DNA of 64,000 bases from positions 1-64,000 of the forward strand of contig PLZD01000040.1 in the NCBI GenBank assembly GCA_003151975.1, in the 5' to 3' direction. Position 1 is the first letter of the stretch; each line of letters begins with the position of its first letter. A program made the translations under genes and the position numbers. This DNA is from Elusimicrobiota bacterium. Its GTDB lineage: Bacteria; Elusimicrobiota; Elusimicrobia; UBA1565; UBA9628. This document shows positions 1-64,000 of this stretch, in pieces. The notes beneath the pieces are model-generated. The model saw only the letters and a list, made by a program, of their open reading frames with translations. It was not told the origin of the DNA and did no database searches.

Positions 1-1110
1 GGCCAGGGTGGCGGGCCTGGGGGCGGCGGCACCGGGAGCGGCGGCCAGGGCTTGGCGGGCCGCGGCCGCAACGGAGCGCGGCCGAGCGCAGCGACGGGAC
101 ACAATGGCTGCGACCCAGAGCTCGCCGCGAAGGCCCCGCTTTCCATGTCCCCGACGGGGAAGTGCCCGGTCGGCACCATGAAGGGCACGAACACGCGCCT
201 CTGCTTTTTTTGCTACTCCGACTGCGAAGCTCGGGAGGGCGACGTCTGTGCCATCTCCAGCGACAATTACGACGAGTATTATCGCGAGATGGGACAGACC
301 CCGCCGGCCAAGGGGGGACGCTGCACTGACCTCCCGACGAATCTTCCGACGAACCTGGTCACGGATCTTCCCACGAACCTCCCGACGAATCTGCCCACGA
401 ACCTTCCGACAAACCTCCCGACGTTCCAGACGTGCCCCGTGCCGACCAATCTGCCGACGAACATTCCGCTTAAACCGCTGATCTATGTGGGGGGTCCGGG
501 CTACACGACGCCGCCACAATCAGCATGCCCGTGGCAACCTGGGGCTGGGTGCGGCTGCGGCGGCCACGATAGTAATTACTTATGCGGCAGTGTGTATTGT
601 CCCTGCGTCTTTGCTTACGTCAATAACGTTGAAAATGTGCCGATCGTCCTTAGTAACATGACGATTATGGCCCTGAACATATTGGATACCCAAATCAATC
701 AGCAGAGCGCGCAGGCCAACAGCAACTGCGTCGCGAACAACACGGCGAATTCCGCGCTGTACACGGCCAACGCGGCCCAGAACACTCAGAACGCCGCGAC
801 CAACCAGTATAACACCAATGCCAACTCCAAGAATGTGTTTGCGAACGCGCAGAATGCGGAAACCAACGCGGCCAACGCCGCTCAGAACGCGGCCAACGCG
901 GCGACCAACGCGGCCAACCAGGCCAAGAACGACAAGAACGCCGCGACCAACAGCGCCAACGCCGCGGAAAATCAGCAAAACCAAACGGAAGATGCCGCGA
1001 ACGCGCAGACGAACGAAAGCAACGCGGCTCGGAACAAGACCAACGCTGCTCTGAATCTGGCCTGCTTGAGGGGTCATGGGGATAGCAGCACCTGGACGAA
1101 TCAGCATTAG
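1..1110 (+). CDS. Repeat-rich exported/surface protein, 5' end outside window
   Basis: The reading frame is open from base 1 with no stop, so the N-terminus lies outside the window; the TTG at 52 is not needed as a start. What is visible, in order: a Gly-rich stretch; a Cys-containing segment with about a dozen Cys before residue 170 (counted from 52); a tetrapeptide repeat (331-474) with seven exact LPTN copies; a second Cys/Gly-rich stretch; and a long C-terminal repeat (769-1056) of 13 perfect heptads N-x-x-x-N-x-x, ending about 18 residues before the stop. Asn at both core positions of a heptad is very unusual. No enzymatic motif is seen. Gly-rich linker plus Cys/repeat C-terminus resembles the next two genes, so all three may be surface structural proteins (inference). 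Function unknown. Confidence 0.75.
   Translation, partial: GQGGGPGGGGTGSGGQGLAGRGRNGARPSAATGHNGCDPELAAKAPLSMSPTGKCPVGTMKGTNTRLCFFCYSDCEAREGDVCAISSDNYDEYYREMGQTPPAKGGRCTDLPTNLPTNLVTDLPTNLPTNLPTNLPTNLPTFQTCPVPTNLPTNIPLKPLIYVGGPGYTTPPQSACPWQPGAGCGCGGHDSNYLCGSVYCPCVFAYVNNVENVPIVLSNMTIMALNILDTQINQQSAQANSNCVANNTANSALYTANAAQNTQNAATNQYNTNANSKNVFANAQNAETNAANAAQNAANAATNAANQAKNDKNAATNSANAAENQQNQTEDAANAQTNESNAARNKTNAALNLACLRGHGDSSTWTNQH
331..474 (+). repeat. LPTN tetrapeptide-coding tandem repeat (12-bp unit)
   Basis: About twelve near-identical 12-bp units of the type ctcccgacgaat encode LPTN. Seven copies are exact; LVTD, LPTF and VPTN are variants. Synonymous third-position changes between units show the repeat is old enough to have diverged at DNA level while the peptide is kept. 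It probably forms an extended, proline-rich rod or linker. Confidence 0.85.
769..1056 (+). repeat. Asn-core heptad repeat, 13 full units
   Basis: A 21-bp unit encodes a strict heptad with Asn at positions 1 and 5 (spacing 4,3,4,3). There are 13 complete heptads followed by five residues that begin the next. Only one of the 26 core positions in the full heptads deviates (Asp in the eleventh). Other positions are mainly Ala, Thr, Gln, Glu and Lys. If this is a coiled coil, the a/d stripe is entirely Asn. Confidence 0.9.
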
Positions 1111-1139
1111 CTCTTTACCCCATTTTTTCCGGTTTGCCA

Positions 1140-1168
1140 TTGACATTCACCGAGGCCGGGACTACACT
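1140..1168 (+). promoter_or_regulatory. Sigma70-type promoter TTGACA-17-TACACT
   Basis: TTGACA at 1140-1145, a 17-bp spacer and TACACT at 1163-1168 lie just upstream of the gene at 1205. An AAGGAGG at 1171-1177 is too far from that ATG to be its ribosome binding site. Confidence 0.8.
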
Positions 1169-1204
1169 CCAAGGAGGCGGTCCTGAGGTCGATGGACGGC
1201 TACT

Positions 1205-2980
1205 ATGGCCACGTTCTGGGAAAGAAACAGGCAGAAGAGCAAATGGGCTTTCTTGCTCCTGTTGCTGCGCTGGCGCAAAGGCACGCCGGCCTTGCTCCTG
1301 CTGCTGCTCGTCGTCCTCGGCGGCCGCGAGTCGTCCCGGCTTCTCACTCCGGAACGTCTTCAAGGAATCGAGCAGTACCCCGGCGGCCACTTCGTCGCCC
1401 GCGGGATGGGAGGCTTGTCCGCGATCCTGGGCGGGGGTGACGCCTCCGGCGACGGCGGCTCCGCGTCGGCGGACGCAGGCCGGGGCCGCGCCGGCGGGCT
1501 GCTCGCGGGCTTCCAGTCGGCGCAAGACGGCCCCGGGTCGGCGATGGCCCGTTTCTTCGCGGAGGGCGGGGGCGCGTCCGGCGGCATGGGCATCGCGGGC
1601 GGCGACCAGGCGGGACAGCCGCGCGGCGACTCGATGGGAATGGTCCGGGGCAACCCGAAGGACGAGACCGGCGGAGCCAACCTGGCCGCGAAGATCAGCA
1701 GCGGCGGCGGACAGACCGTCCATGGCGTCATGACGCCGGCGGAGGCCAAGGAAAAAGGCACCGGAGTTTTCGTCGAGCCGGGGGACCACACGGGGGAGAA
1801 CGCCGGCGAGGCGGCGGCAGGGACCTCGACGGGCTCGACGGCTCCCTACGTCACGGCGAACTTCTTCAACGCGAAGGGCCACGCCGCGAATTCCGCGCTG
1901 GTGAGTTGGTCGTCCCAAAGCCCCGCGAGCCGCGTCGGTGCCAGCGAGCGCGACTACAAGATGAACTGCTCCAACAGCAACAACTGCGCCCTCCAGCAGG
2001 TGGTGGCCGCGCGCAACACGGGCATCATGAGCACACAGTCCAATACCGCGTCCGAGTACCGCTCCACGACGATGGGCACGGTCTACGACCACACCGACAA
2101 CCGAGGGCGGATCTCCGGCGGCAGCTACACGGGAGGCGTCCCCGGCATCGTCAGCGCGCCGAAGATCGACGGCACATCGATGCCGATGGTCCCGAATTCA
2201 GGCACCAGTCTCAGCGGCCGGGACGTGAGCGGGACCATAAACTGGGATAACTCGGCATCCGACGGAGGCCAACTCGAAAAATGCTCGCAGGAAATACAGA
2301 CTTGCCACGAGCAGGCCGGGATATGGACGGACGCCGCGACTCAGGATGCCCAGACGCTGGAGAATAGCATGCCTGCATACCTGTCGATGCTCGCGACCGA
2401 ATGCGTGGCGATGTGCCCGGAACCGACGGGCTCGTGCGTTTCGTGCATGGCCACGCTCGCTCAGATGCAGTCGAGACTCTGCAAGCAGCTCCAGGCTGAC
2501 CTGGCCGGCCTCTTTGCTGCCAAGGTGAATTGCGTGACAGCCGACTGCAGCACGGACTTCTGCGCCTCGGATCCGACGAATCAGTTGTGCCAAGGTACCG
2601 AGATGGGGGGGAACAACGGAAAGATCCAAACAATCAAGGCCTGCATGACGGCGCCAGACGGCGTGACCCAGGTCTGCACGAACGCCGACGGCTCGTTCAC
2701 GGCGGTGCGGGGCAACATGGCGGGGGGAGGGTCGCAGTCCTTTCAGTCCGCGAAAGCCGGCAGCGCCTTTCAAATCTGCGCGGCACTTACGGATAGCGCC
2801 GGCGGCTTGAAAATAAATGCATCGGACCCGACCCTCAAGCCGTACAATTGCCTCTTGTACATGAACACGATCATTCCCATAACCAATATTTCGTTCCCGT
2901 CGGAAGTCCTTTGGGGCCCCTGCTGCCAGACCGCCGGCGACCAAAGCACTTCCTGCAACAAGTACGCAGGTAGTCCCTGA
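1205..2980 (+). CDS. Membrane-anchored Gly-rich, Cys-rich surface protein
   Basis: The 591-residue product has a basic N-terminus followed by two closely spaced hydrophobic segments (about residues 15-22 and 28-38), giving a signal-anchor. A Gly/Ser/Ala-rich low-complexity region follows (about 65-130), then a mixed region, and from about residue 355 a Cys-rich C-terminal part with more than twenty Cys, several in CxxC-like pairs, consistent with an extracytoplasmic disulphide-bonded domain. An in-frame stop at 1184 rules out a start further upstream, so ATG 1205 is used; no good Shine-Dalgarno sequence is visible. It has its own consensus promoter. Layout (anchor, Gly-rich linker, Cys-rich end) is like its neighbours on both sides. 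I do not recognise a family; function unknown. Confidence 0.75.
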   Translation: MATFWERNRQKSKWAFLLLLLRWRKGTPALLLLLLVVLGGRESSRLLTPERLQGIEQYPGGHFVARGMGGLSAILGGGDASGDGGSASADAGRGRAGGLLAGFQSAQDGPGSAMARFFAEGGGASGGMGIAGGDQAGQPRGDSMGMVRGNPKDETGGANLAAKISSGGGQTVHGVMTPAEAKEKGTGVFVEPGDHTGENAGEAAAGTSTGSTAPYVTANFFNAKGHAANSALVSWSSQSPASRVGASERDYKMNCSNSNNCALQQVVAARNTGIMSTQSNTASEYRSTTMGTVYDHTDNRGRISGGSYTGGVPGIVSAPKIDGTSMPMVPNSGTSLSGRDVSGTINWDNSASDGGQLEKCSQEIQTCHEQAGIWTDAATQDAQTLENSMPAYLSMLATECVAMCPEPTGSCVSCMATLAQMQSRLCKQLQADLAGLFAAKVNCVTADCSTDFCASDPTNQLCQGTEMGGNNGKIQTIKACMTAPDGVTQVCTNADGSFTAVRGNMAGGGSQSFQSAKAGSAFQICAALTDSAGGLKINASDPTLKPYNCLLYMNTIIPITNISFPSEVLWGPCCQTAGDQSTSCNKYAGSP

Positions 2981-3035
2981 AATTCCGCCATCGTCCGCTC
3001 TAAAATTTAAATTCGGTTAAAAGGGGGGGGTGGTA

Positions 3036-3064
3036 TTGACAACCCTCCAAACCGGCCCTAAACT
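3036..3064 (+). promoter_or_regulatory. Sigma70-type promoter TTGACA-17-TAAACT
   Basis: TTGACA at 3036-3041 and TAAACT at 3059-3064 with exactly 17 bp between. A GAGGAG ribosome binding site (3075-3080) sits 8 nt before the ATG at 3089, so this gene has a conventional short leader. Confidence 0.85.
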
Positions 3065-3088
3065 ATGCTCAGTTGAGGAGAAAAGGCC

Positions 3089-5734
3089 ATGGAACCGAAT
3101 AAAGACAAGCAGAAAGACGATAATAAGCCCATCATCCCCACTTTGAAGGATTCCGCCGGCAAACCCCAGCTCAAGATCAAAGGCATCGCCCAGGGCGGCA
3201 TGTCCTTGATCGAGCGGCTCAAACAGTTCAAGAAGAAGGACCTGGCCTTCATCATGGCGGGCCTTGGCGTCCTCTTCATGGCTCCTTTGGCCGAGCATTT
3301 CATGATGGCCCCCGAGGGCCAGAACGGCGATCTCTTCGGCCCCGGCATCAGCTCGCGCGGCAACGGCTCGGCCTTCGGCGGCGGAACCAGCTCTCCCTAT
3401 GAAACCGGCGGCAGCAGCATGGCCCCGGGCAGCGCGCTCGGCGGAAATGGAGACGTTATCACCCCCTTGAACGTGCGCGACCCCTCAGCGCTCGTGATGG
3501 GCCCCGGCGCGTCTCAGCAGCCTCCGGCGGGCTCTCCGTCGGCGCCGACGCCTCCGCCGGACAAGAAAGAATCTGGAGACTGGAAGGACGCGCTCGCCAA
3601 CGCGGGCGCCACGGCGGGCCGCGCGGCCACGAAGGCCGCGGGATTGCCCGTTCCTAAGCCGTCGCTGGGCAGCAGCGCCCTGCGCGGGATGGGAGCGCTG
3701 GGCGGCGGCGGCAGCGGCGGCGGCTTCAACGCTTTGGGCGCTCCGTCGGCGGCCAACGTTCCCAACCGGGGCGGCGGCGGGAGCAACATGCCCGGCGTCA
3801 GGGGCGGCAACTTCAAGGGAGTGGCGCGCGGTCCCGGCGACGGCGCGGGCGGCGGCCTAGACGCTTTGAAGAAAGCGGCCGGTCAGCAGGGCTCGGATTT
3901 CAACCGCAGCGGAGTATCCGGCGCGGCTTCGCTGGATCAGGCGGCCAGCCGCAACATGAACGCCGACCAGTCCAACGGCGGCGCCAACGACGGGAACATG
4001 GGCTCGGACAAGGGGCCCGGCGGCAACCAGGGCAAGGACAGCAAGAGCGTCGGCGAGTCGCTCGAGTTCCTGCGCCAGAAAGCCGAGCAGGACCACGCCA
4101 TCGACCTCGAGTGGAAGCTCAAGGAGAAGGCGGCGATGCGCATCCCGAACCTCGAGGACAAGATCTTGGAAGAGGCCGTCATGACGCCGTTCAAGGCCAT
4201 CACCGCCGGCATCGCCAAGCAGATCACGGACTTCGGCAAAGGCGGCGGCGGTTCTTTGGCGTGCACCGACACCAACGGAAACCAGTTCGTCTTGAGCAAG
4301 GGCGACATCGCAGACACCTGCCTGGCGTCTACCGGCGGCTCGGAGAAGACCACTCCATCCTCGTTCGGCTTCTGCAACAAGGAGGCGGGCGATCAGGTCT
4401 GCCAATGCACGGGCGGCATGGGCACGGCCATCAAGTGCGGCGGCACCAAAGACAATACTCCCCCGAAGAATACCAGCGATAAGGGCCAGGGCAACAATGG
4501 GGGGCAGCCGGTCCCTGCCAACGGCACCGGCGGTACGACTCCCACATCGAAGCCCGACGGAACCGTCGGATCCTCGAACCAGCTCTGCACGGACTACAAG
4601 AACACCATCGGATCCAACGCATCCAAGAAGCCGGCCGCCACGCCGGCCTCTGGCCAGCCCGCCGCTAGCTTTCAAGCCCAGCCCGGCGAATCCGACGCGG
4701 CCACGAACCAGGCCAAGGCCGTAGCCGAGGTCAACGCCGCAAACGCGGCCCTGACGGGTACCCCGGCCAACGTCGGGGGTTGCGCGGGCCAGAGTGCCAA
4801 AGCGAACAGCCAGACGCGGAGCGTGCAGGACCTCCTGACCGATGTGCGCGACCACATGTATGGCAAGACCGCCGGAGATTACGCAACCTCGACGCTCGGC
4901 TTGGTGGATACCGAGAGCAACGCCACCTTGGCGGTCCTGAAGCAGTTGAAAGACGGGAAAAAATCTGGGGCGCTCGTCACGGCCGATACGAACATCCAGG
5001 CGGGTGACGCCACCGCCGATACCATCACGGCGGAATACGGCAACGAGGACAAGGCCTTGACGGCGACGCAAGAGCCTTTGGGCAAACTCAACGCTGCCGT
5101 CACTAAGGCCGGCGGCGACAAAGGAGACACGGTGCTTACGACGGCCATTAACGACGCCGAAAAAAACCTCGACTTGGCGACTAAAGGCCTCAAGGACGCG
5201 ACGGAAGGGATCGCGGCCGCGCGTAAGGACGCCGGGACATTCATGATCCCTGATGCCGATACGAGCAAGTACTACACGCAAGCCAAGAAAACTATCGGCG
5301 ACGACGCCACCTCGGCCGATAAGATCGCGCAGCAGTACGACGGCGTCATTAAATTGGAAAAGGCGGCCGTCGACGCGCTGCGAGATCAACTCGCCCCGAA
5401 GACCCCTCCAAAAGAAGGGGATCCTGGGGTGCCTCAAAATGCCAGGAACACCCAGGCCTTGGTCAATAAAGATGGCAGCGGCGATACGGCCAAGCCGAAC
5501 GTCTCGGACCTCGTCAAGGCGGCTAAGACTTGGGCCACGCCCCCCGACCCCGACAATAAGAATAAGACGGCGTATCAGACTGCGTCCAAGATCGTTATGC
5601 CCAACGTGACGACGGCATCCGACAATCAGGACCAGGAAGCCAATGGCGATGGGGCAAAAAATCTCGGCATCGTAGGCGTCAAGACGAAGCTCCGGGACGC
5701 GAGCACGAGCCTCAACGGGGAGGCTCCTAAGTAA
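3089..5734 (+). CDS. Single-pass membrane protein with Gly-rich linker and helical C-terminus
   Basis: The 881-residue product begins with about 50 charged, probably cytoplasmic residues, then one transmembrane segment (about residues 52-72). A long Gly/Ser/Ala/Pro-rich linker (about 80-300) follows, then a short charged helical segment, a Cys-containing patch (around 390-455), a Thr/Pro/Gly linker and a long Ala/Lys/Asp/Thr-rich C-terminal half predicted helical. The start is supported by a GAGGAG ribosome binding site at correct spacing and a consensus promoter. An N-in signal-anchor topology would place most of the chain outside the inner membrane. No catalytic motif is visible. It resembles the gene at 1205 in plan but not obviously in sequence. 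Function unknown; a structural or scaffold role at the envelope is an inference. Confidence 0.8.
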   Translation: MEPNKDKQKDDNKPIIPTLKDSAGKPQLKIKGIAQGGMSLIERLKQFKKKDLAFIMAGLGVLFMAPLAEHFMMAPEGQNGDLFGPGISSRGNGSAFGGGTSSPYETGGSSMAPGSALGGNGDVITPLNVRDPSALVMGPGASQQPPAGSPSAPTPPPDKKESGDWKDALANAGATAGRAATKAAGLPVPKPSLGSSALRGMGALGGGGSGGGFNALGAPSAANVPNRGGGGSNMPGVRGGNFKGVARGPGDGAGGGLDALKKAAGQQGSDFNRSGVSGAASLDQAASRNMNADQSNGGANDGNMGSDKGPGGNQGKDSKSVGESLEFLRQKAEQDHAIDLEWKLKEKAAMRIPNLEDKILEEAVMTPFKAITAGIAKQITDFGKGGGGSLACTDTNGNQFVLSKGDIADTCLASTGGSEKTTPSSFGFCNKEAGDQVCQCTGGMGTAIKCGGTKDNTPPKNTSDKGQGNNGGQPVPANGTGGTTPTSKPDGTVGSSNQLCTDYKNTIGSNASKKPAATPASGQPAASFQAQPGESDAATNQAKAVAEVNAANAALTGTPANVGGCAGQSAKANSQTRSVQDLLTDVRDHMYGKTAGDYATSTLGLVDTESNATLAVLKQLKDGKKSGALVTADTNIQAGDATADTITAEYGNEDKALTATQEPLGKLNAAVTKAGGDKGDTVLTTAINDAEKNLDLATKGLKDATEGIAAARKDAGTFMIPDADTSKYYTQAKKTIGDDATSADKIAQQYDGVIKLEKAAVDALRDQLAPKTPPKEGDPGVPQNARNTQALVNKDGSGDTAKPNVSDLVKAAKTWATPPDPDNKNKTAYQTASKIVMPNVTTASDNQDQEANGDGAKNLGIVGVKTKLRDASTSLNGEAPK

Positions 5735-5749
5735 TAGGTCCTTTGGCCC

Positions 5750-5778
5750 TTGCTGAATCGGGGCCCCGGGGGTACCAT
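5750..5778 (+). promoter_or_regulatory. Promoter TTGCTG-17-TACCAT
   Basis: TTGCTG at 5750-5755 and TACCAT at 5773-5778 with a 17-bp spacer, 43 nt before the ATG at 5822. It is weaker than its neighbours but keeps the same spacing. Confidence 0.6.
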
Positions 5779-5821
5779 TTGATAGTTCGAGCCGGATATT
5801 AAGGAAAGCCGAGAGCAGACC

Positions 5822-8800
5822 ATGAACCCCTCGAAGTCCCTCATGGCGCTTTTTATTGCCACGTGTGCCTTCGCCGCGCCAGCCGCGGCGGAAATGGTCA
5901 CGATTGTCGCTGGCATGGCCTCGGGCGACGGCAAATCCCACGAATACACCTTCTGCATCGATAAGGACAAGCTCTCCGCGCTCAAGCCCGACGGCGCCAC
6001 TACGGAGCCGCTTTTCCTCGCTCCGGATTGCGCCAAGCAAGCCAAGTCCACCTTGACCCGCCGCACCGACAAGAGCCTGCAGGTCAATCTGGTCCTCAAC
6101 GGCAAGACGACGCCGATCACCGCCAAGCCGCTCGGCAACGAGCCTCCGCAGGTACCCGTGCCTCCGCAGGAGAAGCCCAAGGACAAGCCCAAGGACAAAC
6201 CCAAAGATCAACCCACGAAACCGGTGACGACCGTTCCCAAGCCGGACTCGATCACGGACCAAGCTCTTTGGGACGCCGTCGTCGGAAACAGCGGCGTCCC
6301 CGCGCCGCAGCGAGAAGCGGCCGCCTCGGCGATGCAGAATTTCAAGGCGAATCATCCCGACGAATACCAGAAGCTCATGGCGGCCGGCGGCCCCGCGCTC
6401 AGCCTCGCGCTTTCCGGCGTGGCCGCGCGGCTCGCCAGCAGCGATACCGATGAGCATATTGACGCCTTCCTGATGACCACGGCCGGCAGCGTGACCGCAG
6501 GGCCCGTCGAGGGCAAGCCGGTCGAGAAAAAGAAGGGCGACGACGCGACCGGCGCAGACGCGATCGACACGCTCGTAAATCTTCTTCCCACGGACCAGGC
6601 CCTGCGCGACCGCGTCGCGGCGCGCTTCAACGAGTTCATCTTCGACGAGAAGAAGCGGGGCGACCAAGGCTACATCGATCAGACCCTCTGGGACAAGGAC
6701 GCGACCGACCACAACATCACGCGACTCAAGCCGCTGTCCGGCTGCTGGATCGAGGCCATGGTCGGCGCCAAGGACGGCACCGCACCGTGCAAGGCTTTAC
6801 GCGACGCCTTGGCCAAGTCCAAGAAACCCTTTCCGGCGAGCCCGCGCGCGGTGGCCGAGCTCTATTTCGTCATCGGCGACGACAACATGCCCGGCGGGCT
6901 GACGGACAAATTCCCGGAGTTCAAGACTCTGCAGAAGGGCGCCTGGCGCAAGGACAAGGACGGCGCCGATCTGCTCGATGCCATCACGGTCCGCATGGGG
7001 GTCTTCACGAAGGATAAAGAGGCCCAGAAGAAAAATCCCGGCGAGGATGCTCCCGGCCAGTACGCGGGCCAGACGGACAGCGGGGAGGGCGACACTCAAT
7101 TCGAGGATTGGTGGCTCGGCTTCTTCAACTACGCGGCCAAGAAGGCCGACGAGATTTTCCAAAGCGCTCCGATTTCCAAGCAGTCGATCAAAGACGCCGT
7201 CGGCAAGGCCGACGAGCCTCCGACGCCTCCGGGCGCGGGCGACAAGAAAGGCGGCGTGGTCGGCGGAGGCAAGAACGCCGGCGACATCCTCGCCAACGGC
7301 TTCGGCGTCGACGACATGTACGGCGCCCCATGCCCGTCAGGGGACGCTGGCTGCGACCGCAAAGGCGGCATCGTCGGCCGGATCCCGATCCCGGGCCAGC
7401 CGGACGCCCCGGGCCGCATGATCTCGATCAAGCTTTACTCGACGATCGAGAAAGACGCGACGACGGGGAAAGGCGTGATGGTCGATAAGATCGGAGTCTT
7501 CGACATCAGCAATCCCGGGAATCCCACGACGCCATCTAACATCTACGGCCGGCGCATCGGCACGGCGGCCTACGGCACGAGCGACATCCAGCTCGACGGC
7601 AGCCGCGCCGACAGCCTGCATTACAAGGTCACTTTGGGCAGCGACGGCAGCTTCAAGGTCACCGATGTCGACGGCAAGAACGGGCTCTCCACCTCGGTGT
7701 CCGAGTTGTACGATCTTCGCACAAAACAAGTCCAGTCGGGTCCCTTGGTCGAGATCAACAAGCAGAAGTTCTATCTCGGCTATCAGGGCGCGCCGAAAGG
7801 CCTGTACACTTATTATGCCTCCAATGACGATGGCACTCTCAAAGCGCCGACGCAGCTGAAGCCCTCCAACATCGCCTTCGCCGCCGCGCAGGGCGACGAC
7901 GGCTTTACCAAGACCCAGACCGACTACATGCCCTTGGGCGACATCGGCCCGGAAGGCAAGACGAATTTCTATTTCCTCAAGTGGAACCAGAAGATCGGCA
8001 ATTTCGAATACAAGACCTGCGATGAGGCCAAGGCGGGCGGCAACACGAAACCCTGCGCCGTGCCCGACGATTATCCGCCGCCGCCGCCGGCCGACCCGGT
8101 TAAGGATCCGGCGAAGGACCCCGCCAAGGACCCGACGAAGGATCCGACCAAGGACCCAACGAAGGACCCAACCAAGGACCCGACCAAGACCCCGACGAAG
8201 GATCCCGCGAAGGACAAAACCGACGGGACCGGCGGACCCAATAATTCCACGACGAGCGGCGATCTCACGAAGGATTGCGCCGCCAGCGTGGCGGCCGCCA
8301 CGACCGGCAGGAATTTTGAAAAAGGCGATTCCGACGGCTGGACCGTATTCTTCAACAACGAAGGCGAAGGAAACGCGCATGACGGCAAGCTCAACGTCTT
8401 CTTCCTCTGCTTCAGCCAGACGATGCGAACGATGGGGCAGGGCCTCTTGCTGAAGCAGGACAAGACTCCGGCCATCCGCGACGACGGCGGCGCGAACCTG
8501 ATCATCGAAACCGTCGATCCCGCCAGCCAAGTCTACGTCGACCCGTCCGCCATCAAGGCCGGCCACGTCGATCTCGGCACTTCGCAATTCATCTACGGCG
8601 ACGGTACGCCGCCGAGCAGCCTGGCCGCGCGCAGCATCTTCTATTTGCACAAGGCCGATATGATCAAGGCCGGCGACAACTCCCAAATCCTGAAACTGTT
8701 TTGGGTCAAATACTTCCTCGACATCCCCAAGGGCGAGGCCCGTAAGATGGATATCGAAGTCCCCGAGATCGATCCGGACAAGGCCGTCGCGTATGTGACG

Positions 8801-9097
8801 GCAGCACTGGACCAGGGCACGGCGAAGACCAGCCCGGCCAATAAGGCCGACAAGCAAAAGATCCTTGACGCGCTCAAGACCGACGTGACGGCGCGGCAGA
8901 AAGAACTCGACCCGCCGCTTCAGATACTCCTCGACCTCTATGACGGCACTGAGGTGAATCAAATCAAGATGTCGTCCGACCTCCTGACCATCAACGGCCA
9001 CGCCCTCCTCCGCTATTGTCAACTGCCGAGCAAGGACAATAAGAGCGTGCCACGCGGGGTGTATTTGAACTCCGACAAGAAGTTTTGCCAGCCCTGA
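5822..9097 (+). CDS. Exported protein with Lys-Asp-Pro repeats
   Basis: The 1091-residue product starts with a clear signal peptide (about 22 residues, hydrophobic core ending AAPAAA before EM). A first short charged Pro repeat (KDKP units, about residues 117-132) precedes a large acidic/basic mixed domain. A Gly-rich stretch with several Cys lies near residues 490-520, followed by what looks like a beta-rich domain (about 520-745). A long (K/T)DP repeat follows (about 760-800), then a C-terminal domain of about 290 residues. The Lys-Asp-Pro repeats look like inter-domain spacers. No enzymatic motif is recognised. It sits between the Gly-rich membrane proteins and the SecA-like giant, all on one strand, which suggests a shared envelope function (inference). 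Function unknown. Confidence 0.8.
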   Translation: MNPSKSLMALFIATCAFAAPAAAEMVTIVAGMASGDGKSHEYTFCIDKDKLSALKPDGATTEPLFLAPDCAKQAKSTLTRRTDKSLQVNLVLNGKTTPITAKPLGNEPPQVPVPPQEKPKDKPKDKPKDQPTKPVTTVPKPDSITDQALWDAVVGNSGVPAPQREAAASAMQNFKANHPDEYQKLMAAGGPALSLALSGVAARLASSDTDEHIDAFLMTTAGSVTAGPVEGKPVEKKKGDDATGADAIDTLVNLLPTDQALRDRVAARFNEFIFDEKKRGDQGYIDQTLWDKDATDHNITRLKPLSGCWIEAMVGAKDGTAPCKALRDALAKSKKPFPASPRAVAELYFVIGDDNMPGGLTDKFPEFKTLQKGAWRKDKDGADLLDAITVRMGVFTKDKEAQKKNPGEDAPGQYAGQTDSGEGDTQFEDWWLGFFNYAAKKADEIFQSAPISKQSIKDAVGKADEPPTPPGAGDKKGGVVGGGKNAGDILANGFGVDDMYGAPCPSGDAGCDRKGGIVGRIPIPGQPDAPGRMISIKLYSTIEKDATTGKGVMVDKIGVFDISNPGNPTTPSNIYGRRIGTAAYGTSDIQLDGSRADSLHYKVTLGSDGSFKVTDVDGKNGLSTSVSELYDLRTKQVQSGPLVEINKQKFYLGYQGAPKGLYTYYASNDDGTLKAPTQLKPSNIAFAAAQGDDGFTKTQTDYMPLGDIGPEGKTNFYFLKWNQKIGNFEYKTCDEAKAGGNTKPCAVPDDYPPPPPADPVKDPAKDPAKDPTKDPTKDPTKDPTKDPTKTPTKDPAKDKTDGTGGPNNSTTSGDLTKDCAASVAAATTGRNFEKGDSDGWTVFFNNEGEGNAHDGKLNVFFLCFSQTMRTMGQGLLLKQDKTPAIRDDGGANLIIETVDPASQVYVDPSAIKAGHVDLGTSQFIYGDGTPPSSLAARSIFYLHKADMIKAGDNSQILKLFWVKYFLDIPKGEARKMDIEVPEIDPDKAVAYVTAALDQGTAKTSPANKADKQKILDALKTDVTARQKELDPPLQILLDLYDGTEVNQIKMSSDLLTINGHALLRYCQLPSKDNKSVPRGVYLNSDKKFCQP
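8098..8220 (+). repeat. KDP tandem repeat (12-bp unit)
   Basis: About ten consecutive 12-bp units of the type aaggatccgacc encode KDPT/KDPA. One unit reads KTPT. The unit length equals that of the LPTN repeat in the first gene, although the peptide differs. Confidence 0.85.
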
Positions 9098-9107
9098 CAC
9101 CTCTTAG

Positions 9108-9141
9108 GATCTAGGCCTATTGGGTGTCGCGATCTAGGCCT
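9108..9141. repeat. 11-bp direct repeat, possible hairpin
   Basis: GATCTAGGCCT occurs at 9108-9118 and again at 9131-9141. Because the unit contains the palindrome AGGCCT, the two copies can also pair as a 7-bp stem (AGGCCTA with TAGGCCT). It lies just after the stop at 9097 and may help end transcription, though no T-run follows directly. Confidence 0.4.
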
Positions 9142-9148
9142 TTAGACC

Positions 9149-9177
9149 TTGGTTTTTGGGACTTTTGGGGCTAAACT
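9149..9177 (+). promoter_or_regulatory. Promoter TTGGTT-17-TAAACT, leaderless
   Basis: TTGGTT at 9149-9154 and TAAACT at 9172-9177 are 17 bp apart. The ATG at 9187 begins 9 nt after the -10 box, so the transcript should start at or within a few bases of the start codon. Confidence 0.65.
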
Positions 9178-9186
9178 TACCTTAAT

Positions 9187-12100
9187 ATGACGCGCCGACT
9201 CATCAGCGTCCTCCTGTCGTTTTCCATCTTCCTGACCGCGCCCGGTCTCGGGAGCTGGGCCGCCGCCGCCGACGACCTCGGCGTCACCACCGACGCCAAG
9301 ACTGGGCAACTGCGCATCTCGACGGGCAAGGACGCCAAAATTCCGGTGCAGGCGGACAACAGCCAAATCGAAAAGATCATTCAGAAGCTCAACGATCCGA
9401 ATCTGGCTCAGCGCACCTCTCCTGACCAGATTCAGCAGATGCGCACCTTCCTTCAGAAATATAAGGACAATCTCGAGCAGAATGGCACGGACGAGAGCCG
9501 CGCCGCGCTGAGCAAGCTCAACAAGGATTTGGGCGACGGCGACAAGGATCTCGAGCTGAGTCTCGGCGAGGCGTTCGACGACCTCTCGCCGTTCATGCGC
9601 AAGATCAACGACGAGAGCAACGCCGTCAGCGTCCTCGAGCGCACGAACACGAGCCAGACCGTCCGGGTCTCCAACTGGAAATTGGGCGGCACCGTCTTCA
9701 CGCAGAAGTCCACCCAGCTCAATCCGCTCGTGACCAAGAAGGTCATCTACCGCCCGGATCTCGACGACCTCAATCACCAGATCGTCGACGCCATCGTCAT
9801 GGAGACCAAGAAGGGCTCCGCCACCGAGCAGCGCGTCATCTACAATCGCCGCGTCGAGCTGCTGTTGATGAACCTCAAGAAGCTCTACTACGACCAGCCC
9901 TCGCTCGCGCGCAAGATCACCGAGAACTGCAACGTCCCCGATCCGACGCACCACGAAGGGATCGCCATCAACATTCGGCCCGACGCCCGCGACGAGCAGA
10001 TGGGCAAGGTCGCCTGCGAGCAGATGGTCAAGATCTTCGACGCCAAGCGCCAGCCGCTCGACGACAAGAACCGCTCGGGCTTTCCGACCAAGATCCTCGA
10101 TTATCTCAAGAAGCTCGCCGCGGCCCGCGCGTCCGACACCCTCGACCAGCTCGACTGGCAGGAGCTGCAGAGCGTCCAGCGCCTGTCCATGCAGTTCTAC
10201 AACGACAACCAGCTCGACACCATGCAGAAGATGGTGCTCATCGAGCTCAAGACTTATTTCGCGCAGGTGACCAACGCGCAGGTCAAGGAGAACAAGGAGA
10301 CCCAGTCGCTCGACGCGACGATGAAGGACCTGGGCGAGCTGCAGAAGGTCTTCGACGAGTTCAAGAACGGCAATTTCCAGGGCTACTCGATGCTGATGAC
10401 GACGTTCTTCGCCAAGTCCGACATCGAGGATCCCAAGTACGTCAGCAAGGACATCATGCTGCTGGCTTCCGAGGCCTTCGCCGACGTCGCCAACGCGGTG
10501 ATGGCCCAGAAGCGCATGCTGGCGGGCGGCCTGACCGGCGACGAGATCGACGCGACCATCGAGGAGAGCCAGCAGTGGATGCGGCTGGCGCAGGTCCATC
10601 TCCAGGAATTCGACATGCACACGCTGAGCATCCAGCTCGAGCGCCTGGAGAACGGCCACCTGCGCGACCACCTGGGCCTGCGCGTCAACGACATCGAGTT
10701 CATCAACGACCAGGGCCAGAAGGAGACGCTGACCTCCGTCGAGAACAAGGCGCAGGCGGCGCGGCTCGTCACCATCGCGCAGAAACAATACCTGCCGAAG
10801 CTCGAACAGATCAACGGCGAGATCAAGCTCAACCTCATCAAGCAATCGCTGGCCGGCTTCTATCTGACCTATCTGAACGTCAGCCGGGCCATGCTGTACG
10901 ACGACACCATGCAGGAGCGCGTGTCCTCTCTCGCGGGCAAGATGACGGAGATCAAGGACCTCTATCTCTCGATGGTCTTCGATCACGTGAAGAACCAGCC
11001 GAAGTTCATGGGCAAGTCCGAGACCCAAAAGCTTCAGGGCAATCTGTTCGAGATGTTCATGAAGGACCTCGCGACCGACAACCCCGACCAGGCCAAGAAC
11101 GCCGCCGACATGGAGGTTTTGAGCCGCAAGCTCAAGGACCTCTCGCAGATTCAGAGCGCCGATCGCGTCCGCGACGACATTCAGCCGCTCTACGCCGAGT
11201 TCGCCCGCCTCTCGCAGTTGATCATGAAAGAGGCGACCGCAGGCCAGGCCAATGCGACCAGCGCGATGCCCGTGATGGACGACGTCAAGAAGGAGGCGCA
11301 GAACCTCTCGATCAAGCAGACCAAGCTCTTCTCGGCCGTCGGCGATTTCTCGGCGCAGGCGCGCATCTTCGACATGCTCAACGAGCTGGACCTCTACGTC
11401 TGCAAGTACGCCAGCTCCGACTCCTGCTTCTCGAGCGGGGATACTAAGGTCTCGAAAGCCATCAGCATGAAGTGGTGGGACCAGTTCATGAGCTGGATCA
11501 CCGTCGGCCTGCGCGACAAGGCCATCGACGGCACCATGAAGATCAACCCGTTGACGGAGAAGGCCTTCAAGGCGCTCGGCGAGAACAAGGAAGAGCGCTA
11601 CCGGATCATGAAGCTCCTGGCCGAGGGCAAGTTCCAGGCGGCCATCGACCGCATCGCCGCGCTCGATCCCAACCACAAGCCGGTCGACATCGCGATCAAA
11701 GCCCTCGGCGAGAAGAATGCGGCCGGCGCGCTGGCGCAGCTCGACTCCCTTCAGTGCAACGCCGCCCAGCGCGACGCCATCCGCAAGCTCATCAACGAGG
11801 GGAAATTCGACGAGGCGATCAAGGCCTTGCGCAAGCTCGACTCCGCCCTGCGCGCCTGGGACGAGTACCAGGACGACAAGGCCATCGAAGACCCCTTCGA
11901 GATGATGGATTTCGACAGCTCGCTGACCAAGACCGCCGACAACAAGTCGCAGATCATGGCTCAGGGCGTCATCCAGAACATGTTCGGCCAGCTTCAGCCC
12001 TACATTATGGGCTACACGCTGACGGCCGGCGTCTACGACACCTTGATCGTTTCGGCCCTGACCTTGGGCCTGGGTGCTGTCTCGCGCTACGCGATCGCGG

Positions 12101-15100
12101 GCGCCAAGGGCGTGATTGCCGTCGGCGAGGCGCTTCAGGTCGGCAAGTCCGCCGAGGCCATCGCGCAAATCGAGAAGATGGGCACCCTCCTCCGCGTGCT
12201 GACCAACATCGGAAAATTCGTCGTCAACATCCCGGGCGCCTTCATCGCCTACGCGGGCAAGTGGCTCGAGAGCTCGATGATCTCGATTCGCAACGTGCTG
12301 GGCATCGCCAACATCGGCAAGGACGTGGGTTTCGGCGAAAAGACCATGATCATCTTGCGGCAGGGTGCTGTCAACGCGCTCAAGATGAACATCAAGAACG
12401 ACATCATCATGGCCGGCGCATCGGGCGGCATCCAGGCGATCAGCTACGCGGTCAATCCCGAGAGCTCGCAGTTCGGCAGCGCCTGGCAGGCGGCGAAGGA
12501 AGGCTTGGTCAACGGCTTCGGCTTCGGCGCGAAATCCGGCCTCATCGTTCTCATGAGCCCGGTGCCCGTCTCGGCTTTCGGAGAGGGGACGGCGGGCAAC
12601 GTGGTGCGCGGCATCGCCAACTCCCCGGGTCCCTTGAGCTCGCTGAGCCAGGGCATCGCCAAGGTCGTGGCCACCGACAGCGAGTTCGCGGCGGTGGGCC
12701 CCCTGGGCGTGATCAAGGATATGTCGCTGGCCGCCTCGCCGACGGCCTACGCCGCGATCAAGATGGCGATCTGGGGCGGAGCGATGGTCGACGGGGCGCT
12801 CAAGTACATGGTCGCGTCCGCCGTGGCCCACAATGTCGGCGCCGTCTACGAGTACTACGATTACAAGCTCACGCACCAGGCCGAGGCGGCCAAGGGCACC
12901 GACAGCGAGGGCGCGACCGTCGAGATGCAGGCCATGTCGCAGGGCGAGGCCTTCGGCATGACCATGGCCGAGGTCAGCTGGCTTCTGCTGCCCGTGCACC
13001 AGCAGTCCAACGATAAGTCCGTTAAAGAATCGATCGCCCGCGAGGACGGACTCAACGCCGCGCTCAACCAGGGCCTGGCGCCCGATATCGCCCAGGGCCG
13101 CAACGGCCAGGACATCGTTTTCGACAAGTCTTGGGCGACCGAGACTTGGGGCGAGCGTGCGACCGAGACAACCAAGAAGGCCTGGGCCAAGGTCACTGGC
13201 GTCGATTACGAGCCGCCCAAAGGCCGCCTGACCGTCGACGCCGACATGCGCGAGCGCGCCAACAGGGTCGAGATGAAGGACATGACCGACGCCCAAAAAT
13301 TCGACATCGCCACCACGCCGCGCGAGAACATCGGCAAGTACCGCCTCAAGGCCGAGCTTGGGACCGATTTCGAACAGGCAAACTATTCCAACGAGCCCAT
13401 CAAACCCGAGGCCTCCGCCGGACCCGCGAAATTCAGCAAGCCGGGCCAAGGCGGCGAGGTCGACGTGCGCGATCTCAACTTCCGCATCACCGACGAGTCG
13501 ATCACTACGGCCAAGGACATGCTGACTGAGAAGATCAAGGGCTCCAAGGGCGCGACCACCCGCCTCGAGATCCTCCGCGCCGGCGATTCCTTCACCTTCA
13601 ACAAGGGCCAGACCGACGCAAATGGTGAGAGCCTCGAGGTCAGCCTCACGGGCAAGCGCCTGGATTCGCTGCGCGAGCTCACGGCCAACATCGATCTCAA
13701 GGAGCAAGGCCGCGCCGAGAAGGGCTCGACCTGGCAGAAGATCAAGGATCTCGTCACGGGCCGCCCGATGGAGAACGGTTCCGACGCGGTCGTGCGCAAC
13801 CTCAAGAACGGCGTGGATGTCGATCTCTCCAAGGAGACCAAGGCCGAGTCCGCCGAGATGGACGCGGCGGCCAAGGAAGTCAAGGACGCGGCCCGCCAGC
13901 TCAAGGAGAAGGCCGATAAAATGGTTTCGTCGCCCGAGTCGGTCGAGGGCGCTCAGGCCGACATCAAGGACGCCGCGCAGAAGGCGCTTGACGCGGCCGG
14001 GCGGCTCGAGAAGGCCGCCGACCGCGTCAACGACCCCAAGATCAAGATGGACGCGCAGGACGTGGCCAAGAGCGTGCGTCGCACGGTCGAGTTGGCGGAA
14101 AGCGACAAGTTCACGGCCGACGGCGTCGGCGCGAACGAAAAGGAGATCAAGAAGTCGGCGGGCAAGCTCGCCTCGATCGCCGACGCGCTTTCTTCAGCCG
14201 GCGACGTGTTGGGCAAGTCGGGCTCGCGGCTCGAGGCCTCGGAGCTCGCGACCAAGGCCATCGACTCGGTCAACGCGCAGATGCAGCAGCGCATCGACAC
14301 TAAACTTGCCGAGTCGCAGAAGCTGCGCGCCTCGGGCGACATCGGCGGCGCCGACGCGCTCGAGCGCGAGGCCTTGGCGCTCAAGGCCACCCGCAAGAGC
14401 GTGGAGGCCGACGCCTTTCTCGACTTCGTCAACGAGAAGATGGGCAAGGATTTCACGTCGTACCGCGGCGGCCGACTCAGCGAGGCGCAGGTCGACAGGT
14501 CCATCGACCTCTTCGTCGAGACCTGGGAGAAGGGCGTGTTCGGCGAGCGCTGGGGCAAGGCCGAGGCCGTCCCCGACGGCAATGGCGGCATGGAGCGCAA
14601 GTGGACCATCCCTGCGGAAAAACAGTTCAAGGGGAGGGACGGCGGCGCGATCCCCGAGTTCCGCGGCCCGCAGAAAGAGATGCTCAAGGAAATCTTGAAG
14701 TCGATGGCCGAGGGCAACCAGATGACCATGGGCTTGCTCAAGACCAGCGGAGGCAAGACCTTGCTGAGCTTCGTGCTGCTGAGCTTCATGGACACGATGG
14801 CACGCCAGAAGGGCAAGCAGGGTGCGGTCTACGTCACCGTCAACGGCGACCTCGTCGCCCAGGCCTACGAGGACTACCGCGCTTTCTTCAAAGGCCGCGA
14901 CCCGCGCTTCGAGATCCGCACCGTCTCGGATTTCATGGCCGACCAGGCCATGGCCGACGCCACCGGCGGGATGTCTCCGTTCAAGAACCACGACGTCGTC
15001 TTCGACGAGTATGACTTGCTCGGCACGATCACGGCCCTGTCTTTGGGCAGCGACAACGGCCGGCTCAGCCACCCCGAGCTCGATCCCGTGCAGCGCTCTC

Positions 15101-17424
15101 TGCACCAGGGCGTCTCGGAGCTCAAGGAGTTCTTCGACAAACACCAGGCCGAGATCGGCAGAGACATCGACGGCGAGAAGCTCGTGAAAATGATCAAAGG
15201 CGACTCGCCTTTCGCCAAGGAGTTCCGCGAGCTGACCAGCAAGTACGTCGGCATGACCCGCACGGCCATCGATGGCGTGCGCGGCTCGGAGTTCAAGCAG
15301 GCGATCATGGACCTCAAGGTCCCGGTCTACGACGCCAAGTCCGAGTCCATCGTCTTCCAGCCCTCGGGACTCACCCGCGAGCAGTTCACCAACAAGTACG
15401 GCATGACGCCCGAGCAGATCGTCAAGGACATGCGCCAGGAGCACGACCACGCTTTCGGCGGCGGCTGGCGCAGCTTGTGGGACGTGGGCGTCATCCAGCG
15501 CCAGCAAGGCGGCCTGGACGGCTACGTGACCAAGACCTTCCTCGGCGGCATCCAGGCGCTCTCCAAGCCGGATCTGGCCAAGTTCTACGACGCCGAGCTC
15601 GATCCCACGGGCAAGAAGCTCGTCCAGTACCACAACGACGTCCCGCTCGACAACCTCGACACGCTCTACCGCTCGTTCCTCGAGCTCAAGCACGGCATTC
15701 CGCTGACGCTCGACTTCGACAATCTCACCGTCGTCGACTTCGCGGGCTTGAACCAGGCCGCCAAGGAATCCGGCGCGACCTTGGTCGCGGTCTCGGGAAC
15801 TTTGCCCGAGAAGCTCGAGGTCTTCATGAAGGACCTGGGCTGGAACATCATGGGCGAGAAGGCGCCGGGCAAGGCGCTCGACTACAAGACGCTCGACCCG
15901 ATGCGCAAGGGCGTGCGCGATGCCGTCACTTTGATCAACGAGCAGGAGAAGGGCAAGGCCATGGCGCGCATCGATCAAATGGGGCTTCCTAAAGAAGTCC
16001 GCGACGATATTCATGGCATGCTCGACGCCGGCGACTATGAAGCCGCCGCCGCCAAGCTGACCGCGGCCGCGCCGAGCAACTCGGAGGAGCACGAGGTCGC
16101 GACCAGCATCCGCCAGCTCGTCGACCAGCCGGCTAAGGTGCGCGAGGCCATCGGCCTCATGAAGGCCGGCAAGGCCAAAGAAGCCGATGTCATCCTGCGC
16201 GACATCGGCCTCGACCGCGAGGTTCGCGACCAGATCGGCGGCGATCTCAAGAATGGCAACCTCGCCGACGCCCTCGACGCGCTCTACGCCAAGGCGGGCC
16301 GGGGCGGCAAGAACCTGGGCTTCTTCTTCGCCGAGAGCAAGTCGAAATACGCCAGCTACGAGGCCGAACTCGACGCGCTCAATCCGAAGTTCACGACCGA
16401 CGCCAAGGCCGTCGAGCGCTACGGCGAGCTCGACAAGCAGTCGAAGAGCATCGCCGCCGACATGAAGCGCCTGCGCTCCGACCCCAACGCGACGGCGCAG
16501 ATGGACGCCCTGCGGGATCAATACAAGAAAGTCGAAGGGGAATTGGACCCGATGCGCCTGATCCCGAAGACGCGGCGCGTGGTCGCCGTGACGCCCGATT
16601 CCAACTTCCTCGTCCAGGAATGGCTGATGCCCGAGGCCGTCGAGGCCAAGAACCTCGGCGCGCTCGAGAAGGGCGAGGCCGACGTCGTCATCTTGATCGG
16701 CCAGTCCGGCTTCCGCGGCCTCGATCTGCCTTTCAAGAAGGCTTATCAGGACGGCCACATCGTGATGTTCATCCCCGATCCCGGCTCGCTGTCCACCGTC
16801 AACCGCCGCCAGCTCACGGGCCGCATCGACACCGGCCGCATGCCCAAGGGCGCGACCTCCGAGATCGTCGGACTCGTGCGCGAGCAGACCTTGCTCGAGA
16901 CCGAGGCTTTCAAAAACATTTCAGGCAAGACCTTCGGGGAGCTGGCCCACAACGGCATCGCCGCGCGCGAGGGCGCGCTGAAGACCCTGCTGCGCGACAA
17001 GGTGCCCGCGGGTCAGGTCGTCGACGACGCGGTCATCGCGCAGTATCTCAAGACCGAGCCGCCGGTCGAGGACAAGGAAGCGACCAAGACCTACTCCGAT
17101 GTCCGGTATCTTTATCAGGACGTGCAGAACCTGCGCGAGCTTTCTCGGATCATCAAGCCCGAGGACGTGCAGGCCGCGCTCAAGGACCCTGCAGTCGCCG
17201 CCAAGCTCGCGGCCCGGCCCGACGTGTTCGACTTGCTGATGACCCAGGACGCGATCCAGACGATCATGTCGGACCTGCAGGCCAAGGAAGAGATGAAGTC
17301 GCTCGAGGCCTCGGGCATCTTCAAGGGCGTCCAGCCCGGCGTCCTGCAGCAACTCATGATGAAGCTGCGCGCCATGCGCGGCGTCACGCCCACGCCGATG
17401 CCCGCTCCCGCCGGCGCGAACTAG
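9187..17424 (+). CDS. Giant exported protein with SecA-like motor domain
   Basis: The 2745-residue product starts with a signal peptide (hydrophobic core about 6-20, AAAA near 26-29). Residues 30 to about 900 are mainly charged helix/coiled coil. Hydrophobic segments lie around 940-1080 and 1180-1260. A charged helical linker follows, then from about 1800 a motor related to the SecA DEAD ATPase. Walker A is GLLKTSGGKT (1849-1858); a segment like SecA's VTVN motif follows, then a DEYD Walker B-like motif near 1940-1943. In the second helicase lobe, GQSGFRGLDLP (about 2505) matches the SecA motif V region, and QLTGR near 2542 corresponds to SecA's QLRGR arginine-finger motif. No SecA zinc tail is present. 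SecA is a cytoplasmic preprotein motor; a signal peptide on such a domain is very odd. The exact role is unknown. Confidence 0.8.
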   Translation: MTRRLISVLLSFSIFLTAPGLGSWAAAADDLGVTTDAKTGQLRISTGKDAKIPVQADNSQIEKIIQKLNDPNLAQRTSPDQIQQMRTFLQKYKDNLEQNGTDESRAALSKLNKDLGDGDKDLELSLGEAFDDLSPFMRKINDESNAVSVLERTNTSQTVRVSNWKLGGTVFTQKSTQLNPLVTKKVIYRPDLDDLNHQIVDAIVMETKKGSATEQRVIYNRRVELLLMNLKKLYYDQPSLARKITENCNVPDPTHHEGIAINIRPDARDEQMGKVACEQMVKIFDAKRQPLDDKNRSGFPTKILDYLKKLAAARASDTLDQLDWQELQSVQRLSMQFYNDNQLDTMQKMVLIELKTYFAQVTNAQVKENKETQSLDATMKDLGELQKVFDEFKNGNFQGYSMLMTTFFAKSDIEDPKYVSKDIMLLASEAFADVANAVMAQKRMLAGGLTGDEIDATIEESQQWMRLAQVHLQEFDMHTLSIQLERLENGHLRDHLGLRVNDIEFINDQGQKETLTSVENKAQAARLVTIAQKQYLPKLEQINGEIKLNLIKQSLAGFYLTYLNVSRAMLYDDTMQERVSSLAGKMTEIKDLYLSMVFDHVKNQPKFMGKSETQKLQGNLFEMFMKDLATDNPDQAKNAADMEVLSRKLKDLSQIQSADRVRDDIQPLYAEFARLSQLIMKEATAGQANATSAMPVMDDVKKEAQNLSIKQTKLFSAVGDFSAQARIFDMLNELDLYVCKYASSDSCFSSGDTKVSKAISMKWWDQFMSWITVGLRDKAIDGTMKINPLTEKAFKALGENKEERYRIMKLLAEGKFQAAIDRIAALDPNHKPVDIAIKALGEKNAAGALAQLDSLQCNAAQRDAIRKLINEGKFDEAIKALRKLDSALRAWDEYQDDKAIEDPFEMMDFDSSLTKTADNKSQIMAQGVIQNMFGQLQPYIMGYTLTAGVYDTLIVSALTLGLGAVSRYAIAGAKGVIAVGEALQVGKSAEAIAQIEKMGTLLRVLTNIGKFVVNIPGAFIAYAGKWLESSMISIRNVLGIANIGKDVGFGEKTMIILRQGAVNALKMNIKNDIIMAGASGGIQAISYAVNPESSQFGSAWQAAKEGLVNGFGFGAKSGLIVLMSPVPVSAFGEGTAGNVVRGIANSPGPLSSLSQGIAKVVATDSEFAAVGPLGVIKDMSLAASPTAYAAIKMAIWGGAMVDGALKYMVASAVAHNVGAVYEYYDYKLTHQAEAAKGTDSEGATVEMQAMSQGEAFGMTMAEVSWLLLPVHQQSNDKSVKESIAREDGLNAALNQGLAPDIAQGRNGQDIVFDKSWATETWGERATETTKKAWAKVTGVDYEPPKGRLTVDADMRERANRVEMKDMTDAQKFDIATTPRENIGKYRLKAELGTDFEQANYSNEPIKPEASAGPAKFSKPGQGGEVDVRDLNFRITDESITTAKDMLTEKIKGSKGATTRLEILRAGDSFTFNKGQTDANGESLEVSLTGKRLDSLRELTANIDLKEQGRAEKGSTWQKIKDLVTGRPMENGSDAVVRNLKNGVDVDLSKETKAESAEMDAAAKEVKDAARQLKEKADKMVSSPESVEGAQADIKDAAQKALDAAGRLEKAADRVNDPKIKMDAQDVAKSVRRTVELAESDKFTADGVGANEKEIKKSAGKLASIADALSSAGDVLGKSGSRLEASELATKAIDSVNAQMQQRIDTKLAESQKLRASGDIGGADALEREALALKATRKSVEADAFLDFVNEKMGKDFTSYRGGRLSEAQVDRSIDLFVETWEKGVFGERWGKAEAVPDGNGGMERKWTIPAEKQFKGRDGGAIPEFRGPQKEMLKEILKSMAEGNQMTMGLLKTSGGKTLLSFVLLSFMDTMARQKGKQGAVYVTVNGDLVAQAYEDYRAFFKGRDPRFEIRTVSDFMADQAMADATGGMSPFKNHDVVFDEYDLLGTITALSLGSDNGRLSHPELDPVQRSLHQGVSELKEFFDKHQAEIGRDIDGEKLVKMIKGDSPFAKEFRELTSKYVGMTRTAIDGVRGSEFKQAIMDLKVPVYDAKSESIVFQPSGLTREQFTNKYGMTPEQIVKDMRQEHDHAFGGGWRSLWDVGVIQRQQGGLDGYVTKTFLGGIQALSKPDLAKFYDAELDPTGKKLVQYHNDVPLDNLDTLYRSFLELKHGIPLTLDFDNLTVVDFAGLNQAAKESGATLVAVSGTLPEKLEVFMKDLGWNIMGEKAPGKALDYKTLDPMRKGVRDAVTLINEQEKGKAMARIDQMGLPKEVRDDIHGMLDAGDYEAAAAKLTAAAPSNSEEHEVATSIRQLVDQPAKVREAIGLMKAGKAKEADVILRDIGLDREVRDQIGGDLKNGNLADALDALYAKAGRGGKNLGFFFAESKSKYASYEAELDALNPKFTTDAKAVERYGELDKQSKSIAADMKRLRSDPNATAQMDALRDQYKKVEGELDPMRLIPKTRRVVAVTPDSNFLVQEWLMPEAVEAKNLGALEKGEADVVILIGQSGFRGLDLPFKKAYQDGHIVMFIPDPGSLSTVNRRQLTGRIDTGRMPKGATSEIVGLVREQTLLETEAFKNISGKTFGELAHNGIAAREGALKTLLRDKVPAGQVVDDAVIAQYLKTEPPVEDKEATKTYSDVRYLYQDVQNLRELSRIIKPEDVQAALKDPAVAAKLAARPDVFDLLMTQDAIQTIMSDLQAKEEMKSLEASGIFKGVQPGVLQQLMMKLRAMRGVTPTPMPAPAGAN

Positions 17425-17487
17425 CAGACCAGAGGGCCTATTCGACATTAGGTCTGAAGCACCTGGTGGCGACCATTCCACGGCCGC

Positions 17488-17493
17488 TATACT
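17488..17493 (+). promoter_or_regulatory. -10 box TATACT, leaderless
   Basis: TATACT at 17488-17493 ends 6 nt before the ATG at 17500. No convincing -35 box is seen at 17 bp. Confidence 0.5.
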
Positions 17494-17499
17494 AAGATA

Positions 17500-18231
17500 A
17501 TGGTGAAAAGAACCCTGATCGCTCTGTCTTGTGTCTCGATCGTCGTCGGCGTCATCACCCCTTCCTTCGCTGAGGAACAGAATTCTCCGGTGTCCGCTCA
17601 ACCCGTCTTCACTCGCGCGCCTTGGAATCCGCCGCTCGAGACCGTAGCCGGCAAAGGAGAAAGAGTCTTTGCCGTCCTGCAGACCAATGAAGCCGTGCTT
17701 TACTCGACCAAGCGCGATGGCTTGCCGAATGGCGCAGGTCCGAACAATCAAAGACGCTGGTATTTAGTGACGCACATGTTTTCGAAGGACCCCAAGGCTA
17801 ACGAAAAGCAGTTGCAGCAATCGATCTTCCAAGAACCGCCGCAATACCGCGGGGACTTCCCGTTCCCTTCGGAGCCTGTGCACCTGGGGAACACCGCCGT
17901 GGACACGTCGCAGGCTATCGACGGAAGTGTTGTGCTCATGTTCGTCCCTGATGAGGACGACGGGAAGGTGGTTCAACCTCGCCGTGCGCGCGGCGTATTC
18001 TCCTACATCGGCCGTCGGGTCACGACCGGCAAATGGTTTTGTCTTGCTCCCGCGCTTTGGTGGGGCGACGGCGTCACCGAGGCGATGGTCCAATCCGGCT
18101 GCAATCCGACCAAGGGTTGGGGCTGGGATTTCTCCTTCACTTGCGATGGCGCGGCGGCGGCGGAACCCGATTGCGTCGGCTACAACCAGAAAAAGAAGCA
18201 AGGCCAGAAGCTTCCTGCCCCGCAACCTTAA
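17500..18231 (+). CDS. Small secreted protein of unknown function
   Basis: The 243-residue product has a typical signal peptide (MVKR, hydrophobic core to about 22, cleavage after SFA near 25). The mature part is a mixed alpha/beta sequence with three Cys in the C-terminal third, several Trp and a basic, Pro-containing tail. No recognised domain. The ATG at 17500 is 6 nt after a TATACT box, which fits the leaderless pattern of this region. It is the last gene of the co-directional block of exported proteins and may belong to it functionally (inference from position only). Confidence 0.75.
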   Translation: MVKRTLIALSCVSIVVGVITPSFAEEQNSPVSAQPVFTRAPWNPPLETVAGKGERVFAVLQTNEAVLYSTKRDGLPNGAGPNNQRRWYLVTHMFSKDPKANEKQLQQSIFQEPPQYRGDFPFPSEPVHLGNTAVDTSQAIDGSVVLMFVPDEDDGKVVQPRRARGVFSYIGRRVTTGKWFCLAPALWWGDGVTEAMVQSGCNPTKGWGWDFSFTCDGAAAAEPDCVGYNQKKKQGQKLPAPQP

Positions 18232-18275
18232 CTCCTTCCTCGATGAGCATGGCCGCTAGGCCGCGCCGCGTTTTT

Positions 18276-18284
18276 TGATAGAAT
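18276..18284 (+). promoter_or_regulatory. Extended -10 promoter TGATAGAAT, leaderless
   Basis: A TG one base upstream of TAGAAT (18279-18284) gives an extended -10. The GTG start at 18292 is 7 nt downstream, which supports GTG 18292 over the ATG at 18301. Confidence 0.55.
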
Positions 18285-18291
18285 CAACGCC

Positions 18292-19317
18292 GTGGAAGAG
18301 ATGCTCGAAGTCCGCAACAAGCTGATCTTCATTTTCTGCCTGCTCGTCGCCTCCATCATGGGCGGCACCGCCGGCTACCGGCTCGTCGAGGGTTGGGGCT
18401 TCATGGACTCCCTCTACATGACGGTGATCACGCTCTCGTCGGTCGGCTACGGCGAGGTCCACCCGCTCGACGCGCACGGCCGCGTCTTCACCATCATCCT
18501 CATCCTCGGCGGCATCGGCGTCATGACCTACGCCTTCACGACGATCACCGCGATCATCGTGGAGGGGGATATTTCCGTCGCGTTCAAAAGGAGGCGCATG
18601 CAGAAGCAGATCGACAAGCTCGCAGACCACTACATCATTTGCGGAGCGGGCCACGCGGGCGGCGTGATCGCCGGCGAGCTCAGGAAGACGGGCCGCACGA
18701 TCGTCGTCATCGAGCAGGACAAGGACACGATCGCGAAGTTCCACGAGCGCATGGGCGACGACATTCTGATCATCGAAGGCGACGCCACCGAGGACGAGAC
18801 GCTGGTGAAGGCCGGCATCGCGCGCGCCAAGGGCGTCTTCGCCGTGCTCGCGACGGACCAGGACAATGCGTTTGTCGCTTTGTCCGCCAAGGGCGCCAAC
18901 TCCAAGGCACGCGTCGTCTGCTGTCAAAAGGAACTCGGAGTGCGTGAGAAGCTTTTCCGCAGCGGCGCCGACAACGTGGTCAACCCGGAGTTCATCGGCG
19001 GCTTGCGCATGGCCTCGGAAATGATCCGCCCCGCGGCCGTGGGCTTTCTCGACTCGATGATCAAGGACAAGGACAGCGTGACGCGTTTCGAGGAGATCTC
19101 GGTGCCCGAGGGCTCGCCGTTTATCGGCAAGCAGATCGGCTCGATCAAGGGTTCGGAGGGCAACGCCCCTCTGATCGTCGCGGTCCTCGATCCGGGCTCC
19201 TCGAAATACGACATCAATCCCGAGCCGGACCGGCTGATCTGCGCCGGCGAGAGGCTCGTGCTGATCGGAGAGCTCTCCCAACTCGGCGATCTCAAGAAGC
19301 GCATCGGCGCGGCCTGA
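18292..19317 (+). CDS. Potassium channel with RCK (TrkA-N/TrkA-C) domains
   Basis: A 341-residue inner-membrane K+ channel subunit. Two transmembrane helices (about 9-29 and 62-85) flank a pore loop with the selectivity filter VGYG at residues 51-54. A Rossmann-type TrkA-N/RCK domain follows (from about residue 105, starting HYIICGAGHAGG, the dinucleotide-binding Gly motif), then a TrkA-C domain (about 250-341). In this family a tetramer of channels is gated by nucleotide or ion binding to the RCK ring. The GTG start is chosen from the position of the extended -10 box. It is a standalone gene between the exported-protein block and a RAYT gene, with no accessory Trk subunits nearby. Confidence 0.93.
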   Translation: MEEMLEVRNKLIFIFCLLVASIMGGTAGYRLVEGWGFMDSLYMTVITLSSVGYGEVHPLDAHGRVFTIILILGGIGVMTYAFTTITAIIVEGDISVAFKRRRMQKQIDKLADHYIICGAGHAGGVIAGELRKTGRTIVVIEQDKDTIAKFHERMGDDILIIEGDATEDETLVKAGIARAKGVFAVLATDQDNAFVALSAKGANSKARVVCCQKELGVREKLFRSGADNVVNPEFIGGLRMASEMIRPAAVGFLDSMIKDKDSVTRFEEISVPEGSPFIGKQIGSIKGSEGNAPLIVAVLDPGSSKYDINPEPDRLICAGERLVLIGELSQLGDLKKRIGAA

Positions 19318-19322
19318 ACGAT

Positions 19323-19336
19323 TTAATGTCCGGCAC
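19323..19336 (+). repeat. REP-like motif, upstream copy
   Basis: TTAATGTCCGGCAC lies 6 nt after the K+ channel stop, and the bases CCGGC-ACC-GCCGG form a 5-bp hairpin directly at its 3' end. A nearly identical motif in the same orientation follows the RAYT gene at 20364. Confidence 0.7.
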
Positions 19337-19347
19337 CGCCGGTTTCG

Positions 19348-19356
19348 TGCTATAAT
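19348..19356 (+). promoter_or_regulatory. Extended -10 promoter TGCTATAAT, leaderless
   Basis: A perfect TATAAT (19351-19356) with an extended TG. The ATG at 19366 starts 9 nt downstream. Confidence 0.7.
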
Positions 19357-19365
19357 TTTTCAGCT

Positions 19366-20262
19366 ATGGGCAGACCGAAACGACTCCAATTTCCGGGCGC
19401 GTGCTATTACATCGTCCTGAAGGGCAACAACCGGCAGGACATCTTCGTCTCGAACGCCGACCGCCGGTATTTCCTCTCGCTGGCTCGCGCGTACAAAGAG
19501 CGCTACGGACTCAAGGTCTACGCGTACTGCCTGCTCGGCCGCGAGGTCCACGTTTTGCTCGAAACCTCCTCGCCTAATCTCTCGACGGTCATGCAGGGCT
19601 TCAACACCGTCTACACGAAATACTTCAACGCCCAGCACAACACCGTCGGCCACTTATTTCAGGGCCGCTACAAGGCCCTGCTCGTCGACAAGGCGGAGTA
19701 TCTGGCCGAGGCGTCGGCGTTCGTGCATCTGCAGTCCGCGCGCGCCGGCATGAAGGAGAAGCCTTGGCGCTATCAGTGGTCGAGCTGCGGGGCTTACGTC
19801 GAAGCCGAGGAAGGCCGCCCGTTGATCGACTCCGACGCCGTGCTAGCACCCTTCGGCAAGATCCGCATCAAGCAGTCGGTGCGCTACCTGCAGTTCATTA
19901 AGGACCGCGTGAAAGCCGGTCCGACCTACGAGCTTCCCGTCGTCGGCGGCATGGCCGTCGGCTCCGAGGAGTTCCTCGCGAAAGTCTTGTCCCAGGATTC
20001 TCCGTCTTACGCCGCGCGCCCCGCCCTGGGGCCCGAAGCCCGCAAGATCCTCGCCGAGGTCGCCGCTCACCACGGCATGGATGAGGACAAGCTGACCGGC
20101 CGCGTCCAATGGAGGGAGGTCTCCTCCGTCCGGCGCGCGGCCGTCCACCGCATCTGGAAAGAGACCAAGATGGGCGTCACCGAGCTCAGCCGTCTCTTCA
20201 ACAGAACTCCATCCGCGATCAGCCAGATCATCCGCGCGATGGAACCTCCCCTGTCTCGCTAA
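19366..20262 (+). CDS. RAYT (REP-associated Y1 transposase) with altered active site and C-terminal HTH
   Basis: This 298-residue protein is clearly of the REP-associated tyrosine transposase type: GNNRQDIF near residue 20, HLFQGRYKA near 101 and the WSS motif near 141. The family normally has a His-hydrophobic-His (HUH) metal site in a context such as PNHVHLL. Here it reads GREVHVLL, so the first His is Glu. The family's Tyr-containing motif RYIHLNPVRAG reads AFVHLQSARAG, so the putative nucleophile Tyr is Phe. The rest of the fold is well kept, suggesting a catalytically inactive, domesticated protein. The C-terminal third (about 225-298) has a DnaA-domain-IV-like helix-turn-helix. It is flanked by REP-like motifs and transcribed from a strong extended -10 promoter. 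Confidence 0.85.
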   Translation: MGRPKRLQFPGACYYIVLKGNNRQDIFVSNADRRYFLSLARAYKERYGLKVYAYCLLGREVHVLLETSSPNLSTVMQGFNTVYTKYFNAQHNTVGHLFQGRYKALLVDKAEYLAEASAFVHLQSARAGMKEKPWRYQWSSCGAYVEAEEGRPLIDSDAVLAPFGKIRIKQSVRYLQFIKDRVKAGPTYELPVVGGMAVGSEEFLAKVLSQDSPSYAARPALGPEARKILAEVAAHHGMDEDKLTGRVQWREVSSVRRAAVHRIWKETKMGVTELSRLFNRTPSAISQIIRAMEPPLSR

Positions 20263-20363
20263 CCCGCCGGCTTCCGGGACGGGCTTGCCTCATTTCCGTT
20301 CCGGGGTTATACTCCGGGGGAACGGGCGCCGAGCCCTCCTTCCCCCGTAAACGTATGTATTTC

Positions 20364-20377
20364 TTAATGTCTGGCAC
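20364..20377 (+). repeat. REP-like motif, downstream copy
   Basis: TTAATGTCTGGCAC matches the motif upstream of the RAYT gene at 13 of 14 bases, in the same orientation. Apart from this motif nothing is seen in the 226-nt stretch between the RAYT stop and the next start (20489). Confidence 0.7.
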
Positions 20378-20488
20378 GATTTTTCCTCAGGTCCAAAGAC
20401 CCAATTGGGAATGGGCCTTTTTATCGATTTTTGTGGCCCATTGGCCTCTAAAACCGGCCGGCTATCCCTAGTATCCTTAATATTGACG

Positions 20489-23400
20489 ATGAAGCTAAAG
20501 GTCTTGCCCAAGGCGCTTTCGGTCCTGGTTTCGGCGGCCCTCATCCTCATGGCCCCGGGGCCCGCCGCCTACGAAGCTCTGGCGGGCGAGATCAAGACGA
20601 CCTCCGGCGAGATTCCCAAAGCTCCCACCCCCACGGCGCAAGTCGGCGTTCCGGCCATCGGCAACATCGACGTTCCGGTCACCCCTCAGACCGTCGCGAT
20701 GCCCTCAGTTCTCGAGACCAATGCCGTTCCTCAGGAGCTCGCGGCCAACGCGGTTCCTGTCGCCGCGGCCGAAGGGGCCCCGGCGTTGGTCATGCCCGCC
20801 CCGTTGAGCCAGGCGCAGGTCGAGCCCGCGGCTCCCGGCGCCGCGAAAGACGCGTCGCAGGGTCTGAAAGCTGGAACTGAATCCATCGGTGCGCTGCAGA
20901 ATGGAGACGCGGCCAAGGTTCTGGCCGATCCCAAAGCCGAGAAATCGGGAGTCCTGAACTGGATCTTCGACCGCTTCAAGGGCGGCAAGAAGGAAGATGA
21001 AGCCGTCGTCATGGGCAGCGAGGCGGCCGTGGCAGCGCAATCAAATCTGGCTCCAGCCACGCCGCGCGAAAATCCGGCCCGCCCCTCCGTTCCAGCTCCC
21101 CTCAAGACCAAGCCCGCGGCGCCAGCACCCAAGCCTGCCGCCCGCAACCGTCCCTATCGCCTGATCGGCGTCGCGGCTGGCACGGCGCTGGCTTTCGCGG
21201 CGTTCGCCGCTGCTCCCATGGTCGCGCTGGCGCTGCCGATCGTGGGCTACGGCCTGGGCGGCGCGATGAAGCTGGTCGACCCGAAGTCTCACATCGAGGA
21301 GGCCGGCACTGGGACCGGCGTCGTGCTCGGAACCTTGGCCGCCGGCGCCTTGGTGTTCTTTGGCGTGATGCCCCTGACCTACGCGCTGGCCATTCCCTTG
21401 GCCGCCGCGATCATCGGCTACGCGGTCGGCGCGATGACCTCGAAGAACTCCAAGGCCGATGAGGCCAAGATTGCGCGCCGCGAGCCCACGCTCTCCTTGC
21501 CGGACGCCGTCAAGAAGATGGATGCGGCGCACGGAATCGTCGCCGAGAAGCAAGCGGTGCTGCCCGAGGCGCCCAAGCAAACCGAGCCCGCCGCTACGCC
21601 CAAGCCCGAGGAAAAGAAAGCCGAGGCCATCGCGCCGGCCGCCAAGATCGAAGAGAAGAAGGCCGAAGTTCCCGCGGCCGCAAAGACCGAAGAAGAAAAC
21701 GAGACACTCGCGCCGGGCAAGACGCCGCGCAGCTTCAAGAAGCTCCCGGCGGACGCGCGCGAGAAGACGCTTGATGATCTCTTCGCGGCGAAGGTCAAAG
21801 CTCAGGAGCGCGCCCGCAAGATCGCCAAGAGCGCCCAGCTCGTGAGCGTGGCGATCAACTTGGACGATGACCGCGCTCACTGGATCTTCACCTTCCGCTC
21901 GAAGTCGCGCAAGATCACCATTTACGAGAAGAGCTCCACGAGCGTCCGGCTCAAGGCTTCGGAGAAGACGGGACCCGTGCTCTGGAACACGCGCTTCCAG
22001 AACGCCGGCACGCTCGAGCAGGCCTACACCGCTCTCAAGAAGGAGAAGCACTGGTTCAAGCCCGTCCGCGTCGAGCTGCGGCCGACTTGGAAGGGCGATC
22101 CCTACTACCTGTTCATCGACAAGGACGGCCGCGAGGCGAAGGTCCCCTCGGCCGCGCAGAAGAAGACGCCCGAGCCCGCGCCGGCGCCCCCCGCCGACCG
22201 CGGCCCGCCGCAAACCGAGCCCGCGCCGGCCGGAAATCAAACTCCGACCGTTCCCCCGGCGGTCCCGACGAAGTCGGGGCCGGCCACCAATCCCGCTCCT
22301 CCAGAGACAAAAACGCCGGACACCAAGCCGCCTGAGACAAAACCGCCCGCTCAAGAGCCGCCGACGGCCGCGAAGTACAACCCCATAAGCGAGGGGTTTT
22401 TCGGTTTTAGATGGGTCAAGGGAATCGAGCGCACCAAGCCCGACGGCAGCAAGCTCGGACGCCTGAAAGCGACCGCCTCGGCCTCCGAGATCATCGACCA
22501 GATCGCTTGGCAGTTCGACATCCCGCGCGCGGATGTCGTCGCGCTCGGCAAGAAGCTCGGCTTCACCGAAGTCTCGCCGGCCGCGCAGTGGTTCGGCGTC
22601 TACGACAAGCTCCAGCAGACCAACAAAGCCAAGCGCGACCACTACGACAACGAGAAGCACGAGGGCTCGGTCTTCGGCGAGCTCTTCGCCCACGGCCTCT
22701 CGTACCTGCCGATGCCCAAGTCGTGGAAAGAAAAACTGCGGAGCACGCAGGGCAGCTTCCGCAAGCTGTCCAATCGCTCGTATCCGCCGGGCCTCGGCGG
22801 CGCGCTGCTGCGCCTGCTCGAGGTCCACAAGCACGTCGTCGGCGCGTTCTTCCGCTTCCCCTACCACCTCTTCGACATGTTCGCGTACGGCTACTTCCGC
22901 CGCAACATCAGCTTCGAGTTCCTGCACTCCGCCGAGGACTACCTCAACATCGAGAAGCCGGGCTCCGCCATCAAGCACCTCGAGGCCGCGATGCACGAGC
23001 AGGCGCGCAAAGGCTCGGGCTTCTTCGGCACGATCAACGGCTCGCCGGCCGGCCGGACCCTCAACCGCTGGCTGATCACGCCGATCGTCTCGCCGCTGTG
23101 GACCTTCATCAAGCGCCGCGGCACGATGGCGCTTTTTTCCGCGGCCACGATGGGCGTGCTCGGCGCGATCGCGCCGGGACTGGCGATCATGTCGTTCTCG
23201 CTGACGGCCCTGCCGCTGGTCGGGCCCGCGCTCGTCGGCCTCTCGCACGGTCTGCCGGTCGCGGTCGCTTCATTCCCCTTGGTCGGCGCCTTCCTGGCGC
23301 CCGTCGTGGCCGCCGCGACGATGGCCCTGCTCAAGGACATGATCGTGGGCCGCCTGCTCAACACCATGCTGCTCTCGACGGCGATGACGGTCACCAGCGT

Positions 23401-26400
23401 GTTCCCGAACGCGCTCACGCAGGAGCGCATCAAGATGCAGGAGGCTGACCCGAAGGTCCGGCCGGATCGCGTGGTCGCCGCGGCGCGCGTGCTCAAGTCC
23501 GGCAAATTCTGGTGGACGCTGGCCAAGCAGAACTGGAACTCGTTTGTCGGCATGGTGACCGTCGGCGCCGAGATCGAGGGCATCATGACCTACATGCACG
23601 GCATCGACGCCACGGTCTCCGACACGCTGGGTTCCAAGATTCCCTCGCTCAAGGGCTTCGACGGCTTCCAGAAGATCGGCGCCTTGGTCGAGAAACCGGC
23701 CGAGTGGGTCGACGAGGGCGGCGTCAAGCACCACAACATGATTCCGTTTGGCGGCGCGATCACTTGGGGCAACACCTTGCTCTACAAGGCCGAGACCGCC
23801 GTCGGCTACAACCTCTCCGACCACATCATGTGGGCCTTGAACCCGAGCCTCCGGGACGCCAAAGTCACCGCCCAGCAGGTCATTCAGATGACGACGCAGC
23901 GCCCGGATCAGGCCAAGGCGGCCAAGGACAAGGATAAGGACGGCAAGGTCAAGCCCTCGGTCTACGATTTCGACAAGGACCTCTTTAAGAAGTCCCCGGA
24001 AGAAATCAAGGCGCGCATCGCGGAGCTCATCAAGCAGTCCGGCGGCCTCGAGGGGGAGATCAAGGCGACCAAGGAATGGCAGGCCCAGCTCGCCGCCCGG
24101 CTTAAGGCCGCCGAGCAGCATGTGAAGGATATCGAGGCCAAGCGCGAGAGCATCCCGCCGCTGACCGACGCCGAGCGCGCGGAGTACGCGCGCCTGATGA
24201 AGGAGCTCTCGGGCAAGCGCGACGAGGGCTACATCGACTCCAAGCTCGCCGAGCGCCACGACATCCTGCATCCCAACGGCGACGATCTCGCGAAGCTGCA
24301 ACAGCTCAAGGCGCTCAAGGAGTACTACGATTCCGCCATCGGCGCGCCGCCCAACGGAGGCCGCACCGGCTACACCGACCAGCTCATGGTTCAGCAGGCG
24401 AGCCTGGGCGCGCTCAAGGAACATCTGACGGCGCTCCAGAGCAACCGCCCGACGGACCGCAATGAGGGCAAGGTCGCGCCGGTCGACGCCAAGGTCAAGG
24501 ACGACCTCGAGCGCACCGTCACCTTGATCGAAAAGCTCCGCACCGAGGCGCAGGGCGAGATGGCCAACCGCGACGCGGTCCGCCAGCTGCTGGCCGTCGA
24601 GAACAAGGAGCGCAACCGCGCCTTGGACGACCGCCGCAGCGGCAAGGAGATGTTCGAACTGCACAAGAATATGTCGCGCCTGGCCACCGTCATGGACATG
24701 GCCTTGGCGCTCAACGAGATCAACGCCGCCGAGAAGGCCATCACGCAGATGCAGCAGCTGCTCAACCAACGCCTGGCCGCGATCCAGGCTTCCCAGCAGC
24801 AGAACCAGCAGAATCTCAACAACGCCAACAATCAGGCCGGGCAGATCGCGCAGTGGACGCAGCAGGCGACGGCGACGGTCAACTCGGACAAGGCCAGCCA
24901 GCAGACGATGGTGACCAACGAGGCGGAGGCCCGCGGCGGGGTGCAGCGCATCGGCGCCTTCCAAAGCGGCGTTTCGGGCCTGATCGCGCAGATCAACGCC
25001 TCCGACAAGGGGCAGAGCGCGACGGCCGCCGCCGAGTACCAGCGCCGCATCAACCTTCTGCCCGCCGTCGCGCAATTCCGCAACGACGGCGTCATGCGGC
25101 CCGGCATCAATCCCGGAGCGGCCGGCGGGTTCTCCATGAAGCAGTTCACGGACCTGCTCGCGCAGGTCCAGGGCAACATCCAGACCGCCAATAACGGCGT
25201 GGCCCAACTGCCGACGGTGCCCGTTGAGTTCGCGGGCGCGCTGATCGTGCTGATCCCGGGCCCCGCGGTCAACGTCACCAACCCGACGCAGGCGCAGACC
25301 CTGCAGATTCTGGCCGACCGCGACACCTATTGGGCCGGGCAGCAGACCACCATCCAGAACGCCCTGACGACCGTCAACAAGATGCTTGACCCGAGCAACA
25401 CGGCCACGACCACCGATGAGTTCGGCAACGTCAACCCGCAGTCCCTGCCGGTCTGGCGCGGCCAGCAGGCGGCTCTGGAGACGCAGAACCAAAGTCAGGC
25501 GCAGACCTTGCTCTCGCAGGTCGACGCGCTGGCCTCCGACGTCAACGCCAAGCTCGGCGCCACTCTGCCTCCGCTCTCCGGCCTGCCGCTGGCCTCGCTG
25601 CAGACGGCCCTGCAGAGCTACGCGACCAAGGTCCAGGCCGTGACGATCCCCAATACGCAGACCCCCGACGTCAACGCCGCGAGCCTGGAGATCCTCGAGA
25701 TCGCCCAGCTCCTGCCGCAGGCGGCGCACAACGTGATCATCTGGTCGCAGGCCGACGGCACGATCAAGCAGATCGACAACGCGACGGCCAACACCCTGCC
25801 CACGACGCAGGCCAAGCTCAACGAAATGGTGCAGATGTTCAATAACATCGTCGCCGACGACGCCGCGGACGTCGCGTTCGTCAAGGGGACCTCCGGCGAG
25901 AGCAGCCAAGCCTTGATCAACCGCAAGACCGACCTGCTCAAGAACAAGATCCTGGTCCCGCTCAACGACGCGCAGACGCTGCTCCAGAGCGTCCTGATCC
26001 CGTACCAGCAAAGCTCGATCGACTCGGCGCAGTCCAATCCCAACCAGCCGCTCGACGAGCTCTTCACCGCCCAGCTCAACTTGATCAACCAGACGCAGAG
26101 CCTCTACAACACGACCGTGCCTTGGGCCGTCACGACGCACGGCGGCGCCAACGGCAACGCGGCCGACTCTCACACCCACATCGCGGCGTGGCGGACCACG
26201 CTGCAGAACAATCTCAACGGCTACACCGATTCGAGCGGCAACAAGATCGAGGGCCTGCTGCAGTATCAGACCGAGGTGAACAACCGCAAGGACCCGAACT
26301 ACGCCGGCACCGAGAATCTTTACGGCGAAACCCAGCCCTACAGCCTGCCCAAGAAGATCGTCCAATACACCGCCGAGGAGGTCACGCGCGCCAGCGCGAT

Positions 26401-29400
26401 CAACACCGACGACGCCCAGATCAACGCGATCCTGACCCAGATCCAGACCCTATCCAACGGCCAGTACAACATGGCGTCGTACATGCTGCCCACGGGCATC
26501 ACGCCCGACGCCGCGGGCGTGGCCAAGGCCAACGCGGTGGTCAACGCGAACACGATCACCAACCTCGCCGCCCAGCTCAAGACGATCGGCAACGCGGCCA
26601 CGGGCTCCGGCGGCCTGACCATCGGCCTGAGCGGCGGCAACGGGACGGTCCCCGTCGGCACCCAGCCGCCCATCACCGTCACCAACGCGCAGAAAATTTC
26701 GCTGCTGGCCTTGGACGCCGCGCGGCGCCTGGCGCCCTCGGCCTTGCAGATCAACAATCCCAGCGACACTTCCGCGTCCTACGCCTTCGCCCGCTTGATC
26801 TACGCGAACGCGGTGGTCACCGCGGCGCAGACGGCGCTGGCGCCCGGCGGCGAGGTCGACCAGGCGACGAAGTTCATCAACGACGGCATCAAGGCCGTCA
26901 ATGACGCGATCGCCAACACTCAGGCCGAGGACGCCTACGTCAATTCCAACGGCACCGGCGAGACGCCCGATCACGTCTTCGCCCGGGAGGTCGGAAGCTA
27001 TACGGAGCTCGACACCTTCCTTAAAGAGGGCGTTTCCTTCTTCGGCTACCTGACCACGCAGGATCAGGGCGCTTTCTCCACGATCAATCAGATCAACACC
27101 TACTACTCCTCGCTGCAGCAGATCTATTCCGGCGGCCAGACCGTCAACGGCGGCGAGATGCAGGGCTACCAGCAGATGTCAGCCGCGCTGCAAAGCACCT
27201 TGACGAGCCTGGAAGCGGACCGCTCGAAGGTCACCTCGTGGCTCTCCCAGCTCGACGACCCGCACGACAGCGCCCTGCGCCGCATCAACGAGAACATCTC
27301 GGACTTGCAGGTGAAGACGCGCAGCGTGCTCGAGGCCAACGTCAAGTACCACGACCTCGAGGACCAGGTCTCGCGCTCCGAGAACATCCTGAAGTCCGAG
27401 CTCACCCAGGTCGATGAGCAGCAGAACATCCTCAAGGACATCCTCGCGAAGAACGATCTCCAGGACAAGCTGCCTCCGGACCTCGTCGCGCGCATCGACA
27501 AGCTCCGCCTCGGGCGGGGGATGTGGGAGATGGGCTCGGGCTCCGGCGCCGACGCGTCGGCCGCGATCGTCATCAAGAAATCCGAGTTCGGCCATTTCGT
27601 CGACTCGGTGCTCGGCCTCTTCGCCGCGCAGAACCCCGACCAGAACCTGGGCGCCATCAAGTCCGACATCCTCAGCAACCCGTCGAGCCTAGCGGGCCTG
27701 ATCCCCAACTCCCGCGTGGTCGACTTCGGCGACAACGCCGACGGGTTCTACATGGTCTACCAGAGCAATTTCGCCGTGCCCGGCGGCCTCAACACCGGCA
27801 CCTGGGTCACCTTGGGCAACGTCGCCAAGGTCTGGGGCAACAACGTCAGCGTCACGGGCTACCAGTTCGGCAGCCCGCCCGAGGTCCAGTCCGTCGACGG
27901 CGCTTCCAACGCGCCTTACGGCGACAAGGGCGTCGAGGTCCAGATCGAGTCGCTGCAGGGCAAGAACTACGTCAACTACCTCAACATCGACCTGCACCGC
28001 TTCGCCTTTTCCATTCCGCCCGACAACGGCATCACCAATCAAGCCCAGCAAAGCCGCATGATGATCTTCGACGATTATGCCGTCATGCTCTTCGGCGACA
28101 AGCTCTACGTGGGCTTGGCCGGCTTCGGCGACTTCGCGCTCGACAACCCCGGCACCAACCCGTACTATTACGGCGGCAACTTCAAGACTTCCCTCAAGCT
28201 CACCGAGGTCATGAGCCTCAACGCCGAGCAGCAGGTGCTCTTCGCCAAGGACCCGCGGACCTTCATGCAGCAGGTCAACCTCGATTTCACCGGCTACAAC
28301 CCCGACCTCAACCAGAACTTCAACATCACCGCCAATGGCGCCAACAAGAACTATGAGCGCACGCAGGTCGGCCCGAGCTTCAACATCCAGCGCCTGCTCG
28401 ATGGGGCCAATAAAAATCCGAACTCCGACGCCTTCACGATGGACCTGTTCTTTGCCAATACCTCCGGGACCGACGACATCAACCAGCAGTCCATCGGCGC
28501 CTCGATTCTCAAGGGCTTCACTCTGCGCGACGACTCGGGCAAGCCGTGGATGGTCATCCAGAATAAGACCACCGGCGAGCTCGGCACGCAGTACAACACT
28601 TTGACCGACAGGCTCTCGGTGACCTTGCCCAACCAGGGCATCGTGGTCAGCGGTCAGGGCCAAATCCTGGGCACCGCGCAGGCGTACTACGGCGAAATCT
28701 CGAAGAAGCTGGGTGACAACGCGACGGTCGCGCTCGGCTACGGCTCGCCTTACGTCGGCATGAATAACCGGCTCTCGCTGACGATGAACACGTCGTTCAC
28801 TCTCGGCCAGCTCTGGCAGTCGGTTGTGGACCACTCTAAGGAGGACCTAAAGGGCGGAGCGACCCTCAAGGAGTACAACCACCAGCTTGACGATTTCTTC
28901 AAGGCCAAGCCCGGCGAGAAGCCCGCCAAGAGCGTCGAGGAGCTTAAGCGCGTCTTCGAGCAGGATGTGGCGCGCAAGCTCATCGAGCAGGGCATCGGCA
29001 CGACCACGCGCGACATCGAGGAGCTGCGCAAGGCCGGCGCCATCATGGATAACACGCGCGTCAAGGCGATGGTCGGCTACGTGACCAACCCGATCTCCAA
29101 CGACCCCACCGACCTGGCGATCGGCGGCGGGTTCACGGCCGGCACGATGACCGAGCTGACGCTGACCAAGACGCAGAAGGCCTTGATCGAGTCTAAGTCC
29201 CAGAGCCTCTATCGCGACGGCCTCGATCTGCAGGAGCGCATGCTGGACCTCACGAAGCGCTGGCAGGGCTCGGTGGCCGCGATCGCGCAGGCCCAGTGGG
29301 ACCTCAAGATGGCGGGCTACATCGTCAACAACGCTCCGAACGAGGCCATACGCAAGGAGGCCGAGGTCACCGCCTCCGAGGCGACCGAGCGCCTGCACCA

Positions 29401-32400
29401 AGCCGTGATCGATTACAACGTTCTCTCGGGCCGAAATCCGACGGACGCCACGCCCTTCGACAATCTCAACTCGGCCGATCTCGAGGCGTTGATGAAAGAG
29501 ATCAAGAAGACCATCGAGGCGCCCGACCGCTTCAAGTCCATCCTCCACTCGCTCGACCCGCAGGAACTCGCCAAGGCCACGGGCGAGGGCAAGTACGACG
29601 TGATGGACGACAAAGACAAGACGCTCAAGGACCGCTACCACAGCAATCCCTTCAACCTCATCGACTGGATTCCGTTCATCGACCGCTTCACCGTCGGCAT
29701 CGGCGCGCAGATCTCGGATTCCCTTTCAAACCAATCGCTCGAGCTCGGCGGCTCGATCCGCCTGCCGTTCTACGACCCGACTTCCAAGGCCGCAGACCAC
29801 GCCTACGTGCTCGAGACCAAGGCGACCATCCAGCAGATGAAGCAGGCCTACCTGGACCGCAGCCTCAAGACGCAGCAGGAGATCCAGGAAGCGCGGCTCT
29901 GGAAGATCAGCGCGGACGCCGCGCGCCCGGCCTTGCCCGGCGCGATTCGAGACCTCAGCAACGCCATCCGCGCCTACCGCAACGGCCTCATCGGCCCCAC
30001 CCAGCTGCGCCAGGCCTTCGCCTCGTGGCACTGGTACGTGACCAACATCCTCGACGCCGACAATAAGGCCGCGGTGGCCGACGCGTGGGCGGCGACCGAC
30101 GAGAGCTTCTCCAAGCCTCCGGATCACGATCCCAAGACCATGCACATCACCTCGCTCGACCAAGCGGCGCAGGAAGCCTTCTCCCGCTCGCACACGCGCG
30201 AGGAGCTCGTGCTCCGCGAGCAGTCCGCCGAGGAAATGACCAAGTCCAACGACCACCGCATCCAGAAGGCCTTCCTCGACCTGCACGTCGGCTACGGCCT
30301 GACGGCCACGGGCGTGGGCTTCCTGCCTCAGCTCGGCATCACCGGCATCCCCATCACGCCGATCTTCGGCTTCGAGTTCAAGCCCGAGGAGCTTAGGGAG
30401 CTCCAGCAGCAGGAAGGCCAGGGCCAGACCGAGTACTACAAGGCTCTTCAAGGCAAGCTGGAGGCGGGCCTCGCGGTTCAGTTCTACCAGAACGTCGTGG
30501 CGATGGACGCGTCGGCGCGCAGCATCAACGTCATGGACGGCAAGCTCCTGCCCGACCTGGAGGCGGCGGCAAGCCGCGCCAAGCAGGCCGGGAACTCGAC
30601 TGACGCCATCGCCGCCCAGCGGAAGTACGACGCTGCCGTCATGCGGCGCGAGCAGGCGGGGCTCGCGCTCAAGCAGTCGATGTCGACGATCAATTATCTC
30701 CTGGGCCGCGGCGCGGACTCGCCGCTCTCGCTCGACATCACGCCGGACCAGGCGCTCGCCTCTCTCAAGGAAATTCTGGCGCGGGTCAAGCCCGTCGACG
30801 CGCAGCAACGCGTGCTCGACGCCCGGGTCAAGACCGCGCGCGCCGTGCAGGTCATGGCCGACAAGGATCTGAAGAAGGAGCAGCTCGCGATGGAGCCCGT
30901 CTCGATCGTGGTGCGCTCGCTCGGCCGTCTCTTTTCCGCGCTGGGCGCCGACACCACCGGCGACCCGAACGTGCGCGCCGCCGCCGAAGTGCAGCGCCTG
31001 ACCGAGGAGCGCGCCCGCGACGATTTCGAGAAGAACCGCCAGATCCAGCTGTCGCAGGTCCGCGCGCAGGCCGACGAGACCGCCTCCGAGATCGCGCGGC
31101 TCAAGCAGACCGACGCCGAGTCGGAGCTGCGCATGCTCGCCCTTAAGGATCGCGCCAAGACTCTGCAGGCGGACCTGCTGGCCTTGGGCGAGGGTGAAGG
31201 CGCGTCCTTCAGCCGCTCTTACGAGCGCGCGCCGGGCAGCTTCACCGACCTCAAGAACCGCCTCGAGGAGAAAGAGCGCGGCATCTCGGCCAAGCCCAAC
31301 ACGGGCGACATCGACCTGCTCGATCCTGAGACCCTGATCCATCAAGCCCAGGGCTTCGCCCGGTATTACTACGCACGCGAGACGCTGGGACGCGTGCCGA
31401 TCGACAAGAGCTACGCCGAAGGCTGGATCGAGGTCCGCTTGCGCAGCGCCGACACTCCGCCCGAGACCTTGCTCCGCCTGGCCGAGCTCCAAAAGCAGAA
31501 GGCCAACAATCTTTACAGCAACGACCTCGAGGGCGCGACCTCAAAGGCTGATATCTTGCTTGCTGACTTTGAGGCTAACGTCCGCATGCTGCGCTGGGTC
31601 GATGGCACGCGTCCCAATTGGATGCGGACGGAGGACCACGATAAGTTCAGGCAGGACATCAACCAGAAGCTCACGGCCGAGAAGGACCAGATCGCGGCCC
31701 TGCTCGCTCTCGATCCGAACACCTCGCTCGACGCCCTGACCGCCTTGGTCCCGCAGGATCCGACCGGCTCGACCGATCTCAAGGCCCTCTCGGACCAGTT
31801 CCTCAAGCAAATCCAGGACACGCAGATCGAGCGCATCCGCCAGACCCTCTTCGACGGCGGCCTGCCGGCGGAGTTCGGCAACGCCGACGACCTCATGAAC
31901 CAGATCAAGGCCAACACCTTGGCCGAGCGCATGAGCTACAAGGGCTTCACGCCCGTGGCGGCCTTCGGCGTCTTCCGCGACACGAAAGTCGGCGGGCTCT
32001 TCCTCGAGGCGCCCGACGTGCGCCTGATCCAGCGCGGCCTCGAGAACATCCTCTCCGACGTGCTGCGCAAGGACCTTCAGTCCACCGGCCGCCTGCAGGA
32101 GCTGACCCTCAAGATGAACCAGCTCATGAGCCGCGTCGAGGACGGCTCGCACGAGCTCGAGAAGCGCCGCGAGCTGATCACCGCCGCGGAAGCCGACTAC
32201 CGCGCGCAGATGGGCCGCGCCCTGCAGTCTCACGACATGAAGGAAGTCGACGCGGCGCGCGAGCGCGTCGTCGCGGCTTGGCTGGCCTTCTCGGACCAGA
32301 TGGTGCGCACGAAATCCGACTTCATCAGCCTCGTGACCGAGCTCGAGGCGCTCAATGAAGGCAAGTCGACGATGCTGCGGCCGCTCTCGGCGGGCCCCTC

Positions 32401-35400
32401 CGCCGATTTCAAGGCGCTGCGCCGCGATCCGCAGGGCGAGCTGCTCGACTACTGGGCCGACCGCCTGCTCGACGACAAGTTCGCCGCCGACTTGGGTCCC
32501 GTGCTCGACCAGCTCGCGCCGAAAGATTCGGCGGCGGCGGCGGACCGGTTCGCGAAGCTCAAGGAAGGCATCTTCGTCCGGGCCGACCTCTACCGGACGG
32601 CCAAACAGACCGCGACCCAGGTTCTCAGCAAGGATTTCACGACGGAAGAGAAGCTCGACCTGTTGACGCGCAACGACGTCCAGGGCAAGCGCGAGGCCCT
32701 GCAGGAAAAGCTCACGGCCCTGCTCAAGTCCTTGGGCCAGCAAAACCCGGAGACCAACCCCGCCTGGGCCAAGCTGCTGGCCTTCGTGCGCTCGGACATA
32801 CAGGTCCAGCAGGCCGAGAGCGGCGAGGAGAGCGGGCACGCCCAGGACCTGGCCCGCGGCCTGCGCGACGCGTATTGGCACGCGATCCCGCCGGCCACCT
32901 ACGGCGTCGACGGCGCGTTTCACGATCTCGAGGCGCTCAAGGCCGACCTCGTCGAGAAGCGCGAGGCCCTGCTCGAGAGCTACCTGACCGACACCGACGA
33001 CAATCCCTCGCGCTTCCTGCTCAGGGACACCAAGCTTGACGAGTACTTGAAGGCCGAGCAGACCTTCGACGAGACCGTGGTCAAGACCTTCGGCAAGGAC
33101 GAGGTCAAGAACGATCCCGTGATGTACGCGGGGCTCGACGCGATGTACGACGTGCGCGGCGCGCTCTCGCGCGAGATCGACGGCACGCGTTCCGGGCGCG
33201 GCATGCGGGCCATCGACGCCTTGATCATGCTCGAGAAGGCTCGGCTCTCCGCGGCGCGCTGGAGCCATAAGTCTCCCTCGGAGATCGACCGCGTCACCGA
33301 GGCGCTCGAAAGCCTGCAGACGACCAAGGACCGCTGGCTCGGCAAGTCGACGGACTTGGCGCCGCTCTACGCGCTGACCCAGTACTCCCAGGACGGCAAG
33401 CGGCTGTGGACCATCGACGGCTGGATCACGACCGACGAGATGGAAGCCGCGAAGGCTTCGCCGCAGCATGAGCTGACGCTCCGGCTCGACACTCCCGACG
33501 GCAAGAAGGACGTCAAAGGCACGGTGACCTCCAAAGACGGCAAATGGTACGTCGACTACATCGACCCGGCGGCCAAGGAGCCCGTCACGAAGTCTCTCGA
33601 GATCTTCGGCGGCATCGACGCGGCGGAGCAGCAAAAGGACGCCGCCCAGAAGTCCACCGGCGACAACCGCCTGGCGCTCAACCTCTACGACCGCATGAAG
33701 AACAACGATTTCGCGGTCACCGGCCTCGATTCCAACGATTTTGCCGCGCTCAAGGGCGCCCCCGAGGGGTACAGCGTCGACGACATCTTCGGCCCGAACG
33801 GCAAGCACGCGCAGGGCCGCGTCTTCTTCTTCGCGGCGCCCCAGCCCGGCGAGTCCTCCAATCGCCTGCACGACCAGCTCCATCCCCTGACCGCGCTGCG
33901 CATGACGCCCGACAAGTACGTCATGGTCATCTACAACGGCAACACCGAGCTGTCTCGGGATCGCTTCCCGACGCTGGAGAGCGTGAAGGGCTCCGCCGAG
34001 CGCGGCGCCTTCTACCGGCTCTCGCTCTCGGCCAAGGGCGCCTCCGACATGATCGCCAAGGCCGAAGAAGCCAAGACGCTGCAGCTGCGCGAGGGCTGGG
34101 TCGACGTCAAGCTCAACAGCTTCGGCTTTTCCCGCGTCGATCAGGCCGATCAGGATTTTGAGAACGCCCGCGCCGCCATCCGCGCCGCGGAGTCCGACAA
34201 GCTCTCCCGCGAGTCGAGCAAGCCGGGCGCCGAGTCGCGCAAGCTCAGCGTCGCGGATTTCGCGGCCCAGCTCGAGAAGAACGTCGCGGCGAGCCCGGAC
34301 CTCGCGGCCGCGGCGGCGCGCCGCGACGCCAACCGCGGAAAAGCCTACACGGTCTCCGACCTCTATCAAAGCAAGGACGATTTCTCGGCGATCCAAAAAG
34401 CCTTCCACAACGCGGACCGGGACCTCGCGTCGGCGCGCAAGGACTTGGCCTCCGCCAACGAGAAGGAAATGGAAGCTCAAAAGGACGCCGACGCGAAGAA
34501 GAGCGTGGCCACAACCGCCAGCATCGAGTATCAGAAAGCCCAGACCGTCATCCGGCTCACGGAAGCCAAGGAGCTCGCGAAGACGATGAACCCCGAGAAG
34601 GACCAGGTCGCCTTCAAGTCCGAGCTCGACAAGCGCCTGGCCGCCAACAAGGATTTCAAGGCGGCCCAGGAGGCGTTCGATCCGATCGCCAAGGCTTACA
34701 CGAAGGCCGCCCAGGTGCTCAAGGACGCCAACGTCAAGACCATCAACGCCGTGAAGGCCGTCGAGGAGGCCAAGGCGATCCTCGAGCATTCCAAGACCTG
34801 GAGCCTCTATCAGAGCGATGACCTCGCGATCGCCCTGGACGCGCAAGGAGGTGTGCTGAGCGCGGCCGGCCACGCGATCTACGGAAACGCGCCCTTGTTC
34901 GAGCGCGTCGGCGACGGCCAGACCGTGCGGACCGTCACCGGAGAGCTGCTGGGCGCGGTCATAAACGACAAGGCCCAGCTCAAGGCGGCCTATCTCAGCC
35001 AGGACGAAATCGACAAGGCTGTCCCGAGCTGGACGATCAAGTCGGTCACGATGACCGGCAAGGAAGACAAAGTCGTCGACGGAAAGTCCGTCAAGCCGTT
35101 CTTCCGCCTGAGCCATTACGAAGCGACGGTGACCGAGAAAGATCAGCAGGTCCAAGAGCCCGTCCAACTCAGCCGCCGCTACATGCAGGAGCGCGTCGAA
35201 TCGGCCGACTCGAAGGTGACGCGCACCAAGTATTACGGCGTGATGCCGTGGAACTGGGGCAGCCTCCTGCTCGAGCTGCCGCGCGAGCTCATCGGCACGC
35301 CGATGGAGCTAGTCAACGGACGCGACCCGCGCCAAGAGCACTACCTGGGCCGGGTCTACATGTACAAGCTCGAGGGCGGCGACACCGAGCATCACGGCTT

Positions 35401-36514
35401 CTTCCGCTCGGTGGCGGGCGTCCTCGACGTGCTCGACCTGCTGCCCGATCACGTCGGCCGCTACTACGACCCGAGCCAGTTCCCGCCGACGGTGCAGATC
35501 GATTCTCCCTTAAAGCCTGGTCAGAACATCATGTCCAAGGACATGCGCTACACGGACAAGTCCAAGGGCGTCGACGAGGACATCCATTTCGGCGCCCAGG
35601 GCGCCCAGCGCGTCATGACTCAGGCCGCCGAGGACTTGTCGACGGCGCGCAACCGCACGCTGGCGCACTTCCACGGCGGCACCGAAGAGCTCATGATCGC
35701 GGCCTACCGCGGCCGCGGCCTTGATCCGCGTTACGGCAAAGACAAGCAGAATGGAATTTACGAAGAGTCCATGCGCACCGGCGCCGTAGGCGACGCCGCG
35801 GTGCAGAAGGCCTTGAGCGACCCGTCGGTGAGCAACGCGCCCGGCTCGGACGGCTCGGGCCAGGTCGTGCTTTCGGCCAAGCCCGACAACCTCGGCGTCG
35901 AGCAAGTCGAGAAGCGCGTCGACGTGATCCCCGGCGCGGATCAATATCAGGCGCAGGCCGACGCGCTCAAGGACGCGGCCGCCAAGAGCGCCGGTTCCGA
36001 GGCCGACGCGCGGGGCAAGGACGCCGCGCTGCGCACGGACTGGGCGAAGAGCCTCGACGCCTACGCCGGCACGATGGAAGACCGCTCGAAGCTCGACAAG
36101 GAGACCCAGAAGATTTGGGACCGCGTGCACGAGCTCGCGTGGCGCTTCTACGCCGAGGAGGCCTTCAAGGAGGACCTCGCGAAGGCGAAGGCCGTGGTGG
36201 ATTCTATTAAGGATCAGATTGATTTCTGGGGCAAGTATTTGAACCAACTCGAGGACGCGCTCGCGCATCGCCCGAAGGATCCGACCAAGCCCACCGATCC
36301 CAACAACCCGGACGATCCCGAAAACCCCTTCCCGGGCGGCCCGCGCGATCCCAGCGGCATGTTCTGGGCGCTCATGCTGTGCGTGCTGGCGATCGGCGCG
36401 CTGATTTCCTCGATCATCTGGGGCATCATCCGCGGCCGCAAGCCCGCTCCGGTCCCGCCTGTCGCGAAGCCCGTTCCTCCCGTCCAAACGACGCCCCAAA
36501 ATCCCGCGCCATAA
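20489..36514 (+). CDS. 5341-residue giant exported protein with TolC-like helical modules
   Basis: The start at ATG 20489 gives a proper signal peptide (MKLKVLPK, hydrophobic core to about 26); an upstream ATG at 20405 would bury it. In order: a disordered Ala/Pro/Val-rich region (about 30-215); two hydrophobic segments (about 221-317); a Lys/Glu/Pro-rich linker; a domain near 630-860; hydrophobic segments near 880-970; very long Gln/Asn/Ala-rich coiled coil (about 1180-2330); a predicted beta-rich part (about 2400-2830); and helical modules resembling TolC/outer-membrane efflux repeats near 2889, 3083 (strand RLPFYDP then helix) and 3325. More coiled coil follows to about 5270, then one transmembrane helix (about 5290-5312) and a Pro-rich tail. 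It may span or link the envelope layers. No catalytic motif is seen; function unknown. Confidence 0.8.
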   Translation: MKLKVLPKALSVLVSAALILMAPGPAAYEALAGEIKTTSGEIPKAPTPTAQVGVPAIGNIDVPVTPQTVAMPSVLETNAVPQELAANAVPVAAAEGAPALVMPAPLSQAQVEPAAPGAAKDASQGLKAGTESIGALQNGDAAKVLADPKAEKSGVLNWIFDRFKGGKKEDEAVVMGSEAAVAAQSNLAPATPRENPARPSVPAPLKTKPAAPAPKPAARNRPYRLIGVAAGTALAFAAFAAAPMVALALPIVGYGLGGAMKLVDPKSHIEEAGTGTGVVLGTLAAGALVFFGVMPLTYALAIPLAAAIIGYAVGAMTSKNSKADEAKIARREPTLSLPDAVKKMDAAHGIVAEKQAVLPEAPKQTEPAATPKPEEKKAEAIAPAAKIEEKKAEVPAAAKTEEENETLAPGKTPRSFKKLPADAREKTLDDLFAAKVKAQERARKIAKSAQLVSVAINLDDDRAHWIFTFRSKSRKITIYEKSSTSVRLKASEKTGPVLWNTRFQNAGTLEQAYTALKKEKHWFKPVRVELRPTWKGDPYYLFIDKDGREAKVPSAAQKKTPEPAPAPPADRGPPQTEPAPAGNQTPTVPPAVPTKSGPATNPAPPETKTPDTKPPETKPPAQEPPTAAKYNPISEGFFGFRWVKGIERTKPDGSKLGRLKATASASEIIDQIAWQFDIPRADVVALGKKLGFTEVSPAAQWFGVYDKLQQTNKAKRDHYDNEKHEGSVFGELFAHGLSYLPMPKSWKEKLRSTQGSFRKLSNRSYPPGLGGALLRLLEVHKHVVGAFFRFPYHLFDMFAYGYFRRNISFEFLHSAEDYLNIEKPGSAIKHLEAAMHEQARKGSGFFGTINGSPAGRTLNRWLITPIVSPLWTFIKRRGTMALFSAATMGVLGAIAPGLAIMSFSLTALPLVGPALVGLSHGLPVAVASFPLVGAFLAPVVAAATMALLKDMIVGRLLNTMLLSTAMTVTSVFPNALTQERIKMQEADPKVRPDRVVAAARVLKSGKFWWTLAKQNWNSFVGMVTVGAEIEGIMTYMHGIDATVSDTLGSKIPSLKGFDGFQKIGALVEKPAEWVDEGGVKHHNMIPFGGAITWGNTLLYKAETAVGYNLSDHIMWALNPSLRDAKVTAQQVIQMTTQRPDQAKAAKDKDKDGKVKPSVYDFDKDLFKKSPEEIKARIAELIKQSGGLEGEIKATKEWQAQLAARLKAAEQHVKDIEAKRESIPPLTDAERAEYARLMKELSGKRDEGYIDSKLAERHDILHPNGDDLAKLQQLKALKEYYDSAIGAPPNGGRTGYTDQLMVQQASLGALKEHLTALQSNRPTDRNEGKVAPVDAKVKDDLERTVTLIEKLRTEAQGEMANRDAVRQLLAVENKERNRALDDRRSGKEMFELHKNMSRLATVMDMALALNEINAAEKAITQMQQLLNQRLAAIQASQQQNQQNLNNANNQAGQIAQWTQQATATVNSDKASQQTMVTNEAEARGGVQRIGAFQSGVSGLIAQINASDKGQSATAAAEYQRRINLLPAVAQFRNDGVMRPGINPGAAGGFSMKQFTDLLAQVQGNIQTANNGVAQLPTVPVEFAGALIVLIPGPAVNVTNPTQAQTLQILADRDTYWAGQQTTIQNALTTVNKMLDPSNTATTTDEFGNVNPQSLPVWRGQQAALETQNQSQAQTLLSQVDALASDVNAKLGATLPPLSGLPLASLQTALQSYATKVQAVTIPNTQTPDVNAASLEILEIAQLLPQAAHNVIIWSQADGTIKQIDNATANTLPTTQAKLNEMVQMFNNIVADDAADVAFVKGTSGESSQALINRKTDLLKNKILVPLNDAQTLLQSVLIPYQQSSIDSAQSNPNQPLDELFTAQLNLINQTQSLYNTTVPWAVTTHGGANGNAADSHTHIAAWRTTLQNNLNGYTDSSGNKIEGLLQYQTEVNNRKDPNYAGTENLYGETQPYSLPKKIVQYTAEEVTRASAINTDDAQINAILTQIQTLSNGQYNMASYMLPTGITPDAAGVAKANAVVNANTITNLAAQLKTIGNAATGSGGLTIGLSGGNGTVPVGTQPPITVTNAQKISLLALDAARRLAPSALQINNPSDTSASYAFARLIYANAVVTAAQTALAPGGEVDQATKFINDGIKAVNDAIANTQAEDAYVNSNGTGETPDHVFAREVGSYTELDTFLKEGVSFFGYLTTQDQGAFSTINQINTYYSSLQQIYSGGQTVNGGEMQGYQQMSAALQSTLTSLEADRSKVTSWLSQLDDPHDSALRRINENISDLQVKTRSVLEANVKYHDLEDQVSRSENILKSELTQVDEQQNILKDILAKNDLQDKLPPDLVARIDKLRLGRGMWEMGSGSGADASAAIVIKKSEFGHFVDSVLGLFAAQNPDQNLGAIKSDILSNPSSLAGLIPNSRVVDFGDNADGFYMVYQSNFAVPGGLNTGTWVTLGNVAKVWGNNVSVTGYQFGSPPEVQSVDGASNAPYGDKGVEVQIESLQGKNYVNYLNIDLHRFAFSIPPDNGITNQAQQSRMMIFDDYAVMLFGDKLYVGLAGFGDFALDNPGTNPYYYGGNFKTSLKLTEVMSLNAEQQVLFAKDPRTFMQQVNLDFTGYNPDLNQNFNITANGANKNYERTQVGPSFNIQRLLDGANKNPNSDAFTMDLFFANTSGTDDINQQSIGASILKGFTLRDDSGKPWMVIQNKTTGELGTQYNTLTDRLSVTLPNQGIVVSGQGQILGTAQAYYGEISKKLGDNATVALGYGSPYVGMNNRLSLTMNTSFTLGQLWQSVVDHSKEDLKGGATLKEYNHQLDDFFKAKPGEKPAKSVEELKRVFEQDVARKLIEQGIGTTTRDIEELRKAGAIMDNTRVKAMVGYVTNPISNDPTDLAIGGGFTAGTMTELTLTKTQKALIESKSQSLYRDGLDLQERMLDLTKRWQGSVAAIAQAQWDLKMAGYIVNNAPNEAIRKEAEVTASEATERLHQAVIDYNVLSGRNPTDATPFDNLNSADLEALMKEIKKTIEAPDRFKSILHSLDPQELAKATGEGKYDVMDDKDKTLKDRYHSNPFNLIDWIPFIDRFTVGIGAQISDSLSNQSLELGGSIRLPFYDPTSKAADHAYVLETKATIQQMKQAYLDRSLKTQQEIQEARLWKISADAARPALPGAIRDLSNAIRAYRNGLIGPTQLRQAFASWHWYVTNILDADNKAAVADAWAATDESFSKPPDHDPKTMHITSLDQAAQEAFSRSHTREELVLREQSAEEMTKSNDHRIQKAFLDLHVGYGLTATGVGFLPQLGITGIPITPIFGFEFKPEELRELQQQEGQGQTEYYKALQGKLEAGLAVQFYQNVVAMDASARSINVMDGKLLPDLEAAASRAKQAGNSTDAIAAQRKYDAAVMRREQAGLALKQSMSTINYLLGRGADSPLSLDITPDQALASLKEILARVKPVDAQQRVLDARVKTARAVQVMADKDLKKEQLAMEPVSIVVRSLGRLFSALGADTTGDPNVRAAAEVQRLTEERARDDFEKNRQIQLSQVRAQADETASEIARLKQTDAESELRMLALKDRAKTLQADLLALGEGEGASFSRSYERAPGSFTDLKNRLEEKERGISAKPNTGDIDLLDPETLIHQAQGFARYYYARETLGRVPIDKSYAEGWIEVRLRSADTPPETLLRLAELQKQKANNLYSNDLEGATSKADILLADFEANVRMLRWVDGTRPNWMRTEDHDKFRQDINQKLTAEKDQIAALLALDPNTSLDALTALVPQDPTGSTDLKALSDQFLKQIQDTQIERIRQTLFDGGLPAEFGNADDLMNQIKANTLAERMSYKGFTPVAAFGVFRDTKVGGLFLEAPDVRLIQRGLENILSDVLRKDLQSTGRLQELTLKMNQLMSRVEDGSHELEKRRELITAAEADYRAQMGRALQSHDMKEVDAARERVVAAWLAFSDQMVRTKSDFISLVTELEALNEGKSTMLRPLSAGPSADFKALRRDPQGELLDYWADRLLDDKFAADLGPVLDQLAPKDSAAAADRFAKLKEGIFVRADLYRTAKQTATQVLSKDFTTEEKLDLLTRNDVQGKREALQEKLTALLKSLGQQNPETNPAWAKLLAFVRSDIQVQQAESGEESGHAQDLARGLRDAYWHAIPPATYGVDGAFHDLEALKADLVEKREALLESYLTDTDDNPSRFLLRDTKLDEYLKAEQTFDETVVKTFGKDEVKNDPVMYAGLDAMYDVRGALSREIDGTRSGRGMRAIDALIMLEKARLSAARWSHKSPSEIDRVTEALESLQTTKDRWLGKSTDLAPLYALTQYSQDGKRLWTIDGWITTDEMEAAKASPQHELTLRLDTPDGKKDVKGTVTSKDGKWYVDYIDPAAKEPVTKSLEIFGGIDAAEQQKDAAQKSTGDNRLALNLYDRMKNNDFAVTGLDSNDFAALKGAPEGYSVDDIFGPNGKHAQGRVFFFAAPQPGESSNRLHDQLHPLTALRMTPDKYVMVIYNGNTELSRDRFPTLESVKGSAERGAFYRLSLSAKGASDMIAKAEEAKTLQLREGWVDVKLNSFGFSRVDQADQDFENARAAIRAAESDKLSRESSKPGAESRKLSVADFAAQLEKNVAASPDLAAAAARRDANRGKAYTVSDLYQSKDDFSAIQKAFHNADRDLASARKDLASANEKEMEAQKDADAKKSVATTASIEYQKAQTVIRLTEAKELAKTMNPEKDQVAFKSELDKRLAANKDFKAAQEAFDPIAKAYTKAAQVLKDANVKTINAVKAVEEAKAILEHSKTWSLYQSDDLAIALDAQGGVLSAAGHAIYGNAPLFERVGDGQTVRTVTGELLGAVINDKAQLKAAYLSQDEIDKAVPSWTIKSVTMTGKEDKVVDGKSVKPFFRLSHYEATVTEKDQQVQEPVQLSRRYMQERVESADSKVTRTKYYGVMPWNWGSLLLELPRELIGTPMELVNGRDPRQEHYLGRVYMYKLEGGDTEHHGFFRSVAGVLDVLDLLPDHVGRYYDPSQFPPTVQIDSPLKPGQNIMSKDMRYTDKSKGVDEDIHFGAQGAQRVMTQAAEDLSTARNRTLAHFHGGTEELMIAAYRGRGLDPRYGKDKQNGIYEESMRTGAVGDAAVQKALSDPSVSNAPGSDGSGQVVLSAKPDNLGVEQVEKRVDVIPGADQYQAQADALKDAAAKSAGSEADARGKDAALRTDWAKSLDAYAGTMEDRSKLDKETQKIWDRVHELAWRFYAEEAFKEDLAKAKAVVDSIKDQIDFWGKYLNQLEDALAHRPKDPTKPTDPNNPDDPENPFPGGPRDPSGMFWALMLCVLAIGALISSIIWGIIRGRKPAPVPPVAKPVPPVQTTPQNPAP

Positions 36515-36528
36515 CGCGCGCGTTGTAG

Positions 36529-36534
36529 TATAAT
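36529..36534 (+). promoter_or_regulatory. -10 box TATAAT, near-leaderless
   Basis: A perfect TATAAT between the giant's stop (36514) and the ATG at 36546, 11 nt from that ATG. GGAG lies directly before the ATG but would be at the very 5' end of the mRNA. Confidence 0.55.
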
Positions 36535-36545
36535 CGGCAGGAGAC

Positions 36546-37784
36546 ATGGAAACTCGCGCCTCTTGCCTTTTGCTCTGCGCGTTTGCTCTGGCGGCGTCCG
36601 CCGGAGCGGCTGATTTTGCCGCGACCCACGAAGGCCGCGCGACCGCCGCGGTGCCCCTGATCACTCCCGGTTTCTCGTCGACGCTGCAGCTTCAGCGCGG
36701 GCTCGGGACCTCCGGCCTCGACACCGTGACCGACAAGATCATGAGCCTGCCCGGCGCCGTGGAACTGCGACAGTTGGGCGCCGCGATGATGGGCTTTAAG
36801 AACGCGCCGCAGAGTATTCCCGCGCTGCCGCAGTCGGCCGTCGTCTCGGGCCCGGCCTTCACGCCGCTGGAATTTTCTCCCCAGTCGGATGCGATCCGCA
36901 TGAATCCTCCGTCGGAGGAAACCTTGACGCCCGCGCTCAAGCGCCTTCAGCGCGAGATCGCGCAAAAGACCGAGCGCTTGCAGGGCCCCATCGAGACCAT
37001 CTCGAAGACCGGCGCTTCCGCGGCGTCTCCCGACGAACTGCATCGCCTCGGCGGCGAGATTTGGGACACCATGGCGGCGCGCGGCGGGAATTCGGAACTC
37101 GGCGTCAAGGCGGGAAATTTGGGCGGGGGCGCTTCCGCTGGACTCGCGAATGAGCAAACGCCGACCGTTTCGGAGAATCTGCTCTCGCGCTCCAGCGGCG
37201 GAGAGTTTAGCTCGGAACGCGGGTCCGCGAATCTCAGTGAGGCGTCCTCGGTGGAATCGGGGGGACTTAAGACTTCCGGATTGTCCTCGCAGCCGGGAGA
37301 TTCGGCGTCCGCGCAGACTACCGTCGGGGAGCTTCAAGAATCTCGCCCGCGCGGCGTGGCGCTGCTCGCGATGGACGTCGTCGGGCAGAGTTTGATTTTG
37401 TCGGAGAAGGGGCCGGCCGTCGACGCTTCGCGCGAGGCCGCGGAAGAGGTCTTCAGCGCGCTGGCGGCCGGCAACGAGGCCTTCGACGCGGTGCCGCGCG
37501 CAGGCTCGTCATCGAGCGCCTACGACCGATTTAATCAGAAGACGCTCCAAGGCTTCACCGGCGATGCGGGAGATCTCTCCGCGCATTCCGGCGTTTCGAC
37601 GACGCTTTCGGCGGGCGCGATCGTCGAGAGATTGCTTTCTTTGGTTCAGCAGAAATCGACGAAACTAACGGCGCCGCGCTCAGGCTCGTTGGTTTCGACG
37701 CCGACGGGCCCCGGCCTCTGGTCTTGGGCCGCGCTTCTGCCTTTGCTTCTGCTGGCCGCGTCGACTTTGCCCGAATTTCGCTAG
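36546..37784 (+). CDS. Secreted low-complexity protein with C-terminal membrane anchor
   Basis: The 412-residue product has a signal peptide (hydrophobic core about 8-20, AGA near 19-21) and a Ser/Gly/Ala/Glu-rich, mostly disordered body with one helical segment (about 123-150). The extreme C-terminus is a hydrophobic stretch of about 16 residues (after a TPTGPG turn) ending in a short PEFR tail. A C-terminal TM followed by a few residues including Arg resembles CTERM-type sorting/anchoring tails in general layout; no known consensus is matched. The phrase GPAFTPL recurs as GPALTPL in the next gene, suggesting related N-terminal regions. Function unknown. Confidence 0.7.
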   Translation: METRASCLLLCAFALAASAGAADFAATHEGRATAAVPLITPGFSSTLQLQRGLGTSGLDTVTDKIMSLPGAVELRQLGAAMMGFKNAPQSIPALPQSAVVSGPAFTPLEFSPQSDAIRMNPPSEETLTPALKRLQREIAQKTERLQGPIETISKTGASAASPDELHRLGGEIWDTMAARGGNSELGVKAGNLGGGASAGLANEQTPTVSENLLSRSSGGEFSSERGSANLSEASSVESGGLKTSGLSSQPGDSASAQTTVGELQESRPRGVALLAMDVVGQSLILSEKGPAVDASREAAEEVFSALAAGNEAFDAVPRAGSSSSAYDRFNQKTLQGFTGDAGDLSAHSGVSTTLSAGAIVERLLSLVQQKSTKLTAPRSGSLVSTPTGPGLWSWAALLPLLLLAASTLPEFR

Positions 37785-37797
37785 GCGCGAATTCCCG

Positions 37798-37826
37798 CTG
37801 ACAAAATCCGTTTCCGGGGCTATACT
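37798..37826 (+). promoter_or_regulatory. Promoter CTGACA-17-TATACT, leaderless
   Basis: CTGACA at 37798-37803, a 17-bp spacer and TATACT at 37821-37826. The ATG at 37833 is 6 nt after the -10 box, so the predicted start site coincides with the A of ATG. Confidence 0.75.
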
Positions 37827-37832
37827 TCGCGT

Positions 37833-38957
37833 ATGGCCGTGTCGCGCGGACTGAAGACCCTCGGCGTCCTGCTTCTGGCTTCTTCGGCGTGGGGCGTCAC
37901 CGAGCAGGGCCCCAAGGACGTGACGCTCCCGCAGCCCCAGGCGATTCCGTCGGGGCCCGCGCTCACGCCTTTGTCTCCCATCGCGATCGATCTCGCGGCC
38001 GTTCCCGCGGCCAATCTCGCGCTGGATCCTCCGGCTCTTCGCCCGACGGAGATTCCGCTGCAGCCGCAGTCCCCTTCGATTCAGAACGAAATCCACGGCG
38101 CGTCCGGGATCGGCAAAGTCGAGGAGGCGCCCGCCGCCGCGCCGGAGAACTCGCCGCCCATCGAGGAGCTCGCGTCCGCCAGCGCGGAGAAATTCGACCT
38201 CGCCCATTTCTCTCGTGGTGCTGAAACCTTTCTCGCGGCGCCGGGCGACTATCGCCAAGGGCTGGCCGAACGCCGAGTCCCTCGGGTCGAGATTAAGGGG
38301 GTCGTGAGTCTCGAGGGCTCTTCGGGAGCGGTGTTCGCAGGCGAACTCGACGGCCATGCCATCGCCGTGAAGACTTACGGCGCCCTGAGCAAAGAAGATT
38401 GGCCGAGCGTCGTGGGGTATTTCCGCAACGAGATCGCGATGGCGGCGGCGATGTCCCGCGTGCTGGGCCCCAAAGGGATGGCGCCCAAGTCTTACGGCGA
38501 GGTCGACATCGGCGAAAGAGGAAATCCATCTCTGGGCATGGAGCTCATCAAAGGCACGGATCCCGACCGCCTGACCGCGCGCGCGGCGGTGAAGCTCATA
38601 ACGCCGGAGACGATCCGGCAAGCCGCCGAGGGCATTCGTCTTCTGCGGGAGGCGGGACTCGGCGGCGGCGACTCGCCTCAACCGCTGGTCCTCACCCGCG
38701 ACCAGATCGTCAACGGCGTGCGCCGCAAAGCCGGCGACATCGTCTTTATGGATGCCGGCGGGTTGGGGACCGATCCGAAGAAGTGGAAGGCGCCCGAGGA
38801 TGAGGCTCAATTCCTGGCGTTCTGCCTCTTGCGCGCGCGAGAGCTCGCCGCGACGCGCCCCAACGAGCTGCTCGGCGACGAAGTCCTTTCGGCGGAGGCC
38901 ATCGCGAGCCTCAGCGCGCGCGCCAAGAAGCTCGTTCGCGCGATCCTTAAGCCCTGA
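37833..38957 (+). CDS. Exported protein-kinase-like protein
   Basis: The 374-residue product has a signal peptide (about 21 residues, ending SSAWG), a Pro-rich linker (about 25-110) and a protein-kinase-like fold. A Gly-rich loop (SSGAVFAG, about 164-171) leads to AVK with Lys180 as the ATP-binding lysine. A helix with Glu (NEIAMAAAM) follows, then a hinge near GMELIKG. GGGDSPQP contains Asp280 at the place of the catalytic HRD/HGD Asp, and DAG at 307-309 replaces DFG. This is closer to atypical or small-molecule kinases (HGDxHPxN type) than to classical Ser/Thr kinases. Location outside the cytoplasm is odd because ATP is scarce there. It could be a pseudokinase or act on the neighbouring exported proteins (inference). 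Confidence 0.7.
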   Translation: MAVSRGLKTLGVLLLASSAWGVTEQGPKDVTLPQPQAIPSGPALTPLSPIAIDLAAVPAANLALDPPALRPTEIPLQPQSPSIQNEIHGASGIGKVEEAPAAAPENSPPIEELASASAEKFDLAHFSRGAETFLAAPGDYRQGLAERRVPRVEIKGVVSLEGSSGAVFAGELDGHAIAVKTYGALSKEDWPSVVGYFRNEIAMAAAMSRVLGPKGMAPKSYGEVDIGERGNPSLGMELIKGTDPDRLTARAAVKLITPETIRQAAEGIRLLREAGLGGGDSPQPLVLTRDQIVNGVRRKAGDIVFMDAGGLGTDPKKWKAPEDEAQFLAFCLLRARELAATRPNELLGDEVLSAEAIASLSARAKKLVRAILKP

Positions 38958-39078
38958 CGACGATCGTCAAGTTTCGAATCCTAGTCCCGCAGGCAAACCC
39001 ATCTTTCTGACTTGCCGAAAAGCCTCTTGTGTCCTCGGGGCCTCGTCGGTGAGTGGAACTTTTTACCCACCTCAATCG

Positions 39079-39157
39079 TATACTCATTATGGCCAACCCC
39101 AAGCCCTTGACGGTAAGGTATATACGTGGTATAACTTTATTGGGAGCGCCGTGCTGA
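39079..39157 (+). other. Possible 22-codon leader ORF with TATACT box
   Basis: TATACT (39079-39084) is followed 4 nt later by ATG at 39089, opening a 22-codon ORF whose TGA (39155-39157) overlaps the GTG start of the toxin gene (39151). It could be a leader that couples translation to the toxin, or chance. The 38958-39078 stretch before it shows nothing recognisable. Confidence 0.25.
39107..39135 (+). promoter_or_regulatory. Promoter TTGACG-17-TATAAC (extended -10)
   Basis: TTGACG at 39107-39112 and TATAAC at 39130-39135, 17 bp apart, with TG one base upstream of the -10. It drives the toxin-antitoxin pair. Confidence 0.65.
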
Positions 39158-39423
39158 GGATCATCCTGTTCCTCGTTTCCCCGGAAGTCGAACTCAAGCT
39201 GGAAAAGAAGCATTGGGTCTCCGTCGCGGAAATCGAGAGCGTGGGCCGGAATGATCCGATATTCGTGAGGGACAGGGATTTGTACAGCATGCTGGGTCGA
39301 ACAGACGATGGCCGTTATCTTTTCGTTTTCGTGCGCTACCTTGGACGAAACACCGCGCGCGTCATCACGGCGCACGAAATGACGGACAGAGAAAAGGACG
39401 CGTTCCGCAGGCTCAAGGGCTGA
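39151..39423 (+). CDS. BrnT-like toxin
   Basis: The predicted product from GTG 39151 is 90 residues. It has the BrnT-like order: KKHWVS near the N-terminus (family: KHGVS), a central region with Asp and Arg, GRTDDGRYLFVFVRY and RVITAHEMTDREKDAF at the C-terminus (family: RIISAR.A..ERR.Y). BrnT toxins are RNases that inhibit translation and are neutralised by BrnA. The start is chosen because it follows GGAG at a short spacing and gives the usual family length; the frame is open much further upstream, inside the kinase-like gene. The antitoxin follows after 3 nt. Confidence 0.7.
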   Translation: MLRIILFLVSPEVELKLEKKHWVSVAEIESVGRNDPIFVRDRDLYSMLGRTDDGRYLFVFVRYLGRNTARVITAHEMTDREKDAFRRLKG

Positions 39424-39426
39424 AAC

Positions 39427-39759
39427 ATGAAAACCAAGAAACCCAGACGGCACTCAAATGTCGCCGAAGTGACCTCCATCCCCTATTTTGAGTCGGATGA
39501 GGCCGCGGCGGAGTTTTGGGACAAACACGAATTCACGGAGTTCCCCGAGTTCGTCGAAAAACTCGGCAAGCTCCTCAAGGCTCGACAGGGCGAGAACAAG
39601 AAGCTCATCGCTCTGAAGGTCGAGCCCTCGTTGTTGGGAGCCATCAAGGCTGTAGCGGCGGCCAAGGGTCTGGGCTATTCGGCCTTGATTCGCATGTGGC
39701 TCTTGGAGCGGCTTCAGGCGGAACGGGGACGGTATCTGGGGCGAGCCCGCCCCGGTTGA
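39427..39759 (+). CDS. BrnA/CopG-like antitoxin
   Basis: The 110-residue product has the antitoxin signature ESDEAAAEFWDKHEFTEF (about 24-41) and a C-terminal ribbon-helix-helix-like segment (KLIALKVEPSLLGAIKAVAAAKGLGYSALIRMWLL region, about 59-93). Such proteins bind the toxin with one end and the promoter with the other, so the pair is probably autoregulated through the promoter at 39107. The ATG is 3 nt after the toxin stop, so the two are co-transcribed. Confidence 0.8.
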   Translation: MKTKKPRRHSNVAEVTSIPYFESDEAAAEFWDKHEFTEFPEFVEKLGKLLKARQGENKKLIALKVEPSLLGAIKAVAAAKGLGYSALIRMWLLERLQAERGRYLGRARPG

Positions 39760-39815
39760 GAATTTCCGCCTTTCCCCGCTTGCAAAAATAGGCCTTTACC
39801 GTCCTTTTACCGGCC

Positions 39816-39844
39816 TTGACTTGTTCGGCTTCTTCCCCTATCCT
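39816..39844 (+). promoter_or_regulatory. Promoter TTGACT-17-TATCCT, near-leaderless
   Basis: TTGACT at 39816-39821 and TATCCT at 39839-39844, 17 bp apart. The ATG at 39855 lies 10 nt downstream. A longer in-frame ORF that starts at the TTG of the -35 box is therefore not the real start. Confidence 0.75.
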
Positions 39845-39854
39845 TAAGAGTGCC

Positions 39855-42014
39855 ATGCGCTGGATGCGTTCTGGACTCTTCCGCAAGTTCATTACCGTGA
39901 TGGGGGGAATCTCCCTCATCCCCGTCGTATTTTTGGGCATCAAACTGACCACCATCAGCCGCGGCGGCATCGAGGACGCGGTGCTCGAGCTGCACACCAA
40001 GCTCGCCGAAAAGCTGGCCGAGCAGGTCGACGACTATTTCAAGGTCTCCAACGAGAAGATCACCTTCGCCTTGGCGTCGCTCGGCAAGAAGCTGGAATGG
40101 ACCGACAAGATCGGCCTCATGCGCAGCCTCATCGAAACGCACGCCGACATCGTCGAGATCACGATGGTCAACGCCGACGGCAAGGAACTGCTCAAGGTCT
40201 TCAATCCGGACTTGTCCACCGACAGCCCGCTCGCCTCGCACCAGTCCGAATCGGGGTTCCAGCAATTCGTGCACACGGGAAGACGCACGCTGGAGATCCG
40301 CCGCGACGGGGAGATTCCGTCGCTGGTCATCTATTATCCGATGACCAAGCAGGTCATGGCGCGCGTGGTCGTCTCGCTGCGGTCGCTGGCGGCGCGCATC
40401 GGCGAGGAGCGCGTCGGCGGCACGGGATTCGCCGTGCTGATCGACTCTCAAGGCGCACCCCTGCTTCTGCAGAAGGACCGTCTGACCGCCGACCAGCTTT
40501 CCTCGTTCGCGCAATGGCCCATCGTGCGCTCGGCCCTGCAATCGAGCGCGCTGGGCTCGAGCGAGTTCGTAGACCCGCGCGGCCGTTCATGGGTCGGCGC
40601 CTACGCGCCCGTCAACCCCATCGGCAGCGCGGTCCTCATCCTGCAGTCGCGCGACGAGGCCTACGCGTCGGCGATCCGCATGAAGCACACGGCCGTCGGC
40701 ATCGTCTTCCTCGCGATCCTCGTCGGGATTCTGGGCGCGGTGCTCTTCGCGCGCCGGCTCACGGACCCGCTGTTTGCGCTCTCGCGCGCGGCGGAGGCGG
40801 TCTCGCGGGGAGACTTCCAATCCACCGTCGAGATCGACACCGGCGACGAGCTGCAGGAATTGGCGGAAACCTTCAACCGCATGACCGCCCAGCTGCGGTC
40901 CTACTCGGTCCTGCAGATCGATCGTCTCATCGCCGAGCAGCGCAAGACCGCCGCGATCCTCTACTCGATCAACGACGGCATCCTGATGAGCGACAAGGAG
41001 GGCCGCATCCAGCTGGCCAACCGCAAGTGCCTCGAGATGTTCGGCGCGAAATCCGACGTGCCCGTCGAGGGCCGCCTGCTCGATGAGGCCTTCCCGGAAT
41101 CGCCCTTGCGCGAGGCCGTCGTCAAGGCGTACCAAAGTCCCAAGCCCGACGCATTTAAAGATATAGATCTCTCGACGGAACAGACGCACAAGTACGTGCG
41201 CGTCACGGGACACCAAGTCGTCTCGCCGGGCCACAAGGCGTCCTTGGGCGTCGTCGTGGCGCTGCGCGACGTCACGCTCGAGCGCGAGCTCGACAAGATG
41301 AAGGAGGAGTTCCTGCATTACGTCACCCACGATCTGCGCAATCCCCTGGGCTCGGCGATGGGCTTTCTCGACGTGCTGATGAAGGGCACGGCCGGCGTGC
41401 TCAATCCGGATCAGCACAACATCGTGTCCTCCGTGAAACGCTCAGCCTCGCGCCTCATGAGCATGGTCAACAACATCCTCGACATCGCGAAGATGGAATC
41501 AGACCGCATCCGGCTCGGCTTGAAGAACGTATCCGTCGCCGGCATCGCCGGACGCTCGATGTCCATCCTGGAGTCGCTCGCGGCGGGCCGCAAGGTCACG
41601 ATGAAGCTCGCGGCCGTCCAGGAATACACCATCGACGTCGACCCCGACCTCATCGAGCGCGTCTTCACCAACCTCATCGGCAACGCGATCAAGTATACGC
41701 CGGAGGGCGGCACGATCGTCGTCTCGATCGTCGAGGAAGGCGGTTATCTGAAGTGCGGCGTCGAGGATTCCGGCGAGGGGATTCCTCCGGAATATTTGGA
41801 GAAGATCTTCGAGAAATTCGAGCAGGTGACGGGCCAGCGAAAGGGCGGAACGGGACTCGGTCTGACGATCGCCCGGTTCTTCGTGGAGTCCCATCTCGGC
41901 CGCATCTGGGTGGAGTCCGAGGTCGGCAAGGGCTCTAAGTTTTACTTCACTTTGCCTATGAGCCTCTGCCTCGACAATGACGGCAAGGCCATCTCAGCCG
42001 AACGAGTCGCCTGA
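39855..42014 (+). CDS. Transmembrane sensor histidine kinase (HAMP-PAS-HisKA-HATPase)
   Basis: A 719-residue membrane sensor kinase. TM1 is at about 9-28, followed by a periplasmic sensor region of about 245 residues (Cache-like in size and position). TM2 is at about 276-297, then a HAMP linker (297-350), a PAS domain (about 367-480), a HisKA dimerisation domain with His492 in THDLRNP, and a HATPase_c domain (about 585-710) with N box NLIGNAIKYTPEGG, G1 DSGEGIP and G2 GTGLGL. It should autophosphorylate on His492 and pass the phosphate to a response regulator. No regulator is adjacent; the nearest is at 62632. The LysM/FecR gene follows directly. Confidence 0.95.
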   Translation: MRWMRSGLFRKFITVMGGISLIPVVFLGIKLTTISRGGIEDAVLELHTKLAEKLAEQVDDYFKVSNEKITFALASLGKKLEWTDKIGLMRSLIETHADIVEITMVNADGKELLKVFNPDLSTDSPLASHQSESGFQQFVHTGRRTLEIRRDGEIPSLVIYYPMTKQVMARVVVSLRSLAARIGEERVGGTGFAVLIDSQGAPLLLQKDRLTADQLSSFAQWPIVRSALQSSALGSSEFVDPRGRSWVGAYAPVNPIGSAVLILQSRDEAYASAIRMKHTAVGIVFLAILVGILGAVLFARRLTDPLFALSRAAEAVSRGDFQSTVEIDTGDELQELAETFNRMTAQLRSYSVLQIDRLIAEQRKTAAILYSINDGILMSDKEGRIQLANRKCLEMFGAKSDVPVEGRLLDEAFPESPLREAVVKAYQSPKPDAFKDIDLSTEQTHKYVRVTGHQVVSPGHKASLGVVVALRDVTLERELDKMKEEFLHYVTHDLRNPLGSAMGFLDVLMKGTAGVLNPDQHNIVSSVKRSASRLMSMVNNILDIAKMESDRIRLGLKNVSVAGIAGRSMSILESLAAGRKVTMKLAAVQEYTIDVDPDLIERVFTNLIGNAIKYTPEGGTIVVSIVEEGGYLKCGVEDSGEGIPPEYLEKIFEKFEQVTGQRKGGTGLGLTIARFFVESHLGRIWVESEVGKGSKFYFTLPMSLCLDNDGKAISAERVA

Positions 42015-42021
42015 GTCGGAG

Positions 42022-43452
42022 TTGAACGTCGCCAGGAACAATGTGAACGTGAGGGCTTGGCTGTTCTGCAGCGTGCTCGTCCTGGCCGCAGCCGCGGCGC
42101 GGGCGGAGATCGATGCGCCGTCGTTTCAAAACGTCGTCGTGCGGCAAGGCGACACCTTGTGGGGCATCGCCAACACCTACCTGAAGGATCCCTCGAAGTG
42201 GGACCAGATCCTCAAGTACAACCGCCTTCCGTCCTCGGATCCGACCGTCGCCCTGCCGGGCATGACGCTTAAAGTGCCCATTCAGCTGATCAAGGAGAAC
42301 CTGCGCGCGGCGCATCTCATCTACATGGTCAACCGCGTGCTCTTCCGCCGCAAGGAGACCGCGGACTGGAAGGGCTCGAGCGAGGGCATGGAGCTCTTTC
42401 GGGGCGACTCGCTGAGGACGCTGGACGCGTCTAAGGCCAGGGTGAAGTTCCTCAACGAGGACCTGCTGAGCCTCGACCCCAACTCGCTGGCCATCATCAA
42501 GCCGATGCACGAGGACTACGACGTCGAGCTCAAGACGGGAGGCATTTTCGTCGGCCGCTCCCGCGTCGTGACCGCGTCCGCCCGGATCACGCCCAAGACC
42601 CGAGACACGCAGTACTCGGCCAAGGTCAAGCCCGACTTGAGCACCACCGTCGAGGTTTATACGGGCGTGGCCAATGTCGAGGGCCAGGGAAAGTCCGTCG
42701 ACGTCACGGCGGGCATGGCCACGGAGGTCAAGCTCGGCTTGGCGCCGAACGTCCCGACGAAGATCGCCGACCTTCCCGACTTCGAGGCTCGGGCGCAGGA
42801 CTTCAACGGCGAGTCCATGGCCGGAAAGGCGCGCGTCAGGATCGCCGACGGAGCGGCCCTGCCCACCGGAGCGGGCGCCGATCAGGTCAACAGCGCGCTC
42901 GACGCCAACAACCTCAAAGGCGCGGTCACGGAGCTCAGCGTCGGTCTGCCGATTTCCGGTTATCGCGTTCAAGCGTCGCAATCGCGCAACTTTGAAAAGA
43001 TCGTTCTCGACAAGGTCTTCGACCCGGACGCGAAGATCGACCTGACCTATGAAAACGTCTCGGCGGGCGTCTACTGGTTCCGCATCTCGCTCATCGACTT
43101 GCTGGGTACCGAACAGCCGTTCTCCGCGCCCAAGCTCTACACCGTGGGGCTGGGCAAGCAGCTCAAGGCCGAGGGCCCGGACCTCAAGTCTTCCTTCGTG
43201 GTCTCGAAGCCGGCGGGCGACGAGAACGTCAGCTCGAACATCTACCGGGTGGTCGGCCGCGTCACCGAGGAGAACATGACCGTCGCCGTCAATGGGAAGC
43301 CGGCCCGCATCGACGAGAACGGCAATTTCGCCGTGGACGTGAAGCTCAACGACGGCCCCAACATCCTGTCGATCTCGATAACCGACGCGAAGGGCAACGC
43401 CGACACCATCACGCGCAAGGTGACGCTGTTCGGCCACTACGGCGGGTTTTGA
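42022..43452 (+). CDS. LysM and FecR domain exported protein
   Basis: The product (476 residues if TTG 42022 is used; GTG 42043 or 42049 are also possible) has a signal peptide (RAWLFCSVLVLAAAAARA). A LysM domain follows (VRQGDTLWGIANTYL, peptidoglycan-binding), then a FecR-type domain (about 120-235; ELFRGDSLRTLDASKARVKF, then a GIFVGRSRV strand). The middle region is rich in beta strands and the C-terminal domain is Ig-like (VNGKPARIDENGNFAVDVKL region). LysM plus FecR proteins are usually periplasmic and peptidoglycan-associated. The gene starts within about 10-40 nt of the kinase stop, so it is probably co-transcribed with the sensor kinase and may be part of an envelope-sensing unit (inference). 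Confidence 0.85.
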   Translation: MNVARNNVNVRAWLFCSVLVLAAAAARAEIDAPSFQNVVVRQGDTLWGIANTYLKDPSKWDQILKYNRLPSSDPTVALPGMTLKVPIQLIKENLRAAHLIYMVNRVLFRRKETADWKGSSEGMELFRGDSLRTLDASKARVKFLNEDLLSLDPNSLAIIKPMHEDYDVELKTGGIFVGRSRVVTASARITPKTRDTQYSAKVKPDLSTTVEVYTGVANVEGQGKSVDVTAGMATEVKLGLAPNVPTKIADLPDFEARAQDFNGESMAGKARVRIADGAALPTGAGADQVNSALDANNLKGAVTELSVGLPISGYRVQASQSRNFEKIVLDKVFDPDAKIDLTYENVSAGVYWFRISLIDLLGTEQPFSAPKLYTVGLGKQLKAEGPDLKSSFVVSKPAGDENVSSNIYRVVGRVTEENMTVAVNGKPARIDENGNFAVDVKLNDGPNILSISITDAKGNADTITRKVTLFGHYGGF

Positions 43453-43496
43453 CCTTCGACGGCCGAAAGTGCGCCGGCATTTGATAAGATTGGCGC

Positions 43497-44336
43497 ATGA
43501 ATCTCCGACTCGCCGCGGCGATCCTGGCGGCGGCATCCACCGCGTCGTTCTCGCAGACGGCCCCGGCCCGCGATCCCAACGTGGACATCGAGGACGCGAT
43601 CCGCTCGACCGTAGACTCGGTGCAAGGGATCAACGAGCGGCGCGAGGCGTTCCGCGGAGCCCGCGAGCTTGAGGCGCTTCAGTTCGAGGAGCCCGCGGCG
43701 ACGGCGGAGACCGCGTTTCCGGGCGCGCCCGACGGCCAGCCGCGTTGGCACTATCTGGCGAAGCCCTTGGTCGGCGCCAAGGCCCGCAGGACGCGGGTGG
43801 CGGACGGCTGGCGCCTGAACTCGCTGGGGGAGACCAAGGACAGCGCCGGATTTTTCTCGCTGCGTCTGCCGTACCCGACTGGCGTCATGAGCCGGCCGAA
43901 GATCGACCGGCATGAGGGCTTTTCTGTTCGCTTCCGCCTCGCCGTGATGGGCGAGAATCACGTCCGGCCCGAGCGCGCCGGCATCAGCGTGATCGTGATC
44001 AGCGACGACCTCAAGGGCGTCGAACTCGGATTTTGGAAGAACGAGGTCTGGGCCCAGCTCGACAATCCGCTCTTTACCCACGGCGAGGGAACGGCCTTCG
44101 AGACGGGCGGAGGAGTCGAGTACGAACTCCGGCTGATCGGCGACCGCTACGAGCTGTTCGCCGCGGGACGCCGGATCCTCGAAGGCTCGCTGAAGAATTA
44201 TTCCTCGTTCGGCTTTCCGTACAACCAGCGCAGCTTCCTTTTCTACGGCGACGACACGAGCACGGCCGCCGCCGACATGGAACTGCGGTCGCTGCGCGTC
44301 GAGTACGGGCCCGCGCGCGTCGCGAAGACTCCCTAG
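43497..44336 (+). CDS. Secreted lectin-like (concanavalin-fold) protein
   Basis: The 279-residue product has a signal peptide (MNLRLAAAILAAASTASFS). The C-terminal 170 residues form a beta-rich domain with alternating hydrophobic strands (FSVRFRLAVMGENH, GISVIVISDD, GVELGFWKNEVWAQ, FETGGGVEYELRL, DRYELFAAGRRI), the pattern of concanavalin A/LamG-type jelly-roll domains that bind glycans or serve as surface modules. No catalytic residues can be named. Start ATG 43497 follows a TAAGAT box by 6 nt. The Gre-like gene follows 11 nt after its stop, probably in the same transcript. Confidence 0.7.
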   Translation: MNLRLAAAILAAASTASFSQTAPARDPNVDIEDAIRSTVDSVQGINERREAFRGARELEALQFEEPAATAETAFPGAPDGQPRWHYLAKPLVGAKARRTRVADGWRLNSLGETKDSAGFFSLRLPYPTGVMSRPKIDRHEGFSVRFRLAVMGENHVRPERAGISVIVISDDLKGVELGFWKNEVWAQLDNPLFTHGEGTAFETGGGVEYELRLIGDRYELFAAGRRILEGSLKNYSSFGFPYNQRSFLFYGDDTSTAAADMELRSLRVEYGPARVAKTP

Positions 44337-44347
44337 CGCCAAATCCC

Positions 44348-44812
44348 GTGAGCCGCGCCTTTATTAAGGAAGACTCGGGCGACGAGGTCCCGCCGGAGCG
44401 GCGCCAGCCTTCCGGCCCCAACTATGCGACTCCGCGCGGGCTCGATCTTATTCGGAAAAAAGTGGAGTCCCTCGAATCCGCCGGCGCCGAAAAAACTCCC
44501 GAGGGTCTGCGCGAGCTGCGCTACTGGCGCGTGCGACTGGCCTCCGTCGTGCTCGTCGATAACGCCAAGAACCCGCCGCCCGACATTCGCTTCGGGGCTT
44601 GGGTCGAAACGCGCGAGGCCGACGGCAAGACCGTGCGACGGCGCATCGTCGGCCAAGACGAGGCGGAGGGGAACGCGGGCGCGATCAGCTGGGACTCGGC
44701 GCTCGGCCTCGCGCTCATCGGGCACTCGGCCGGAGACGCGATCTCCTGGAGCGACGGCGACGCCGACAGGGAATCGGCCGTGATCGCGTTCGGCTACGCA
44801 GCCGCGGCTTAG
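44348..44812 (+). CDS. GreA/GreB-family transcription elongation factor-like protein
   Basis: The 154-residue product from GTG 44348 starts MSRAFIKED.GDE, a GreB-type N-terminus, with PNYATPRGLDLI (about 28-39). A short helical part (about 40-70) replaces most of the usual coiled coil, followed by the C-terminal Gre domain (about 75-154) with RIVGQDEAE and SWDSALGLALIGHSAGD. Gre factors bind the RNA polymerase secondary channel and stimulate transcript cleavage. A shortened version might only bind the polymerase. The frame is open upstream but the GTG gives the family N-terminus. Confidence 0.8.
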   Translation: MSRAFIKEDSGDEVPPERRQPSGPNYATPRGLDLIRKKVESLESAGAEKTPEGLRELRYWRVRLASVVLVDNAKNPPPDIRFGAWVETREADGKTVRRRIVGQDEAEGNAGAISWDSALGLALIGHSAGDAISWSDGDADRESAVIAFGYAAAA

Positions 44813-44837
44813 GCGCCCGTTCTCGTCGACGCCGGGC

Positions 44838-44866
44838 TTGACAATTGGCCGCGCCGGGCTTACACT
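44838..44866 (+). promoter_or_regulatory. Consensus promoter TTGACA-17-TACACT, leaderless
   Basis: TTGACA at 44838-44843, a 17-bp spacer and TACACT at 44861-44866. The ATG at 44873 is only 6 nt away, so the transcript should begin at the start codon. Confidence 0.85.
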
Positions 44867-44872
44867 CAAGAC

Positions 44873-46132
44873 ATGGACCCCTCCGTCCGCCGGCGGCTGG
44901 CCGTGTCGTTTTCCTTCCTCGCTTTTTCGATCACCACCGCTTTCGCCGAAGATCCGCCCGCGCTGGGTCAGCTTAAATCCGACGAGCACGCGCAGGAGGG
45001 CCCCGCCGCGCCCGAAGCACACGGCTCCTCGGCGCATCACATGAAGATGCCCGCCGCGAGTTCCGACGATTGCAGGAAAACCGGCGGTTTCGTCGACCAT
45101 GTCAGCCCGGCCCAGCAGGCGATCATCAACACGTTGATCGCAACGCGCTCGCACCGCCTCTCCCACGCGCTCTGGCACGCCGTGCGCGGGGGCTTGACCG
45201 AGAAGGAAACCGCGGAGGCCGTGACGGCCTTCGGCGCGTCGTGGGGCCAGGACCACCCGTATTGCCCGCCGCCCAAGGCCGACTCGTCCGCGTCCGATTA
45301 CAATCCGGTCGGCGAGGACTTCCTTTATATGCACCGTCAGATGATCGGCGCGGTCCGAGGCGCGCTCGTCGCGGGCAAGCAGCAGTGCATCTCCGGCTTT
45401 TCGGGAATACCCGATCCGACGCAGTGGCCCTTGCCCGACTCAGACGTGTCCGGAGCGAAGTCTCCGCAGACATTGGCGCAGCTGAAGGCCTGGGACGGGA
45501 AGCTGGAGGACCCGCAGTGGCTGGCTTCCGTCAGCCTCAGCCAGCTCGGCATGGCGATCGAGCTCACGACGCACAACAACCTGCATATGCGCTACGCGAC
45601 CACCAATCCGCCGGCGGGCTTTCCGGGCGCCGTGGACGCGGGCGGAGCCCCGGTGCCGTACGACGGGAAATTTCCCGCGGACTGGCCGTACGACAAGCCC
45701 GCGTACGATTGGCTCGCCGATCCCTACGGCGCGGCGGTCAATCCGATCTTTTGGAAAATTCACGGCTACGTCGATCACTTGGTCGATCTGTGGCTGGCCG
45801 CCAACAATTTCACGAGCATCTCGGACGCGTGCGGAAAAACGCCGGCCTGCTATCAATGGAAGGGGAAATGGACCGGCGACATGCCCAATTGGATTGACGC
45901 GCCCGCCGACGCGATCGCGGCTCCCGGCGGAAAGAAAGGCGCCAAGGCCGCTCCCGCCCTCGATCCGAAGACGAAGCTCTTCACCCAGCAGCGCATGCGC
46001 AAGCAGTGGCTCGGCGTCATCGGCGCGCCCGCTCCCGGCGGAGCGAAAGGGCCGCCGCGGGCCAGCCTACCGCAGACCTCGGCCGATCCTTTTCAGTACG
46101 CGGTCGAGCAGGCTTGCGGCAAGCAGCCGTAA
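44873..46132 (+). CDS. Exported tyrosinase-like (type 3 copper) protein
   Basis: The 419-residue product has a signal peptide (to about residue 24), then a His-rich stretch (HGSSAHHMKM). FLYMHRQM with His154 fits a CuA-type histidine. THNNLH gives His234 and His238 (HxxxH), and NPIFWKIHGYVDHL gives His297 and His302. The HxxxH plus NPIFW.xH..VD arrangement is that of the tyrosinase/catechol oxidase CuB site. Family enzymes oxidise phenols with a dinuclear copper centre. The sequence is divergent and the first CuA His is uncertain (SHRLSHALWH is a candidate). Secretion fits an oxidative or cross-linking role outside the cell (inference). Confidence 0.7.
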   Translation: MDPSVRRRLAVSFSFLAFSITTAFAEDPPALGQLKSDEHAQEGPAAPEAHGSSAHHMKMPAASSDDCRKTGGFVDHVSPAQQAIINTLIATRSHRLSHALWHAVRGGLTEKETAEAVTAFGASWGQDHPYCPPPKADSSASDYNPVGEDFLYMHRQMIGAVRGALVAGKQQCISGFSGIPDPTQWPLPDSDVSGAKSPQTLAQLKAWDGKLEDPQWLASVSLSQLGMAIELTTHNNLHMRYATTNPPAGFPGAVDAGGAPVPYDGKFPADWPYDKPAYDWLADPYGAAVNPIFWKIHGYVDHLVDLWLAANNFTSISDACGKTPACYQWKGKWTGDMPNWIDAPADAIAAPGGKKGAKAAPALDPKTKLFTQQRMRKQWLGVIGAPAPGGAKGPPRASLPQTSADPFQYAVEQACGKQP

Positions 46133-46136
46133 TCGA

Positions 46137-47897
46137 TTAGAGAAGATCGCCGCGCGCGCGCAGCGCCGTTAATCGCGGTTTCGAAGAGTCCGCCGCGATG
46201 CCGCGCTGAGCTTCCTGCGGCGCGAGAATCCCGAGAGTGGTCCCGCCCTTGGCGTCGGTGAGCGGCTGAGGGGGCGGCGTGGCCGCCGTAGAGGGATCGA
46301 CCGCCATCGCCAGAACGGCGTAGCCCCAGCGCGCGGGGTTGCCCTTGATGAGGGAACTAGGGACCGCGACGGTAATCTCGTTGGCTTGCGCGTCGACGCT
46401 CATGACGAGCTTGCCCGCAGCAACCGGCGGTCCGGCCTGGCTCGAGCGATATAGATAGGCGCCCCAGGCCGACACGGTCACCGCGTATTCCCAGGCGTCG
46501 CGCGCGGCCATGACTCCGCGGCGGCCGGGGAGCAGCTTGACTGAGCCCGCGCCGGCCGTGTGGTTGAGATCGATATAGATGTCGAGCATGAGATCCCCGA
46601 GAGCGCCCGGCGATCCCGGCGCGGCTTCCAGTTTCGACATTTTGTAAATGAGAGAAACGCCCTTCTCGCTCCACTCGACGCGCAAGCCGCGGATCTTCCA
46701 GGGCTCGCGCCCCAGCGAGCCGGGAGGATTCTCGAACGCCAGCCAAGAGTCTCCCCGCGAGAAGTGGACGTCGGTTGAGCCCGGCGCGGCGTCCTCGGTT
46801 TCGGACAGCGGCGAGAACAAGGTCTCCGGTGGAGTCTGCTTCATCTTGCGATAGACGGCCGTCAGATGCGCCCGCAGCTCTCGGTCGGCCTCGGCGGCGG
46901 CCGGTTGCTTGGTATCCGCGATCAAGCGGTAGAGGTTCGCCGCTTGAGCCAGGTACAGTTCCGCGGTCGCCTCGTCGAGATCCTTGAGCTCGGCCGCGCC
47001 GGAGTTTTGATACTGCGCGAGGGTCTTGGCGGTCTCCTCATACATGCCCCAGGCTTTGCGGGACGCCGGTGAAGCCGTCCACGGCGCCGATCCCCCGGTC
47101 CAGGTGGGCCAAGAGGCCAGCGTTGGCGCTGCGGCCAGGCCCGCCGACCGGCGCTCGGCCGCGGCTTCCGAGAGCGTGGCCCAGCCTTGGCGCGGATGCT
47201 TCTCCGAGAGGGCACGCAAGAGCTTCAGCCAGGCGCCGTCCGGGACGAGTCCGTCGGCCTCGTCGACGACGAAAGCGTCGCTGCGCGGATATTCCGGAAG
47301 CGAGAGGTCCTCGGGCTTGAGCGCGCCCGTGCTCCGAGCGGCCTTGAGAGGCACGAGCACAGTCGGACCCGCGGCGGCCCAGGCGTCGATGCCGGCCGTG
47401 TAATCGGCGCACGCCGCCCACGACAATCCCATCGCGCCGAAGGCGGGCAGCATCGCGTTGGAGACGGCGCCGGCGCCGGGTGAGAAGCCCGCGGGGGGGA
47501 CGCCGAAGAGCGCCTTGAACGGCTCGCGCTCCAAAGCCAGCCGGTCGAGCGCGTCCTGCGGCCTCGGAGCCTGCGGATCCTCCAACACCCGCGGCAGGAT
47601 CGGGTCGCCCTTGAGCCGGAGGGCGAGCTCAATACGCCCCGCGGCGTTCCAGCCCGCGAGCTTCTTGGCCGCGTCCGGCGGTACGTCCTCGGGCGCGACG
47701 GCGACGGTCAACCTGAGGTCTTTGTAATGCTCGAGGAGGTCGTCGAGCTCGCTCCAATTCTTGAATTTCTCGGAAGGAATCCAAAGGACCGTGATCTTCG
47801 GCCCGTGGGATGAGGAGAAAAAGCTTTGGCCTGGCTGCGCCAGGCCAAAGCAGAGGGCTAGGCAAGCGAAATAAACCAGCGCCCTCCCGCCGTTCAT
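46137..47897 (-). CDS. Exported protein with glucodextranase-C-like domain
   Basis: The 586-residue product has a signal peptide (MNGGRALVYFACLALCFGLA). The N-terminal region (about 30-270) resembles polysaccharide deacetylase/GH57-like barrels in its pattern (KITVLWIPSEKF, GRIELALRLKGDP), but catalytic residues cannot be named. A helical middle (about 275-350) leads to a C-terminal domain (about 370-560) with the signature of the glucodextranase C-terminal family: YIDLNHTAGAGS, LLPGRRG, WEYAVTVSAWGAYLYR and VAVPSSLIKGNPARWGYAVL. That family occurs on alpha-glucan-active enzymes. The ATG overlaps the stop of the upstream CBM48 gene (ATGA), so the two are translationally coupled. Confidence 0.75.
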   Translation of the reverse strand: MNGGRALVYFACLALCFGLAQPGQSFFSSSHGPKITVLWIPSEKFKNWSELDDLLEHYKDLRLTVAVAPEDVPPDAAKKLAGWNAAGRIELALRLKGDPILPRVLEDPQAPRPQDALDRLALEREPFKALFGVPPAGFSPGAGAVSNAMLPAFGAMGLSWAACADYTAGIDAWAAAGPTVLVPLKAARSTGALKPEDLSLPEYPRSDAFVVDEADGLVPDGAWLKLLRALSEKHPRQGWATLSEAAAERRSAGLAAAPTLASWPTWTGGSAPWTASPASRKAWGMYEETAKTLAQYQNSGAAELKDLDEATAELYLAQAANLYRLIADTKQPAAAEADRELRAHLTAVYRKMKQTPPETLFSPLSETEDAAPGSTDVHFSRGDSWLAFENPPGSLGREPWKIRGLRVEWSEKGVSLIYKMSKLEAAPGSPGALGDLMLDIYIDLNHTAGAGSVKLLPGRRGVMAARDAWEYAVTVSAWGAYLYRSSQAGPPVAAGKLVMSVDAQANEITVAVPSSLIKGNPARWGYAVLAMAVDPSTAATPPPQPLTDAKGGTTLGILAPQEAQRGIAADSSKPRLTALRARGDLL

Positions 47898-48352
47898 TTT
47901 ATAGTTCGCACCGAAGCTTTTTTCCCGAAAACCTCGTCCTCCTCGACGGCATCAGGATCGGTCTTATCTTCTCCGTCGACGACAAACCGGTACCGGTAGC
48001 GCCCCGACCGCAGCGGCAAGGTCAGCTCCCAGGACCCGTCGCGCATCTTGGCCAGGGGCAAAGTGCCCGGTTTCCACGCGTTGAAATCGCCGACGAGGAA
48101 GACCGCCTTCGCTCTCGAGGCTTTGAATTGAAAATCGGAGAACTCGAGCGCCGGCGCCGGATCGTCGTCGGCGAGAGAGCCGCGGTGCGGAATTCCCTTC
48201 ATCTTGATCGGCTTCAGGGGGCTCGGCTCGAACCCCGAGATGAAGCGCTCGTAGCGGTCGATGGAATCGAGCAGGACGGCCGAGGGGATGCAGATGATGG
48301 CCGCCCCGGCCACGACGAAAGTCCAGAACGGCAGCTTGCTCCGCTCGCGCAT
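47894..48352 (-). CDS. Membrane-anchored CBM48/AMPK-type glycogen-binding protein
   Basis: From the ATG at 48352 (MRERSKLPF) the product is 152 residues, with one N-terminal TM (about 9-30). The C-terminal domain (about 85-145) has the carbohydrate-binding module 48 pattern AVFLVGDFNAWKPGTLPLAK.DGSWELTLPL.SGRYRYRFVVDG, as in glycogen-branching enzymes and the AMPK beta subunit. In-frame ATGs further upstream (to 48400) are possible starts. It is coupled by a 4-nt overlap to the glucodextranase-C-like gene, so the pair may bind and process an alpha-glucan at the cell surface (inference). Confidence 0.8.
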   Translation of the reverse strand: MRERSKLPFWTFVVAGAAIICIPSAVLLDSIDRYERFISGFEPSPLKPIKMKGIPHRGSLADDDPAPALEFSDFQFKASRAKAVFLVGDFNAWKPGTLPLAKMRDGSWELTLPLRSGRYRYRFVVDGEDKTDPDAVEEDEVFGKKASVRTIK

Positions 48353-48385
48353 TTCGGTGCATGTTACCATTTCTGAAATATATAG

Positions 48386-48391
48386 TAGAAT
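48386..48391 (+). promoter_or_regulatory. -10 box TAGAAT
   Basis: TAGAAT in an AT-rich island between the divergent CBM48 gene and glutamate dehydrogenase. A GTTACC at 48363 is a poor -35. AGAGGA (48417-48422) is the ribosome binding site, 6 nt before the ATG at 48429. Confidence 0.45.
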
Positions 48392-48428
48392 CCGAGACAA
48401 GACGTCCTATGCGAATAGAGGAAAATTT

Positions 48429-49742
48429 ATGGAAACCAAGACCCACCCGAAGGCCGTCGTGAAGACCCCCGAGAAGCTCGCCGAACGCCTGGAAGCGGAG
48501 GAATCGAACCCGTGGCACCAGGCCATGGAGCAGCTTGAGAGAGCCGGCGAGAAAATGAAGATGGACCAGATGGTGCTCGAACGCCTGCGCCATTGCAAGC
48601 GAATCCTGACGGTCTCGGTCCCGGTGAAGATGGACGACGGCACGATCAAGGTTTTCGAAGGCTACCGCATCCAGCACAACGTCGACCGCGGCCCCGCCAA
48701 GGGCGGCATCCGCTATCACCCGCAGGTCTCGCTCGACGAGGTCAAGGCGCTTTCCTTCTGGATGACCATGAAGTGCGCGGTCGTCAACCTGCCTTACGGC
48801 GGTGCCAAGGGCGGCATCATCTGCGATCCGAAGAAGATGTCCATCGGCGAGATCGAGCGCATGACCCGCCGCTACACCTCGGAGATCTCCATCATCATCG
48901 GGCCGGATAAGGACATCCCGGCTCCCGACGTCAACACCAACGCCCAGATCATGGGCTGGATCATGGACACGTACTCGATGACCATCGGATATTCCTGCCC
49001 GGGGGTCGTGACCGGCAAGCCGATCGACATCGGCGGGTCCTTGGGCCGCAACGAGGCCACCGGCCGCGGCGTGTTCTACGTGACGCGCGAGCTCTCCAAC
49101 GTGCGCTCCTTCGACCTGCGCAAGGCGCCCGTCGCGATCCAGGGCTTCGGCAACGTCGGCAGCAACGCCGCGAAGGTCTTCTCCGAGCACGGCTGCAAGG
49201 TCGTCGGCATCTCGGACGTCGGCGGCGGCCTTTACGACGAGAAGGGTCTCGACATCGACGACATCATGGCTTATCGCGCCAAAAACGAGACCATCGCCGG
49301 TTATACGAAAGCCGAGCATGTTCCCGTGGAAAAGTTCGTCGAGGTCCCCTGCGACATCTTGATTCCGGCCGCCATGGAAAACACGATCACCCACGAGAAC
49401 GCGCCGCGCATCAAGGCGAAGTACGTTATTGAAGGGGCCAACGGCCCCACTTCCAACGCGGCGGACCGCATCCTCCACGAGCGCGGCATCATGGTCGTTC
49501 CCGACATTCTCGCCAACGCGGGCGGCGTGACGGTCTCCTACTTCGAGTGGGTGCAGGACATCCAGTCCTACTTCTGGAGCGAGAAGGACATCAACGCGCG
49601 CCTCCAGGACATCATCGTGGCCTCGTTCCGCGACGTCTACGGCACCGCCCAGAAAGAGCACGTGGACATGCGTCTGGCCGCGTTCATGGTCGGCTTGAAC
49701 CGTCTCGCGAAGGCCGTCAAGATTCGCGGAACGTTCCCTTAA
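48429..49742 (+). CDS. gdhA: Glutamate dehydrogenase
   Basis: A 437-residue Glu/Leu/Phe/Val dehydrogenase. The catalytic Gly-rich loop PYGGAKGGI contains the conserved Lys of the active site (about residue 123), preceded by GPAKGGIRYHP. The NAD(P)-binding Rossmann domain has the fingerprint QGFGNVGSNAA (about 238-248). The C-terminus has ANAGGVTVSYFEWVQ, a classic motif of the hexameric GDH family. It interconverts glutamate and 2-oxoglutarate plus ammonium. ATG 48429 is chosen over the longer frame from 48261 because of the AGAGGA site. A REPIN-like hairpin begins 8 nt after the stop. Confidence 0.97.
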   Translation: METKTHPKAVVKTPEKLAERLEAEESNPWHQAMEQLERAGEKMKMDQMVLERLRHCKRILTVSVPVKMDDGTIKVFEGYRIQHNVDRGPAKGGIRYHPQVSLDEVKALSFWMTMKCAVVNLPYGGAKGGIICDPKKMSIGEIERMTRRYTSEISIIIGPDKDIPAPDVNTNAQIMGWIMDTYSMTIGYSCPGVVTGKPIDIGGSLGRNEATGRGVFYVTRELSNVRSFDLRKAPVAIQGFGNVGSNAAKVFSEHGCKVVGISDVGGGLYDEKGLDIDDIMAYRAKNETIAGYTKAEHVPVEKFVEVPCDILIPAAMENTITHENAPRIKAKYVIEGANGPTSNAADRILHERGIMVVPDILANAGGVTVSYFEWVQDIQSYFWSEKDINARLQDIIVASFRDVYGTAQKEHVDMRLAAFMVGLNRLAKAVKIRGTFP

Positions 49743-49749
49743 GAAGAGT

Positions 49750-49835
49750 GGTGTCAGACGTTGAGTGTTTGGAAAAGTTCAATCTTTGCCCATGAGGAAA
49801 AGGCTGAACTCGGGAAAGATTCAACGTCTGACACC
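49750..49835. repeat. REPIN-like inverted repeat
   Basis: Perfect 15-bp arms GGTGTCAGACGTTGA (49750-49764) and TCAACGTCTGACACC (49821-49835) enclose 56 nt that is itself partly self-complementary. The right arm matches the RAYT-flanking motif TTAATGTCTGGCAC at 11 of 14 bases. Two REPs in inverted orientation with a short spacer is the REPIN layout. The element lies between gdhA and the kinase-TPR gene. Confidence 0.75.
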
Positions 49836-51645
49836 AAAGATCTTGATAGCGCCCAACGCATTTAAGGGAAGCTTGTCCGTCATGGACGCCTGCCGCGCCA
49901 TGGCCCGCGGCGTAAAATCCGCGTTGCCCGACGCGGTCCTCGAGCTCATGCCCATCTCCGACGGCGGCGACGGCCTGATCGACGCCTTGCTCGCCGCCAG
50001 GGGCGGCAAGCTCGTCTCGGTTCCCGTCATCGGCCCGCTTGGCGAGCGCCGCATCGCGCACTTCGCCTTGCTCAAGGACAAGACCGCCGTGGTCGAGATG
50101 GCCCGCGCCTCCGGCCTGGCTTTGATCCCTCCGGGCAAGCACGACGTCATGCGCGCGACTTCCTACGGCACGGGCCAGCTCATCGACGCCGCTTTGCAAA
50201 AAGGAGCGCGCCTGATCCTCGTCGGCATGGGCGGCAGCGCGACCAACGACGGCGGCGCGGGCATGGCGCAGGCTCTGGGCGCGCGGCTTTTGGACGCGGA
50301 TGGCAGGGAGCTCGCTCAAGGCGCGCAATCCTTGCTGAAGCTCGCGAGAATTGATCAAAGAGCAGTCTCCCAGCGGCTCAAAGGCGTGCGCGTGATCGCG
50401 GTCTCGGATGTCACAAATCCTCTCGTCGGTCCCAAAGGTTCCGCTCGAATTTACGGCCCGCAAAAGGGCGCGACCGCGGCGCAGGTTCGAGCCTTGGAGA
50501 AAGCGCTCGCGCATTACTCGCGAATTCTGAAACGGGACCTGGGAGTCGACGTGTCGCGCGTTCCCGGAGCGGGCGCCGCCGGCGGTCTGGGCGCGGGCTT
50601 GCTGGCTTTCCTGGGCGCGAAAATCGTTCCGGGCGCCGCGTTCGTCCTGGATTTCGTCGGCGCGGCCAAGAAGCTCAAGAATTCTTCGGCGGCGTTGACG
50701 GGAGAAGGCCGGTTGGACAAGACAAGTTTCTACGGCAAAGCTCCCGTCGAGTTCGCGCGGCTGGCAAAGATTGCCGGCGTGCCGACGGCGCTCGTCTGCG
50801 GACGCGTCGATGCCGCGCGAGCGGCGGGCTGCGTCGTGAGCTTGGCCGATGCCGGCGCCAAACCGGACGACGCCATGCGGCGCGCGGCGTTTTGGGTCAA
50901 GAAGGCCTCCGCGCTGGCCATCAAGCAGCTTCTGCTCGCGGCTCTCGTTCTTGGCGCGGTCGCCGCGGCGCGGGCGGCGTCTTCGGAAGACCTTGCGACA
51001 GTGGACGAGCTCTACTTCCATCGCAATCAGGGAACGAACCTCGTCCAAAGTATCGCCAAGTGCGAGGCCATGTTGAAGGGAAAGCCCGACGACGCTCCCG
51101 TGCTCTGGCGCCTCGGGCGCAGCCTGATGCGGCAGGGCGAGGGGCTCGAGGGTAAAAAGAAGCGCATCCCGGCATTCCAGCACGCCGAGGAGATCATTAA
51201 GAATTCCGTCGCGATCGACTCCCACAGCGCCGACGCGCACTTTTGGCTTGGCGTTACGATGGGCCGGCGCGGGCAGGCGCGCGGCATTATGAACTCTCTG
51301 TTCATGATCGGCGATCTGAAGTCAGAGATGAAGACGACCCTCGAGCTCGACCCGAAGTACGGCGGGGCGCACCACGTGCTCGCCGAGTTCTATTCTCAGC
51401 TGCCGGGATTTGCCGGCGGCAGCCGCAAGAAGGCCCGCGAGGAGTACGAGCAGGCGGCGGCGCTCACGCCGACCAACGCCGTCGTCCTCGAGTCGTACGC
51501 CGAATCTCTGCACTCCGACGGCCAGGACGCGCAGGCCAAAGCGGTGCTCGACAGGTTGTTTTCCTTGAAGGACCCCGCCGATCCCGCCGAGTATCCCGAC
51601 AACGTGGCCGACGGCAAGACCCTGCTGGCCAAGCTCAAGCCGTGA
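49792..51645 (+). CDS. Glycerate 2-kinase fused to an exported-type TPR protein
   Basis: From ATG 49792 the product is 617 residues. Residues about 15-395 are a glycerate kinase of the GarK/GlxK type (KILIAPNAFKGSLS, MPISDGGDGLIDAL, GMGGSATNDGGAGMAQALGARLLD, AGAAGGLGAGLLAFLGA, TGEGRLDKTSFYGKAP), which phosphorylates D-glycerate in the cytoplasm. The frame continues without a stop through a signal-peptide-like stretch (RRAAFWVKK, hydrophobic core, AAARA) into about 225 residues of TPR-like helices (ELYFHRN, LWRLGRSLMR, ADAHFWLGV). The fusion may be real or hide an internal start at ATG 50875. The upstream start codon lies inside the REPIN; the family start (M before KIL) has been replaced by Pro. 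Confidence 0.75.
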   Translation: MRKRLNSGKIQRLTPKILIAPNAFKGSLSVMDACRAMARGVKSALPDAVLELMPISDGGDGLIDALLAARGGKLVSVPVIGPLGERRIAHFALLKDKTAVVEMARASGLALIPPGKHDVMRATSYGTGQLIDAALQKGARLILVGMGGSATNDGGAGMAQALGARLLDADGRELAQGAQSLLKLARIDQRAVSQRLKGVRVIAVSDVTNPLVGPKGSARIYGPQKGATAAQVRALEKALAHYSRILKRDLGVDVSRVPGAGAAGGLGAGLLAFLGAKIVPGAAFVLDFVGAAKKLKNSSAALTGEGRLDKTSFYGKAPVEFARLAKIAGVPTALVCGRVDAARAAGCVVSLADAGAKPDDAMRRAAFWVKKASALAIKQLLLAALVLGAVAAARAASSEDLATVDELYFHRNQGTNLVQSIAKCEAMLKGKPDDAPVLWRLGRSLMRQGEGLEGKKKRIPAFQHAEEIIKNSVAIDSHSADAHFWLGVTMGRRGQARGIMNSLFMIGDLKSEMKTTLELDPKYGGAHHVLAEFYSQLPGFAGGSRKKAREEYEQAAALTPTNAVVLESYAESLHSDGQDAQAKAVLDRLFSLKDPADPAEYPDNVADGKTLLAKLKP

Positions 51646-52364
51646 GCCTCGCGCCGGCGGTTCTTCTCGCTGCCCTGGCTTTCGGAGCCGTGACCGGGGA
51701 CGGCCGCGCCTACGGCGAGATGGACGCGCTCTATTTTCATCGCGACGAGCCGGGCAAGCTGCAGGCGAGCATCGAGCTCCTCGAGGCAGGGCTGAAGGGC
51801 GCGGCGCGCGATCCCGAGCTGTTGTGGCGGCTGGGCCGCAGCGAGATGCGGTTGGGCGAAACCCAATCCGATCGGAGGACCAAGGGCGCGACTTTTTCTC
51901 GCGCTGAGGACCACCTGCGGGAATCCGTGCGCCTCGCTCCGCGCGTGGCCGTGGCGCACTTCTGGCTCGGCGCGCTGTTCGGGCGCGAGGCCCAGCTGCG
52001 GGGACCTGCGCGCTCGCTATTCCTGATTGGGCCGCTGAAGAAGGAGATGCGGGCCGTGCTCGAGATCGAGCCGAATTATGGCGGCGCGCACCAGATTCTG
52101 GGGCAGCTTTACTCCCAGCTTCCCCGCGTGCTCGGGGGCGGCCGCAGGAAGTCCCTGGCCGAGTTCGAGCTCGCCCTGGAGCAGTCCCCGGACTACGCGC
52201 AGAACTACGCTCCGCTGGCTCAGGCCTATGTCGCCGCCGGCGAGAAGGAGAAGGCCCGCGCGGTGCTCGAGCGCCTGTTCGCGCTGAAGGAGACGAGCGA
52301 CCCGGCGGCGCTGCCTGAGGAGCTCAAACGCGGCCGCGAGTTGGAGTCACAGCTGAAACAATGA
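51642..52364 (+). CDS. Exported TPR protein, paralogue of the preceding TPR domain
   Basis: The GTG at 51642 overlaps the previous stop (GTGA), giving a 240-residue product with a signal peptide (MSLAPAVLLAALAFGAVTG). The mature part is TPR-like and aligns along its length with the TPR half of the upstream fusion: ALYFHRDE/ELYFHRNQ, LWRLGRSEMR/LWRLGRSLMR, AHFWLGALFGR/AHFWLGVTMGR and YGGAHQILGQLYSQLP/YGGAHHVLAEFYSQLP. This marks a tandem duplication. The motif set resembles the TatT-like component of TRAP-transporter-associated proteins, but no transporter is nearby. Translationally coupled to the gene before it. Confidence 0.85.
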   Translation: MSLAPAVLLAALAFGAVTGDGRAYGEMDALYFHRDEPGKLQASIELLEAGLKGAARDPELLWRLGRSEMRLGETQSDRRTKGATFSRAEDHLRESVRLAPRVAVAHFWLGALFGREAQLRGPARSLFLIGPLKKEMRAVLEIEPNYGGAHQILGQLYSQLPRVLGGGRRKSLAEFELALEQSPDYAQNYAPLAQAYVAAGEKEKARAVLERLFALKETSDPAALPEELKRGRELESQLKQ

Positions 52365-52404
52365 GACGGACGGGGCCTTTCGCGCGTTTTGGAGGACGAG
52401 AAGA

Positions 52405-52941
52405 TTAGAGCTTGAAGCCGGCGCCGATAGACTTGAGCTCGGCGATGACGTGCTCGAGTTCTTTCTTGGAGGGATGCTCCTCGAGCTTCTTGATCGCCTC
52501 GCGCGCGGCGTGCCGGTCCTTCTCGAGGAAGGATTGCAGGGCCTTCTGCATCTCGGCGAATTCGTTGACCAAATCCTGATGGGTGTCGTTCTCGCGCACG
52601 CGCGGGGCGACGCTAAAGTCCCCGTCCTTGAGCCGCGCCATCGCGGCCGAGATCACGCGCAAAGGCCCCGCGAAGCGGTGCGACCAGAACAGCGTCACAA
52701 GCCCGCTGGCCAAGATCGAGAGGCACGCGGTGATGATCATCGGCGCGCGGATCGCGACGTGAATCCAGCCCATATCGTAGAAAAACTTGCGCGGCTCGGA
52801 GGCGGCGGCCTCGTCGAGGCCGTGCAGGACGCTGAAGGTCAGCAAGGCCAGGCTCAGGGTGACCAAGGCGAGCACGAAGCCCAGCATGTGCAGCTGGAGC
52901 GGGGAGTCGATCAGAACCTGCTTGCGCTTGTAGGAGGCCAA
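52405..52941 (-). CDS. Two-TM HAMP-domain membrane protein, TTG start
   Basis: A 178-residue product with TM1 (about 18-40), a short extracytoplasmic loop, TM2 (about 70-92), a HAMP domain (SHRFAGPLRVI, about 92-145) and a helical tail. There is no output domain. The N-terminus ASYKRKQVLID and HAMP motif resemble small signalling membrane proteins near chemotaxis-type receptors. A TTG is the start because a perfect TTGACA-17-TAGGAT promoter places the -10 box 7 nt upstream. Earlier codons would lie inside or before the promoter. Confidence 0.75.
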   Translation of the reverse strand: MASYKRKQVLIDSPLQLHMLGFVLALVTLSLALLTFSVLHGLDEAAASEPRKFFYDMGWIHVAIRAPMIITACLSILASGLVTLFWSHRFAGPLRVISAAMARLKDGDFSVAPRVRENDTHQDLVNEFAEMQKALQSFLEKDRHAAREAIKKLEEHPSKKELEHVIAELKSIGAGFKL

Positions 52942-52948
52942 GTTCCTT

Positions 52949-52977
52949 ATCCTAACAAGAGACGGGGATGTTGTCAA
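52949..52977 (-). promoter_or_regulatory. Consensus promoter TTGACA-17-TAGGAT inside the end of panC, leaderless
   Basis: On the minus strand TTGACA (52972-52977) and TAGGAT (52949-52954) are 17 bp apart. The panC stop codon TAG forms the first three bases of the -10 box. The TTG start at 52941 is 7 nt downstream. Confidence 0.75.
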
Positions 52978-53788
52978 TCAAGCGGGTCTTGCCGACCCGG
53001 ACGGCCGTGAGAAGGCGCAGGATCCCTTTTGATTTTCGCGCCGCCTCGAGGGTCTCGGGGTCGACGAGGCTCACGTAGTCGATCACTGACTTCGGTATCA
53101 GCGCGATGAACTTTCTAACGGCATGGATGACCTTGGCGGGGGGTATCTTTCGCCGCGCCAGCGCCGCGCCTAGGCGTAGGGCCTGTTGAATCTTCGGCGC
53201 GGCGGCGCGCTCGGTTGGATTCAAATAAACATTGCGCGACGAGAGCGCCAAACCGTCGCCTTCTCGTACCGTCGGACAGCCGACGATTTTGACGGGCAGA
53301 TCGAGGTCGCGCGTCATGCGCTTGATGACCTGAAGCTGCTGAAAATCCTTTTCGCCGAAATAGGCGCGATCGGGGAGGACGGTTTGAAAGAGTTTGAGCA
53401 CGACGGTGGCCACGCCCTTGAAGTGGCCGGGGCGGAAAGCGCCGTCGAGCAGATCGGAGAGCCCGCCGACTTCGATCAAGGTCTTAAAGCCGTCGGGATA
53501 AACCTCGGCTGGCGTCGGGTGGTAGAGCGCGTCGACGCCGAGGCTCGCGCAAAGCTTTTTGTCAGCGGAGAACGGCCGCGGGTAGCGGCTCAAGTCTTCC
53601 TTCGGTCCGAACTGAGTCGGATTGACGAAGATCGAGACGACGACGCGGTCGCATTCCTTGCGCGCCCGTTTGATCAGCGAGGCGTGGCCCGCGTGAAGGG
53701 CGCCCATCGTGGGCACGAAGCCAATCGAGCGGCCACCCCAGGACTTCGCGAGGGCCGTCATGGCCGTTCGACGCGAAATCACCTTCAT
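52952..53788 (-). CDS. panC: Pantothenate synthetase
   Basis: A 278-residue enzyme that condenses pantoate with beta-alanine using ATP. The motifs are those of the family: FVPTMGALHAGH (about 24-35, with the HxGH nucleotide-binding site), VVVSIFVNPTQFGP, FGEKDFQQL and SSRNVYLNP. The ATG (TAATG) overlaps the stop of the alpha/beta hydrolase by one base. Last gene of the dapB-orf-folK-panB-hydrolase-panC operon. It overlaps no gene at its 3' end but contains the promoter of the HAMP gene. Confidence 0.97.
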   Translation of the reverse strand: MKVISRRTAMTALAKSWGGRSIGFVPTMGALHAGHASLIKRARKECDRVVVSIFVNPTQFGPKEDLSRYPRPFSADKKLCASLGVDALYHPTPAEVYPDGFKTLIEVGGLSDLLDGAFRPGHFKGVATVVLKLFQTVLPDRAYFGEKDFQQLQVIKRMTRDLDLPVKIVGCPTVREGDGLALSSRNVYLNPTERAAAPKIQQALRLGAALARRKIPPAKVIHAVRKFIALIPKSVIDYVSLVDPETLEAARKSKGILRLLTAVRVGKTRLIDNIPVSC

Positions 53789-54675
53789 TACAGATTCTTG
53801 TTGAAGAAGCTCGCCACGCGCGTCTCGTACTCGAGGCCAGCCACCTCGTGGCACTTCGTGTGGCGGGCGCCGGGGATGATCCAAAGCTGCTTGGGCTCGG
53901 CGGCCTTGGCGAAGAGGCGCCGCACGTCGTCTTCCGGCATGAGCCGGTCCTCGGAGCCGCCGATCACCAGGAGGGGCCGGGGCGCGATCTTCGGGGCGAA
54001 TCGGATGGGGCTGTAAGCGGTCACCTTCGAGTCGCCCACGCGTAGCTTCAGAATCCACAGCGTGATCATCGGAAGGGGGAAGTAGGGCAGATGGAAGTTG
54101 TTCCAGGCCCAGCGGCGCACCACGCCGCGGTAGTCGGTGAACGGGCTTTCGAGCACCAGCGCCTTGATCTCGGGATGATCGGGCGTGGACATGCAGGCCA
54201 CCGCCGCTCCCATCGAGAGTCCGAAGACGCCGAGCCGCTCGACGAACTCGGGCTTGTTGTCGCGCAGGTACTGCACCGCGCCGTTGAAATCGATGGTCTC
54301 GAGCGCGCCGATCGTCGTGATCTCGCCCTCGGACTCGCCGTGAGAGCGGTTGTCGAAATAGAGGAGGTTCAAGCCCGCCTCGGTGCTCAGGAAACTCGTG
54401 AGCTTGAGAAGGTCGCCCTTGTTGTCGCCCCAGCCATGACACATAATCAATGTACGACGCTCAGAAATTCCCTTGGGCGACGGAATCCACCAGCCCTTCA
54501 GCGTGAGGCCGTCGCGCGTCTTGAAGGAAACTTTCTCGTAGCGGATGCCGAATTGTTCGGGGAAGGTCTCCATGCGGCTCATGAGCGGAGGGTAAAGGAT
54601 GAGGCCCGCGCCCCAATAACAGATGCCGACGACGCCGGCGGCGAGGATGAGCGCGGAGAAAAACCAGACGCTCAT
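53788..54675 (-). CDS. Membrane-anchored alpha/beta hydrolase
   Basis: A 295-residue hydrolase with an N-terminal TM (about 4-27), a catalytic Ser in GLSMG, Asp in GSEDRLMP and His in GARHTKCHE, giving a complete triad in family order. HGWGDNKGD forms the oxyanion turn and FDNRSHGESEG follows. Similar to the BAAT/lipase-like hydrolases of unknown substrate. AGGAGGA precedes the ATG at 54675. It sits between panB and panC with a one-base overlap to panC, so it is co-expressed with pantothenate synthesis, but no link to that pathway is known. Confidence 0.9.
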   Translation of the reverse strand: MSVWFFSALILAAGVVGICYWGAGLILYPPLMSRMETFPEQFGIRYEKVSFKTRDGLTLKGWWIPSPKGISERRTLIMCHGWGDNKGDLLKLTSFLSTEAGLNLLYFDNRSHGESEGEITTIGALETIDFNGAVQYLRDNKPEFVERLGVFGLSMGAAVACMSTPDHPEIKALVLESPFTDYRGVVRRWAWNNFHLPYFPLPMITLWILKLRVGDSKVTAYSPIRFAPKIAPRPLLVIGGSEDRLMPEDDVRRLFAKAAEPKQLWIIPGARHTKCHEVAGLEYETRVASFFNKNL

Positions 54676-54718
54676 GGCGCTCCTCCTATATCCTTCGGAG
54701 TCGCACCATTCCCTGCGG

Positions 54719-55570
54719 TCATGCGCTCAGCTTGTCGGACTTGGGCGCGTCGGCGAACTCGTGCTCGGCGGCGGGAAACGCGCCGCTTTGCACCTCGCGG
54801 CAGTACGACGAGACCGCCTTGAGCATCGTCGGGCGCAGGTCGGCGTACCGCTTGACGAACTTGAGCGCCGGCCCCTCGGTGGCGCCGAGCATGTCGTCGA
54901 CGACGAGGATCTGGCCGTCGCAGTGCGAGCCCGCGCCGATGCCGATCGTCGGAATGGAGAGCTTGCGCGTAATTTCTTTGGCGAGCGACGGAGGCACGCA
55001 TTCGAGCACCAACGCGAAGATGCCCGCGCCCTCGAGGATCTTGGCGTCGGTCAGCATCTTCTCCGCTTCCTGCGGCTTGCGGCCCTGGACCTTGTAGCCG
55101 CCGAAGCGGTTGAGCGCTTGCGGCGTCAGGCCGAGATGCCCCATGACCGGAATGTTGATCTTGATGAGCTCCTTGACCATCGGCGCGATCTCGAGGCCGC
55201 CCTCGATCTTGACCGCGTGAGCGCCGCCTTCCTTGATCAGCCGGCCGGCGTTGCGCAAGGTCTCCTTCAAATCGAGCTCGTAGGTCAGGTAGGGCATGTC
55301 GGCCACGAGCAAGGCGCGCGAATTGCCGCGCTTGACGGCCTTGACGTGATGGAGCATCTCGTCCAAGGTGACGGGCAGAGTGTTTTCGTAACCGAGCTTG
55401 ACCATCCCGACCGAGTCGCCCACCAAAATGACGTCGACGCCCGCTTCGTTGAGCAGGCGCGCGGTGGGGGCGTCGTAGGCGGTCAACGAGGTGATCTTGA
55501 CGCCCTTCTGCTTCATCTCGACGAGCTTGGCCGTCGAAACCGGAGTCTCTCTCTCGTTCTTAGAGCCCAT
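54719..55570 (-). CDS. panB: Ketopantoate hydroxymethyltransferase
   Basis: A 283-residue enzyme that converts 2-oxoisovalerate and methylene-tetrahydrofolate to ketopantoate. Motifs: ITSLTAYDAPTARLLNEAG, ILVGDSVGMV (metal-binding Asp), LVADMPYLTYE, AVKIEGG, MGHLGLTPQ and IGIGAGSHCDGQILV, all typical. Length is usual. The first 11 bases overlap the end of folK, so the genes are translated from one transcript. panC is two genes downstream. Confidence 0.97.
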   Translation of the reverse strand: MGSKNERETPVSTAKLVEMKQKGVKITSLTAYDAPTARLLNEAGVDVILVGDSVGMVKLGYENTLPVTLDEMLHHVKAVKRGNSRALLVADMPYLTYELDLKETLRNAGRLIKEGGAHAVKIEGGLEIAPMVKELIKINIPVMGHLGLTPQALNRFGGYKVQGRKPQEAEKMLTDAKILEGAGIFALVLECVPPSLAKEITRKLSIPTIGIGAGSHCDGQILVVDDMLGATEGPALKFVKRYADLRPTMLKAVSSYCREVQSGAFPAAEHEFADAPKSDKLSA

Positions 55571-56051
55571 GACGGTAAATTCTAACAGTTCCGGGACCGG
55601 GGTTCAATCGGCGCAGGACGGAGGCGACCGAGCGCCTCCCATCGGGCTTCCACGACGGCGCGAGCTCATTTAGGGGCGCCAAGACAAAGGGCCGTTCGAG
55701 TATCCGGGGGTGGGGAATGCGGAGCCAGTCAGTCTTGAGGCGCGCGTTTCCATGCCGCAGTATGTCGATGTCGAGCGTGCGCGCGCCCCAGCGCTGGCCG
55801 GCCCGGCGGCCCGCCAGCGACTCGATGCGCTTGAGCTCGACGAGCAAGCCGATCGGAGTCAGCCCGGTTTGGATTCTGACAATGAGGTTCAGGTACGGCC
55901 GGCGGCTCGGGCCCACGGGCGCGGTCTCGTAGACGTTTGATCTGGCCAGCAGGCGCGTCTTGGGGAGGACGCGCAGGCTCTTGATGGCCGCGCGCAGATG
56001 CCGGCGCCGGTCGCCGAGATTGCCGCCCAGCAGCAGAAGTCCCTCGGACAC
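55560..56051 (-). CDS. folK: HPPK (6-hydroxymethyl-7,8-dihydropterin pyrophosphokinase)
   Basis: A 163-residue folate-biosynthesis enzyme that transfers pyrophosphate from ATP to the pterin. Motifs: LLLGGNLGDR at the N-terminus, YETAPVGPSRRPYLNLIV, LLVELKRIESLAGR, RWGARTLDIDIL with the Asp pair that binds Mg, and IPHPRILERPFVLAPLNELAP. The GTG start at 56051 overlaps the stop of the preceding gene by one base (TAGTG). folK here supports the folate cofactor used by the next enzyme, PanB. Confidence 0.95.
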   Translation of the reverse strand: MSEGLLLLGGNLGDRRRHLRAAIKSLRVLPKTRLLARSNVYETAPVGPSRRPYLNLIVRIQTGLTPIGLLVELKRIESLAGRRAGQRWGARTLDIDILRHGNARLKTDWLRIPHPRILERPFVLAPLNELAPSWKPDGRRSVASVLRRLNPGPGTVRIYRHGL

Positions 56052-56383
56052 TAGCGCTTGGCCGCTTTGCGCGCCGCTTGCTTGAAGACGCTCTGCAGGG
56101 CTGCGGCAAAAAACACAGTCAACACGAGACCCGAAGCGTTCCCGATCCAGCCATCGAAGGCCTCGGGCCCCCGGTTGGTGTTTGCGAGGGCGGCCATCTT
56201 CGAGAGAATCCCTCCCTCGTAGACGAAGGTCGTCCAGAGAAGCCAGTAAAGCGCTCCGACGACCACCAAGGCGGCGATCAGGACGGAGCCGAGATGCACG
56301 GGATCAAACGCGGGCTCGTCCGAATCGTCGCCTGCATCGAGCCACTCGGCGGCGGCGTTCAACGCGTCGAGCAGTTTCTTCAT
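56051..56383 (-). CDS. Small two-TM membrane protein
   Basis: A 110-residue protein with an acidic N-terminal segment and two predicted transmembrane helices (about 32-50 and 82-100). It ends in a basic tail (QAARKAAKR). No family recognised. Its ATG overlaps the dapB stop (ATGA) and its stop overlaps the folK GTG, so it is locked into the operon. Confidence 0.75.
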   Translation of the reverse strand: MKKLLDALNAAAEWLDAGDDSDEPAFDPVHLGSVLIAALVVVGALYWLLWTTFVYEGGILSKMAALANTNRGPEAFDGWIGNASGLVLTVFFAAALQSVFKQAARKAAKR

Positions 56384-57057
56384 CGCAGCCCCAATAGGTC
56401 CTTCATGCCGTAGAGCCCGGGCCGGCGCGCGCGCAGCCAGAGCGCCGCATCCAGCGCGCCGCGAGCGAACACGTCGCGCGAGTCGGCGCGGTGCGTGAGC
56501 TCAAGCCGCTCGCAAGGTCCCGCCAAGGTCAAAGTGTGGTCGCCGACCACGTCGCCGAGCCGCTGGGAGAGTGTCGGGACCTTGGCGCGGCCGGTGGCGG
56601 CGGCGAGCTTCAAGGCCGTCCCCGACGGCGCGTCCTTCTTGCGGTCGTGATGGGTCTCGACGATGGCGGCCGAGCAGCCCGGCAGCAGTCGGCTGGCGAG
56701 AGCGGCCAGCTCGAAGAGCACGCTGACCCCGCGGCTGAAATTGGGCGACAGGAAGATTGGAGTCTTGCGGCTGAAGGCCGCGAGTTTTTTCGTTTGAGCG
56801 GCGGTCCAGCCGGTCGTGCCGATCACGATGGGCTTGCGCGCCCGGGCCGCCGCGGCGGCAAAGGCTATGGACGCCGAAGGCGCGGAGAAGTCGACGATCG
56901 CGCCGGCGCTCTCCAGGTCCCGCGCCATGAGCGGATGATCGATGGTGATCCGCGCGGCGACCTCGAAGCGCGCGTCGGCGCGCGCGAGGGCCTCCACGCG
57001 CGCGCCCATGCGGCCCGACGCTCCGGCGACGATGATGCTCAGCGGTTTGATCGGCAT
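56380..57057 (-). CDS. dapB: 4-hydroxy-tetrahydrodipicolinate reductase
   Basis: A 225-residue NAD(P)H-dependent enzyme of lysine and diaminopimelate synthesis. The N-terminus has VAGASGRMGARV (dinucleotide-binding). VDFSAPSA, VIGTTGW and SPNFSRGVSVLFELA follow. VETHHDRKKDAPSGTALKLA holds the catalytic His pair and Lys. The C-terminal ELTHRADSRDVFARGALDAALWL is typical. It is a little shorter than the usual 240-270 residues. First gene of the operon; an extended -10 promoter lies just upstream. Confidence 0.95.
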   Translation of the reverse strand: MPIKPLSIIVAGASGRMGARVEALARADARFEVAARITIDHPLMARDLESAGAIVDFSAPSASIAFAAAAARARKPIVIGTTGWTAAQTKKLAAFSRKTPIFLSPNFSRGVSVLFELAALASRLLPGCSAAIVETHHDRKKDAPSGTALKLAAATGRAKVPTLSQRLGDVVGDHTLTLAGPCERLELTHRADSRDVFARGALDAALWLRARRPGLYGMKDLLGLR

Positions 57058-57066
57058 GACCGTCCT

Positions 57067-57075
57067 GATGATATC
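57067..57075 (-). promoter_or_regulatory. Extended -10 promoter TGATATCAT for dapB
   Basis: On the minus strand TG-A-TATCAT ends about 10 nt before the dapB ATG (57057). No good -35 box is present. Confidence 0.45.
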
Positions 57076-57108
57076 AGAATTCGGTGAGGTCGGAGAAGCG
57101 CGACGGCC

Positions 57109-57336
57109 TTAACTCGGGACACGCCGTGATTCGAGTCGCGGACCTTGGATGTGCCGGACATGGGACGACTCCCATCTCCGCATTAAGTCCCGCGTTGCGT
57201 GAGTGGGAGTCGTTAGCGAGCTCGTTCGGCTTGTCCGATGCGGCCTTTGCGGATGCCTTGCGTCCAGCCCGAACGTGGGCGCCAAGCTCGGAATGCCGAG
57301 GTCGATCTTATCGCCTCCCGGACCATTCCGGCTCTT
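57109..57336 (-). ncRNA. Candidate structured RNA upstream of dapB
   Basis: The 328-nt gap between the LysR stop (57386) and dapB (57057) has no convincing CDS. On the minus strand a promoter (TTGCTA, 16 bp, TATAAT) precedes a run of stable stems. Hairpin 1 spans 57290-57329 (GGAATG/CATTCC closing, an inner CGAT/ATCG stem). Hairpin 2 spans 57223-57275 (CGTTCGG/CCGAACG). Hairpin 3 spans 57165-57213 (10-bp perfect arms, ACGACTCCCA/TGGGAGTCGT). It does not match lysine riboswitch, tmRNA or RNase P sequence motifs that I can recall. It could be a trans-acting RNA or a leader controlling dapB. Confidence 0.4.
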
Positions 57337-57342
57337 GATTTC

Positions 57343-57370
57343 ATTATACACCCGGCGGGGAGAATAGCAA
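57343..57370 (-). promoter_or_regulatory. Promoter TTGCTA-16-TATAAT for the structured RNA
   Basis: On the minus strand TTGCTA (57365-57370), a 16-bp spacer and a perfect TATAAT (57343-57348). The predicted start is near 57336, some 280 nt before dapB. Confidence 0.6.
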
Positions 57371-57385
57371 GCGATATCTTGAGAC

Positions 57386-58288
57386 CTAGGCGGCTTTTGT
57401 CGGCAGTCGGAAACTCTTCACCAGATGGTCGATCATGGGATTGGGCCACTTTCGCCGACGGGAGACTAGGTAGACCGATTCATACAGCCCGAGAGATTTC
57501 CTCGTCTTCAAGATCGTCAGCGACCCCGGAGGCGTGTTCACCGAGACCGTGTAGGCGTTGAGCGGAGCGATGCCGCGACCGGAAATGGCCAGCTGGCGCG
57601 CTAGTTCCGCGTCCTGGACCTCGGCCACCACGTTGGGCTCGACCTTCCATTGCGCCAGAACATCCAAGATCTCGCGATGAAGTTGGCCGAGCCATGACGG
57701 GAAGATGAACGGGGCGCCGTCGAGATCGCGCGGGAGCCTCGGATAGCGCCGCGCGAGCGCGGGAGAGGCGGCCAAAACGATCGCGACCTTGCCCACCAGA
57801 TGGTTCGACACGTCCCGATCGTGCGTGTGGACGCTCGTGTCCGTGAGAAGCAGGTCGACCCGCTGGTCCTTGAGGTCGGCCAGAAGCCGGTCCATGCGTC
57901 CCTCCGACGCGCTGATGCGCGCCGAGGGGAATTCCTTCAGGGCGCACTCGAGCATGGCGTGGCCGTACGCGCGGGGCGTCCCGCCGAGGATTCCCACGCG
58001 AAGGGATGGTCTTCCGACGCGGGAGCGGTCCTTCAGGCCGTCCTGGAGCTCCTTGCCCATCTCGAAGATGCTCTCGGCATAGTCGAGAACGAACCGGCCC
58101 GACTCGGTCAGATAGAGACGCTGCTTCCTGCGTTCGAACAGCGGGGTGCCCAGCGCGAGCTCCAATGACTTAAGCTGCGTGCTGACCGCCGGCTGGGACA
58201 AGAGCAAGGTGTCGCACGCCTTCGTGATGCTGCCCGATTTCGCGATCACGTAGAAATAATACAGGTGATGGTAGTTTAAATCATTCAT
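57386..58288 (-). CDS. LysR-family regulator, NhaR-like
   Basis: A 300-residue LysR-type transcription factor. The N-terminal winged helix-turn-helix reads LNYHHLYYFYVIAKSGSITKAC, close to the NhaR subfamily, with SQPAVSTQLKSLE as recognition helix. The rest is a substrate-binding-type effector domain (about 90-295). NhaR-like proteins respond to ions or stress and some control exopolysaccharide genes. It is divergent from a five-gene operon with a sugar nucleotide gene, and palindromes in the gap are likely its operators. Its start codon lies in an inverted repeat, suggesting autoregulation. Confidence 0.92.
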   Translation of the reverse strand: MNDLNYHHLYYFYVIAKSGSITKACDTLLLSQPAVSTQLKSLELALGTPLFERRKQRLYLTESGRFVLDYAESIFEMGKELQDGLKDRSRVGRPSLRVGILGGTPRAYGHAMLECALKEFPSARISASEGRMDRLLADLKDQRVDLLLTDTSVHTHDRDVSNHLVGKVAIVLAASPALARRYPRLPRDLDGAPFIFPSWLGQLHREILDVLAQWKVEPNVVAEVQDAELARQLAISGRGIAPLNAYTVSVNTPPGSLTILKTRKSLGLYESVYLVSRRRKWPNPMIDHLVKSFRLPTKAA

Positions 58289-58304
58289 AAATAAACTGAA
58301 TGAT
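58280..58304. promoter_or_regulatory. 8-bp inverted repeat over the LysR start codon
   Basis: ATCATTCA (58280-58287) and TGAATGAT (58297-58304) are perfect arms with 9 nt between. The LysR ATG (58286-58288, minus) is inside, a position fitting autorepression. Confidence 0.45.
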
Positions 58305-58335
58305 ATTGTAACACATTATCTAATTGTTTTATTAC

Positions 58336-58367
58336 GTGACAAGAGTCACCATATTAGGGGATTCCCC
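58336..58367. promoter_or_regulatory. Twin palindromes in the divergent control region
   Basis: GTGAC-aaga-GTCAC (58336-58349) and GGGGATTCCCC (58357-58367) are both perfect. They precede TATCAT (58368-58373), a possible -10 for the gene at 58378. They are good candidates for LysR or second-regulator binding. Confidence 0.5.
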
Positions 58368-58377
58368 TATCATCGAT

Positions 58378-58926
58378 ATGACCACCATGTTGAAAGCGTT
58401 GGGAGAGCAATTGAAGATGCTGGCCGCCGACCCGAGGAACCACTACTCCTCTACCATCCGGCAGATGATGGGGCCGCGGGAGGCGCTGCGCTTCGGTCAG
58501 CCGCTGCGCCGCATGATTTTGGCCCTGCCCACGATGATCGCGCAGCTGCACCGCTGGAGCGACGGCTCGGGGCTGTCCTTGCGCGCCATGCGCATGCAGC
58601 GCTTCGTCCTGAGCTACCTGTACGACCCCATTCAATTTATGTCGGCCGAGCGCTCGGGTTTGTTCCGCTACCTGGACGACGCTTACTTGATCTCGAGGAT
58701 CTACGAGCTGACGCTCGCGGACCTCGACGGCTCCGGGATCAAGAACCGCAGCGACGATCGGAGCCTCGCGAAGAACGTCCCGCTGTGGATCGCGCTGGCC
58801 CGGCGCCTTCTGCCGAAGGAGACCGCGAGGATCGACGCGTTGCTCGATGAGGTGGCCCGGGGGCGCGGCGAGGGGGCCAGCCGGTCGCTCGCAGCATCCG
58901 CGAAGCGAAAGAGAGCAGTCGCATGA
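58378..58926 (+). CDS. DUF1232-like helical protein
   Basis: From ATG 58378 the product is 182 residues. It is predicted helical, without TMs or a signal peptide. The segment FVLSYLYDPIQFM..RSGLFRYLDDAYLI (about 76-104) resembles the short DUF1232 (YkvA) module. Otherwise no known motif. It is the first gene of the operon opposite the LysR gene; its end overlaps the ATG of the next gene (ATGA). The frame is open upstream to 58324 but the promoter elements favour 58378. Confidence 0.65.
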   Translation: MTTMLKALGEQLKMLAADPRNHYSSTIRQMMGPREALRFGQPLRRMILALPTMIAQLHRWSDGSGLSLRAMRMQRFVLSYLYDPIQFMSAERSGLFRYLDDAYLISRIYELTLADLDGSGIKNRSDDRSLAKNVPLWIALARRLLPKETARIDALLDEVARGRGEGASRSLAASAKRKRAVA

Positions 58927-59885
58927 CGGTCGCCGCGCCGCGCGACCGCTGGTCCATCGTCCTTTCGGGAGGAGAGGGCGAACGCCTGCGCCCATGGGTG
59001 GAACGGCTTTACGGACAGGCCCGACCGAAGCAGTATTGCGCTTTTCTGGGTGGGCGCTCCATGTTGGATCATACTCTTGCTCGCGCGGCGGCAGCCTCGG
59101 GAGCCGAGAGGATCATCACCGTCATCGGAGCCGGACACTCGCGCTACCTGGCGCAATCGGGTGCGAGCCTGCCTGGGCGCGTCATCGAGCAGCCGGTCAA
59201 TCGGGACACGGCCGCGGGAATCTTGCTGCCGCTGACCTATGTCATGGCCGAAAATCCGGCGGCCACGGTCGGAATCTTTCCGTCGGATCATTACATCGCT
59301 CCCAACGCCAGGTTCATGGCGCACGTGGAGAGGGCGTACCTTCTCGCGCAGCGCCTCCGCAACATGATCGTCCTGTTGGGAGCCGTTCCCGACGGTCCGG
59401 AGCCGGATTACGGCTGGATCGAGCCCGAGTACGAATTGCGGACGGGCGCCGGCCCCGGCGTCCGCTTGGTCCGGAGTTTCCGCGAAAAGCCGGCGCCGGC
59501 CAAAGCCGCCATGTTTCACCGCGACGGCTACCTGTGGAACACTTTCATCATGTTCGCCAAGGCCGAGGCCCTCTGGACGCTGATCGGCGAGATGCTCCCG
59601 GAGCTTCGTGCCCAGTTCGACGACCTTCTCCGAGTCGTCGGCACCGGTTCCGAACGAGACGTCCTCACCCGCATCTACGGGACCATGAGGCCGGCGAACT
59701 TCTCAACGCGAATTTTGGAGACCTGCGCCGACAGGACCCTCGTGGTGACGCTCGAAGGAGTGGATTGGAGCGACTGGGGTCGTCCGAAGCGCATTGAGGA
59801 GACCTTTCTCAGAGAGGGACGATCCCTCCCGAAGGTTCCAGCCGTCGAACCAGCGGTATCCGCCATGAATGCGGCCGGAACCTAA
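58923..59885 (+). CDS. Mannose-1-phosphate guanylyltransferase-like nucleotidyltransferase
   Basis: A 320-residue NTP_transferase domain protein. LSGGEGERLRPW is the nucleotide-binding loop (family: GG.GTRL.P); RPKQYCAFLGGRSMLDHTLAR, VIEQPVNRDTAAGI (QP.NR.TA), FPSDHYI (catalytic Asp) and REKP...WNTFIMFAK match the GDP-mannose pyrophosphorylase group. In the nucleotide-binding loop the usual Thr is Glu (GEGERL), a change worth noting. It lacks the C-terminal isomerase domain of bifunctional enzymes. Product would be GDP-mannose for surface polysaccharide. Starts inside the previous stop (ATGA). Confidence 0.85.
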   Translation: MTVAAPRDRWSIVLSGGEGERLRPWVERLYGQARPKQYCAFLGGRSMLDHTLARAAAASGAERIITVIGAGHSRYLAQSGASLPGRVIEQPVNRDTAAGILLPLTYVMAENPAATVGIFPSDHYIAPNARFMAHVERAYLLAQRLRNMIVLLGAVPDGPEPDYGWIEPEYELRTGAGPGVRLVRSFREKPAPAKAAMFHRDGYLWNTFIMFAKAEALWTLIGEMLPELRAQFDDLLRVVGTGSERDVLTRIYGTMRPANFSTRILETCADRTLVVTLEGVDWSDWGRPKRIEETFLREGRSLPKVPAVEPAVSAMNAAGT

Positions 59886-59905
59886 AACGCGTAAAGGAGA
59901 AATGT

Positions 59906-60238
59906 ATGGCATTATTCAAGAAGCACGGCGCCGCCGTCGCGGAGAAGCCCGCCGTCTCGCGGAAGAGCCTGAAGATCAGCATCACCCACCCCGGCAAGAA
60001 GGAGACGGTCTCGCATCCGAGCTACACGCTGCAGGTCGCCGTCGCGGAGCCGGCGGCGAGCGTCGAGATACTCATCGACGAAGGCGGCTGGCAGCCGTGC
60101 CGGGAGGCCCTGGGCCTCTGGTGGTACGACTGGAGCGGCTATCACGCCAGCGAGCACAAGGCCGTGGCCCGTTTGCATAGACCCGACGGGACGATCGCGT
60201 TGTCCGAGTTGAGGATCTTCGAGGTCAATCTCGCCTAA
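59906..60238 (+). CDS. Small Ig-like beta-sandwich protein
   Basis: The 110-residue product starts at ATG 59906 after a good AAAGGAG site. The strand pattern (KISITHPGKKETV, YTLQVAVAEPAASVEILID, WWYDWSGY, HKAVARLHR, LRIFEVNLA) looks like a single Ig-like domain. No signal peptide, so cytoplasmic if the start is right. No family recognised. Sits between the sugar nucleotide gene and the hybrid kinase in the same operon. Confidence 0.7.
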   Translation: MALFKKHGAAVAEKPAVSRKSLKISITHPGKKETVSHPSYTLQVAVAEPAASVEILIDEGGWQPCREALGLWWYDWSGYHASEHKAVARLHRPDGTIALSELRIFEVNLA

Positions 60239-60262
60239 TCCGGCACGCACCAGGAGAACGAC

Positions 60263-62635
60263 ATGGCGATCCGGGGAGTGAAGTTCCGAGGCGGACGCCC
60301 TATTGCGGCCCGGCAAGCCATGGAGCGCCAGAAAAAGCCTGGCGGAAGCGTCCGGCCCGTCCTGATCGTGGAGGACGACGAAGCCACCGCCGAGCTCGAG
60401 AAGCGGGCTCTGGGAAGGGTGGGGTTAATGGTGCGCATCGTCGCTCGGGTGGACGAGGGGGTGGCCTTGCTGCGCAGCAAGCCTTTCCTGCTCGTGTTGT
60501 TGGACCATGGAGTGGTCGCAGACGCCAATCCCTGGGCGGTGCTCGACGCCGCCAACTCCGCTTATCCGAAAGTGCCCGTCGTGATGGTCACGGCCGCGGG
60601 CAATGAGCAAGCGGCCTTGGAGGCCATCCGCCGCGGGGCCTACGATTACATCAGGAAGAGCGACAACTTTTTCGAGCGGCTGCCGGAATTGGTGTGGCGG
60701 ATAGCGAGATTGGCCGACGCGGAACAGGCGGTCGCGCGCTTGGCCGCCATCGTGGACTCTTCCGATGACGCCATCATCAGCACGGATATGGAGGGCGTCA
60801 TCACGACCTGGAACCTTGCGGCCAAGCGCCTCTATGGATACTCCTCCCAGGAAGCCGTCGGCAAATCGGTCGTCATTCTAGCGCCCCCCGGTCGCCGCGA
60901 CGAATACCTGACGATCCTTGACGCGGTCCGGCGCGGAGAGGTCGTCAAGCGCATGGAGACCACGCGCCGCCGCAAGGACGGCGCCGCCGTCGAGGTGTCG
61001 CAGACCGTCTCACCGATCAAGGACGTCGCGGGCCGAGTCGTCGGGACCTCTGCCATCATCGAGGACATCGCGGAGCGCAGGTCCGTTGAAAAACGGCTGG
61101 CCTCCCACGCATCCTTGCTCGAGTCGACCCTGGAATCGACGGCCGACGGCATCCTGGTCGTCGACGATGAGGGCGCGATCACGCATTTTAATTCGAAATT
61201 CGTCGACCTATGGGGAGTTCCCGCTTCCGCGATCGCTTCTCGGGACGGTAAGCCCGTCATGGCCGCCATTTACGATCAGCTCAAGGATTCCGCGGGCTTC
61301 CGGGCCAAGGCCAAGGAGCTTCACGCCAATCCCGCCGAGGAGAGCCTGGACACTTTCGATCTCAAGGACGGCAGGGTCTTCGAGCGCTGCTCCCGGCCGC
61401 AGATGCTCGTCACGGCGTCCGGCCGGCGTACTTGTGTCGGCAGGGTTTGGAGCTTTCACGATGTCACGGCCCAAAAGAAGCTGGAGCATTTGCGAGAGGA
61501 GTTCCATCACAACGTCAATCACGAGTTCAGGACTCCCATCACCTGCATGCTTGCGGCACTCCTCATGCTCAACGAGGGCAACGAGGGAAAGCTCAGCTCT
61601 GGGCAGCAATCCTTGTTGGACATCATCACCAGGGGAACCGACCATCTGCGGATTCTGACGGAGGACCTCGCCAACCTGCTGCGCGCCGAGACGGGCAAAC
61701 TGTCGGTGGAACCAGCGAAGATTCATCTCCCTGCCATCGCGCGCGATGCCGTCTCGCTGCTTGCGATGGCCGAGAAGGCCAAGCATCTCAGACTGCTGTC
61801 CATTGTCCCTCAGGACCTTCCGCCCGCCTATGCGGATCCCGCGCGCTGCAGGCAGATACTGATCAATCTGATCGGAAATGCCGTGAAGTTCACCCCCGCC
61901 GGAGGAACCATCACCGTCGACGCTCGGGTCTGGGGCGAGGACTCAGACTTCCTCCGGATCTCGGTTTCGGACACCGGCTGCGGAATCCAGCCGAAAGAGA
62001 CCGGCAAACTCTTCCAGCGGCTCTATCAGGCCGCGGACTCAAACGGACTCAACCGTGGAGGCCTGGGCATCGGGCTCTACCTGTGCAAGGAGTTCGTGTG
62101 CGCGCACGGCGGAAAGATTTGGGTCGAAAGCCGCTTCGGAGAGGGGAGCACCTTTTCTTTCACGATGCCCATCTTTCGTCTCGAGAGGCATCTCGCAGCC
62201 ATCGTCGGACCGGACAACGTCCGCCAAACTCCGATGGCGGTGATCCGGCTGAGAGTCCGCGCTAAGGACCTCGTCCCGATCCAAGCCGCCGGGGCTCTGC
62301 GGGAGATACGCCTGACGCTCGCGGCGAAATGCCCGTCGGGGGCGGTGGTCCTGCCGGAAATGCCCGAAAGCAAGATGGCCGAGGCGGTCGTCATTGTCGT
62401 AAACGCCGACGCACCCACCGCCAAGGAGATGGCTCGCGGCATCCAAGCCGATCCGGCCTTGTGCGCGGCCGTCAAGGAGAACGGATTGAGTCTGGAGTCT
62501 CGCGTCGTGATGCTCGATCAGGCTTCGGGGTCGCTTCAGGAGTTCGCCAAGGAAGTGGAAGGGGCGCTTCACGCATTGTCGGACGAAGTCGGCGCCGGAA
62601 AAAAGCTTCAGAAAATCCCGCAAGGATCGAAATGA
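60263..62635 (+). CDS. Soluble hybrid sensor kinase (REC-PAS-PAS-HisKA-HATPase)
   Basis: The 790-residue product has no TM. An N-terminal receiver domain (about 32-150) contains Asp81 as phosphoacceptor (LLDHG). Two PAS domains follow (about 160-275 and 290-405), then HisKA with His420 in NHEFRTPI and HATPase_c (about 520-640) with NLIGNAVKFTPAGG, DTGCGIQP and GGLGIGLYL. After the catalytic domain is about 140 residues with RVRAKDLVPIQAAGALREI and VVIVVNA, a domain I cannot name. ATG 60263 has AGGAG 6 nt upstream. It is coupled to the response regulator by ATGA, so the two form a phosphorelay. Confidence 0.93.
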   Translation: MAIRGVKFRGGRPIAARQAMERQKKPGGSVRPVLIVEDDEATAELEKRALGRVGLMVRIVARVDEGVALLRSKPFLLVLLDHGVVADANPWAVLDAANSAYPKVPVVMVTAAGNEQAALEAIRRGAYDYIRKSDNFFERLPELVWRIARLADAEQAVARLAAIVDSSDDAIISTDMEGVITTWNLAAKRLYGYSSQEAVGKSVVILAPPGRRDEYLTILDAVRRGEVVKRMETTRRRKDGAAVEVSQTVSPIKDVAGRVVGTSAIIEDIAERRSVEKRLASHASLLESTLESTADGILVVDDEGAITHFNSKFVDLWGVPASAIASRDGKPVMAAIYDQLKDSAGFRAKAKELHANPAEESLDTFDLKDGRVFERCSRPQMLVTASGRRTCVGRVWSFHDVTAQKKLEHLREEFHHNVNHEFRTPITCMLAALLMLNEGNEGKLSSGQQSLLDIITRGTDHLRILTEDLANLLRAETGKLSVEPAKIHLPAIARDAVSLLAMAEKAKHLRLLSIVPQDLPPAYADPARCRQILINLIGNAVKFTPAGGTITVDARVWGEDSDFLRISVSDTGCGIQPKETGKLFQRLYQAADSNGLNRGGLGIGLYLCKEFVCAHGGKIWVESRFGEGSTFSFTMPIFRLERHLAAIVGPDNVRQTPMAVIRLRVRAKDLVPIQAAGALREIRLTLAAKCPSGAVVLPEMPESKMAEAVVIVVNADAPTAKEMARGIQADPALCAAVKENGLSLESRVVMLDQASGSLQEFAKEVEGALHALSDEVGAGKKLQKIPQGSK

Positions 62636-63081
62636 CGGCGAAGAAGATACTGATCGTCGATGACGATCCGGACATGAGAGAGACGATCCGTTTGCTGCTC
62701 GGGGCGGAGTTCGAGGTCCTTCAGGCAGCCGACGGCCGCGAGGCCGTGGAGTTGGCCGGCAAAGAACGGCCGCGGCTGGTCCTGCTCGATGTCGCCATGC
62801 CTGGGATGACCGGCGTCGAGGTCTTGGGCGCCATGAGAGCCGCCGATCCTGCCGTCGTCGTCATCGTGCTGACGGGCGAGTCCGACGTGGAGACGGCAAG
62901 GAAGGCCCTCGCCGTCGGAGCGGCCGCCTACGTGACCAAGCCGTTCGACACGGAGCCCCTGAGGGCCTCCGTGCGGAGATTCATGTCCGCGGAGCCCGAC
63001 GACAAGAACGGCCGTCCTTGGCGCATCGAAGACCCGCGCGCCGATTCGGGCGAACTCGACGACGCGGCTGCGCCCTACTGA
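62632..63081 (+). CDS. Response regulator, receiver domain only
   Basis: A 149-residue protein with a complete receiver domain: ILIVDDDPDMRE (acidic pocket), Asp53 in LLDVAMPGM (phosphoacceptor), LTGES (conserved Thr) and VTKPF (Lys near 104). The last 30 residues are polar and disordered, with no output domain. ATG overlaps the kinase stop (ATGA). It should relay or end phosphoryl flow from the hybrid kinase. Last gene of the operon; no terminator serves the plus strand well here. Confidence 0.95.
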   Translation: MTAKKILIVDDDPDMRETIRLLLGAEFEVLQAADGREAVELAGKERPRLVLLDVAMPGMTGVEVLGAMRAADPAVVVIVLTGESDVETARKALAVGAAAYVTKPFDTEPLRASVRRFMSAEPDDKNGRPWRIEDPRADSGELDDAAAPY

Positions 63082-63098
63082 GGCACGGCGGCCTCAAG

Positions 63099-63146
63099 TT
63101 CCAAGAAAAAAGACGGAGGAGGGCTTTTGGCCTTCCTCCGTCGATG
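63099..63146 (-). terminator. Rho-independent terminator for minus-strand tRNA
   Basis: A stem of about nine pairs (GACGGAGGA with TCCTCCGTC, extended by GGC/GCC) is followed on the minus strand by TTTTTTCTT. It lies 20-60 nt beyond the tRNA-Glu 3' end in the direction of its transcription, so it is probably the native tRNA terminator. The stem may also slow plus-strand transcripts from the response regulator gene. Confidence 0.8.
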
Positions 63147-63165
63147 ATTACGCCATTTAAGAGCT

Positions 63166-63211
63166 TGCCCCCAACGAGAATCGAACTCGTGTTTCAGCCT
63201 TGAAAGGGCGT
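63166..63211 (-). pseudogene. 3' half of tRNA-Glu(UUC), possible integration (att) site
   Basis: On the minus strand this reads as an anticodon stem side, the loop CTTTCAA with anticodon TTC, a short variable region, a perfect T arm (ACGAG-TTCGATT-CTCGT), acceptor strand TGGGGGC and discriminator A. This fits bacterial tRNA-Glu. The matching 5' half (acceptor GCCCCCA, D arm) is not present at higher coordinates; the sequence there is unrelated and does not fold as a tRNA. Displacement of the 5' half at the anticodon is typical of integrases that target tRNA genes. Confidence 0.7.
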
Positions 63212-63255
63212 TCCGGCACTTTTTGATCTTTCGACGGGGAGCCGGTATTTTAGCC

Positions 63256-63272
63256 GTTTCTCGACGAGAAAC
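63256..63272. repeat. 17-bp perfect palindrome
   Basis: GTTTCTCG-A-CGAGAAAC, 45 nt beyond the truncated edge of the tRNA fragment. It could be an operator or recombinase site. Confidence 0.6.
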
Positions 63273-63285
63273 CGAGTGCATACGC

Positions 63286-63349
63286 TTACATCGGTTTACA
63301 TCGGATGACGCCCGTTTTTGCCACCAAATGGCAGAAATCTGGCAGAAAT
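63286..63349. repeat. Paired short direct repeats, arm-type-like
   Basis: TTACATCGG occurs at 63286-63294 and 63296-63304 (10-bp period). TGGCAGAAAT occurs at 63329-63338 and 63340-63349 (11-bp period). Helically phased pairs next to a tRNA 3' fragment resemble integrase arm-binding sites. The gap 63212-63525 holds no gene beyond these elements and the palindrome. Confidence 0.6.
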
Positions 63350-63509
63350 TTGCGGGCGAGATTCCCTGTGAAAGACCTCTTCCGACCGGTCAATTATAGC
63401 ACGCCTAGCTGATACCTAGACGGATTCCGAAACGATCAGGACGAAGTTTAGGTCTTACTTCTTAACTTCCGGGATTTAAACGGAACGCAAGCTCCGGGAG
63501 GCATCCGCA

Positions 63510-63518
63510 TGGTACACT
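63510..63518 (+). promoter_or_regulatory. Extended -10 promoter TGGTACACT, leaderless
   Basis: TG one base before TACACT (63513-63518). The ATG at 63526 is 7 nt downstream, which favours it over the GTG at 63520. Confidence 0.55.
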
Positions 63519-63525
63519 GGTGAGC

Positions 63526-63984
63526 ATGAGGGCGCTCTTATTATTTGTTGCGGCAAGCTATTCGGCTGGCGTGGTCGGAGCTTTGTTCATTAGGCCCAAT
63601 ATCGGCGGCTGGTATTTCGCGTTGCGACGCCCGAGTTGGAGCCCGCCGCGCTGGGTTTTCCGGGCGGCCTGGACCGTGCTCTATGCGGTCGCGGGGCTGG
63701 CTGCCTGGCTGGTTTGGCGTTCCACCGCGGCAGGACGGGAAAGCGCTCTGGTTTTGTTCGGCCTCCAATGGCTTCTCAACGCGCTCTGGCCGGCGTTCTT
63801 TTTCGGGTTGCGGCGTTTTGATTGGGCCCTGTTGGAAAGCGCGGCCTTGTGGCTCGCGACGTTAGCGACGCTTTGCGCTTTCGGCGCCGTTTCCGTTGCG
63901 GCCGGCGCCCTCATGGCGCCGTATCTCGTTTGGGCGACCGTTGCGACGGCGCTCAATTATAGCTACTGGAGCCTGAATAAATGA
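63526..63984 (+). CDS. TspO/MBR-family tryptophan-rich sensory protein
   Basis: A 152-residue inner-membrane protein with five predicted TMs. Family motifs: RPSWSPPRWVFRAAWTVLY (about 36-54; loop and start of TM2), AAWLVWR, LQWLLNALWPAFFFGLR (TM3) and the C-terminal PYLVWATVATALNYSYWSLN. TspO proteins bind porphyrins and related ligands. It lies on the outer side of the tRNA fragment, so it may be cargo of an integrated element or the neighbour of an old insertion. Only 16 nt remain to the window edge. Confidence 0.93.
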   Translation: MRALLLFVAASYSAGVVGALFIRPNIGGWYFALRRPSWSPPRWVFRAAWTVLYAVAGLAAWLVWRSTAAGRESALVLFGLQWLLNALWPAFFFGLRRFDWALLESAALWLATLATLCAFGAVSVAAGALMAPYLVWATVATALNYSYWSLNK

Positions 63985-64000
63985 CGACGCATCGTCAGCT

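Follow-up and report, generated by a model that had tools for sequence, protein, structure and literature searches.

A signal-peptide-bearing giant protein of Elusimicrobiota with a strictly conserved ATPase domain related to SecA

Secondary SecA_DEAD proteins that lack the SecA scaffold/wing domain have HlyD and M50 proteins, and in some cases OEP proteins, encoded in their loci, for which a SecA-powered, type-I-like exporter has been proposed (Kamneva et al. 2015, PMC4452313). The locus of the protein described here, GIANT1, shares with them an ATPase that appears SecA-derived and lacks the scaffold/wing, together with a conserved neighbour containing an OEP (TolC-type) domain. Unlike those loci, it contains no recognised HlyD or M50 gene and both partners are giants; unlike the secondary SecA_DEAD proteins, GIANT1 carries a signal peptide on the motor protein itself and has a far more divergent motor. 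Given the published TolC- and HlyD-linked proteins, the statement in the initial annotation that a cytoplasmic as well as an exported motor would be a new use of SecA was too strong. Most giant genes of Omnitrophota and Elusimicrobia are said, in a 2023 preprint by West-Roberts, to carry divergent SecA DEAD domains, and their products are reportedly rich in transmembrane regions. These giants resemble GIANT1 in length, in their origin from the same or a related phylum and in their divergent SecA DEAD helicase domains, whereas GIANT1 has one marginal transmembrane segment at most. Giant genes are common in Elusimicrobia (PMC12057145, citing a 2023 preprint) and are also known in Omnitrophota, a related phylum whose giant proteins have been linked to predation (PMC10066038).

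The stretch of DNA analysed, referred to as the window, comprises 64,000 nucleotides of an Elusimicrobiota contig. GIANT1 (9187..17424, + strand) is an uninterrupted open reading frame of 2745 aa with an ATG start, and co-linear homologues of 2300-3400 aa were found in relatives of the source genome; it is a real gene and a member of a family. With a profile of the motor as query, strong matches were obtained in about 50 of 341 Elusimicrobiota genomes, and a scan of viral contigs returned no relative. The chain consists of a signal peptide, a helical N-terminal part, a Gly/Ala-rich region, a linker and the SecA-like ATPase. Its N-terminus, MTRRLISVLLSFSIFLTAPGLGSWAAA-ADD, carries a Sec signal peptide of the classical type (residues 1-27, 9187..9267, +), with RR in the n-region, a hydrophobic core and an AAA-A cleavage motif; the initial annotation had recognised it correctly, and all family members whose N-terminus is intact begin with a comparable one. 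The helical N-terminal part (residues 28-930, 9268..11976, +) has no recognisable Pfam or PDB relative, and contains all five cysteines of GIANT1 (residues 248, 277, 739, 747 and 857). It is followed by a Gly/Ala-rich amphipathic region (residues 931-1280, 11977..13026, +), which includes a single marginal hydrophobic stretch (932-968) and ranks second in conservation along the chain, after the motor. Short helical repeats of the pattern R..I..L...G.F..A......LDP look alike by eye at residues ~800-890 and 2240-2370; the copies lie at ~11584-11856 in the N-terminal part and at 15904-16296 in a motor insert present in this lineage only. The spacer before the gene (9098-9186) contains two copies of a GATCTAGGCCT-like word.

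The motor was described initially as having Walker A, a Walker B-like motif, a VTVN segment and QLTGR in SecA order, and all of these were located. The NBD1-like lobe (residues ~1820-1949, 14644..15033, +), recognised by Pfam ResIII, has invariant catalytic residues and contains Walker A (14734-14766, +; TSGGKT at residues 1853-1858), the VTVN segment (14827-14853, +; VTVN at residues 1883-1886) and the DExD box DEYD (residues 1940-1943, 15004-15015, +). A domain-sized insert at the position of the SecA PPXD separates motifs II and III (residues 1950-2140, 15034..15606, +); it measures 190 aa in GIANT1 and 500-1200 aa in distant homologues, and the insert in GIANT1 gave no PF01043 (PPXD) match. 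Then come a SecA-type joint and motif III (15607..15801, +), which align in register with SecA by hhalign and comprise the joint ELKHG..LTLDF...VVDFAGLN (15679-15753, +) and SGT (residues 2203-2205, 15793-15801, +). After a lineage-specific helical insert that most homologues lack (residues 2240-2370, 15904..16296, +), the NBD2-like lobe (residues 2375-2570, 16309..16896, +), which matches SecA by hhalign, contains motif V with RGLD (residues 2501-2516, 16687-16734, +) and motif VI, RRQLTGRIDTGR (16804-16839, +; QLTGRIDTGR at residues 2542-2551). The C-terminal tail (residues 2571-2745, 16897..17421, +) has no Pfam match. In the aligned family, the GK of Walker A and the DExD box are each conserved in 32/32 sequences, and the S of SGT, the RG of motif V and the Q and both arginines of motif VI in 46/46. 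Because the motifs are invariant or nearly so across 32-46 homologues whose remaining identity is about 25-40%, their presence is not due to chance, and this is the pattern expected of an ATPase under strict selection. DEAD-box profiles match the two lobes separately in hhalign (lobe 1, P=5e-8; lobe 2, P=4.5e-6), and the motor therefore belongs to superfamily 2.

GIANT1 has a conserved giant neighbour, GIANT2 (20405..36514, +; 5369 aa, likely start ATG 20489), which has a signal peptide, a C-terminal transmembrane segment (residues 5315-5345) and two cysteines. Its relatives are proteins of 4-5 kaa with 37-44% identity. Residues ~2987-3207 of GIANT2 (29363..30025, +) form a TolC-like (OEP) domain, detected by hhalign against the OEP profile (91%, P=9.6e-7) and, in one homologue, directly by Pfam (E=2.4e-6). 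Of 55 genomes with at least one of the two genes, 45 have both, on the same contig in 20, and their co-occurrence holds within the order alone (Fisher P=4e-4). GIANT2 was considered as a second motor and rejected, having no Walker A. Two upstream genes are conserved in position among the relatives: 3089..5734 (+), encoding 881 aa with one N-terminal transmembrane segment followed by a Gly/Pro-rich chain, and, directly upstream of GIANT1, 5822..9097 (+), encoding 1091 aa with a signal peptide and a PT-rich composition. Among the genes of the window near GIANT1 and GIANT2 that were scanned with Pfam, none matched HlyD or Peptidase_M50. Between the two giants (19366-20262) lies a 298-aa fusion of an IS200-like Y1 transposase domain with a DnaA-C-type HTH. 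The source genome has a second GIANT2 relative (G000:C53:251084-252649), inside a 3857-aa ORF.

We favour the reading, at a probability of about 0.5, that GIANT1 is a Sec-exported giant with an intact, SecA-descended motor lying outside the cytoplasm and forming an envelope machine with GIANT2. In the signal peptides of the family, positive charges precede the hydrophobic core, an orientation by which the chain that follows is predicted to be sent out. Hydrophobic segments had been reported initially ahead of the motor; these are weak, and residues ~932-968 alone approach the hydrophobicity of a transmembrane segment (Kyte-Doolittle 1.6; mean of the family 1.46). A peak at this position is common to many family members, but L049-L053 are too polar here to form a membrane helix and other members have none, so that no transmembrane segment is conserved between signal peptide and motor.

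The cysteine content of the motor points the same way and is the strongest clue to its location. The motor regions of 28 members contain 6 cysteines in 27,577 residues, with none at all in 25 of the 28; at the rate of canonical SecA about 190 would be expected (P about 1e-74, ignoring sequence relatedness). SecA, UvrB, DEAD and other helicases of Elusimicrobiota have 0.5-0.85% cysteine, and in a background of 0.8 Mb from the same genomes, Cys-free chains made up 0/24 predicted cytosolic and 3/21 predicted exported proteins of at least 500 aa. A logistic classifier on whole amino-acid composition could not tell motor and cytosolic proteins apart, which counts against an exported motor; composition was dropped as a location test, being confounded by genome GC and unable to place SF2 motors, and from it cysteine content alone was used. 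With cysteine nearly absent from the motor and no transmembrane segment conserved ahead of it, a position outside the cytoplasm is favoured for the motor; the signal peptide and the cysteine depletion argue against a cytoplasmic motor partnered with SecYEG.

The initial annotation had offered, besides an exported motor, a return of the chain through the membrane, and this is the main rival, less likely than export. The first ~900 residues would be periplasmic, 932-968 would cross the inner membrane once, and the motor, in the cytoplasm, would power type-I-like secretion by the two giants together, GIANT2 providing the TolC-like exit. Such an arrangement places the motor where ATP is present, makes use of the OEP-like domain of GIANT2 and of the hydrophobic peak seen in many members, and has a precedent in the published loci of SecA_DEAD with HlyD, M50 and sometimes OEP, whose ATPase was proposed to drive an exporter (PMC4452313). 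The single crossing it needs is the same marginal stretch that could return the motor to the cytoplasm and so weighs against export; however, the stretch is too polar in L049-L053 and missing in others, a membrane hairpin there would keep the motor outside, and a near-total absence of cysteine is unexpected for a cytoplasmic motor.

The favoured reading, an exported motor, meets a difficulty in energy supply. Neither the periplasm nor the cell's surroundings are known to contain an ATP pool, and hence no Sec-exported protein is known to run on ATP beyond the cytoplasm; nor, to our knowledge, do any SecA motors work there. We found no description in the literature of a conserved signal peptide combined with near-absence of cysteine and a strictly conserved ATPase. 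An exported, Cys-free family with such a SecA-type ATPase allows a sharp choice to be tested: either ATP drives work past the inner membrane or within a target cell, or re-entry brings the motor back inside.

The descent of the motor from SecA is a separate matter, and all of the evidence for it comes from profile-profile comparison. In hhalign, the motor matched a SecA profile that included divergent secondary SecAs with 96% probability (P=1.8e-9, score 87), and the divergent SecA-like ATPases alone with P=5.6e-10; reversed and block-shuffled control SecA profiles scored 17-42, against 87-93 for the real ones. The divergent ATPases added to the profile were L044, L045, L046, L063 and L267 of Elusimicrobiota. 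Scores improved with the 47-member family profile and became significant once the divergent SecAs were included; low-diversity SecA profiles scored weakly, yet their alignment was collinear over 214-435 columns. The SecA alignment starts at the PPXD/NBD1 joint and stays in register up to and including motif VI; at the joint it sets ...GLHQAVEAKE...TLATITFQNFF...GMTGTA of SecA against ...LELKHG...LTVVDFAGLN...AVSGTL of GIANT1.

GIANT1 thus resembles SecA (PF07517, PF01043, PF21090, PF07516) in motif order, in its DExD box, in an NBD2 with a QxxGR motif, in the insert at the PPXD position and in the joint sequence before motif III, with a profile-profile P of about 1e-9. It differs in having no curated-model match, no scaffold/wing and almost no cysteine, in its 2.7-kaa chain with a signal peptide and in the likely non-cytoplasmic position of its motor. 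No Pfam SecA model matched any of 14 family members, and NCBIfam gave no SecA match for GIANT1; the Pfam and NCBIfam matches are to ResIII or restriction-helicase/DEAD models, with ResIII above cut-off in 12/14 members. Beyond the NBD2 block the chain runs on for about 175 residues, in which Pfam found no SecA_SW. No significant hit came from single-sequence phmmer searches of PDB or from hmmsearch comparisons of the motor with SecA or with helicases. The SecA-like character assigned initially therefore holds at the level of profiles (P=1.8e-9) and not at that of Pfam, NCBIfam or the scaffold/wing. Because the match is in register and the insert lies between motifs II and III, and because the scaffold/wing is lacking, the motor is best called SecA-derived, yet not a SecA.

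Structure prediction, suggested at the outset as a check, gave little to go on: AlphaFold models of the motor, made from three sequences each, had pLDDT 52-53 and pTM 0.28-0.33, too poor for the lobes to be discerned, and their low confidence weighs against the exported-motor reading. Foldseek matches were non-significant, those at the top for the second model including SF2 helicases at E 0.01 or worse.

Another possibility is that an exported giant acquired an ordinary ATPase of the SF2 helicase fold (ResIII/RadD/DEAD-like), in which case the motor would have no special SecA ancestry. The ResIII matches above cut-off, in the absence of a SecA model match, favour this, as do the DEAD-box matches of both lobes (P=5e-8 and 4.5e-6), and the hits of PDB profile searches with the motor, all non-significant, included helicases such as DDX10 and RadD. 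We nevertheless think it improbable, since the best profile match is to SecA (score 87-93 against 72 and 57 for the DEAD-box lobes), this match takes in the SecA-specific joint before motif III, and a domain-sized insert between motifs II and III is the SecA plan.

From the exported-motor reading we infer where the motor would lie, what it would act on and how it would obtain ATP. The C-terminal third of GIANT1 would be an SF2 motor descended from SecA, its catalytic residues intact, built in order from NBD1, an insert where SecA has its PPXD, the joint and NBD2. Within one Elusimicrobiota order, GIANT1 would belong to a conserved machine of the cell envelope whose other parts are the TolC-related GIANT2 and the two smaller envelope proteins. 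Led by its signal peptide, the chain would cross the inner membrane; since the family conserves no transmembrane segment after that peptide, the motor would come to lie outside the producer's cytoplasm. There, the SecA-type ATPase may act on polypeptides, moving or remodelling them in association with the channel-like GIANT2. The ATP would be supplied from elsewhere, our leading guess being an ATP-containing target cell, perhaps reached by way of the membrane-active-looking Gly/Ala-rich region. A giant surface or effector protein, its motor delivered into neighbouring cells and acting there on nucleic acid or protein, would fit the signal peptide, a Gly/Ala-rich amphipathic region ahead of a C-terminal catalytic domain, ATPase motifs kept intact in a predicted exported protein, and the link of giant proteins to predation in a related phylum (PMC10066038), but is a doubtful choice, with no delivery apparatus or toxin domain recognised and a locus that is conserved like core machinery and not variable like effectors. 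The envelope-machine reading gives the giant genes of Elusimicrobia, to which no function had been assigned, a concrete predicted biochemical activity and a conserved TolC-like partner.

Judged by their predicted N-termini, SecA-type motors in signal-peptide-bearing proteins recur within Elusimicrobiota (start codons of these MAG genes were picked by eye). Additional genuine SecAs are encoded in genomes of the order that holds GIANT1. Of these, L064:1184-4531 (-) and L067:2236-5562 (+) encode full-length SecA paralogues (SecA_DEAD, PPXD, P-loop, SW) with a signal peptide. L046:388-4644 (-) combines a signal peptide, an M50-like membrane protease part, a SecA motor and TPR repeats in a single chain, as though the genes of the published secondary SecA_DEAD/M50 locus had been fused. 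Like GIANT1, these three have a SecA motor behind a signal peptide and an almost Cys-free mature chain, with 0-1 cysteines (none in L046), against 5-10 in SecAs without a signal peptide (L063 and canonical SecAs of the same order). This contrast among true SecAs is a separate parallel that speaks for an exported GIANT1 motor. Unlike GIANT1, they strongly match all or most SecA domains (SecA_DEAD E 1e-117 to 1e-59), and no homology to GIANT1 was seen beyond the motor. Signal peptides and SecA_DEAD motors are also combined in two larger proteins, of 5253 aa (L044:2167-17925; SecA_DEAD E 2e-60, with a DnaJ domain) and 4433 aa (L267). It is conceivable, at slightly less than even odds, that SecA-type motors were moved across the inner membrane more than once in this phylum by the addition of a signal peptide and still hydrolyse ATP on the far side or within another cell, GIANT1-GIANT2 being one case.

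Weak SecA PPXD matches were also seen in giant ORFs of 2400-11262 aa from other Elusimicrobiota genomes (G326:C149, which is L266, and G306, G307, G257, G309 and G313); against the SecA profile these ORFs gave no match except for L265 and, weakly, L266, and L260-L264 were rejected as relatives, with no significant match to SecA or to the GIANT1 family. Elsewhere in the window, 39427-39759 encodes a CopG-type antitoxin (Pfam E=9e-13), and 1205-2980 a protein of 591 aa, anchored in the membrane at its N-terminus, that has 20 cysteines (3.4%), in contrast to the Cys-free giants.
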